From a virus: 31,173 nucleotides of DNA. The notes beneath the pieces are model-generated. The model made no database searches. It was not told the DNA's origin and was given only the letters and a program-made list of their open reading frames with translations. A program made the translations under genes and the position numbers. Location: IMG/VR virus record IMGVR_UViG_3300025102_000162, positions 1 to 31,173 of that record, one strand, 5' to 3'. Shown one piece after another: positions 1-31,173 of this stretch (positions are counted from its first letter, which is position 1; the number at the start of each line of letters is the position of its first letter).

Positions 1-449
1 ACTGATTGCTGTGTTACACCTTTGGTAGCAGAGTTAGAAGCCATATTATCTTCATCTAAAAATAATGTTGTATTAAGTGCAGTACCTGCTTCGTTAATAA
101 CTGTATCTACTCTATCGTTTAAATCTTCTATGTGTTGTTGAACTGGTGACATACGAACAACAGAACCTGAAGCATGTGATAATCCTGATGAAGCTGCTGA
201 ACCTGTTAAGTATCTATTTCCTACACTACCAACATCTAATGTTTTAGTTCCTGAATTAACACCTGTAACTAAAATAACTTCTCTGTTAGTTGCACTATCA
301 GGGTTAATTATTAAATAACAAGAAGCAGTAAGAGTATTAGAAGCTGAATCTGTTACTGAATTTACAGTTAATGTTGTATCAGATGCACCAATAGTACCTG
401 TTAAGGTTGTCTCAAAAGCATTTAATAACTTAGTTTCTTGTGCTGTCAT
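1..449 (-). CDS. Fibre- or tail-appendage-like protein, N-terminal part (partial)
   Basis: Minus-strand reading frame that starts at an ATG two bases beyond the stop of the propeller tail gene and runs off the left edge (about 149 residues visible). It begins MTAQETKLLNAFETTLTG. It has a beta-rich stretch (TLTVNSV, YLIINP, REVILVTGV, TKTLDVG) and then a helical segment (QQHIEDLNDRVDTVINEAG). The REVILV-TKTL unit resembles a stretch of the 300-aa adaptor upstream (EIMLVT-RTLTVARG), so both may share one small beta domain. Being the last visible gene of the morphogenesis operon fits a fibre or other tail appendage. The receptor-binding end lies outside the window, so the role is inferred from position and domain style. 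Confidence 0.6.
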   Translation of the reverse strand, partial: MTAQETKLLNAFETTLTGTIGASDTTLTVNSVTDSASNTLTASCYLIINPDSATNREVILVTGVNSGTKTLDVGSVGNRYLTGSAASSGLSHASGSVVRMSPVQQHIEDLNDRVDTVINEAGTALNTTLFLDEDNMASNSATKGVTQQS

Positions 450-450
450 T

Positions 451-2367
451 CTATCCTAATCTACCTACTCCTAATAGTTCTATTCCTAATCCTACTCCAG
501 ATGTTGAAGTTTGTACTACTTTACTACCTCTAAATCTTACTAAACAAAACATTGTTACAGAACCTCTAGGGCTTATCTCCTCAATAGGACTGCTAACATT
601 TTCTATTATACCTCTTAATAATGTATCTGGTCTGAATATCTCTAATTGCACATTCTTACCTTCTTTGTTACGCAGCGCCTGGTACACTAAATCTCCTTGA
701 CCGTTTATTTTTAATCGTTTTCTATTCGGTCTTTCTACTTGGTCCGATATGTTTATAGGCATATCTACTACTAAGTCATTAACTAATTGGAAACCCCTAA
801 TAGCAAATGACAGAAGTTCTGGTGATTGTGTAACATCATCTGTGTTTAATTCTATTTTTCCTGCAATCCATCTACCATCAACAAGTGTCATAACTTCTTC
901 GTCTCCACCTGTACCAGAAAATATAGATACTTGTTCTGACCAGGTAGCTGCAGTAGGACTATTTATATCTGCAGCAATAGTAGAACTAAATAATTTAACT
1001 GAACCAGAACTAACAACATTAGTATTTAATTTAGCTCCAACCCATTGTTTTTTCTCTGATGTAAAAAAATCTGCAAGTGGTGTAATAACATAACCTGTTG
1101 ATACATAGTTTGTACTTTCTCTGTAAAGTCCTCCACCTGATACAGTTGCAAATAATCTATCAGCAAATACTGATATGCTTTGCACTACTCCACTTTCTGC
1201 AAATTCTAAATCTCTAGCTATACCACCTGTTGGTAGATAATATCGCCACAGATTTGTCTTACTTGCACTATCAACTATACCTACATAGATACTATCTCTT
1301 GTAGATATAATTTTGTATGGTGCTTGATTTAAAGTATTAGAACCACTACCCCATTGTTTAATTAACTGTGCATTTACAAGTACATATAAATTATTAGCAT
1401 TAGTTATTTCAGCTCTATATAATCTACCAATCTTTCCACTAGCTGTGTTCTGATATGTACCATAAAATATAAAACCTTGTGCTGCATCTATAGCATTAGG
1501 TACTTCACCTTCTATAAATGTTTGACCTTTAAGTGTAAGTGATGATGATTCATCAGTAAAAGAATATATATATCCATCTGATGCTGCACCTAATACAACA
1601 GCTCCACCATCTGTTAAGTCTGTCCACTCTGTACCAGTAGGTAATGTTTTCATAGTAGTAGGATTGCTGCTATCTGTTACCTGGTATAAATCACCAGCAG
1701 TATCACTAGCAACTATTCTGCCTTTCATAGACCATATCTTACTAAATGTTTTGTGACTGTTATGTGTTGTGTAAGTTGATGCACCAGTTCTTTTGTATAT
1801 AACACCGTTTGCAACTATGTATAATTGTGTTCCTAGTACAGCTAAACCTGTTATTGCATTACCAGCACTTGGTGCAGTTTCAGATACAACTGTTATAGAT
1901 GTTGCAGTAGGTGTGTCTATTCTTTTAAGAACATCACTATCAGCAAAGAATATAGAACCACTCATTTCTTCCATATATAAATTTGTATTTGTAGAACTAG
2001 ACAACTCTGATGTGTCATGTAATAAAGATACTTTATATTCTTGACCTACTTGTTTACCACTAAATACATCTATGCCTTTACTATCCCAGAATCTTTGGAA
2101 ATCATTTTCTCCTGCATTCCTTCTATGTGCTTTATCTAAACCACTACCTCCAGCAAAATCTGTCCTGGAAAATATCTGACCAAACTCCTGTTGAAAATCC
2201 TCTGGTGTTTCTGATGTCTGTATAGCTTGTGCCTGGAGTGGAGCTGTGTTTATATTAAGCTGCCGTCCTGGACCAACAGCAAATCTAAGAAACAAATCGT
2301 CTAGGTTAGCTTCAAATCCTTGTGACTCTGGTGCATTAGTGTTAGCTGGTGAAGGTAATACTGACAT
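451..2367 (-). CDS. Beta-propeller-like tail protein
   Basis: 638 aa. After a polar N-terminus (about residues 1-110) the middle holds at least six repeats of the type xxGxLYIVxxGVIYK (for example GLAVLGTQLYIVANGVIYKR, GYIYSF, IGRLYRA, SIYVGIVD..LWRYYL, DRLFATVSGGGLYR), which looks like a beta-propeller. The C-terminus (NRKRLKINGQGDL ... QLEIFRP, RGSVTMFCLVRFRG) is a separate beta-rich domain. It follows the adaptor gene with a TAATG overlap, and the fibre-like gene follows it. The size and position match the nozzle/tail-hub slot of podoviruses (functionally like T7 gp12), but I see no clear sequence match to that family. Structural tail protein is well supported; the exact part of the tail is inference. 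Confidence 0.65.
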   Translation of the reverse strand: MSVLPSPANTNAPESQGFEANLDDLFLRFAVGPGRQLNINTAPLQAQAIQTSETPEDFQQEFGQIFSRTDFAGGSGLDKAHRRNAGENDFQRFWDSKGIDVFSGKQVGQEYKVSLLHDTSELSSSTNTNLYMEEMSGSIFFADSDVLKRIDTPTATSITVVSETAPSAGNAITGLAVLGTQLYIVANGVIYKRTGASTYTTHNSHKTFSKIWSMKGRIVASDTAGDLYQVTDSSNPTTMKTLPTGTEWTDLTDGGAVVLGAASDGYIYSFTDESSSLTLKGQTFIEGEVPNAIDAAQGFIFYGTYQNTASGKIGRLYRAEITNANNLYVLVNAQLIKQWGSGSNTLNQAPYKIISTRDSIYVGIVDSASKTNLWRYYLPTGGIARDLEFAESGVVQSISVFADRLFATVSGGGLYRESTNYVSTGYVITPLADFFTSEKKQWVGAKLNTNVVSSGSVKLFSSTIAADINSPTAATWSEQVSIFSGTGGDEEVMTLVDGRWIAGKIELNTDDVTQSPELLSFAIRGFQLVNDLVVDMPINISDQVERPNRKRLKINGQGDLVYQALRNKEGKNVQLEIFRPDTLLRGIIENVSSPIEEISPRGSVTMFCLVRFRGSKVVQTSTSGVGLGIELLGVGRLG

Positions 2368-3269
2368 TATCCACTATAATTTATATTCATAATTGATACT
2401 GGTGCTGGATATAGAGAACGCAAATTACCTCTAGCTTCATCTATCAACAATGACCTAAGTCTAAGTAGTGCATTTCTAAGTCTTTCTCCTGAACCTACTG
2501 GATAACTTTCTGCTGCTAATTTCTCTGTAATAAATTCTTGTGTTGAAGCATCTATATCTGTAGCACCTATAATATCTGCTACTGCACCAACCATAACTAT
2601 TTGGTGGTACTCATCTTGTAACAAACATGCTGTACTTAAATCATCTGTTTCTGCACTAGGCATAACAAATTTTCTTTTAACTACAAGATATACAGTTTTA
2701 CCGTTACTTGTATTGTAAAACTGTACTGCTGCGTTTGTACTTGATGGTGGAAAATCTCTAAGAAGTTCTATACCAGCTGTAGTGTATTGACTACCAGTAG
2801 AGTTTTGTACATAAGATGTCATCACTTCTACTGTAGATGCTGGCACTTCTTGATATGTACTGTTGGCAGTTACAGTAGTGTTAGTTACATTATATAAACT
2901 TGGATATAATCTAACAATGTTATCTGCTACTGCATCAAAAACAGATTTACGTGGAAACGTAGGGTTTACAAAAATATTATCTTTATCTGAATGTGCAGCT
3001 GCAGTTGTTCCTGCATATCCTCTTGCTACTGTTAATGTTCTAGTAGAAGTATTAGCTGCAGTGACTAACATTATCTCCTGGTTTATTTCTATTAAGGCAC
3101 CAGAACCTAATAAGTTTTCTTCTTCAGATGAAAACAATCCTGATTCATAAGTTACTGAAGTAACTGAACTATTTATGGCTCCATCTAAACGAGAAAACGC
3201 AGACAAATCGTCTGGCTTGTTTAAAAAATCTCTATATATTCTATCTACGAGTGTGCTTACTGCTGCCAT
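2367..3269 (-). CDS. Head-tail adaptor / tail tubular-like structural protein
   Basis: 300 aa, directly after the capsid gene, with a good Shine-Dalgarno (GGAGG) before the ATG. The N-terminus is helical (TLVDRIYRDFLNKPDD), then comes a beta unit (GSGALIEINQEIMLVTA ... RTLTVARGYAGTTAAAHSD), then a second beta region (TVEVMTSYVQNS, VYLVVKRKFV), and a helical C-terminus (ERLRNALLRLRSLLIDEARG). Gene order capsid-this-propeller protein places it where adaptors or tail tubular A proteins sit in short-tailed phages. No family is recognised for certain. Its stop overlaps the next start as TAATG, implying coupled translation with the tail gene. Confidence 0.6.
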   Translation of the reverse strand: MAAVSTLVDRIYRDFLNKPDDLSAFSRLDGAINSSVTSVTYESGLFSSEEENLLGSGALIEINQEIMLVTAANTSTRTLTVARGYAGTTAAAHSDKDNIFVNPTFPRKSVFDAVADNIVRLYPSLYNVTNTTVTANSTYQEVPASTVEVMTSYVQNSTGSQYTTAGIELLRDFPPSSTNAAVQFYNTSNGKTVYLVVKRKFVMPSAETDDLSTACLLQDEYHQIVMVGAVADIIGATDIDASTQEFITEKLAAESYPVGSGERLRNALLRLRSLLIDEARGNLRSLYPAPVSIMNINYSG

Positions 3270-3285
3270 ATATCCTCCATATTAC

Positions 3286-3313
3286 TAGAGGGAGAAGTAT
3301 TTATCTCCCTCTA
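3286..3313 (-). terminator. Perfect hairpin between capsid and adaptor genes (attenuating terminator or RNA stabiliser)
   Basis: TAGAGGGAGA and TCTCCCTCTA form a perfect 10-bp stem with an 8-nt loop, in the 68-bp gap after the capsid stop. Read on the minus strand it is followed by GTAATAT, not a real U-tract, and then the GGAGG ribosome site of the next gene. It is therefore more likely a partial terminator or a block to 3' exonuclease that keeps capsid mRNA abundant relative to tail mRNA. Confidence 0.65.
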
Positions 3314-3322
3314 ATAAATATA

Positions 3323-3352
3323 CTATCTTACTTCGTATTAGGAAGTAGATAG
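3323..3352 (-). other. Second, imperfect hairpin around the capsid stop codon
   Basis: CTATCTTACTTC and GAAGTAGATAG pair with one bulged base, leaving a 7-nt loop that contains the capsid TAA stop. With the 10-bp stem 10 nt further on, the capsid message ends in two tandem hairpins. Probably a 3'-end stability element. Confidence 0.4.
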
Positions 3353-4276
3353 AGATGTAATTTTGCCGTGGAATTGCTCTGGACCGTACTCTAATCCGAC
3401 CTCTCCATAGATTTGGAACTTATAAGCTGAACCAGTTTGTGCAAGTGGTTCTGCAAAGAAGTGTCCTTTTCCTGGAATGTCTAAGAATACTGGCTTACAA
3501 AACGATAAGTCAGCAATAATAATATCTTCAGCAGGAAGGTGTCTATCATAAACAATACCAACTTCTCCGAAGTCAGTTTCTATTGTCATGATGTTAACAC
3601 CACCAACATTTCTATCTCTAGGAGCGAGTGATAACGCACTTCCATAGATAGATGATAGTTTTTGCTTTTGGAAAGCATTAGCAAAAATTACTGGTGTCTC
3701 AAAAGGAGCGCCAGCATCTGCCATCTTCTTTAAGCAAGCATCTACTTTTGCTTGGTCAAGAGCAGCATTACCGCCTGCTACTTCGTTAGTAGCGATAGCA
3801 GCTAGCATACCTCTTGATTTTCTTGCTGTTGTTACATTAGTGTCTGCAACATAAGCACCTTGTAAGAAAGAGAACTCTATGTCTCTAGCTGCTCTCTTCA
3901 TAGCCATGTCTAATTGGAAAGCCAATTCATCTTGAACTGGTTGGTCTCCCAATATAGATTGACCAGCAAGGTTTCCTGTTGCTGCTTGTTTTGTATATGA
4001 TACGTGAACACCATATTGCATAATCTGAGTCACGTTATATACTTCGCTTCTGCTTCTTTCTGCAAAGGTTGCGTCTGCACCTTCTACTACTACTGTTTGA
4101 GCAGCAGCTGCATTGTCAACTGTTTGCCAGGAGAACTGTTTAGAGGTAACTGATTTACCTCCAGTCATCCCACCAATAGCGGAAAGAAACGGTGTATCGT
4201 TTGGAGTTACATTAAATAACTCACCGACGTAATTAGGTAAATCGTAAGAATCACCTAGTCCGCTTACTGCACCCAT
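3338..4276 (-). CDS. Major capsid protein (SU10/DUF5309-like, HK97 fold)
   Basis: 312 aa. The N-terminus (DLPNYVGELFNVTPNDTPFLSAIGG) followed by SKQFSWQTVD and an E-loop-like region (VVVEGADATFAERSRSEVYNVTQI) is the usual pattern of the SU10-type major capsid family. Then come a spine-like helix (LAFQLDMAMKRAARDIEFSFLQG), a central A-domain region (PVIFANAFQKQKLSSIYG) and a typical end (GHFFAEPLAQTGSAYKFQIY GEVGLEYGPEQFHGKI). The scaffold gene lies directly upstream and the adaptor downstream. Strong Shine-Dalgarno (AAAGGAGA). No N-terminal delta domain, so a separate scaffold is expected and is present. High confidence in function, fairly high in subfamily. Confidence 0.9.
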   Translation of the reverse strand: MGAVSGLGDSYDLPNYVGELFNVTPNDTPFLSAIGGMTGGKSVTSKQFSWQTVDNAAAAQTVVVEGADATFAERSRSEVYNVTQIMQYGVHVSYTKQAATGNLAGQSILGDQPVQDELAFQLDMAMKRAARDIEFSFLQGAYVADTNVTTARKSRGMLAAIATNEVAGGNAALDQAKVDACLKKMADAGAPFETPVIFANAFQKQKLSSIYGSALSLAPRDRNVGGVNIMTIETDFGEVGIVYDRHLPAEDIIIADLSFCKPVFLDIPGKGHFFAEPLAQTGSAYKFQIYGEVGLEYGPEQFHGKITSLSTS

Positions 4277-4290
4277 TTAAATCTCCTTTA

Positions 4291-4755
4291 CTATTTTTCT
4301 CGGGTTAAATTTCTTAATTTATTTGCTTTGAGATTAGCGCTAGTTTGCCAATCACCATCTTGCTGCGCTTGTGCAATCTGGTCTTCTAAGCCAACTGGCT
4401 CTACTGGAGTTGATGCTTCAATTACAGTGTCAAGATTTTGTTGACTTGTTACAACTCTTGCTTTTTGAGCAGCTTGCGGGTCTTCTTGGGTAGGACTTTC
4501 TGAGGTCCAGCCGTAGTTTTCTTCAGCAAATTGCTTTATAGCATCTGATTGTAACTCACCTTTATACAAGTCTTTCAATGCTTTACCTTGTCCAGAGTCT
4601 GGGTCAAAACCTGCATCTTGGATAGCTTTACCCATTTGCACAGATTTAAATTCTTTCTCTACACTTTCAAGTTCTTTAATGCGTTCACGCATTGACTTGA
4701 TAGCATTGTTATCTTGTGTTTCTTCTACTGTATTATCTTCCATATTTTCTTCCAT
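4291..4755 (-). CDS. Capsid scaffolding protein
   Basis: 154 aa, acidic and mostly helical: N-terminal polar stretch (MEENMEDNTVEETQDNN), a charged probable coiled coil (SMRERIKELESVEKEFKSVQ), a middle part with GFDPDSGQGKALKDLYKGEL, and a basic helical tail (DWQTSANLKANKLRNLTREK) like those that bind the coat shell. The motif GFDPDSGQGKAL is common in scaffolds of phages with this capsid type. It sits 15 bp before the major capsid gene with Shine-Dalgarno AGGAGATAAA. Position, size and composition all support the call. Confidence 0.8.
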   Translation of the reverse strand: MEENMEDNTVEETQDNNAIKSMRERIKELESVEKEFKSVQMGKAIQDAGFDPDSGQGKALKDLYKGELQSDAIKQFAEENYGWTSESPTQEDPQAAQKARVVTSQQNLDTVIEASTPVEPVGLEDQIAQAQQDGDWQTSANLKANKLRNLTREK

Positions 4756-4970
4756 TTTATCTCCTACTCCAAGTGTTGGTATTAACTACATCATCCTTGG
4801 GTTAATGATGCGATACGCGACAAATAATAATTAAACAACAATGAGAATTGCCAGCCACTCCAGACTGTTGAGATACTAGACGAATTGTAATACGCAGCTT
4901 ACACGTCAGCTATAAGCTGGAAGGTGCAGCATCCATTTATATTCGGAGACGTCCGCAATCCGATACTTTA
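4756..4970 (-). other. Probable structured 5' leader of the capsid operon
   Basis: About 215 bp with no credible ORF on either strand, but with several stems: CATCAT(4789-4794)/ATGATG(4805-4810), CAGCTTA(4895-4901)/TAAGCTG(4913-4919) and TCGGA/TCCGA around 4943-4963. It is less AT-rich than the flanks. It lies between a terminator (4991-5018) and the scaffold start, so on the minus strand it would be the untranslated leader of scaffold-capsid mRNA. No known RNA family recognised; no tRNA cloverleaf. Confidence 0.4.
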
Positions 4971-4976
4971 ATTATA
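4971..4976 (-). promoter_or_regulatory. Candidate -10 box of a capsid-operon promoter
   Basis: TATAAT on the minus strand, just downstream of the bidirectional terminator and upstream of the scaffold leader. A convincing -35 box at 17 nt is not visible. The logic is that the terminator and the inserted plus-strand cassette would cut the late transcript, so scaffold and capsid need their own start. Confidence 0.35.
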
Positions 4977-4990
4977 TACTACAAAAACAA

Positions 4991-5018
4991 AATAGTGGGT
5001 TTTTACACCCACTATTTT
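4991..5018. terminator. Bidirectional rho-independent terminator
   Basis: AATAGTGGGT and ACCCACTATT form a perfect 10-bp stem (12 with flanking A-T pairs) and a 6-nt loop. It is flanked by A-rich sequence on the left and TTTTTA on the right, so it works as a terminator on both strands. It bounds the left side of the plus-strand cassette and would stop late transcripts coming from the right before scaffold. Confidence 0.8.
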
Positions 5019-5097
5019 TACGTACACGAAAGGAAGGTTAAACTAATCTATTGCTAGAGAAGAATCCTTTAATAAATTATAACACAAAAAAAAAGAT

Positions 5098-5127
5098 GTA
5101 ACCTTTTTTAAAGTAGAAGAGTCTAAG
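5098..5127 (+). promoter_or_regulatory. Bipartite phage promoter, copy F (moron promoter)
   Basis: GTAACC, 16 nt, AGTCTAA, followed by GTAATGTA: the same element that precedes early genes at 22519, 23118, 23382, 24111 and 25159. The -10-like hexamer is TCTAAG. A start about 7 nt further leaves a short leader with AAGGAAAGG before the ATG at 5155. Confidence 0.65.
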
Positions 5128-5154
5128 TAATGTAAGCAAAGGAAAGGAAAACAA

Positions 5155-5280
5155 ATGTACGGAGCTTTTGAAACAGAAGAAGAGTACGATGCTTTTGTTA
5201 AAAACGGTGATTGGTTTATAGATTCAGAATCACCAGAGTATTGGAAACAATTAATAGACAATGCCAAGGAGGGTAAATAA
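5155..5280 (+). CDS. Small acidic hypothetical protein (41 aa) of the inserted cassette
   Basis: Starts MYGAFETEEEYDAFVKNGDW and ends DNAKEGK. Preceded by AAGGAAAGG at good distance and by the conserved early promoter. Acidic, rich in Glu/Asp and Trp/Tyr, no membrane segment. Its stop TAA abuts the next ATG, so the two genes form a tight bicistronic unit running against the late operon. Small acidic proteins in such cassettes are often regulators or inhibitors of host proteins, but nothing here identifies the function. Confidence 0.7.
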   Translation: MYGAFETEEEYDAFVKNGDWFIDSESPEYWKQLIDNAKEGK

Positions 5281-5481
5281 ATGTACGGAGAAGTTATTTA
5301 TGTTGTAACAACTTCAGCAGAAGGTTATGTTACAAACAGACGTGCTTTTATGCACGAGTGGTTTGCTAAAAGAGTACAACAAGGAAACCTAACTATATTT
5401 AGAGAACACAATCCAAAAGTTATTATTAGAAAATATAGTTGGAGAACTTTACCTAAATCTATTAGCGAAGTAACAATATAA
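5281..5481 (+). CDS. Small basic hypothetical protein (66 aa) of the inserted cassette
   Basis: Begins directly after the stop of the 41-aa gene, with GGAGGGT just upstream as ribosome site. Begins MYGEVIYVVTTSAEGYVTNR, then a helix with Trp/Phe (AFMHEWFAKRVQQGN) and a basic strand (KVIIRKYSWRTLPKS). Probably a small alpha/beta fold. Both cassette proteins begin MYG. A strong terminator follows 13 bp after the stop. Function unknown; it may bind the acidic partner encoded before it. Confidence 0.75.
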   Translation: MYGEVIYVVTTSAEGYVTNRRAFMHEWFAKRVQQGNLTIFREHNPKVIIRKYSWRTLPKSISEVTI

Positions 5482-5493
5482 TTTAAAGCAAAG

Positions 5494-5528
5494 CCCTAAC
5501 TGTTTGTTTGTTTCCAGTTGGGGTTTTT
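5494..5528 (+). terminator. Terminator of the inserted cassette
   Basis: CCCTAACTG (5494-5502) and CAGTTGGGG (5515-5523) pair over 9 bp with one G-T wobble and a 12-nt T/G-rich loop, followed by TTTTTG. It ends transcription of the two plus-strand genes two bases before the stop of the convergent 275-aa gene. On the minus strand it could also weaken late read-through (CTTTGCTTT follows). Confidence 0.75.
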
Positions 5529-5529
5529 G

Positions 5530-6357
5530 CTATTGTTCCTGAAGTCCAGTAACTCTAGCACCTCTTCTTGCGTAACCAACTTGTGGTGTAAACATAGATG
5601 CTTCTTCTGCTTCTAACCTGCTAATGTTTTCTAACACGTCTGGGTCCTGGAATACAACAGCTTGTGTAAACTCTTCTAATGATAACTCTTCTGCTTCTGT
5701 GTCTTGTCTGGTTTGTATATCTCTTAATCTAGGTAAGTCTCTTTGTGCTGCAGTATAAAGCTGCCTTGCTTGTTGTTGAGTAAGACCAGCTGCTCTAAGG
5801 TTTTCTGCTTCTGTTCTTGTAATAGTAAACCCAGCTCTTGCAGCTTCACCACCAATTTGTGCTGCAGTTATATTACCTTCTATTAATGCTTCTCCTATTG
5901 ATGGGTCTAATGCTCCCATGAATATAGCTTCTGGAGTTAAATCTACATTGTAATTAGTAGAGAAAAAGTTTTGAACTCCTTGAATATTATCTACAATACC
6001 TTCGTAAGCTGCACTAACTCTTTGTTGAAATTCTATTGCAGATACTTTACCTTCTAATAAACCTACAAACCTATCAGCCAACAATACCCTAGATGTTTGT
6101 TCTGGTATGCCATACTCTTGAAGTGTACCAATGTAAGATTGTTCTAATGCTTTATAAGTATTTTCATCGTATCTAACTTGACCAGTAGTTTCATTATAAT
6201 TACCAGGAAACTCTGCTTTGTACACATCTGTCTGTCTAACTGCACGAATAGCAGTAACGGGGTTATTACTTTTTGCCCATTCAGCTGCAAATAAATCAAG
6301 TATCTGTGGTGATAACTGTGGATATAATGTTTGTGCTTCTTCTAAGTAAGTTGCCAT
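5530..6357 (-). CDS. Probable internal virion / minor structural protein (275 aa)
   Basis: 275 aa, almost all helical and Gln/Glu/Ala-rich. It opens with MATYLEEAQTLYPQLSPQIL and then ...AIRAVRQTDVYKAEFPGN, a pattern of a Trp/Tyr-rich helix followed by (T)xxYKxxFPG seen in large virion proteins of related phages. Further on are QRVSAAYEGIVDNIQG and a C-terminal helical region with AGLTQQQARQLYTAAQRDLPRL. Overlaps the 646-aa gene by one base (TAATG-type), and it is the last of the large-protein block before the scaffold and capsid genes. Structural role inferred from the operon. Confidence 0.6.
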   Translation of the reverse strand: MATYLEEAQTLYPQLSPQILDLFAAEWAKSNNPVTAIRAVRQTDVYKAEFPGNYNETTGQVRYDENTYKALEQSYIGTLQEYGIPEQTSRVLLADRFVGLLEGKVSAIEFQQRVSAAYEGIVDNIQGVQNFFSTNYNVDLTPEAIFMGALDPSIGEALIEGNITAAQIGGEAARAGFTITRTEAENLRAAGLTQQQARQLYTAAQRDLPRLRDIQTRQDTEAEELSLEEFTQAVVFQDPDVLENISRLEAEEASMFTPQVGYARRGARVTGLQEQ

Positions 6358-8297
6358 TATTCGTTAACTCCTAATCTTGTTTCTACAGAACCAGCAGCTC
6401 CACCTAATGCTTGTTGCAGCGCTTGTGTTGCTTCTACTGTAACTTGTCCTATGTCTTGTTCTAATCCTTTAGTTCTAAGTAATTCTTGACCAGCTTCATA
6501 ATCATTAGTAGCTACCATATCTTGCCACCAACCTTGTGTTTCGTCAGCTTCTTGTCCCCATGTTTGTCTAGTTAATCCTCTCCAAGGTGTAACAATATCA
6601 TCGTATGTTAATTCTGGATTAGTATATTTAGGAAACAAAGCTAACCTACTTGTCTTTAAACTTTCTATTAATGCTTGTTCGTAATCTGGATTGTTCCTTA
6701 ACCTACCAGCTTTCTCTGCTATCTCTGTATCTGTTAATCCTCCAAAGACTGGTCCAAGATATTGAGTGTACAGTTTCTGAATCCTATCTTCTTGTTCTGC
6801 ACTTCTGTTTAATCCACCAAGTCCAGCAGTATTAATGTATTGTGTAAAGTCTGAATCTCTTACACCATTTCTAAATGGGTCAGCAAACAAAGCTAACTGT
6901 TCTGTTGTATATGATTCGGACCAAGAACCAGTAACCCACTTGTTAGCTATCCAGGTAGATAGTGCATCTGGTGCGCCTAACTCCTGGTTACTTTCTGTAT
7001 CATAACCACCAGATACTCCAGCTGCTTTTAATGCAGATGCTACTTGTATCTTATAATCATTTGCTTTTTGTGTAGCTGTGCCTGGGTCTTTGTAATACTC
7101 TCTTAACCAATTACGTTCTGATTCTGTATGTTCTTTGTACCAATTAGTACCAAACCATTCAGCTTCTGTAACTTCTCTATTTTCTAATGCAGCTTCTGCT
7201 AATAAAGAAACTGAATCTGGGTCTAATATCCAGGGTTTAATAGTTGCTTCTGTTGATATAGTTTCTACAAAAGAAGTAAAAGGATGTAAAGGTACACCGT
7301 CTGGACCGTTACGTGGAAGGTCTGCACTGTTACCTGCAACTACTCCCATTAAATCTAAATCATCATTACTAAATTTTGCATTAATATAATACTCTTGACC
7401 TGGAGTAACAAAGCCAGCTTTAATTGGGTCATTGTATCTTACTTCATAAAACATAAATAAGGTGCTGCCTTCGTATAGTTCACCTGCACCTGGTACTGCA
7501 TATCTTAAAAAGAGTTGTCCTTCTACATCTACTAGGTCTGCACCATCTGGAATATTATTAAATACATTTTTATTAGGATTAATAACTTGTTCTTGTGGAC
7601 CACCATCATCACCATTGTCATCATCATCATTGTCATCATCATCATCACCATTGTCAGTTAAATCTTTTGGTTCGGGGTCACTAGGTGTACCAGGAGTAAA
7701 TCCCATTTCTTCTACAGTTGTTTGTGGCACATCAAATGATGCTGGCACTCCAAGTTCTACTGCAACTTGTGCCTCTGCTATAACATCTTTAGGGTCTCTA
7801 CCAGGTGCAAAGTCAAAAGTAATGCCTGTATATACTGGGTCTTTTGCTCCTTTAGAATCTTTAATAACTACTTCTGCTGGTTTATTAGGTGCAAAATCAA
7901 AGGTTACATCATTAGGACCAGCAAATTGTTTTACATTTTCTTCAATGTTACTTATTTTTTTTGACTCAATTTGTGCTGTTTCGTATAAATCTATTTCAGT
8001 AAAACCTTCTGGTGTTTCACTTCTGTATGACTCAAACAATCTATCTGCTATAGATAAAGCAGTATTAATTTCTTCTTGTGTAAATACTGTTGCTCTGCCC
8101 TGTGGTTGGTTATATGGCAAACCTAAAGTAGCTCCAGGAGTAGGTTCAGCTCCTACAAAATCTCCTTTTAATTGTTTATTAATATCGTTTTTAGAAATAG
8201 CTTCTTTAACAGTACCTGTAGTTTTACCAGATTCTAGTTTTTTTGCTATGTAGTAGAGTGCTAAATCACCTACGTATTTTTCACCTGTATATGCCAT
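6357..8297 (-). CDS. Probable internal virion protein with Asp-rich linker (646 aa)
   Basis: Two halves are separated by a nearly pure Asp/Asn/Gly stretch (about residues 214-233). The N-terminal half contains a doubled motif TFDFAP (VTFDFAPNKPAEVVIKD and ITFDFAPGRDPKDVI), a possible short internal duplication. The C-terminal half is helical and contains EAEWFGTNWYKEHTESERNWLREYYKDPGTA, a W-x4-W / R-W / DP-x-TA arrangement seen in large structural proteins of actinophages. There is no signal peptide or membrane helix. Position between the 638- and 275-aa genes suggests a virion protein, perhaps ejected with the DNA. No enzyme motif seen. Confidence 0.6.
   Translation of the reverse strand: MAYTGEKYVGDLALYYIAKKLESGKTTGTVKEAISKNDINKQLKGDFVGAEPTPGATLGLPYNQPQGRATVFTQEEINTALSIADRLFESYRSETPEGFTEIDLYETAQIESKKISNIEENVKQFAGPNDVTFDFAPNKPAEVVIKDSKGAKDPVYTGITFDFAPGRDPKDVIAEAQVAVELGVPASFDVPQTTVEEMGFTPGTPSDPEPKDLTDNGDDDDDNDDDDNGDDGGPQEQVINPNKNVFNNIPDGADLVDVEGQLFLRYAVPGAGELYEGSTLFMFYEVRYNDPIKAGFVTPGQEYYINAKFSNDDLDLMGVVAGNSADLPRNGPDGVPLHPFTSFVETISTEATIKPWILDPDSVSLLAEAALENREVTEAEWFGTNWYKEHTESERNWLREYYKDPGTATQKANDYKIQVASALKAAGVSGGYDTESNQELGAPDALSTWIANKWVTGSWSESYTTEQLALFADPFRNGVRDSDFTQYINTAGLGGLNRSAEQEDRIQKLYTQYLGPVFGGLTDTEIAEKAGRLRNNPDYEQALIESLKTSRLALFPKYTNPELTYDDIVTPWRGLTRQTWGQEADETQGWWQDMVATNDYEAGQELLRTKGLEQDIGQVTVEATQALQQALGGAAGSVETRLGVNE
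7601..7656. repeat. CAT/ATG-type trinucleotide repeat encoding the Asp-rich linker
   Basis: Near-perfect run of (CAT/CAC/TGT)-type triplets on the plus strand, giving a stretch of about 15 Asp with a few Asn and Gly in the 646-aa protein. Such a microsatellite can change length by slippage in steps of one residue without breaking the frame. Confidence 0.8.
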
Positions 8298-8331
8298 TTA
8301 CTTCTTTCCTTAATTTATTGTACTTCATTTA

Positions 8332-10248
8332 CTACTTATTGTCTGAACTTATACCACGTATTCCTTTAAATACATTTTCATAAAATGGTTTTGTTAACTT
8401 ATATGTAATAGAATACTTATCGTCTATTTGTCCAAAGTTGTCAAAGAAATCAACATCTTTATCAATAGCTTTAGTAGCAGCACTGGTTACATCTGCAACA
8501 AGAACTAATGTTTCATAGAATGCTAAAGCTGCTGCAGCTGGTCCAGTAAGACTAGCGGCACCATACTTAGTTCCAATCTTTGCTAATCCTTTTTCAATAA
8601 CTTCTTGACCTACATCTAACTTACTTAATCCTTTAAATAATTTTGTAGCAAATTTAGGATTTGTTTTTACTGCATTGTCTGCAACTTTAAGAGCTTCTGG
8701 TGTATGATTCTTCACAAATGTTTGACGCACCTGTTGTACTATAGGTTTCTTTAATACTTTTTTAACTTCTGGTTCTTCTATTGTAAGTCTAAAATTTTGA
8801 CGGTCTAATGGTTTATCAGTTACAGCATCTACAAACTTTGTTAAATCTTCATCTGTAGTTTTAGGACCTTTCCATATATTTAATTTTTCATCAGTATTAA
8901 CTAAACTTAAAACTGTTAAAGGTACTAATCCTTTTTTTCTATCGCTATACACAAATAAATCTACATTTAAATCATCTACTATTTTTGCTATATTTGCAGC
9001 AGGTGTCATGTGGTATCTACCAACTTTATTAAATGATATGTCTGGTGCTTTAAGTAATTTAGAATCATCTGCAAACTCTAAAGGTGTCTGTCTTAATATG
9101 GCTTCTTCAAAAGTCCCTTGAAGTGGTGTTCTATAACCTACATCTAATTTTTTATTAATGTATTTATCTACAGGTATATTTGCTGTGTAGTCATATTGTT
9201 GTGGTAAAAATAATTGTCTATTCATTCCTCCTGGTAATACAGTGCTTAGTGTTCTCATGTAATCACCTATAGCAAATATTGCACGTTCTTCTTTTTCTAT
9301 AATTTTTGGATTTATTCTCCAAAAAAAATCTGCATCTCTTTTTAAATATGAGTTATATCTAGTATTTATAAAATCTTTAAGATTATCTTGCATAGATTCC
9401 AAGTTGTTCATAGTTATGCTTTTATTTCTTGTAACTGGTATATTTTCCATATCATCAAATATATAAAATTTAAATCCAGGTTTTATTTCTTTTGTTAATT
9501 TGTCTATTGTTTTTAATTCTTCTTTAGATAAATTTGTTAAAGGGTTTAATATATCTGTATATACTGCAGTTTCTACAACAACACTTCTAGTTAAAGTTCC
9601 TACTTTTGCCCATGTCATGTGTCCTATAAGAGTTCTACCTATATCAAATACTTCTTGTTGCGCTCCAACTATGTTAGAAAATTTACCATCTTGTAATTGT
9701 TTAGCAATATCTAAAGGTGTTGCATTAGGTTGACTAGATATTTTTTTTAAATTATCTATTGCTTGGTCTATCGTAAATGATATACCTCCATTAGCTTGTT
9801 CAAACAAACTTAACCCATGTGCATCTACACCAGAGTCAGCTATTTTATTTACCGTTCCAGATATTCCTTCTTCTAATTCTATTAAATCTTTTAATACTTT
9901 ACCTATATTTTTTTCTGCATCTAAAGGGTTTTTTTGTACAAACGCATCTGTTAAAAAATCTTCTGTTTTTTCTGCTGTATCAAAATGTGTTCTGCCTAAA
10001 ACTCCAATACCATCTAGTAAATCATCTATAATTTTTTTATCAAATACTTTAGGGTCTTCTCCTAAAAATTTAATTAAGTTGTCATAATTTGTTAATAAAT
10101 TTTTTAAGTCTTTTATTTCATATTTGTTACTGTATATTATTCCTGGGTCAAAATTACGTAAATAATTTATAGACCTTCTTGATACATCTAAAGGAGCTGC
10201 TACTGCAGTTGTTGTCGCACCAAGTTCAACAAGTTCTTCTTGTTCCAT
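8332..10248 (-). CDS. Large virion protein, probably ejected (638 aa)
   Basis: 638 aa, Lys/Asp-rich, mainly helical (for example YEIKDLKNLLTNYDNLIKFL, EDFLTDAFVQKNPLD, KNIGKVLKDLIELEEGI). Near the C-terminus is a small-residue hydrophobic stretch (AASLTGPAAAALAFYETLVL VADV, about residues 573-596) that could insert in a membrane, as expected for a protein that helps DNA cross the envelope. It follows a 35-aa gene by three bases and precedes the 646-aa gene by 34 bp. No family recognised; the role is inferred from size, hydrophobic segment and location. Confidence 0.55.
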   Translation of the reverse strand: MEQEELVELGATTTAVAAPLDVSRRSINYLRNFDPGIIYSNKYEIKDLKNLLTNYDNLIKFLGEDPKVFDKKIIDDLLDGIGVLGRTHFDTAEKTEDFLTDAFVQKNPLDAEKNIGKVLKDLIELEEGISGTVNKIADSGVDAHGLSLFEQANGGISFTIDQAIDNLKKISSQPNATPLDIAKQLQDGKFSNIVGAQQEVFDIGRTLIGHMTWAKVGTLTRSVVVETAVYTDILNPLTNLSKEELKTIDKLTKEIKPGFKFYIFDDMENIPVTRNKSITMNNLESMQDNLKDFINTRYNSYLKRDADFFWRINPKIIEKEERAIFAIGDYMRTLSTVLPGGMNRQLFLPQQYDYTANIPVDKYINKKLDVGYRTPLQGTFEEAILRQTPLEFADDSKLLKAPDISFNKVGRYHMTPAANIAKIVDDLNVDLFVYSDRKKGLVPLTVLSLVNTDEKLNIWKGPKTTDEDLTKFVDAVTDKPLDRQNFRLTIEEPEVKKVLKKPIVQQVRQTFVKNHTPEALKVADNAVKTNPKFATKLFKGLSKLDVGQEVIEKGLAKIGTKYGAASLTGPAAAALAFYETLVLVADVTSAATKAIDKDVDFFDNFGQIDDKYSITYKLTKPFYENVFKGIRGISSDNK

Positions 10249-10250
10249 GG

Positions 10251-10358
10251 TTATTTTTTACCAGTAAATATCTTTTTATATCTATTTCTTTTTGATGCGT
10301 GGTTAAGAAAATATAATCTTTTTTGTTCTACATTAGACATTTGTTCTATAAGTTTCAT
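10251..10358 (-). CDS. Small basic protein (35 aa) between transglycosylase and 638-aa genes
   Basis: The ATG overlaps the stop of the transglycosylase gene as ATGA, and the stop TAA lies two bases before the next ATG. The peptide begins MKLIEQMSNVEQKRLYFLNH and ends in a basic tail (RNRYKKIFTGKK). It exactly fills what would otherwise be a 106-bp gap in a tightly packed operon, which is the main reason to call it real. Helical N-terminus and positively charged C-terminus; function unknown. Confidence 0.65.
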   Translation of the reverse strand: MKLIEQMSNVEQKRLYFLNHASKRNRYKKIFTGKK

Positions 10359-11068
10359 TCTATAGCATCCAATACATCTTGCATTGTTATATCATCTTCT
10401 CTGTTAATACCTGTTTTAACTTGTGCTACTTTTTCACTTCCTGCTTTATCTGGTACTTGTGCTTCAAACTCTAGGTTTCTAGGGACTAACGAAGATATTA
10501 ATTGAGCAGCATACTTTTGTATTGGGTCAGTAGTAGGTGTCATTCCATCATCTTGTGTTTGCATAATAGGTTCTATGCTTTGTTGTTCTGATTGACTTAT
10601 ATAACTATCTACTGTTTCATTTGATGCAGATTCTAAATTATTAGAATATTTTTCCATAACACTTGTTACATAATCTCCTACAGCTGGACCAAAACTTTCT
10701 AAGTTTCCTATGCCACTTACTGATTCAATACCTAAACCTTTTGCTTTGTTAGCGGCACCTGGTCCTGCATACCAAGCAACTGCTACTAAATCCCAACTTC
10801 CATATTTGTTAAAATATTCTGTAAACTTATATGCAGCAACTATGTCTTGCATTTCTGGTATTCGCCAATCTGCACCTTTATAACCAGCTTGTTCTGCCCA
10901 CTTATCCCAGTTAACATCTAGTATTCCATAAGCACCTAATGCTTGTACTTGCATTGGCTGCCCATCGTAACCTAACATTGTTGTTGGTTCATGCTTTAGT
11001 AAATAATTACCACCTGCATTTTCTTGTTCTTTTATAGATTCCATAAATGCTACTAATTCTTGACTCAT
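10355..11068 (-). CDS. Virion-associated lytic transglycosylase (SLT/lysozyme-like)
   Basis: 237 aa. The N-terminal 120 residues form a soluble lytic transglycosylase-like domain: MESIKEQENAGGNY with the probable catalytic Glu16 (family pattern QES..NY), then ALGAYGILDVNWDKWAEQAG (the GAxG-x-Q/L-x3-W region), then DIVAAYKFTEYFNKYGSWDL VAVAWYAGPGAANKA (typical AxxYNxGxG segment). The last 110 residues are low-complexity and polar, without a membrane segment. It should cut the glycan strands of host murein. As it lies inside the virion-protein block and away from the holin, local cell-wall digestion during DNA entry is more likely than lysis. Confidence 0.85.
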   Translation of the reverse strand: MSQELVAFMESIKEQENAGGNYLLKHEPTTMLGYDGQPMQVQALGAYGILDVNWDKWAEQAGYKGADWRIPEMQDIVAAYKFTEYFNKYGSWDLVAVAWYAGPGAANKAKGLGIESVSGIGNLESFGPAVGDYVTSVMEKYSNNLESASNETVDSYISQSEQQSIEPIMQTQDDGMTPTTDPIQKYAAQLISSLVPRNLEFEAQVPDKAGSEKVAQVKTGINREDDITMQDVLDAIE

Positions 11069-11069
11069 A

Positions 11070-12101
11070 TTATTGTGGTCTTCCTGTCCTAGCGGAGATG
11101 CTATTAAGAATAGCAGCCCTAGTATTACGTCCCGAATAATTTTCTCCTAACCTAGCTTTTTCGTTTTCAATCAACCCATCAAATTTTTGTCTCATTCTAC
11201 TTTCTGGGTCTATTTGTGAAAGTCCTTCTTCATCTATTGTTTGTTGTACATTTTCTGCAGCATAGTTTCCATATTCACCTGCCATTAAATCATCACCAGT
11301 AAATGTAGCTGGTTCTTGTGCAGCATCTGTAAGTTCTTGACTTTGTTTAAATGCTGCTTCTGATTGTTTGTACAACTCATTAGATAATAATTTAAGTTCG
11401 TATGCACTAGGTTCTCTATTTAATTCTCTTGCATATAGTGATTTAACTTGTTGTGCATTAGTTGCTGGGTCTGGTGGTAAAAATACATCGTCATCTGGAA
11501 TTGTAGGTACTGGATTAGCTACGTATTCTTCTAATACATTTCTCCATGCAGCACCTGTTTGTTTTTCATATTCAGTAACACCACCCATGTTTGCTCTTCT
11601 TAATACTCTGCTAAATGCAGATTGTGTAGGTGCGTCCCATTCTCCTGGAATAAACCCGTCACCAATAGTAAGCAACTTAGCATTAACTAAATCTGCTTGT
11701 ATTCCTGCTATCTCTTCTACTTCTAATCCAGCAAATAAATTAACTAAATCATTTTCTGTATAAAAATCTGTTGCACTTTCTCTAGGTGGTAAATAATTAG
11801 CTGGTACTCCAATGATTGCATCTTGGTTTCCAAATAAACCAGTTTGTTCTCCAGCTGCAAACAAAGCTGCACTATCTGCATTAACGTCTAATAAATCTTT
11901 ACCAGATATTGCTGTTTCTATTACGTATTCTGGAATACCTGCAGCTAACAAATATTTAGATGCTTCATCTATTGTGTTAGATGATAGTATGTTTATTCTA
12001 TCATCTGATGTAATGCCTATTTTATTTTGACCAGCAGTAGCACCTTCGTTAATACTAACTATCATTTGTTCTACTCTGCTAAAAAAATCATCAACTGTCA
12101 T
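11070..12101 (-). CDS. Probable internal virion protein with PG-binding-like repeat (343 aa)
   Basis: Acidic, helical. Residues about 125-180 (AGIQADLVNAKLLTIGDGFI followed by PGEWDAPTQSAFSRVLRRAN) match the style of the GxWDxxTxxAFxxVLxxAN unit common in large structural proteins of actinophages, where it recalls peptidoglycan-binding (PGBD) folds. Further on SLYARELNREPSAYELKLLS is a conserved-looking helix pair (YxxxLxRxPxxxEL). Its start overlaps the end of the 1556-aa gene by 11 bp; the transglycosylase follows directly. Likely a partner of the transglycosylase in the ejected complex (inference). Confidence 0.6.
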   Translation of the reverse strand: MTVDDFFSRVEQMIVSINEGATAGQNKIGITSDDRINILSSNTIDEASKYLLAAGIPEYVIETAISGKDLLDVNADSAALFAAGEQTGLFGNQDAIIGVPANYLPPRESATDFYTENDLVNLFAGLEVEEIAGIQADLVNAKLLTIGDGFIPGEWDAPTQSAFSRVLRRANMGGVTEYEKQTGAAWRNVLEEYVANPVPTIPDDDVFLPPDPATNAQQVKSLYARELNREPSAYELKLLSNELYKQSEAAFKQSQELTDAAQEPATFTGDDLMAGEYGNYAAENVQQTIDEEGLSQIDPESRMRQKFDGLIENEKARLGENYSGRNTRAAILNSISARTGRPQ

Positions 12102-15100
12102 ATAATCCTCTTATTAATTCTATATCTTGTTCCGCAGCTTGTAACTCTCTTTCAAATATTTCTTTTGCTAAAGGTGCAAACTCTGGGTTCGTTACCAGTA
12201 TAGCTTTCATTTTGTCTCTTAACGCATTTCTATAAGGTGCTAATTTATTTGCACTTCTAAAAGAAGTATCTCTATATCCTAAGTTTTTAGTATCAGCTAT
12301 AACTCTATCTCTAAATTTTAAATATTTTTGTAAACCTATTGCTGCTGAATTGTTAGCAATACTTGGTTCTAAAACATAAGTTACTGGATTAATCCAAGTA
12401 TATAATTCATCTATTAAATCATCTATCTCTGGTTTAGTAGGTGAATAATCTATGCTTCTACCATACCCTGGGTACTTCATAGCTATTTCTGCTTTTTTAT
12501 TTAGTTTTGCTTGTGAGGCTACTTTGTCATTTCTTGTTAACAAACCATTAGTTTTTATAAAGTTTTCATATTCTATATTTCCTAACAATATATTTTTAGC
12601 TTGTACCCATTGTTCTGGAGACCTAGGAACTCTATCACCACTTATTAGCTGGCTGTAATACTGTTCATATAAAAACTCTGAATCAGTTTCATCAATTAAA
12701 AATGCGTAAGTTAAATCAAACTTATCTACAAGTTCAGGATTGTTTCTTTCCCATGTAGCACCATCTGCAGTAACTGGTCTTTTCTTAACTGTTGATGTTC
12801 TACTTGTTGCAATAGTAACTGGGTCAAAACCAAATCTTTCTGTAAATACTTTTACTGCAGTAGAACTATCTGGTGTTGCATTAGATATATTTCTGTATTC
12901 CTCTGCAAGAGTTTCAAATAAATAAAATTGTCCAGTGTTATCTGATATTGCATACTTAGGACTTACCGCACCAGATGGACCTAATGCTTGTGAGATAGAA
13001 CGAATAATAAATATTTTTCTAGCATAATCAGCTGCTAACTCAATACCATCACTAGCACCTTGTGGGTTACTATCATCTATTTGTCCTGCATAAACTAATG
13101 CTTTATAGACATCAATAGTTGTATTAGAGAATGCTCTTTTAGCTTGACCGTTAGCAGTACCTACATTAAATGCAGTACGAAGTTTTTTAAACCAAGAAGG
13201 TTCTGGTACTAATGATTGAATAAATTGTCCAGGGTCAGCAACACTTGGCGGTGCAAAACCACCAAATATAATTTCTTCTTCAAATTTACCTGGTCTTAAA
13301 AATTCAAACTTAGCATTTAATATTGCTGCTGGAACAGTTATTGTTGGACCAAAGCCTGGTATAAAACTACCAGCTATATTTAAAGAACTAGCAAATACTG
13401 GTAAATTAACTTTCACTCCGTTTTCTTCTAAATCTTTAAACATATACTTTTTTATTAAACCTTCACCTGGATAACCGAATAGTTCTTCTCCAGTGTTAGG
13501 GTCTTTATAAAAAAATCCTTGTTGTCCTTCTTCATCAAATATTGGATTAGGTTCTCTTGCTGCATCAACTGTTTGTTGTAACCTTCTAATAGGTCTTCCA
13601 AATTCATTTTTAACTAATCTACTCCAGGTAGTAAAGATTTCTAAGTATGCTTCACCGAATGGAAAGATACCTCTTGTTGCATTTCCTAATCTGGTTTTAG
13701 TTGATACATCGTATAATAATTTTTTAGTTTCAGTTAAAGCATGTGCAGATGATATTTTATCTATTATCTCTATATCGTTAACTCCATTTTTAACACCTTT
13801 ATAACCTTCTAATTTTTTTAATATCTTTTTTTCTTTTCCAGTACCTGTAGCAAGACCAGCTTCTTTAGCTTGTTTTAATACCTTGCTTAAAGTTTTTTCA
13901 TCTAAGTGTTGTGCAAAGTCTCCTACTTTTTCCCAATAATGTTTTTTAAATGTTGGCGCTCTTGACATTGTTTTAGTAGGTACAGTCATAAACATATCAA
14001 ACATAGTATCTACTAAGTCATCTAAGTTTCTTGTTTGTTTAGATATAGAATTTTTTAATTCACCTCTTGCTGATTCTGGTAATACTTTTTTATATTTCTT
14101 AACAAAATCTTTACGCAACTTATCTTGATTTTTTCTAAGTTGTGTAGTTATAGATGTGTATTCTTCTGCAGATAACTCACCAGCCCAATATTTTTTAAGG
14201 TCAACATTTTCTAAACCTACAAGTTCTTGTGCAGACATATCTTCATTTGCTAATGCTTTTAATAAATCTTTATTACCATTTTCATCTATCCACTCTCTTG
14301 CAGCTTTAGGAGTTTTATCTATATCGTCTAATACTGTTACAACTTTACCTCCAGTTGTTTGTGCTACACCTGCATTAACATAATGTACAAACTCTTCTGC
14401 TTTTGCTTGACCTAATTTACTAGAGTTACCAGCACCTTTAAAAGCATGACCATCAGCACCAGATACTTTTCTTATGTGCTTATTTAATTGTGTTCCAGTA
14501 GTTTGTGCTTCTTTTATAACTTCATCCAACATCTTTATTCTTTTTGCTGGGTTTTGTTCTAGCTGGACTATAGCAAGTCTTCTTGATAACGGGTCAAACT
14601 TATGTTGCATAAAGTTTCTAAATGTTGCTTCTCCCCATGCTCTAACATTTTCTGACCTGGTTACAGTAGTAAACTCTCCATTACCTCCCCAACCTCTACG
14701 TACAGAACTTGCAGTACCAGCACCGTTTTGTACAGTTTCTAAAAATTGTGCGTTATCTTCAAAAGTTCCCATTAATGTTTTAGCAGATTCTTTTTCTTTA
14801 CCTAATACTCTTGCAATCATTCCAGCGGGATGAGTAATAACATTTGTTACACCAGAAGCCATCATTCTTAATTGTTCTTCTGCAATAACACGAACTGTCC
14901 ATGCTGGTCTTAACAATACAAGTGGTTTAAATAATGAACCATAGTACCAGTCCATAAACCTTGTAACACTTTCAGCGCTTCCACTTGTAGCTATTTTTGA
15001 ACCTATAGCACCAAATTTTTTGTCTAATGTTTTTGCAGCTCTAATAACTTGTGTAGCATTTGGTAAATATATTTCATCAGCTAATTGTGCTGCTGTAAGT

Positions 15101-16761
15101 GGGTCAACTAATTCGTCTATGTTATCTAGCTTTCCACCACTTAATTGTTTTAATACTGGAGTTATCGGTAAGTTTTCACCAGATGTATTAATAGCAAAAC
15201 TTCTAACTATACCTTTTTGTTTTTGTGCATCACCTATAAACTTTGCCTGGACTTCTAAACCTTTATCAACTAAGTCTTCTTGAAATTTTGTTAACTTAGC
15301 TCTACCGCCTAATGCTTTTACAACTTGTGGTTTAAAATCTCTTGTAATAAAATTACTAACTAACTTTGCAACTTCAGTAGGTGAATCATCGTCTTTAAGT
15401 GCCTTAATAGCACCAGTCATAAATCTATTTATTTTTTGTGCTGCTTTATCTTTTTCCATTCCAGTTGTAGCTAAACGTATAAATCTATTTAGTTTTACTA
15501 TTGAATCATCTGTATTTTCTGTAACTAATCTAGTACCGTATGTTCTCTCTAACATACCAGTCATTCTGTTACCTTTTCTTTTTACTGTAGGTACATTATT
15601 TTTTGTTGCTTTAACTAGCAAACCATCGTTTAACAAATCATCAAAAGAATCACTTATCTCATCGTATGACTTACCTTTGTTTTTTCTTTTAAATTTTTCT
15701 AGTTCATCATAAAATTGAAAATCATCAATGTTATTTTTAGATGTTGCAATTATGTCTGATGTAGAATTTTCATACATAAATTTTTTAAATGTTACACCTG
15801 CTTTACCAGCTAAAAATTCTTTTGTTGTAGGACCAAATATAGATTTTCTTGCACCTTGTAACAATCCAGTGCTTTCAAAAATCTTACCTGCTTTACTTAG
15901 ATTTTCTAACTCTGTAAATGTAGATGCTCCTTTAAATGTTTTTGCAACTCCAAACCCTAACATACCTATTGGGTCTGCAACTATATTTGCAACTATATCA
16001 ATAGCACCAGTTATATAATTATATGCTTTTGTCCCTGGTTCTATTATTTCATCTACTGGTTTAAATAAATATCTACCAATAGTAACTGTTGGGTCTAATC
16101 CAGCATCTCTAAACTTATCTGCTCTCTCACCAACAAACTGTATTTGATTAGCTTTTTTCTTTTGTTCTTCATAAATGTTTACACCTAAAACATTATCTCT
16201 AACCCATTCTCTTGCTTCTAGTGGGTCCATTCCAGACTGTAATAAATTTTTATATTCATCTGTTTGTGTTGGGTCAGTGCTACCTAAAAACCATCCTTGA
16301 CCTAAATCAATATCTTTACCAGCAGCTTTAGCTGAATCTATCTCACCTAGTAACGTAGCTTTACTTTTATTTCTAGCTTCGTCATGTGACATTCCTTGTT
16401 GCCTACCTTCTAAGTATCTAACTCCTCTAGGTGCTGCCATCTCCCACAAGTTTTGAAATCCTATAAAAGCTCCACGTACTGACCTTCTTGTTGCATCTTT
16501 TAATTTATCAAAACCGTTTTCTTCTTTTAGTAATGATTCTTTCATAACTATTTGCTTTAGCCTTGGGTCATCTTGTGATATTCCTAATTTAACTGCACCA
16601 ACTAAAGAACCTTTGCTTATAGTTGGATATTTATTAATAATTGCTGATGCTCTTTTTGCATCTTCTGGTTTTACAGTTGTAGGCGCTACTGCTTGGTTAA
16701 TTGCTTTTTTTGTAGCAGAGTCATCTTGGAACGATGCCGCATCAAATATACTGTACGACAT
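12091..16761 (-). CDS. Giant internal virion / DNA-ejection protein (1556 aa)
   Basis: The longest gene of the window, 4.7 kb in one frame. Mostly helical with Lys/Glu-rich stretches. Three less polar zones stand out: about residues 244-272 (ITGAIDIVANIVADPIGMLG), about 605-640 (FKPLVLLRPAWTVRVIAEEQ and on to VTNVITHPAGMIARVLG), and about 1124-1150 (SLNIAGSFIPGFGPTITVPA). They are candidates for membrane contact. There is no tape-measure-like periodic repeat, transglycosylase or protease motif. Lying two genes downstream of the portal and followed by murein hydrolase genes, it parallels the large ejection proteins of podoviruses (such as T7 gp16). The function is inferred from size, position and composition. 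Confidence 0.6.
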   Translation of the reverse strand: MSYSIFDAASFQDDSATKKAINQAVAPTTVKPEDAKRASAIINKYPTISKGSLVGAVKLGISQDDPRLKQIVMKESLLKEENGFDKLKDATRRSVRGAFIGFQNLWEMAAPRGVRYLEGRQQGMSHDEARNKSKATLLGEIDSAKAAGKDIDLGQGWFLGSTDPTQTDEYKNLLQSGMDPLEAREWVRDNVLGVNIYEEQKKKANQIQFVGERADKFRDAGLDPTVTIGRYLFKPVDEIIEPGTKAYNYITGAIDIVANIVADPIGMLGFGVAKTFKGASTFTELENLSKAGKIFESTGLLQGARKSIFGPTTKEFLAGKAGVTFKKFMYENSTSDIIATSKNNIDDFQFYDELEKFKRKNKGKSYDEISDSFDDLLNDGLLVKATKNNVPTVKRKGNRMTGMLERTYGTRLVTENTDDSIVKLNRFIRLATTGMEKDKAAQKINRFMTGAIKALKDDDSPTEVAKLVSNFITRDFKPQVVKALGGRAKLTKFQEDLVDKGLEVQAKFIGDAQKQKGIVRSFAINTSGENLPITPVLKQLSGGKLDNIDELVDPLTAAQLADEIYLPNATQVIRAAKTLDKKFGAIGSKIATSGSAESVTRFMDWYYGSLFKPLVLLRPAWTVRVIAEEQLRMMASGVTNVITHPAGMIARVLGKEKESAKTLMGTFEDNAQFLETVQNGAGTASSVRRGWGGNGEFTTVTRSENVRAWGEATFRNFMQHKFDPLSRRLAIVQLEQNPAKRIKMLDEVIKEAQTTGTQLNKHIRKVSGADGHAFKGAGNSSKLGQAKAEEFVHYVNAGVAQTTGGKVVTVLDDIDKTPKAAREWIDENGNKDLLKALANEDMSAQELVGLENVDLKKYWAGELSAEEYTSITTQLRKNQDKLRKDFVKKYKKVLPESARGELKNSISKQTRNLDDLVDTMFDMFMTVPTKTMSRAPTFKKHYWEKVGDFAQHLDEKTLSKVLKQAKEAGLATGTGKEKKILKKLEGYKGVKNGVNDIEIIDKISSAHALTETKKLLYDVSTKTRLGNATRGIFPFGEAYLEIFTTWSRLVKNEFGRPIRRLQQTVDAAREPNPIFDEEGQQGFFYKDPNTGEELFGYPGEGLIKKYMFKDLEENGVKVNLPVFASSLNIAGSFIPGFGPTITVPAAILNAKFEFLRPGKFEEEIIFGGFAPPSVADPGQFIQSLVPEPSWFKKLRTAFNVGTANGQAKRAFSNTTIDVYKALVYAGQIDDSNPQGASDGIELAADYARKIFIIRSISQALGPSGAVSPKYAISDNTGQFYLFETLAEEYRNISNATPDSSTAVKVFTERFGFDPVTIATSRTSTVKKRPVTADGATWERNNPELVDKFDLTYAFLIDETDSEFLYEQYYSQLISGDRVPRSPEQWVQAKNILLGNIEYENFIKTNGLLTRNDKVASQAKLNKKAEIAMKYPGYGRSIDYSPTKPEIDDLIDELYTWINPVTYVLEPSIANNSAAIGLQKYLKFRDRVIADTKNLGYRDTSFRSANKLAPYRNALRDKMKAILVTNPEFAPLAKEIFERELQAAEQDIELIRGLYDS

Positions 16762-16762
16762 A

Positions 16763-17131
16763 CTAACCCTTTAATAGTTTTGCTAAGAGTGGGTCACCTG
16801 TAATATCAAAAAATTGTTGTATTAATGACTCTGTAGATTCCATAGCTTCTGGCGCTCCAACTCCTGGACCAAAAGGTAATCCGTCTTCTACTGGTCTTAA
16901 TGGTTGGTCAGTTTCAGCAAACACACTACGTTGTAATGCTGCACCTAAATTTTGTCCTGGAGTTTGCGGAGGTATAGGTGGTCCTGTTTCTCCACCTAAA
17001 TTTAGATTTTGTACTTCACTGTTTAATTCTTTAAGAGGTTCTTTTTCACCATAAGTCATTCTTGTTTGGTCAATGTAATTATTAGATGCTGGTTTTACCG
17101 CAGCATTTCTTTTAGTAATTCGGGTTGCCAT
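16763..17131 (-). CDS. Small Pro/Gly-rich structural-operon protein (122 aa)
   Basis: 122 aa. Basic start (MATRITKRNAAVKPASNN), a disordered Pro/Gly-rich middle (GGETGPPIPPQTPGQNLGAA) and a hydrophobic short C-terminal helix (LIQQFFDITGDPLLAKLLKG). It overlaps the 63-aa gene before it by 20 bp in another frame and ends two bases before the start of the giant gene. The shape, disordered with a terminal helix, would suit an assembly helper or a minor virion protein bound to portal or core. No family recognised. Confidence 0.6.
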   Translation of the reverse strand: MATRITKRNAAVKPASNNYIDQTRMTYGEKEPLKELNSEVQNLNLGGETGPPIPPQTPGQNLGAALQRSVFAETDQPLRPVEDGLPFGPGVGAPEAMESTESLIQQFFDITGDPLLAKLLKG

Positions 17132-17303
17132 CTATATCTTCCTCATCTAAATGTATTATTTCAGTTACAGTAAATCTTGATATTATTCTAGGAAACTTAT
17201 TAAATTGTTGTTTTTTTATAAAGTCTTCCATAATGATGTCATCACCATCTTCGTCTAATTCCCATAAACTATTGTGAACTATGTCTTCAAATATTTCGTG
17301 CAT
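17112..17303 (-). CDS. Small acidic hypothetical protein (63 aa)
   Basis: Starts at an ATG overlapping the portal stop (TAATG) and overlaps the next gene by 20 bp. Acidic (LDEDGDDIIMEDF, HLDEEDIDG) with a beta-like middle (RIISRFTVTEIIHL). The coupled start and the operon packing argue for a real gene. No function can be assigned. Confidence 0.6.
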   Translation of the reverse strand: MHEIFEDIVHNSLWELDEDGDDIIMEDFIKKQQFNKFPRIISRFTVTEIIHLDEEDIDGNPNY

Positions 17304-19042
17304 TATGCACCACCCATCATACCTAGTGCTTGTTGTATAGAAGGTGCGGGACCAGTGGTGGCTGGACCCATACCTTCAATCATAGCTGCTTCTTGTTCGG
17401 GTATCTCTGGTTCTTGAGCAGTAAAAAATTTATCTAGTATTTCTTGTATCTCACCAGGGTTTTTTCTTATCTGAACTACAGCCATAATTGCTTTTTCGTC
17501 ACCTTGACTTGCTTGTGCCATAAGAGTATCTTGTAAAACTTTATCCATTTTTTCTTTTGTTATTCTTTCATTTACTCTTACTAGGTTATCTAAACCATCT
17601 AAGTTTTCTTGTAGTGTTTGTGTATCTATAACACCAGAACTAAGCAGCTGCAGCCCTGTTACAATTTTCTGTGGCTCATCATATCCAGCCATAGCGCCAT
17701 AGACTCTTCTAGTCTTATAAGAATTTTGTATATCTTTTGTTGGTTCGTAAGATTCAGAAAAGAATTTATTATCTTTATAACCAGACAACTCTTTATTTCT
17801 ACCACCATACATTTTTGTGTCCCACTCTAATCTTTTAGCATCTGTTTGTTCTATAGCATCAGCTAAGATTGTGTGATACTCTCTAATCATAAGTGACATA
17901 GATGCACCTAACTCTTCTAATCCTCTACCAGTAGCAAAACTAACTGGTGATTGTGAATCATCTTGTGAAGGATAAGAGGCACCTACTCTAAGTTGTCTTT
18001 CTATTCTGTCTATCTGTTGAAATATTTGATAAGGAATGTTAGATGCTGGTTTAGATATTTGACTTCCTGGAGAAAAATAATTAACTGCAAATCTACCTTT
18101 TTTATATTGACCAGATTCTAACTCTCCAGTTATGTTTGTTTCTGTAAAGACTGCATCTTCCATCGCAATAATTGACATAACATTAATTTTTGCCATAGAA
18201 GCCATAAGCCCTATGATTTGGTCATACTGTCCTTGTAGTTGGTCAAAAGAAAATTTCTTAGCAACTACAAATGCTGGTCCACTAGATAACGGATTAGCTA
18301 TAAAATCTAAAACTGTACCAGAAGATAAATGAAAAATGTATGTGCCTTCTTCATTGTAATATTCTGATATTAAATCTCCTTGTCCATTGGAGTTAGCCCA
18401 TGAACCATTATATCCATCTGTATAAGCAGAAGCATAACCACTAGCTATTGTGGCACCTTTAGTATAATTTTTTTGTATAACTTCTTTATACTGTGGATAT
18501 ACTTTAGTTAAATCTGATTTAGGAACTCTTCTAACTATAGACATTTCTTTTGGTTGTTGGTCTGCACCAAAGTAACCTGGAAAACAATTATAAGGGTCAC
18601 GTAATTCTGCACAAGGATAAGGAGTTCCATCAGCTCCCATTTTTTCTCTAATTACCCATACAGCAAAACCATAACCAGGTAACCATCTACCTACTTGTGG
18701 CATTTGTAAATCTAATCTTTGGTTTTCGTCATAGGCAGTTACTATCCTAGATATTTTCTCTGCTCTTTTTCTTGCACGTTCTGAATCTTTATTGTTAGGT
18801 ACATCTACTTTTAAGTTAGGTATTCTTCCTATTTTTTGTGCTAAGTGTTCTAATCCAGATGCCATTAAGTTAGGCATAGGAACTTGCCAGTCTTGCATAC
18901 CTTTCATTTGGTCACCAAGTAATGCAAGTATTCCACTAGGTCCACCGTTCATAATAGAACGAATACGTCCACGTTGTGAATACGCATCCTGGTTTACATA
19001 ATGTAATTGGGTTATCTTGTCATGTAATTCTGATTGATTCAT
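17303..19042 (-). CDS. Portal protein
   Basis: 579 aa, directly after TerL. Typical portal features: N-terminal helical part (GILALLGDQMKGMQDWQVPM PNLMASGLEHLAQKIG), a wing region with WLPGYGFAVWVIREKMGADG and AELRDPYNCFPGYFG, a stem/clip region (SYASAYTDGY..., FHLSSGTVLDF), a long helical crown part (YQIFQQIDRIERQLRVGA, ATGRGLEELGASMSLMIREY HTILADAIEQTDAKRLEWD), and a Gln/Met-rich disordered tail (GPAPSIQQALGMMGGA). It forms the dodecameric ring through which DNA is packed and on which TerL docks. The start is four bases after the TerL stop. Length is normal for portals of phages with this capsid type. Confidence 0.85.
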   Translation of the reverse strand: MNQSELHDKITQLHYVNQDAYSQRGRIRSIMNGGPSGILALLGDQMKGMQDWQVPMPNLMASGLEHLAQKIGRIPNLKVDVPNNKDSERARKRAEKISRIVTAYDENQRLDLQMPQVGRWLPGYGFAVWVIREKMGADGTPYPCAELRDPYNCFPGYFGADQQPKEMSIVRRVPKSDLTKVYPQYKEVIQKNYTKGATIASGYASAYTDGYNGSWANSNGQGDLISEYYNEEGTYIFHLSSGTVLDFIANPLSSGPAFVVAKKFSFDQLQGQYDQIIGLMASMAKINVMSIIAMEDAVFTETNITGELESGQYKKGRFAVNYFSPGSQISKPASNIPYQIFQQIDRIERQLRVGASYPSQDDSQSPVSFATGRGLEELGASMSLMIREYHTILADAIEQTDAKRLEWDTKMYGGRNKELSGYKDNKFFSESYEPTKDIQNSYKTRRVYGAMAGYDEPQKIVTGLQLLSSGVIDTQTLQENLDGLDNLVRVNERITKEKMDKVLQDTLMAQASQGDEKAIMAVVQIRKNPGEIQEILDKFFTAQEPEIPEQEAAMIEGMGPATTGPAPSIQQALGMMGGA

Positions 19043-19046
19043 AATT

Positions 19047-20942
19047 TTACCACGGTGCTACATTCATACTGCTTACATCTACGTTTCCGTAACTAGGTGT
19101 ATATTCATACCCCATGTCTGCAATAAACTCTTTTTGCAATCTCCTTACTATCTTTATTGGAAACCAACTTGCCATAACTATGTCCGACTTATATCCCCTG
19201 CTACTTGCTTTATTAGCAGCATTTGAAAAATACAAAAGCTGCCTACGATATATATTACTCTTATTTTGTGAATCTGCACTACCATAAGGCAAATTTACTA
19301 ATCCTTTATCAAATAGCTCACTCATTGAACCTACACCAAAGTATGGGTCAAATTTATTTTTCTGTGTCTGATGTCCTTCTAAATGTATTCCTTTAGCAGC
19401 AGTCCACTCTTTTAATTCTCTATCTTGTCTAATAGCACGTTGAAATCCATTCTCTTCTATTATCCAATGAGAACATTGATACTTCTTATACCATTCTTTT
19501 ATAGTTTTAAATGCCTGGGGTATTCCTCCACCTTTAGTATTTTCTATATCTACCATGTATAACTTGCCTTCTTCTACATGATAAGCCCACAAGAATGCAG
19601 CCTGGTAACCAGTTGCAGCTGGGTCTAGTCCAGCTATTAACCTAGTGCCAGCTGGTAAATGTCCTATAATTCTTGAATCATCTCTAGCTGCATCTAATGA
19701 TTCTACTTTAAACATTTGCAGTCCTTCTGAAAATGGTCTATTAAGATACACCATTTCAAATATTGCTAGACCACCAGTTGTTTGTGCATTTCTCCTTTGT
19801 GCCATGAGCCACTTGTAACTTCTTTTGCTTGACCACAACATGTGTTTCTTATGGTCTTTAGGTTCTCCAGATTCAATAGGAATATCTAAACTATGTGCTG
19901 ATTCTATAATCTTGTGCCATTCGTCATTATCAATTAATGAATTATATAAATCATCTGGGTGCTGCCTGGAACCAATAACAACTATTGCTGTATGTTCCTC
20001 TTTACGTGATGACAAAGTTGTAGTCCACCATCTCTTTGTTTGTTCACGTGAACTAGGTTGAATTGTTGTACCGTGGTCCTCAATGTCATCTGCAATAATT
20101 AAGTCACAGTCACGTGATAAAATCTTACCACCCTTACCTACAGCTACCATAGTAGGTGATTTAATACCTGTAACTGTTCTAGTCTTTACTGTAAACTGAC
20201 CAGAACTCCAAGTCTTACCAGTTCTGCTTTTAGGTTTAAATGTTTCTCCTGGTCCACAAAAGTCTTCTATTAGTTTTTCGTTGTTTTCTAAATGGTCTAA
20301 TACTGAACCTACTGCATTCTTTGCAATATCTTCATTACCACCTACCCACATAATTCTTATGTTTGGGTTTTTACATACTTGCCATACTGCAAAGTGTGTA
20401 AGTAAATCTGTTTTACCATGCCTAGGTGGTGACAGTATCATAAGCTGAGAACCATTTTTAATAGATTTTAAAATGTTTTTAATCCAGTTTTTATGAAACT
20501 TAGCAGTCTCATACGGTTTACCCATCTCTGTTAAAAAGTACCTATCTCTAAATTTTTCAAATGATGTTAATGACTCTTTAGCTTCTTCTGGTATATCCCA
20601 ACCTTCTCTAGCTTCTGCTACTGCTTTATCTTCTTTATATGCAAGTAACATTCTAGTTACTACACTTTGGTCAACCCCTATATCTTCTGATACAAATTTT
20701 TGTGTAAATAAACCTTCTAGTAATTCCTCTGCATAGTTCTCTACAAAATATAAATAATGTTCACCACGACTAGCTCTATTGTTTGGAGTTGTTGCTAGTA
20801 CTTTATCTTCTTTTTTCTTTAGGTTTCTAGCACGTGCATTAGCAGCTTTAGTGCATTGTAACTTACAATACTTTTGTCTTCCATGTGCCTGTTTAAACTT
20901 ATCTCCACAGTGCGGGCATGCAACTGTTTTAAGATTTGCCAT
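19047..20942 (-). CDS. terL: Terminase large subunit with N-terminal zinc ribbon and HTH
   Basis: 631 aa. Residues 9-30 form a zinc ribbon (CPHCGDKFKQAHGRQKYCKL then QC; Cys 9, 12, 26 and 30). Residues 80-103 look like a helix-turn-helix (KFVSEDIGVDQSVVTRMLLA). The ATPase follows: Walker A SPPRHGKT (171-178), Walker B CDLIIADDIED (279-289), coupling motif VVIGSRQHPDD (321-331). The C-terminal RNase H-like nuclease has AGLDPAATGYQAAF (Asp440), IIEENGFQ (Glu496/497) and SDIVMA (Asp587). It packages the genome by translocation and cuts. The N-terminal extension could read DNA sequence; I found no separate small terminase gene in the window. Start overlaps the 48-aa gene as TAATG. Confidence 0.93.
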   Translation of the reverse strand: MANLKTVACPHCGDKFKQAHGRQKYCKLQCTKAANARARNLKKKEDKVLATTPNNRASRGEHYLYFVENYAEELLEGLFTQKFVSEDIGVDQSVVTRMLLAYKEDKAVAEAREGWDIPEEAKESLTSFEKFRDRYFLTEMGKPYETAKFHKNWIKNILKSIKNGSQLMILSPPRHGKTDLLTHFAVWQVCKNPNIRIMWVGGNEDIAKNAVGSVLDHLENNEKLIEDFCGPGETFKPKSRTGKTWSSGQFTVKTRTVTGIKSPTMVAVGKGGKILSRDCDLIIADDIEDHGTTIQPSSREQTKRWWTTTLSSRKEEHTAIVVIGSRQHPDDLYNSLIDNDEWHKIIESAHSLDIPIESGEPKDHKKHMLWSSKRSYKWLMAQRRNAQTTGGLAIFEMVYLNRPFSEGLQMFKVESLDAARDDSRIIGHLPAGTRLIAGLDPAATGYQAAFLWAYHVEEGKLYMVDIENTKGGGIPQAFKTIKEWYKKYQCSHWIIEENGFQRAIRQDRELKEWTAAKGIHLEGHQTQKNKFDPYFGVGSMSELFDKGLVNLPYGSADSQNKSNIYRRQLLYFSNAANKASSRGYKSDIVMASWFPIKIVRRLQKEFIADMGYEYTPSYGNVDVSSMNVAPW

Positions 20943-21088
20943 TATTTCTTTTTTTTCTTTTTTTTAGGAAATCCAGCTTTCATGTTTGCATAAGCCTTAG
21001 GACTAATTGTAGAATTTTTCTTTGACCTACTTGTCCCAGCTTTTTTTCTTTTATTTATATTATGATATAAACCTTTTTTAGCTGCCAT
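20942..21088 (-). CDS. Small Lys-rich protein (48 aa) before terL
   Basis: Begins MAAKKGLYHNINKRKKAGTS and ends in MKAGFPKKKKKKK; stop overlaps the TerL start as TAATG. Ribosome site AAGGAGGAAG. The pattern GLYxNIxxRKxAGxSR ... AYxNMxxGFPKKK is a widespread small phage family of unknown role, often near packaging genes. Very basic, so probably binds nucleic acid or an acidic core protein. Good confidence as gene, none for function. Confidence 0.75.
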   Translation of the reverse strand: MAAKKGLYHNINKRKKAGTSRSKKNSTISPKAYANMKAGFPKKKKKKK

Positions 21089-21097
21089 TCTTCCTCC

Positions 21098-21355
21098 TTA
21101 CCATGCTTTGCAAGACCAATATCTTGCTGTTGTTTTATCCTTAGCAGTGCTGCATTTGTGTCTAGCACGAAACGAAGCTCTAGCTCCTGGATTGTTTTTT
21201 CTTATAGCCATGTTGGGGTCACCGAACATAATCTTTTTTACTTTGCCATTAGACATAACAAAGACTTTAGATTTTTTGCGACCATATCCTGGTTCGCCTT
21301 TTCGTATTGCAGAAGGTGAATTTAACTTTACCTTCATTCCCCTATACTCAGCCAC
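21098..21355 (-). CDS. Small basic conserved phage protein (DUF6321-like, 85 aa)
   Basis: GTG start overlapping the stop of the 22-aa gene (TAGTG). Motifs: YRGMKVKLNSPSAIRKGEPG, then KVFVMSNGKVKKIMFGDPNM, then NPGARASFRARHKC, ending TARYWSCKAW. The FGDPNM...NP.AR.SFRARHKC...ARYWSC.W signature is shared with a small family found in marine phages including cyanophages, where it lies among head genes; the DUF6321 label is from memory. Two conserved Cys (HKC, WSC) may bind a metal with His. Probably a virion or packaging helper. Confidence 0.75.
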   Translation of the reverse strand: MAEYRGMKVKLNSPSAIRKGEPGYGRKKSKVFVMSNGKVKKIMFGDPNMAIRKNNPGARASFRARHKCSTAKDKTTARYWSCKAW

Positions 21356-21423
21356 TATTTTCTACGTTTTCTGCTCTTGTTTTTTTTCATACCTTTTTTA
21401 TATGAATAACTTTTACCTGGCAT
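21355..21423 (-). CDS. Very short basic peptide (22 aa), first gene of the late operon
   Basis: Begins MPGKSYSYKKGMKKNKSRK and stops three residues later at TAG, which overlaps the GTG start of the next gene. Strong ribosome site AGGAGGACAA. About half of the residues are Lys or Arg. Very short ORFs of this MPGKSYSYKKG type precede head genes in other phages. The ribosome site and coupling make translation likely; it may mainly serve to deliver ribosomes to the GTG-start gene. Confidence 0.6.
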   Translation of the reverse strand: MPGKSYSYKKGMKKNKSRKRRK

Positions 21424-21432
21424 TTGTCCTCC

Positions 21433-21438
21433 TATAAT
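21433..21438 (+). promoter_or_regulatory. -10 box placed for a leaderless plus-strand transcript
   Basis: Perfect TATAAT with the ATG of the zinc protein only 6 nt further, so transcription would start at or next to the start codon. There is no ribosome site. The same bases on the other strand overlap the ribosome site of the first late gene, so the two divergent genes are only 21 bp apart. No clear -35 box. Confidence 0.45.
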
Positions 21439-21444
21439 TTAATT

Positions 21445-21660
21445 ATGGCAGAATACATATCGGGTAACAAGTACCCTAACTTTAAAAAGAATACACAGTA
21501 TCAGAAAAACCGAACCTGTGTGCATTCTGCTTGTACTACCATCTTATCTCAATATAACAAATATAAATACTGTCATAAACATAAACCTAGAAATTTTCCA
21601 AGAATAAAAGGAAGACATGTTGACCCTACAAAACAAAAACCTACTTCGGGCAGGAAGTAG
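21445..21660 (+). CDS. Small zinc-finger-like protein (71 aa)
   Basis: Begins MAEYISGNKYPNF. Central motif CVHSACTTILSQYNKYKYC then HKHKP: C-x4-C, LSxYN, C-x2-H, a small treble-clef style pattern that I know from short proteins of actinobacteria and their phages. Basic C-terminus (RIKGRHVDPTKQKPTSGRK), suited to nucleic-acid binding. The reading frame is open further upstream to a TTG at 21424, but that would collide with the divergent gene; the ATG at 21445 fits the -10 box. It could be an early transcription regulator facing the late operon (inference). A 9-bp hairpin covers the stop. Confidence 0.65.
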   Translation: MAEYISGNKYPNFKKNTQYQKNRTCVHSACTTILSQYNKYKYCHKHKPRNFPRIKGRHVDPTKQKPTSGRK

Positions 21661-21662
21661 GT
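21639..21662 (+). terminator. Hairpin at the end of the zinc-protein gene
   Basis: ACCTACTTC and GAAGTAGGT form a perfect 9-bp stem with a 6-nt loop (GGGCAG) that includes the stop codon. No U-tract follows (CCTTGTAC), so it is a weak terminator or a 3' stabiliser. A second small stem (ACAGTA/TACTGT, about 21673-21691) follows. Confidence 0.45.
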
Positions 21663-21871
21663 CCTTGTACGTACAGTATGTCCAGTACTGTTATGAAAGA
21701 AAAAGAAATAAATTAATCAATTCATAATCACTTATGATGAATAAGCTATTTTCTTTTCTCTTAGTTATAGATATTTATTTATAACTAACACCTAAGACTT
21801 TCTTAGGGTAAATATATTATAAACAACTAGCGCACGTAGTGCGTAAAAAAAAATTTTTTCTCTAAATTGTT

Positions 21872-21899
21872 TTAGACTTTCCTTTATGATAAAGTTAAC
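21872..21899 (-). promoter_or_regulatory. Candidate minus-strand copy of the bipartite promoter (late operon)
   Basis: On the minus strand GTTAAC, 15 nt, AGTCTAA. The second box is identical to the plus-strand copies and the first differs (GTTAAC for GTAACC), with spacing 1-2 nt shorter. It points toward the late operon, which begins about 450 nt away. Weaker than the six plus-strand copies. Confidence 0.35.
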
Positions 21900-22036
21900 A
21901 AGCTATAAACAACCAGGAGCAAGTAACAAGATACAGGTAAAGCGGACATCGGGAGTACGAAAGTCTCACCTTACAGCCAGTAAGACCAACTAGAAAGACA
22001 AGTGAGATACCCAAGGTCAAGTGAAACATCCTAGTT
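21894..22036 (+). ncRNA. Candidate structured RNA with possible pseudoknot
   Basis: Less AT-rich than its surroundings and full of pairable segments. TCTCAC(21964-21969)/GTGAGA(22002-22007) is extended outward by GTA(21955-21957)/TAC(22008-22010) and GG/CC across a bulge, and it contains a 5-bp hairpin CTTAC(21970-21974)/GTAAG(21980-21984). AACTAG(21988-21993), in the loop of the main stem, can pair with CTAGTT(22031-22036) outside it: a pseudoknot. A 5' stem GTTA..GCT/AGC..TAAC (21894-21927) adds to it. Not tRNA, and no known family recognised. The strand is uncertain: most pairings are symmetrical. Confidence 0.35.
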
Positions 22037-22105
22037 CATATTTAATTATATAAAAAAAATAGCCCGCTATATCTAAAAAGACCCCTAATAAAATAAATAT
22101 AATTT

Positions 22106-22225
22106 ATGAAATGTAAAGAGTGTAACTCTAAATTAAAAGAAGTAAATGATGTACAAGTAATGTGTGATTCATCACCAACAATATGTACATTATCTACAAA
22201 GGTAATAAGCAAACACAATATATAG
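22106..22225 (+). CDS. Possible 39-aa Cys-containing peptide
   Basis: Short ORF beginning MKCKECNSKLKEVNDVQVMC, with a C-x2-C pair, then Cys20 and Cys27, as in a minimal zinc ribbon. No clear ribosome site; TATAAT lies just before the ATG, too close for a normal start. The 16-bp palindrome follows its stop. The Cys spacing is the only real support. Confidence 0.35.
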   Translation: MKCKECNSKLKEVNDVQVMCDSSPTICTLSTKVISKHNI

Positions 22226-22241
22226 TACCTTTTTACTAGAC

Positions 22242-22257
22242 ATACTATATATAGTAT
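22242..22257. repeat. Perfect 16-bp AT palindrome
   Basis: ATACTATATATAGTAT reads the same on both strands and is followed by ATAATTGG. It could be an operator, or an easily melted site of a replication origin. Confidence 0.5.
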
Positions 22258-22311
22258 ATAATTGGCATTAAATAAACCTAGTGTTACGAATACGAATACA
22301 GGGGTGCCAAA

Positions 22312-22339
22312 TTAACATTCCCGTTCATTGTCCTATAAT
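22312..22339 (+). promoter_or_regulatory. Near-consensus sigma70-type promoter of the early region
   Basis: TTAACA (-35, 5 of 6 bases), 16-nt spacer, TATAAT (-10, 6 of 6). It is the best textbook promoter in the window. Start expected near 22346, giving a leader of about 200 nt before the kinase gene, with a terminator-like structure inside. Confidence 0.7.
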
Positions 22340-22361
22340 GTACATTATGTTGCGTTATAGG
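22332..22361. promoter_or_regulatory. Nested palindromic operator over the -10 box
   Basis: ATAATGTACATTAT (22335-22348) is a perfect 14-bp palindrome that covers most of the -10 hexamer and the start site. An outer inverted repeat CCTATAA(22332-22338)/TTATAGG(22355-22361) encloses it. A dimeric repressor bound here would block the promoter. A partial copy (ATGTACATTAT) lies at 22183-22193. Confidence 0.6.
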
Positions 22362-22446
22362 TATCTATATATCTAGGGTTTCCAGCATATAACCAGCAAA
22401 TACAACTTATGAGAAGGTATGCCAAAAGATACCTAGTATTTTTTTT
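22358..22446 (+). promoter_or_regulatory. Attenuator-like leader with two competing stems and a T8 tract
   Basis: The segment ATACCT (22429-22434) can pair with AGGTAT (22415-22420) to give a 6-bp hairpin just before TTTTTTTT (22439-22446), an intrinsic terminator. The same segment, extended to AGATACCTA (22427-22435), can pair instead with TAGGTATCT (22358-22366), a perfect 9-bp long-range stem that encloses 60 nt. It starts about 12 nt after the expected start of the promoter at 22312. The two pairings exclude each other, as in riboswitches and attenuators, though the long stem also ends near the T-tract. Confidence 0.5.
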
Positions 22447-22518
22447 ATTATGTGGTGGGGTGGTCTTGAATGCTGAGGATTGTTAGATAATCCAACCTAA
22501 AAGAAATTTAAAAAACCT

Positions 22519-22548
22519 GTAACCTTTTGTGACGTGTTGAACTCTAAT
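22519..22548 (+). promoter_or_regulatory. Bipartite phage promoter, copy A
   Basis: GTAACC, 16 nt, ACTCTAA; -10-like hexamer TCTAAT. The ATG of the kinase gene follows only 4 nt after the hexamer, with no ribosome site, so this copy would make a leaderless or nearly leaderless message. Confidence 0.6.
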
Positions 22549-22552
22549 TTAC

Positions 22553-23146
22553 ATGAAGCAAACAAACACAATTACATTCCTTATCGGTGCTAGCGGTAGC
22601 GGTAAGAGTAGATATGCAAAACAAATAGCAGCAGATACAAACTCATTTATTATTGATGCGGATGCTATCAAGCTGGCTTATAACAACAATGAACCAATAT
22701 GCACTAAGACGAATGCAGCGCTGCACCCAGCCGCGTCAGATTTATCTCAGTCTTTATTGTTCAATTACTTTTACAATCAAGATGATTTTCTAAATCGTTT
22801 TAATTGTGATTCAGTAATATTTGATAACCGTGGAAAAAACTATGAGAAGGTACTAACCCGCATTACAGCTGCAAAACAAGCTGGCTTGAAGGTGCGCTTT
22901 GTTTATGTCAAAAATGATTTAGCAAGCTGTCTTTATAATGTACATAGACGTAATCGAACCAGCTTACGCAAAATGTACTTATCAGTATGTGCAAAAGATT
23001 ACGGAGGTACCGTGTACACCGCAGAAAAACTGCAAGAACTAGCGGCACTGGGTGTAATTGAGTACAAAGAAGTACAGGGGTACAACTCAGTCAAATCAAA
23101 ATTCTTACAGAAATTATGTAACCTAATTGTAAAAGTAATAGTCTAA
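22553..23146 (+). CDS. P-loop kinase, zeta-toxin / polynucleotide-kinase-like
   Basis: 197 aa. Walker A GASGSGKS at residues 12-19 directly after a hydrophobic strand (ITFLI), a DADAIKLAY segment at 36-44 where zeta toxins and kinases carry the catalytic Asp, a central strand with VIFDNRG (Walker B-like), then QAGLKVRFVYV and a basic lid-like region (NVHRRNRTSLRKMY). It should phosphorylate a small molecule or a nucleic-acid end; the substrate is not evident. The first gene of the early block, starting 4 nt after a -10 box without ribosome site. Its last codons contain promoter copy B, and its stop TAA is part of that motif. Confidence 0.75.
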   Translation: MKQTNTITFLIGASGSGKSRYAKQIAADTNSFIIDADAIKLAYNNNEPICTKTNAALHPAASDLSQSLLFNYFYNQDDFLNRFNCDSVIFDNRGKNYEKVLTRITAAKQAGLKVRFVYVKNDLASCLYNVHRRNRTSLRKMYLSVCAKDYGGTVYTAEKLQELAALGVIEYKEVQGYNSVKSKFLQKLCNLIVKVIV

Positions 23147-23147
23147 T
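23118..23147 (+). promoter_or_regulatory. Bipartite phage promoter, copy B
   Basis: GTAACC, 16 nt, AGTCTAA; hexamer TCTAAT, followed by AAATATGAAGGAAGG. It overlaps the last nine codons and the stop of the kinase gene. Copy C at 23382 shares a 22-nt stretch with it. Confidence 0.65.
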
Positions 23148-23169
23148 AAATATGAAGGAAGGTAAACGA

Positions 23170-23385
23170 ATGAAAACAGCATACGAAGTACAAAAAGATT
23201 GGGAGAATTACTTTGAAAAATTTATCCAACATGAGACTGGAGAAATTATAGAAGGCAAAGCAGCATTCATAATCTATTTAGAAGAAGGTAAAACAATTTA
23301 TCAATCACTAATGAAAACTACTAGAGAGATGATAAGCGGTAAAGAAATATATGATTACTGTTATAAAAATTTTATTCCAGTGTAA
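23170..23385 (+). CDS. Hypothetical protein (71 aa)
   Basis: Begins MKTAYEVQKDWENYFEKFIQ. I choose the ATG at 23170 over the in-frame ATG at 23152 because AAGGAAGG lies between them at normal distance to 23170, and promoter B would start transcription near 23152. Acidic helices (QHETGEIIEGKAAFIIYLEE, KTTREMISGKEIYDYCYKNF). No membrane segment. Flanked on both sides by copies of the promoter, so it is its own transcription module. Function unknown. Confidence 0.65.
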   Translation: MKTAYEVQKDWENYFEKFIQHETGEIIEGKAAFIIYLEEGKTIYQSLMKTTREMISGKEIYDYCYKNFIPV

Positions 23386-23411
23386 CCAATTAGTAAAAGT
23401 AATAGTCTAAT
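23382..23411 (+). promoter_or_regulatory. Bipartite phage promoter, copy C
   Basis: GTAACC, 16 nt, AGTCTAA; hexamer TCTAAT followed by AAACGTGAAGGAAGGAAG. Begins inside the stop codon of the 71-aa gene. Nearly identical to copy B over about 40 bases, pointing to a recent duplication of the module. Confidence 0.65.
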
Positions 23412-23433
23412 AAACGTGAAGGAAGGAAGAGAT

Positions 23434-23622
23434 ATGGATGCAAAAAAAATGGGTGAGAAAACATTTAATGAACATTTATATAGAGTTATTTTTTGGAATA
23501 ATTCTGGAGATATAAAAGTTACAGCACCAACAACCTATGAAGATGCTTACAACACAGCTGATAAATGGGAGGGTGTTATTTACAGAATGGAAAAAACTCA
23601 ACCAACAAAAGGTAAAAGATAA
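23434..23622 (+). CDS. Hypothetical protein (62 aa)
   Basis: Begins MDAKKMGEKTFNEHLYRVIF. The ATG at 23434 follows AAGGAAGGAAG; the upstream GTG at 23416 would leave no ribosome site. Beta-alpha pattern: HLYRVIFWNNSGDIKVTAPT then YEDAYNTADKWEGVIYRMEK, like small YRVxFWNxxG...AxxxADKWxG proteins of phages that fold as a ferredoxin-like unit (guess). Stop overlaps the next start as TAATG. Confidence 0.65.
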   Translation: MDAKKMGEKTFNEHLYRVIFWNNSGDIKVTAPTTYEDAYNTADKWEGVIYRMEKTQPTKGKR

Positions 23623-24143
23623 TGGGTGCTGGTGACTGTTATCCAGCAGCATGGAATGCAATTAACTTTGTAAAAAAATCAGATGACTGGGTTGTAGTCC
23701 ATGCACTTAGAGATATATTAAAAGGTGGTGATTACTACGGTGGTCACGGATTCTTATTAAACAAAAAAACAAATACTGTTTACGATGATTCTCTTAGCGC
23801 AAAGTATATTGATGGTGCTGTTGATGGTGTTGTTGACGGGATGCCATTCAAAGAGTACGTAAAGAAAACCTATGTACTAACAGAAGGTGATTACGTTTAC
23901 AAAGAATATACTTTAAAAGAACTTAACAAGATTACATTTGAACATGGATATCACATGCCATTTCATCTTGCAAAAGAACAGTGGAGTTTAAAACCAGAAG
24001 AGTTTGCTAAAAGATTTCCTGGTTACGATAACATCGGAGATTACATGAGAAAATATTTTAATCCTACATTTGAAAAGCATTGGGAGGAATTAAAAAAGAT
24101 GGCAGAAGATGTAACCAATTCAAAAGATGTTGAGTCTAAGTAA
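23622..24143 (+). CDS. Papain/NlpC-like cysteine hydrolase-type protein (173 aa)
   Basis: Early GDCYPAAWNAI with Cys6, then VVVHALRDI, then GGDYYGGHGFLLNKKTNTVY DDS with His42 and Asp55. This Cys-(N)-His-Asp order and the GHGF/W + VYDxS pattern are seen in a phage family with a papain-like fold (DCYxxA ... VHGxVxG ... YGHAWVE ... VYDPS). It could cut peptide, amide or ester bonds. The rest (residues 80-160) is Lys/Glu/Phe-rich and helical. Start overlaps the preceding stop (TAATG). The C-terminus DVESK is encoded by promoter copy D. Substrate unknown; a host-directed early effector is possible. Confidence 0.6.
   Translation: MGAGDCYPAAWNAINFVKKSDDWVVVHALRDILKGGDYYGGHGFLLNKKTNTVYDDSLSAKYIDGAVDGVVDGMPFKEYVKKTYVLTEGDYVYKEYTLKELNKITFEHGYHMPFHLAKEQWSLKPEEFAKRFPGYDNIGDYMRKYFNPTFEKHWEELKKMAEDVTNSKDVESK
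24111..24140 (+). promoter_or_regulatory. Bipartite phage promoter, copy D
   Basis: GTAACC, 16 nt, AGTCTAA; hexamer TCTAAG, followed by TAACGTGATG and AAGGAAGG. It overlaps the last 10 codons of the papain-like gene and nearly reaches its stop. Confidence 0.65.
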
Positions 24144-24170
24144 CGTGATGATAAAAAAGGAAGGTAAACA

Positions 24171-24440
24171 ATGAGTGCGCAAGGAATATTCATTCTTGAT
24201 GGGATGGATTCAAGACCTAAAAGTAAGAAGCAATTAAAAGAGTTAGTTGCTGCTGGTAAGTTAGACCTAATTGCATTGGAGCAAGTAAGCATGTTCGGTG
24301 AACAGTTCAATGGAGTGTTAACTAAAGAAGCATTAGAAGAATGGGGAGACATTACTTTTGTTGGACCAAGTCCATACAGTGCAAGAAATTTCTTCGGTAA
24401 GTTTTTCATTAACAAGAAGGGTGAGGTTGCAGTTCAATGA
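24171..24440 (+). CDS. Hypothetical protein (89 aa)
   Basis: Begins MSAQGIFILDGMDSRPKSKK, then QLKELVAAGKLDLIALEQVS MFGEQFNGVL, then FVGPSPYSARNFFGKFFINK. The order IFxxDGxxxRPxxKKxLxE...V.LE..SxFGxxxxG.....VGPxPYxxRN matches a small protein type I associate with actinobacteriophages, of unknown role. Good ribosome site (AAAAAAGGAAGGTAAACA). The stop overlaps the next ATG as ATGA. Confidence 0.7.
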   Translation: MSAQGIFILDGMDSRPKSKKQLKELVAAGKLDLIALEQVSMFGEQFNGVLTKEALEEWGDITFVGPSPYSARNFFGKFFINKKGEVAVQ

Positions 24441-24796
24441 TGCAAGAGATAGCAAAACTTTATGCAGTTAAGCCAGTGCTTGGTAAGAATAAAACTAATT
24501 TCTTAAAAGACCAGGGGTTTATTAAGGAAGGTACGCAGTGGGTCAAGCATGGTACAAAGCAGGAGCTGCAAGAACTATGGGATGAGATAGATGTTTACAA
24601 AGACATCAATGGTAAATGGATTACTAAAGAATACACAAAGAAAAAAAATTACAGTCATGCTTATTACAGTAAGAAGTATGGACGCAGAGGTACACGTTGG
24701 AATACTTTTGATGTTGATACAAGAATCTTTAATGATGCGGAGATAGATTTTTACTTGGAAGTAGAGAGAGTAGAAGTTGCTGCGGTGGCAGCATAG
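24437..24796 (+). CDS. Hypothetical protein (119 aa)
   Basis: Begins MMQEIAKLYAVKPVLGKNKT, overlapping the gene before by 4 nt. Contains KDQGFIKEGTQWVKHGTKQE and a basic aromatic part (KKKNYSHAYYSKKYGRRGTR W), ending in acidic beta strands (EIDFYLEVERVEVAAVAA). Basic middle and acidic end suggest nucleic-acid contact, but there is no known motif. Confidence 0.65.
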   Translation: MMQEIAKLYAVKPVLGKNKTNFLKDQGFIKEGTQWVKHGTKQELQELWDEIDVYKDINGKWITKEYTKKKNYSHAYYSKKYGRRGTRWNTFDVDTRIFNDAEIDFYLEVERVEVAAVAA

Positions 24797-24808
24797 GAAG
24801 GAAGAAGA

Positions 24809-25012
24809 ATGGTATTAGTAGTTGACAATCAAAAAAGAATTGAATCTTTAAAAAAACTACATGCTAAAGCAAAAGACATGGAACTTAATACAACTATTGT
24901 GGATTTAAAAATAACAAAATCAATAGATATATTAATTGAATTGTTATTCACAAAGATGAGTCAACGTGATGCAGCTTGGTTTTTATTAGATGTACTCAAT
25001 GAAGAAAAATAA
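24809..25012 (+). CDS. Hypothetical helical protein (67 aa)
   Basis: Begins MVLVVDNQKRIESLKKLHAK and ends SQRDAAWFLLDVLNEEK. Ribosome site AGGAAGGAAGAAGA. Amphipathic helices, no HTH or Cys motif. Overlaps the next ORF by 14 to 23 nt. Function unknown. Confidence 0.65.
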   Translation: MVLVVDNQKRIESLKKLHAKAKDMELNTTIVDLKITKSIDILIELLFTKMSQRDAAWFLLDVLNEEK

Positions 25013-25190
25013 ATACGGACACGAATCATTACACGTGATGGTCCAGTGTCACGTTGACCAGCTACGAACCAGGATAATGAATGAAGGTTTAGACATACAC
25101 AAGTACAGAGAGATGCAACACTTGCGCACAATCTATAAAAGTTTTTTAGATTGTAAATGTAACTTTTCTCACGATGTGGAGTCTAAATAA
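24999..25190 (+). CDS. Hypothetical protein (63 aa) ending in DVESK
   Basis: Begins MKKNKYGHESLHVMVQCHVD; an in-frame ATG at 24990 would add three residues, and neither start has a strong ribosome site. Four His, three Cys and one CKC pair (SFLDCKCNFSHDVESK) could bind a metal. The C-terminal DVESK equals that of the unrelated papain-like protein because both are encoded by copies of the promoter motif. Function unknown. Confidence 0.55.
   Translation: MKKNKYGHESLHVMVQCHVDQLRTRIMNEGLDIHKYREMQHLRTIYKSFLDCKCNFSHDVESK
25159..25187 (+). promoter_or_regulatory. Bipartite phage promoter, copy E
   Basis: GTAACT, 15 nt, AGTCTAA; hexamer TCTAAA, followed by TAATGTACGCAATAAAAGGAGG. Spacer one base shorter than the other copies. 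Overlaps the end of the 63-aa gene. Confidence 0.6.
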
Positions 25191-25214
25191 TGTACGCAAT
25201 AAAAGGAGGGCAGA

Positions 25215-25523
25215 ATGCCTAAAACAAAATCAATGCTAACACAAATACAAACAGTTAAGGAGACATTAACAGAGCTGCACGAGTGGAGTAAAAACTTTGA
25301 ACCAGCTTCAAACAAAAATCCATTTGCTTTGTTCTTAGATATCATTGGATATAGTGATGAGATACTAGGTGATAACTTAATTGAACATCCAGAAAAAGTC
25401 CATGAGTTCATGGGCTATACAGAGTACTGCATGTTAGGTAAAGCATTACAAGTATTTAAAAACAATGGGTACTTGCAAGTGTATGAGGCATGCAGCATCT
25501 TGCTTAAATCAGAGGAGCAATAA
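25215..25523 (+). CDS. Hypothetical protein (102 aa)
   Basis: Begins MPKTKSMLTQIQTVKETLTE. Ribosome site AAAAGGAGGG. Helical with FALFLDIIGYSDEILGDNL and EFMGYTEYCMLGKALQVFKN. Actinophages carry proteins of this length with the pattern FLxxIxYSxExxG..L in their early regions, but I cannot name a function. Followed at once by the Cys-cluster gene. Confidence 0.65.
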   Translation: MPKTKSMLTQIQTVKETLTELHEWSKNFEPASNKNPFALFLDIIGYSDEILGDNLIEHPEKVHEFMGYTEYCMLGKALQVFKNNGYLQVYEACSILLKSEEQ

Positions 25524-25786
25524 TAAAGTTTGCTTCTTGTGTTCGGTCTGGTTTCTGCTGCAAGCAGAGACCATGTCCGTTCGGTAAACCAACAAGCGAA
25601 GATAACTTAGCTTGTATGTATCTAGGTGGTGATGCACCAGGTAATTATTTTTGTGAGAAGTATGATGAGATACAAGCTGGAATGCCAGAGAACATGGCAG
25701 ATGTAAGTCCAGCATTCGGTGGTGGTTGTACTTCTACATTGTTTAACCCCGATAGGGATAAGATTCTATTAGAAATAAGGAGGTGA
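25523..25786 (+). CDS. Cys-cluster protein (about 87 aa), apparently with an AUA start
   Basis: The coding frame is clear from the Cys pattern: FASCVRSGFCCKQRPCPFG, then ACMYLGGDAPGNYFCEKYDE, then SPAFGGGCTSTLF. C..SG.CCK..PCPFG...C.YL....C.KYD is a known small phage family with a presumed metal or Fe-S site. In this frame the sequence upstream reads ATA AAG TTT with a stop at 25505, and no ATG, GTG or TTG precedes the first Cys. AGAGGAG lies 6 nt before this ATA. Either AUA is the start, or a point change destroyed an ATG. The first in-frame ATG (25615) would lose the first six Cys. Confidence 0.65.
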   Translation: MKFASCVRSGFCCKQRPCPFGKPTSEDNLACMYLGGDAPGNYFCEKYDEIQAGMPENMADVSPAFGGGCTSTLFNPDRDKILLEIRR

Positions 25787-25789
25787 TAT

Positions 25790-25927
25790 ATGTGTAGTTT
25801 ACAGGGATTTATTCTACTAGCAGGCACTGCATTTGCTGTAGGATTCACACTACTTGCAGCTTACTTTAACTTCCAGGCATGGAGAGGTTATCGTCATGCA
25901 AAAAAACGCATGCGTAACATGAAGTAA
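25790..25927 (+). CDS. Single-pass membrane protein (45 aa)
   Basis: Begins MCSLQGFILLAGTAFAVGFT; one membrane helix (about residues 6-26) followed by a basic tail (AWRGYRHAKKRMRNMK), so N-out/C-in is expected. The ribosome site AGGAGGTGATAT is a nearly full match to the 16S rRNA tail, the strongest in the window, so it should be well made. Starts three bases after the Cys-cluster gene stop. Possible roles include lysis control or superinfection exclusion, both speculative. Confidence 0.7.
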   Translation: MCSLQGFILLAGTAFAVGFTLLAAYFNFQAWRGYRHAKKRMRNMK

Positions 25928-25931
25928 CGTG

Positions 25932-25986
25932 TATAATATATACTAATAAATGTAATAAAAGGTTACGGTATTTAATATCTGTAACC
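25932..25986 (+). promoter_or_regulatory. Promoter-like site and GGTTAC/GTAACC inverted repeat
   Basis: TATAAT (25932-25937) lies in the gap before the 115-aa gene, next to a degenerate copy of the second promoter box (TACTAATAAATGTAA). Then GGTTAC (25961-25966) and GTAACC (25981-25986) form an inverted repeat with a 14-nt AT-rich spacer. GTAACC is the -35-like box of the early promoters, here used twice head to head. Ribosome site GGGAGGA follows. Confidence 0.45.
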
Positions 25987-26006
25987 AAGTAAAGGGAGGA
26001 AAAATA

Positions 26007-26354
26007 ATGTCTCATAATTTAATTAAAGGGTTAAGAATAGATACCTTACGTTATTTGATTGATGAAGGAATAGTTTTTAGCAAAGAGAATATTAAACGTG
26101 CTGAAAGTAGCAGACCAATCAATCCTATTGCAACGCAAAAGATTATGGATTGGGGAGAGAATGCAGTATTGGAAGCACAAAGATTAAAGAGAGAGGGTAA
26201 GACTAACGAAGAAGTAAAAGAAAAACTTGATTTTTATATGGAGGAATTGGGTTTACAAATCTATGAACAATATAGATTTCAACAATCAATATTTTATTCG
26301 TTAGCTGATGTAGCATACAAACAAATAGGTATGTTAGCACCTAGCACAGCATGA
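26007..26354 (+). CDS. Hypothetical helical protein (115 aa)
   Basis: Begins MSHNLIKGLRIDTLRYLIDE. Ribosome site AAGGGAGGAAA. Highly helical and charged (NIKRAESSRPINPIATQKIM, AQRLKREGKTNEEVKEKLDF, QIYEQYRFQQSIFYSLADVA). No membrane segment, no recognised motif. It starts a run of genes that leads to the HTH and annealing proteins, so a role in regulation or DNA metabolism is possible. Confidence 0.65.
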   Translation: MSHNLIKGLRIDTLRYLIDEGIVFSKENIKRAESSRPINPIATQKIMDWGENAVLEAQRLKREGKTNEEVKEKLDFYMEELGLQIYEQYRFQQSIFYSLADVAYKQIGMLAPSTA

Positions 26355-26355
26355 C

Positions 26356-26475
26356 ATGTGTAAGTGGGATGAAGAGAGTCTTAACAGACTGCTTGCAGAA
26401 CTAGAACTAGAGTTGACTGTTAATGATTCGGTTCAGGATTTAATCAAAGAACTTAAAAGAGGAAGGAGAAGATAA
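26356..26475 (+). CDS. Small acidic helical peptide (39 aa)
   Basis: Begins MCKWDEESLNRLLAELELEL and ends KELKRGRRR. Starts one base after the 115-aa stop; its stop abuts the TTG start of the HTH gene. Amphipathic Leu-rich helix with a strongly basic tail. Fills the gap exactly, with coupled junctions on both sides, which supports a real gene. Function unknown. Confidence 0.6.
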   Translation: MCKWDEESLNRLLAELELELTVNDSVQDLIKELKRGRRR

Positions 26476-26691
26476 TTGCAAAGTTATGAAGAGTTATTAC
26501 TGCAGGATTTAAAGATGACTGCTGAACTTATCAAACAAAAAACACAATCACGTAACAATATGGTTACTCATTTGTTTGATGCTAGGAATGCAACAAAGAT
26601 GACAGTAGATAACATAGCAGAAGCAGCAGGTGTATCACGTAAGCATGTGTACACAATAGTTAATAAGGAAGGTAACGATGGCAAAGTTTAA
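26476..26691 (+). CDS. Helix-turn-helix DNA-binding protein (71 aa)
   Basis: TTG start right after the preceding stop, with AGGAAGGAGAAG as ribosome site. Residues about 42-65 read MTVDNIAEAAGVSRKHVYTI VNKE, a clear helix-turn-helix (xxIAxxAGVSRxxVYxxI). The N-terminal half is a polar helix (EELLLQDLKMTAELIKQK). Probably a phage transcription factor; it is the best candidate to bind the palindromic operators at 22335 or 29432, though I cannot link them. Overlaps the annealing-protein gene by 14 bp. Confidence 0.75.
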   Translation: MQSYEELLLQDLKMTAELIKQKTQSRNNMVTHLFDARNATKMTVDNIAEAAGVSRKHVYTIVNKEGNDGKV

Positions 26692-27571
26692 TTTAGAAAA
26701 CTACGAGACAGTAGAAGATAGATTAAAAACATTCTGGAAGGATAACCCAGACGGCAGAATAGAGACAGAGATAGTACATATAACTGCTGACGGTACATGT
26801 GTAACTATTAAAGCAGAACTATACAAAGACCTAACAGATGCAAGACCAGTGACTACTGGTACAGCACAAGAGACTAAGGGTCAAGGTGGCTTTGCTAATG
26901 CTGACGCATGGATGGAGAACTGCGAGACATCTGCAATAGGTAGAGCGCTTGCTAACTGGAAGTACCAGGGTAGCAATAAACCTAGACCAAGCAGAGAAGA
27001 GATGAGCAAAGTATCTGACAGTAAACCAGCTGCACCTAAAAAAAAACCTACAGCACAAGACAAAGTGACATCCCCTTCTAACGAATTGAAGGAGATAATC
27101 TTAACTATGTGTGCAGGTGACAAGAAGTTTGCAGCTAATGTATGGAAGTACACAACAGATAGAGTAAAGGTTAAGGCAGGTATGCCAGAGAGTATCACAG
27201 ATTATACTGATGATAACCAAAAAACTTTTATTGAAGTTGCAGCTGCATACATTGATAAACAAAAGAATACATTTGAAGAACGTAAAAATAATTCAGATGT
27301 AGTAAATGATATCATTGAAGTATTTGATGGTGAAGTAACAATTAAAGAAGGAGATGACATGACGGATATACCAAGCGGTGAATGGGAGAAGGACGCACCT
27401 AGTGAGAAGCAATTAAACACATTTAATAACTGTGTTACAAAAGCTATTGACAATGGTGACGATGAACTAGCAGCTAAAGCTAAGGCAGCATTAGCTAACG
27501 GTAAAATTACTAAAGGAAATATATTTGACTGGGTTGATACAGATACTTGGTCACTTAAAGACGCGTCTTAG
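26678..27571 (+). CDS. Single-strand annealing protein, ERF/Rad52-like
   Basis: 297 aa. The N-terminal domain (about residues 5-100) has YETVEDRLKTFWKDNPDGRI, beta strands with VTIKAELYKDLTDARPVTTG TAQET, and NADAWMENCETSAIGRALAN. This order matches the ERF/Rad52-like annealing proteins (ENxETSAIGRAL hallmark, as in many actinophages). A Pro/Lys-rich linker (101-130) and two helical segments follow; the end (SEKQLNTFNNCVTKAIDN) looks like a small DNA-binding domain. Role: anneal single strands for phage recombination and replication. Standard AAGGAAGGTAACG ribosome site. Confidence 0.75.
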   Translation: MAKFNLENYETVEDRLKTFWKDNPDGRIETEIVHITADGTCVTIKAELYKDLTDARPVTTGTAQETKGQGGFANADAWMENCETSAIGRALANWKYQGSNKPRPSREEMSKVSDSKPAAPKKKPTAQDKVTSPSNELKEIILTMCAGDKKFAANVWKYTTDRVKVKAGMPESITDYTDDNQKTFIEVAAAYIDKQKNTFEERKNNSDVVNDIIEVFDGEVTIKEGDDMTDIPSGEWEKDAPSEKQLNTFNNCVTKAIDNGDDELAAKAKAALANGKITKGNIFDWVDTDTWSLKDAS

Positions 27572-27572
27572 T

Positions 27573-27845
27573 ATGCAGTACATGAGAGTAACGAAGGTAC
27601 CTAACGAAGGCACGGATTCATACCGTGTCTTGGAAAGGTTAAGAGAAGCTAATTGGGATTGGGTATGTGGTGTAACGTTTCAAAGAATGTTCTTACCAAC
27701 ATACGCACAAAGAATATCAGACCTACGTAAGATGGGTTACGGTATTCAAGCTGCACAATGCAGAGACCACGAGTATTGGAATCATAATCACAGAGGTAAT
27801 GTGGCTATGTATAGATTAACAGATGATGAGGAGGCACCGTTCTAA
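27573..27845 (+). CDS. Winged-helix-like DNA-binding protein (90 aa)
   Basis: Two bases after the annealing-protein stop. Begins MQYMRVTKVPNEGTDSYRVL; an in-frame ATG at 27582 is the alternative, while starts further upstream would lie inside the previous gene. SYRVLERLREANWDWVCGVT, then PTYAQRISDLRKMGYGIQAA shows the family pattern RVLExLxxAxxxGV...FL..YxQRIxxLRxxGYxI of small phage winged-helix proteins, with the wing carrying HEYWNHNHRGNVAMYRL. Likely a DNA-binding partner in recombination or regulation. Ends TAATG into the next gene. Confidence 0.65.
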   Translation: MQYMRVTKVPNEGTDSYRVLERLREANWDWVCGVTFQRMFLPTYAQRISDLRKMGYGIQAAQCRDHEYWNHNHRGNVAMYRLTDDEEAPF

Positions 27846-28024
27846 TGGCGGACTTAAAAGATATAGATACACTTGTTATAATCAAAGAATTATTAACAAG
27901 ACAAACACCTAACAAAGTAAACCTATTTAGAGAAGCAACTATAACTGCACAAGATGGAAGAGTACAACTCTTAGGTATCATGGCTGCAGTAGAGATGAAG
28001 CTAGATAGTCCAGAGGAAGAGTAA
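27845..28024 (+). CDS. Hypothetical protein (59 aa)
   Basis: Begins MADLKDIDTLVIIKELLTRQ; start overlaps the previous stop (TAATG) and GAGGAGG lies just upstream. Acidic, with beta strands in the second half (EATITAQDGRVQLLGIMAAV). No motif recognised. Confidence 0.65.
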   Translation: MADLKDIDTLVIIKELLTRQTPNKVNLFREATITAQDGRVQLLGIMAAVEMKLDSPEEE

Positions 28025-28026
28025 CA

Positions 28027-28242
28027 ATGGTAATGGATATGATGATAGAAGATGCTATCAAAGAATCTGATATGTGGGAGATAAACAATCCCAGGGTACA
28101 CGCATTACTGCGTAACCTTATGGTATTCATTGACCACTCTGATAATATTAGTGATAATATATCACATGAAGTATTATCTTATTTAATAACTTTAGTACGT
28201 GCATACGGTGACCCAAAGTTTACCGTACCAGTAAGTGCCTAA
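28027..28242 (+). CDS. Hypothetical protein (71 aa), last gene of the early block
   Basis: Begins MVMDMMIEDAIKESDMWEIN. Ribosome site AGAGGAAGAG. Helical, His/Asp-rich middle (RNLMVFIDHSDNISDNISHE). Its TAA stop overlaps the TAG stop of the convergent metallophosphoesterase gene, inside a 17-bp palindrome. Function unknown. Confidence 0.65.
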   Translation: MVMDMMIEDAIKESDMWEINNPRVHALLRNLMVFIDHSDNISDNISHEVLSYLITLVRAYGDPKFTVPVSA

Positions 28243-28254
28243 AGAATCTTTAGG
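28238..28254. terminator. 17-bp palindrome over the convergent stop codons
   Basis: CCTAAAGA and TCTTTAGG around one central A. Both convergent genes stop inside the left arm. It could fold as a small hairpin in both transcripts, but no U-tract follows on either side, so it is a possible weak bidirectional terminator. Confidence 0.4.
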
Positions 28255-29414
28255 TTATCCCATCCTTTTTTATTTATAGTAAATGTAAGTACACCTGGAT
28301 GGGACCAAAGACCAGACCTAGCTGTAAAGTCTATGCTTTTATCTAAGCTAGGAGATTGAAACCAAGTCCTATCACCTTGTTGCTTTGCACGGAAGTGATG
28401 GTAGTGACCCGTAATTAAAATTTGTACGTCACTCATTGGTAAGAATCCGTACATCTGTCCCTTCCACCATTTCTCTATCTTTACTTCTGGATTACTTCCA
28501 CCACCACCAGTCATGTGACCATGTGTCCAACCGCAAGGTATAGATTTAATAGTCATGACCTGGTGAAAACCATCTGGTACATCTACTGTTACATTCTTAT
28601 AACGTTCTTTATTAGCAGCCATAATCTCTTCACATATTTGTAAGTGCATAGTATCAGAGTTATCTAATCTACTTGTAGCAACCTGACCTTTACTGGTCCT
28701 GGTCATTTCTCCGTGGTTACCTGGCGCACCAGCAAGTATTAATTTATCTGCATGTGGTAAGAATGTATCTATTGTTTTCATAATCATAGACCTGGCTAAT
28801 CCATATTGTTCAATCAATGACAATGAAACATTATGTGGCTGGCTCTCGTAAAAATGTGGAGTACAATTTTCTGTAAGGTCACCTAATCCTATCATATATA
28901 TTTCATCTATTTGTACACCTGATTTACGCAGCTCTTTAATTCTATTGATTGCATCTTGCAAAGCCATGTCATATCGTTTAATAGTATTCTCAACTCCGTA
29001 ATCTTTTTTTCCAAGTTGCCAATCAGCCATAAAAAATAAGAATGCTGTGTCACCACCATGAGTTTTTAATTTAAGAGGTGGTTTTCTACCAGCTTGTTTG
29101 AATAATGCTTTGAAATATTTATCTTGACCAGGATTCTTCTTACGTACTACACCTTTAAACGCAAAGAATGTTTCAGTTCTCCCACCTTTCAGTTGAACTT
29201 GCCAGGAGCTTGCCTTAACTGTATCTACAATCTCATATAACCTTGGGTCAAATCCCCAGTCATGTAATATTTGTTCGTATTTATTTCTAAAGTTTGGGTC
29301 GGTACCAACGTGTGTAATCTCACCTTGACCAGTAGCTTCGTTGACTTCTAGTCCAGGTTGCCATCCCGATTTATAAAAATTATTACCCCATTCTTCGGGT
29401 ACTTTGTTAGTCAT
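28239..29414 (-). CDS. Metallophosphoesterase / calcineurin-like nuclease-type protein (391 aa)
   Basis: Five metallophosphoesterase motifs in order: FFMADWQLGK (Asp131, with Gln133 where most members have His), GLGDLTE (Asp179), GAPGNHGE (Asn233, His234), THGH (297-300) and GHYHH (336-340). The ADWQLGK, GDLTEN and GNHGE wording is typical of an actinophage family often annotated as metallophosphoesterase or exonuclease. The first 120 residues are a separate domain with QILHDWGFDPRLYEIVDTVK and SSWQVQLKGG. Likely cleaves phosphodiester bonds, perhaps working with the annealing protein in DNA processing (inference). Own promoter/operator upstream; ribosome site GGGAGG. Confidence 0.85.
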   Translation of the reverse strand: MTNKVPEEWGNNFYKSGWQPGLEVNEATGQGEITHVGTDPNFRNKYEQILHDWGFDPRLYEIVDTVKASSWQVQLKGGRTETFFAFKGVVRKKNPGQDKYFKALFKQAGRKPPLKLKTHGGDTAFLFFMADWQLGKKDYGVENTIKRYDMALQDAINRIKELRKSGVQIDEIYMIGLGDLTENCTPHFYESQPHNVSLSLIEQYGLARSMIMKTIDTFLPHADKLILAGAPGNHGEMTRTSKGQVATSRLDNSDTMHLQICEEIMAANKERYKNVTVDVPDGFHQVMTIKSIPCGWTHGHMTGGGGSNPEVKIEKWWKGQMYGFLPMSDVQILITGHYHHFRAKQQGDRTWFQSPSLDKSIDFTARSGLWSHPGVLTFTINKKGWDNLKIL

Positions 29415-29431
29415 ATTTAACCTCCCTGTTA

Positions 29432-29450
29432 TAACTATTATACATAGTTA
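29432..29450 (-). promoter_or_regulatory. Operator palindrome over a minus-strand -10 box
   Basis: TAACTAT (29432-29438) and ATAGTTA (29444-29450) form a perfect 7-bp inverted repeat with a 5-nt spacer. The minus-strand TATAAT (29437-29442) is inside it. This lies in the 62-bp gap before the metallophosphoesterase gene. A repressor bound to the palindrome would block this promoter. The -35 region is not clear. Confidence 0.55.
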
Positions 29451-29476
29451 AAGGAAGGTTATATATGATTTATAAA

Positions 29477-29758
29477 TTACTTAGTAATTTGTTTTTTAGC
29501 GTATGTTTTAATGACTGCAAGTGCAGCACCACCACCAGCAAGTGCAGCTAACTGTAATGTTTCAGCTTCTACACCAACTAATGGAGCAACTGTTAATGCA
29601 CCAATAAAGGCTTCTACGAATGTCCAAGCTGTACGCTCAATCATATCTTTTAAGTCTTCACTCATTTTATACTCCCATGAATCAGACCAAGGTGTCCACC
29701 AAACATCTTTCTTAAATGTACCATCCTGGTTTCTTGCTCTCTTTATTCTATCAAACAT
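29477..29758 (-). CDS. Holin-like protein (two membrane helices, 93 aa)
   Basis: Polar aromatic start (MFDRIKRARNQDGTFKKDVW WTPW), then a helix ERTAWTFVEAFIGALTVAPLV (about 41-61) and a second helix LQLAALAGGGAALAVIKTYA (about 68-87), and a short basic tail. RTAWTFVxAFxGAL...AAxAGGAAALxVIKT is the pattern of small class II holins of actinobacterial phages. It would permeabilise the cytoplasmic membrane at the end of infection. Overlaps the DUF5675-like gene by one base, forming a lysis pair. Confidence 0.75.
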   Translation of the reverse strand: MFDRIKRARNQDGTFKKDVWWTPWSDSWEYKMSEDLKDMIERTAWTFVEAFIGALTVAPLVGVEAETLQLAALAGGGAALAVIKTYAKKQITK

Positions 29759-30348
29759 TATCTTATTATCCTGCCTTTCAACATAGCATTTCCTACTAAA
29801 ACATTACCATTGACTTCTTCTAGTTTTTCCATAACTGTTTTAGCTAGTACTACATCATCTGTTGAAGCATTTGATGCAGGTTTTTCTAGTAACTTAGTTA
29901 TAGTTGTGTACTCTATGCTTACTTTTTTACCAAGTAACAACTCTTTTGCCACTTTGTTATAGAGTTTTGAGTACGCTTTTCCTGAATGTCCTATAAATCC
30001 ATCATCACTTAAATCTAAATCTTGTTGTGTTTCTCCTACAATTAAGCAACCCGAGGTATGCTCATCGGTGTTTCCAGCGTGTATAAGTATATAAGTAAAG
30101 TTAGGTACATCTTGTAAATGTAACATACCATAGTGTGAGTTACCATATCTCTCTGCATATTTAATATGAAAGCCACCAACAGTTCTAAACTTTATATCGT
30201 ATGTACCCTCTGGTATGCAGGTTTCGTGCATAACTTTTACTGCCTGGTATTGGTCCTCTAATGTATAACATTCAAACTGACCATCAACTAGAAGTATCCC
30301 ATTAGTTGCATCCGTTCCAAATTGTGTTCTAACAACTGTGAGTTTCAC
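29758..30348 (-). CDS. DUF5675-like protein, putative lysis enzyme (196 aa)
   Basis: MKLTVVRTQFGTDATNGILL VDG, then ECYTLEDQY, CIPEGTYDIKF, YGMLHLQDVPNFTYILIHAG N, and TSGCLIVG. TLED, IPxGxY, IHxGN and GCxxVG are the marks of the DUF5675 family (residues 29-105). The conserved His90 and Cys101 recall L,D-transpeptidase-like or other wall-active Cys enzymes, but the family's activity is not established to my knowledge. Its place directly before a holin suggests the endolysin slot. Residues 115-196 are an extra helical region (VVLAKTVMEKLEEVNGNVLV). Ribosome site GGAGGAATAG. Confidence 0.75.
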   Translation of the reverse strand: MKLTVVRTQFGTDATNGILLVDGQFECYTLEDQYQAVKVMHETCIPEGTYDIKFRTVGGFHIKYAERYGNSHYGMLHLQDVPNFTYILIHAGNTDEHTSGCLIVGETQQDLDLSDDGFIGHSGKAYSKLYNKVAKELLLGKKVSIEYTTITKLLEKPASNASTDDVVLAKTVMEKLEEVNGNVLVGNAMLKGRIIR

Positions 30349-30417
30349 CTATTCCTCCATTCTTACAGTTACATATATTTATGTGTGTGCCTTTGTCATT
30401 CACATAAGAACAGCACA

Positions 30418-30456
30418 CTACTTACCACCACAACAACCACTACCGCAGCAGTCCAT
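30418..30456 (-). CDS. 12-residue Cys-rich micro-ORF
   Basis: MDCCGSGCCGGK, with ATG two bases after the stop of the two-TM gene and AAAGGAGAA at proper distance. Four of twelve residues are Cys in two CC pairs. If translated it could bind a metal or act as a lipidated or membrane-near peptide. It may also simply be a short upstream ORF in the lysis transcript. Confidence 0.4.
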   Translation of the reverse strand: MDCCGSGCCGGK

Positions 30457-30457
30457 G

Positions 30458-30646
30458 CTATTCTCCTTTTCTAAAACCAATGGTTAATAACCATATAGCT
30501 AATGTAATTATAGTAGCTAATCCTGTAACTTGCTGGGCAGAACCAGTTAGTGTAAGCGTAGCAATAACTAAACCAACCAAAGTCCAACTAAGGTTTAGTG
30601 TTTCTTTAATTATTGTTACTAACCAAGACCATAACTTCTTAATCAT
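30458..30646 (-). CDS. Small two-TM membrane protein, second holin-like candidate (62 aa)
   Basis: Begins MIKKLWSWLVTIIKETLNLS; two hydrophobic stretches, about residues 17-34 (LNLSWTLVGLVIATLTLTG) and 39-57 (VTGLATIITLAIWLLTIGF), end RKGE. Charged ends with a short polar turn give a hairpin topology as in small holins or antiholins. Starts directly at the stop of the acidic gene (TAA ATG) with GGAGAAGTTA upstream. Together with the 93-aa protein it could form a holin/antiholin pair. Confidence 0.65.
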   Translation of the reverse strand: MIKKLWSWLVTIIKETLNLSWTLVGLVIATLTLTGSAQQVTGLATIITLAIWLLTIGFRKGE

Positions 30647-31173
30647 TTAACTTCTCCTAAATATAAACGCAGCCATACTAGCTATTCTAGTCAAGATTAC
30701 AGGAACTACGACTTCTTGTGCTTTTTCTTTTTGGTCCTGAGTCATGTCATCACCTATACTACTTATAGTTATCTCTTCAAAATCTAAATCAATAAAGGTT
30801 TCTATTGGATTCTCTAAGAATGCTTCGTACTGTACCTCTGTGACAACATCAGCAAGAGTATAGTTCTCTACATCTGCGTTCTCTACAGCTCTTTCTACAT
30901 ATTCCTCTACTGCTTCAGCTATAACCTCATCATCTTTAATAGTTTCAGCTATTATCTCAACATCTTCTGTTTCTACTTGTAATACTTCAGCAACAACTTC
31001 TACTTGTTCTTCTGTAAGTTCTTCTATCTCTTCAATAGCTTCTTCAACTACTGCCTGGATTACTTCCTGGACTTCTTCTGATACATTCTCTAACTCTTGT
31101 ACACCAACATCATTAACTTCTTCAAGTACTTCTATGACTTCCTCTGTTTCAAGTTCCTCTACATATTCCTCAA
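30647..31173 (-). CDS. Very acidic Glu/Val-rich protein, C-terminal part (partial)
   Basis: At least 174 residues; the 5' end lies beyond the right edge. For about 110 residues it is a run of Glu/Val/Ile heptad-like units (EEVIEVLEEVN, EEVQEVIQAVVEEAIEEIEE LTEEQVEVVAEVL, VEEYVERAVE), then FLENPIETFIDLDFEEITIS, and a conserved-looking end with MTQDQKEKAQEVVVPVILTR followed by IASMAAFIFRRS. The end looks like an amphipathic or membrane-associated helix. Structural and accessory proteins of actinophages can carry such EExVEAV repeats. Function unknown. Confidence 0.6.
   Translation of the reverse strand, partial: EEYVEELETEEVIEVLEEVNDVGVQELENVSEEVQEVIQAVVEEAIEEIEELTEEQVEVVAEVLQVETEDVEIIAETIKDDEVIAEAVEEYVERAVENADVENYTLADVVTEVQYEAFLENPIETFIDLDFEEITISSIGDDMTQDQKEKAQEVVVPVILTRIASMAAFIFRRS

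Follow-up and report, generated by a model that had tools for sequence, protein, structure and literature searches.

An optional slot with a fixed shell and exchanged small genes in the late region of phage genomes

Comparison of related phage genomes establishes the existence of a slot in the late region, enclosed by a recognisable shell, along with turnover of the cargo inside it and a cargo gene held in common with an early block. The stretch of DNA in which the slot was analysed, hereafter called the window, consists of all 31,173 bases of the IMG/VR virus record IMGVR_UViG_3300025102_000162; its late genes lie on the minus strand, and its early block occupies about 22.5 to 28.2 kb on the plus strand. 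We consider it likely that the locus is a moron slot, in which a fixed shell receives exchanged accessory genes from the early-gene pool, and that these would be expressed early and probably be directed against the host.

Relatives of the capsid protein in bacterial genomes were actinobacterial in 26 of 27 matches (41-49% identity), and the closest named phage, judged by this protein, is Mycobacterium phage Mendokysei (50%); the host is probably actinobacterial and marine. A phage fragment from a marine low-GC actinobacterial host has been reported (PMC3861242), and a host of this kind is a plausible guess for the window phage.

Organization of the slot

The initial annotation described a cassette of two small genes running against the late operon, which is borne out by the open reading frames (plus strand, inside the minus-strand late region), the promoter element ahead of them and the hairpin on each side (Table 1). 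In the window, the TAA of the first gene directly abuts the ATG of the second, while the two cargo genes of the related locus L004 overlap as ATGA. The interval originally given to the cassette, 5043-5531, stands as far as the plus-strand genes, promoter and terminators are concerned, but its left part, 5043-5081, belongs to a candidate small RNA (sRNA) unit on the minus strand. The 154-aa left neighbour retains its earlier name of scaffold, which fits its position; no family confirms it.

Table 1. Features of the slot and its surroundings in the window
Feature	Position	Strand	Remarks
154-aa scaffold-like gene	4291-4755	-	left neighbour of the slot; the major capsid gene comes after it
Structured leader RNA of the scaffold-capsid unit	4756-4966	-	covariation; adjoins the slot
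-10-like TATAAT of the scaffold-capsid unit	4976-4971	-	kept, with slight variation, whether or not the cassette is present
Left terminator hairpin	4989-5018	-	ends the candidate sRNA; -17 kcal/mol, z -6.3; top pair covaries UA/GC
Candidate sRNA gene	5075-4984	-	GCAA-tetraloop hairpin, invariant ACCUUCCUUUCGUG, terminator; 18/18 shells
-10-like TATAAT of the candidate sRNA	5081-5076	-	TATAAT or TATACT in 18/18 shells
Early-type promoter element TGTAACC-N17-GTCTAA (copy F of the initial annotation)	5097-5126	+	precedes S41
S41, first cargo gene	5155-5280	+	41 aa; homologues in 8 other genomes; pN/pS 0.07-0.29
S66, second cargo gene	5281-5481	+	66 aa; window only; unrelated c71 in its place in L004
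Right terminator hairpin	about 5487-5531	+ (T-run)	-20.5 kcal/mol, z -4.45; conserved in shells
275-aa gene	5530-6357	-	late; right neighbour of the slot

The TGTAACC-N17-GTCTAA element is found in four exact copies in the window, as opposed to none in 100 shuffles, and in five if TGTAACT is allowed (at 5097, 23117, 23381, 24110 and 25158). All of them are on the plus strand and, other than the copy at 5097, all are in the early block ahead of early genes; indeed, the element is restricted to the early strand in all shell-bearing genomes. Its boxes are unlike the sigma-70 consensus, and a promoter scan of the window did not pick it up. A TGTAACC-N-GTCTAA element was also seen upstream of genes in phage contigs without the slot (L105, L107, L108, L113, L116, L124, L133, L148 and L150).

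An E-E-S-K-stop tail carried by the slot copy of the promoter had been taken as a trace of copying from the early block. The letters are present, but GAGTCTAAGTAA is the second promoter box plus the bases downstream of it, and the early-block copies read ESK-stop because the promoter core overlaps gene ends there (e.g., at 24110-24143). Spacers of other shells end in CTTAGGTA, TCTATGTA or ATCACGTA and encode no such tail, which rules out a copied gene end; being promoter core that differs among shells, the tail provides no evidence of copying.

Distribution of the slot and turnover of its cargo

Relatives were collected by searching IMG/VR with the capsid protein, which yielded 61 loci, and more came from scans with the promoter and sRNA patterns. 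Among 53 genomes compared, the slot is present in 18 (the window and 17 relatives) and absent from the same junction in the remaining 35, so that it is an optional module, as had been proposed, rather than a strict constituent of all relatives. Where it is lacking, the late genes on either side are usually separated by 204-264 nt. The exception is L013 (genome G009); this genome has no shell, but the junction of its 275-aa and scaffold genes contains about 300 nt of unrelated inserted sequence, bearing two small ORFs that are oriented like the late genes. Shell-bearers form a single clade in the tree of the 275-aa protein (support 1.0) and are scattered in the capsid/scaffold tree, which places the slot at a module boundary.

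Most of the shell is constant among the 18 genomes, and its cargo varies from zero to four small genes (Table 2). The cargo ORFs are intact and, in most cases, have a purine-rich ribosome-binding site ahead of them. In L202, the cassette promoter and the early promoter of the same genome have only an 11-nt match in common.

Table 2. Contents of the shells
Locus	Cargo	Promoter
Window	S41+S66	
L004	S41+c71	
L009	S41+c122	
L048	S41+c50+c129	
L029, L030	S41+c125+c49+c45	
L032	S41+c69	
L134/L165	S41+c96	
L028, L046	c69 alone	
L039, L115	c106 alone	
L034, L035, L037, L151	no gene	present
L025, L055	no gene	absent
L202 (genome G049)	S41+c130	different, TATAAT-type

Replacement of cargo is best seen between the window and G001, the genome containing L004. 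The two are 99.2% identical over positions 1-5285 and 97.7% identical over 5479-21693, and yet from the end of S41 up to the right terminator their genes bear no relation to each other; the spacers of their promoters differ as well. Such a pair of genomes, 98-99% identical and differing in one cargo gene, constitutes a clean natural experiment.

Counterparts of the cargo were found in several other places. The c96 cassette gene of L165 (genome G052) is 78.4% identical in DNA sequence, over 315 nt, to a gene in the early block of G033, a relative that lacks the cassette, and the match extends past the stop codon; c71, which matches the G033 gene at E 3e-6, is apparently a remote member of that family. 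The c122-130 family is also present behind a TGTAACC promoter in L150, in the (early) block of another phage, and in inverted orientation among the structural genes of a different phage type (L156 and L157, the latter also with the c50 partner). The c125 family has kept 32 invariant positions across different contexts, and S41 has distant kin in yet another phage (L166/L167). Sequence relationships of this kind show that early blocks and the slot have genes in common, whichever way these moved. At about 2700-3540, L156 and L157 possess an inverted cassette of their own among the structural genes, in which the c125 family is accompanied by other small genes.

Judged by its pN/pS against the eight homologues, S41 is a real gene under strong purifying selection. 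S66 had no homologue in viral_contigs, nor in a set of about 31,000 ORFs from the collected loci, and profile comparison gave no match to the c69 family. The cargo proteins tested had no match in Pfam, PHROGs, PADLOC or NCBIfam, including models of defence and anti-defence proteins, and the c125 family had none in annotated phages or among PDB sequences. The predicted structure of S66 (pLDDT 69, pTM 0.43, one model of five) yielded no Foldseek match at E <= 0.001, and that of the c125 family, with a pLDDT of 44, was uninformative.

A candidate small RNA in the shell

The previously unreported candidate sRNA gene within the shell would specify an RNA of about 90 nt after the -10-like box, ending in the terminator at 5018-4989. 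Its GCAA-tetraloop hairpin displays compensatory changes, in addition to the covarying top pair of the terminator, and its folding energy is 3.9-4.4 s.d. below that of shuffles. It is retained in shells without cargo or promoter, and it was also detected in the cassette-less L200, where conservation starts at about the -10. A covariance model had no match in non-shell relatives or in the other phages tested, and comparison with Rfam gave nothing at the gathering threshold, the weak matches being taken as chance. As far as can be predicted from the alignment, the gene has a promoter of its own, a conserved structure and a terminator.

The invariant CCUUCCUUUCGUG of this RNA is complementary to the early-gene ribosome-binding site AAAGGAAGG, the complement of the invariant stretch being AAAGGAAGGT. 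In 15 carrier genomes, GGAAGG occurs in the ribosome-binding region of 81 of 201 early genes (40%) and 3 of 165 late genes (2%), compared with 5/110 early (5%) and 0/98 late genes in seven non-carriers, with gene starts assigned by a simple script that itself favours purine-rich sites; these counts are not independent, since the carriers all fall into a single clade of the terminase tree and the comparison is confounded by shared ancestry. The early sites also contain GGAAGG in carriers without the TGTAAC promoter (G049, G043 and G019). The seed is predicted to pair more strongly with early starts than does the 16S anti-Shine-Dalgarno, for which the generally known sequence was used; relative to mononucleotide shuffles, the seed gives z -2.7 to -6.0 at early starts and, in carriers, -1.6 to +0.6 at late ones. 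Part of the seed is also predicted to pair with the RNA's own 5′ end. The cargo genes mostly have variant ribosome-binding sites, namely AAAGGAAAGG, AAAGAAAGG and AAAAGGAG.

Interpretation of the slot

In the explanation that we favour, an early-regulon promoter on the plus strand and a terminator at each end would make up a fixed shell between two late transcription units, holding up to four small accessory genes that phages exchange, probably through recombination within the conserved flanks. The cargo would be drawn from the same pool of genes as the early blocks of these phages and, since the promoter element is shared with the early block, would most likely be transcribed together with it, the terminators insulating it from the late genes. 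The proteins most likely act on host defences or other host functions, as small, diverse and rapidly swapped genes behind an early-type promoter would suggest. The analogy with known phage and archaeal virus loci (see below) makes a role against the host or its defences our best guess, with the balance roughly even. Counting against this explanation are the different promoter over the G049 cargo, the dissimilarity of the promoter boxes to sigma-70, the lack of family matches and the G+C content close to that of the genome.

The constancy of the sRNA gene could also mean that the conserved function of the locus lies in the minus-strand RNA, transcribed from its own promoter, and that the plus-strand cargo is a tolerated passenger. 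Its seed, which resembles the 16S anti-Shine-Dalgarno with one extra U, would pair through CCUUCCUUUCGUG with the AAGGAAGG sites of early mRNAs and silence the whole early regulon, late genes avoiding such sites, so that the RNA would act as a translational early-to-late switch from which the cargo could escape. We regard this as possible though rather unlikely. Its presence in every shell, even where cargo or promoter is gone, and in L200, the covarying hairpin, the enrichment of GGAAGG ahead of early genes in carriers, including those with no TGTAAC promoter, and the superiority of its pairing over that of the anti-Shine-Dalgarno all speak for it; however, the common ancestry of the carriers weakens the counts, late timing is a guess, the seed may be partly occupied by the 5′ end, and the maintenance of cargo under selection would be left unexplained. 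If this were nevertheless true, the early-to-late switch would operate at the level of translation via a dedicated variant of the ribosome-binding site, and could be tested with reporters without phage culture.

That diverse and unrelated genes meet at one site and match no defence-related model would suit cargo made of infection-time modulators unconnected with defence, such as those for superinfection exclusion or tuning of host metabolism, exchanged because hosts differ. Nothing speaks specifically against such roles, but an early-type promoter is at least as fitting for host takeover or anti-defence, by analogy with PMC11065993; we regard this reading, too, as possible though rather unlikely. 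The cargo might also be neutral or decaying sequence, trapped where late modules recombine. The slot does lie at a module boundary, S66 is unique and empty shells survive, but the low pN/pS of S41, the invariant positions of the c125 family and the intact ORFs, mostly with ribosome-binding sites, render this highly improbable.

Comparison with known systems

Morons are defined as genes inserted where relatives have two adjoining genes, equipped with a promoter and a terminator of their own, the autonomous expression of which benefits the phage or the host (quoted in PMC4378225); a base composition unlike that of the neighbours is usual, though not required (PMC4378225). Like the morons of tailed phages described there, the slot places small genes, absent in relatives, between two conserved genes, with a promoter and a terminator recognisable by sequence. 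Unlike them, it has room for several genes, with rotating cargo in a fixed shell, employs the phage's own early-regulon promoter and contains a candidate RNA gene, and its base composition hardly departs from that of the genome (G+C 0.327 in the cassette versus 0.348 in the window). Mu-like Pseudomonas phages have regions of genomic plasticity, anti-CRISPR loci among them (PMC4378225), that are similarly fixed sites: their genomes are otherwise syntenic, and a site may be empty or contain one or several small variable genes. The likeness is one of layout, and the slot differs in being inverted with respect to the late genes.

In archaeal viruses, anti-defence genes were recognised by a shared early promoter and tested for activity (PMC11065993). 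Those genes, like the cargo, are small, dissimilar and united by one conserved early regulatory sequence, but there the promoters and viruses are archaeal and the activity was tested, whereas the slot is known from its sequence. The phage antisense RNAs c4 (P1/P7) and sar (P22) control a single target, ant (PMC12197685). The candidate sRNA resembles them in that it, too, would be a phage RNA and is predicted to base-pair close to where translation of phage mRNAs begins; unlike them, it would hit a ribosome-binding-site motif common to many early genes, and it has no match in Rfam. The fixed promoter and terminators provide a sequence handle for harvesting the rapidly swapped accessory genes of uncultured phages.

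Leader RNA and other observations

The leader RNA adjoining the slot (about 200 nt, 4756-4976, minus strand) is conserved in relatives whether or not they have the cassette. Across 35 sequences, a search for helices revealed stacked covarying ones, eight in all with 45 pairs, three of them crossing others. Paired cells amount to 95.9%, compared with 38-45% in slid controls, and double changes to 112, compared with a mean of 36 in shuffles, although the structure was selected on the alignment used for counting, which somewhat favours it. Its minimum free energy is no better than that of shuffles (z 0.43), and there is no Rfam match. In one of the crossing helices (columns 208-212 with 235-239), a hairpin loop pairs just 5′ of the scaffold ribosome-binding site, an arrangement that suggests translational control of scaffold and capsid.

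Elsewhere in the window, the 638-aa late gene (about 9000-9750) forms a divergent patch that is 64-89% identical to its counterpart in the sister genome G001, and the edge of the early block, near 21.5-22.3 kb, is also divergent between the two.
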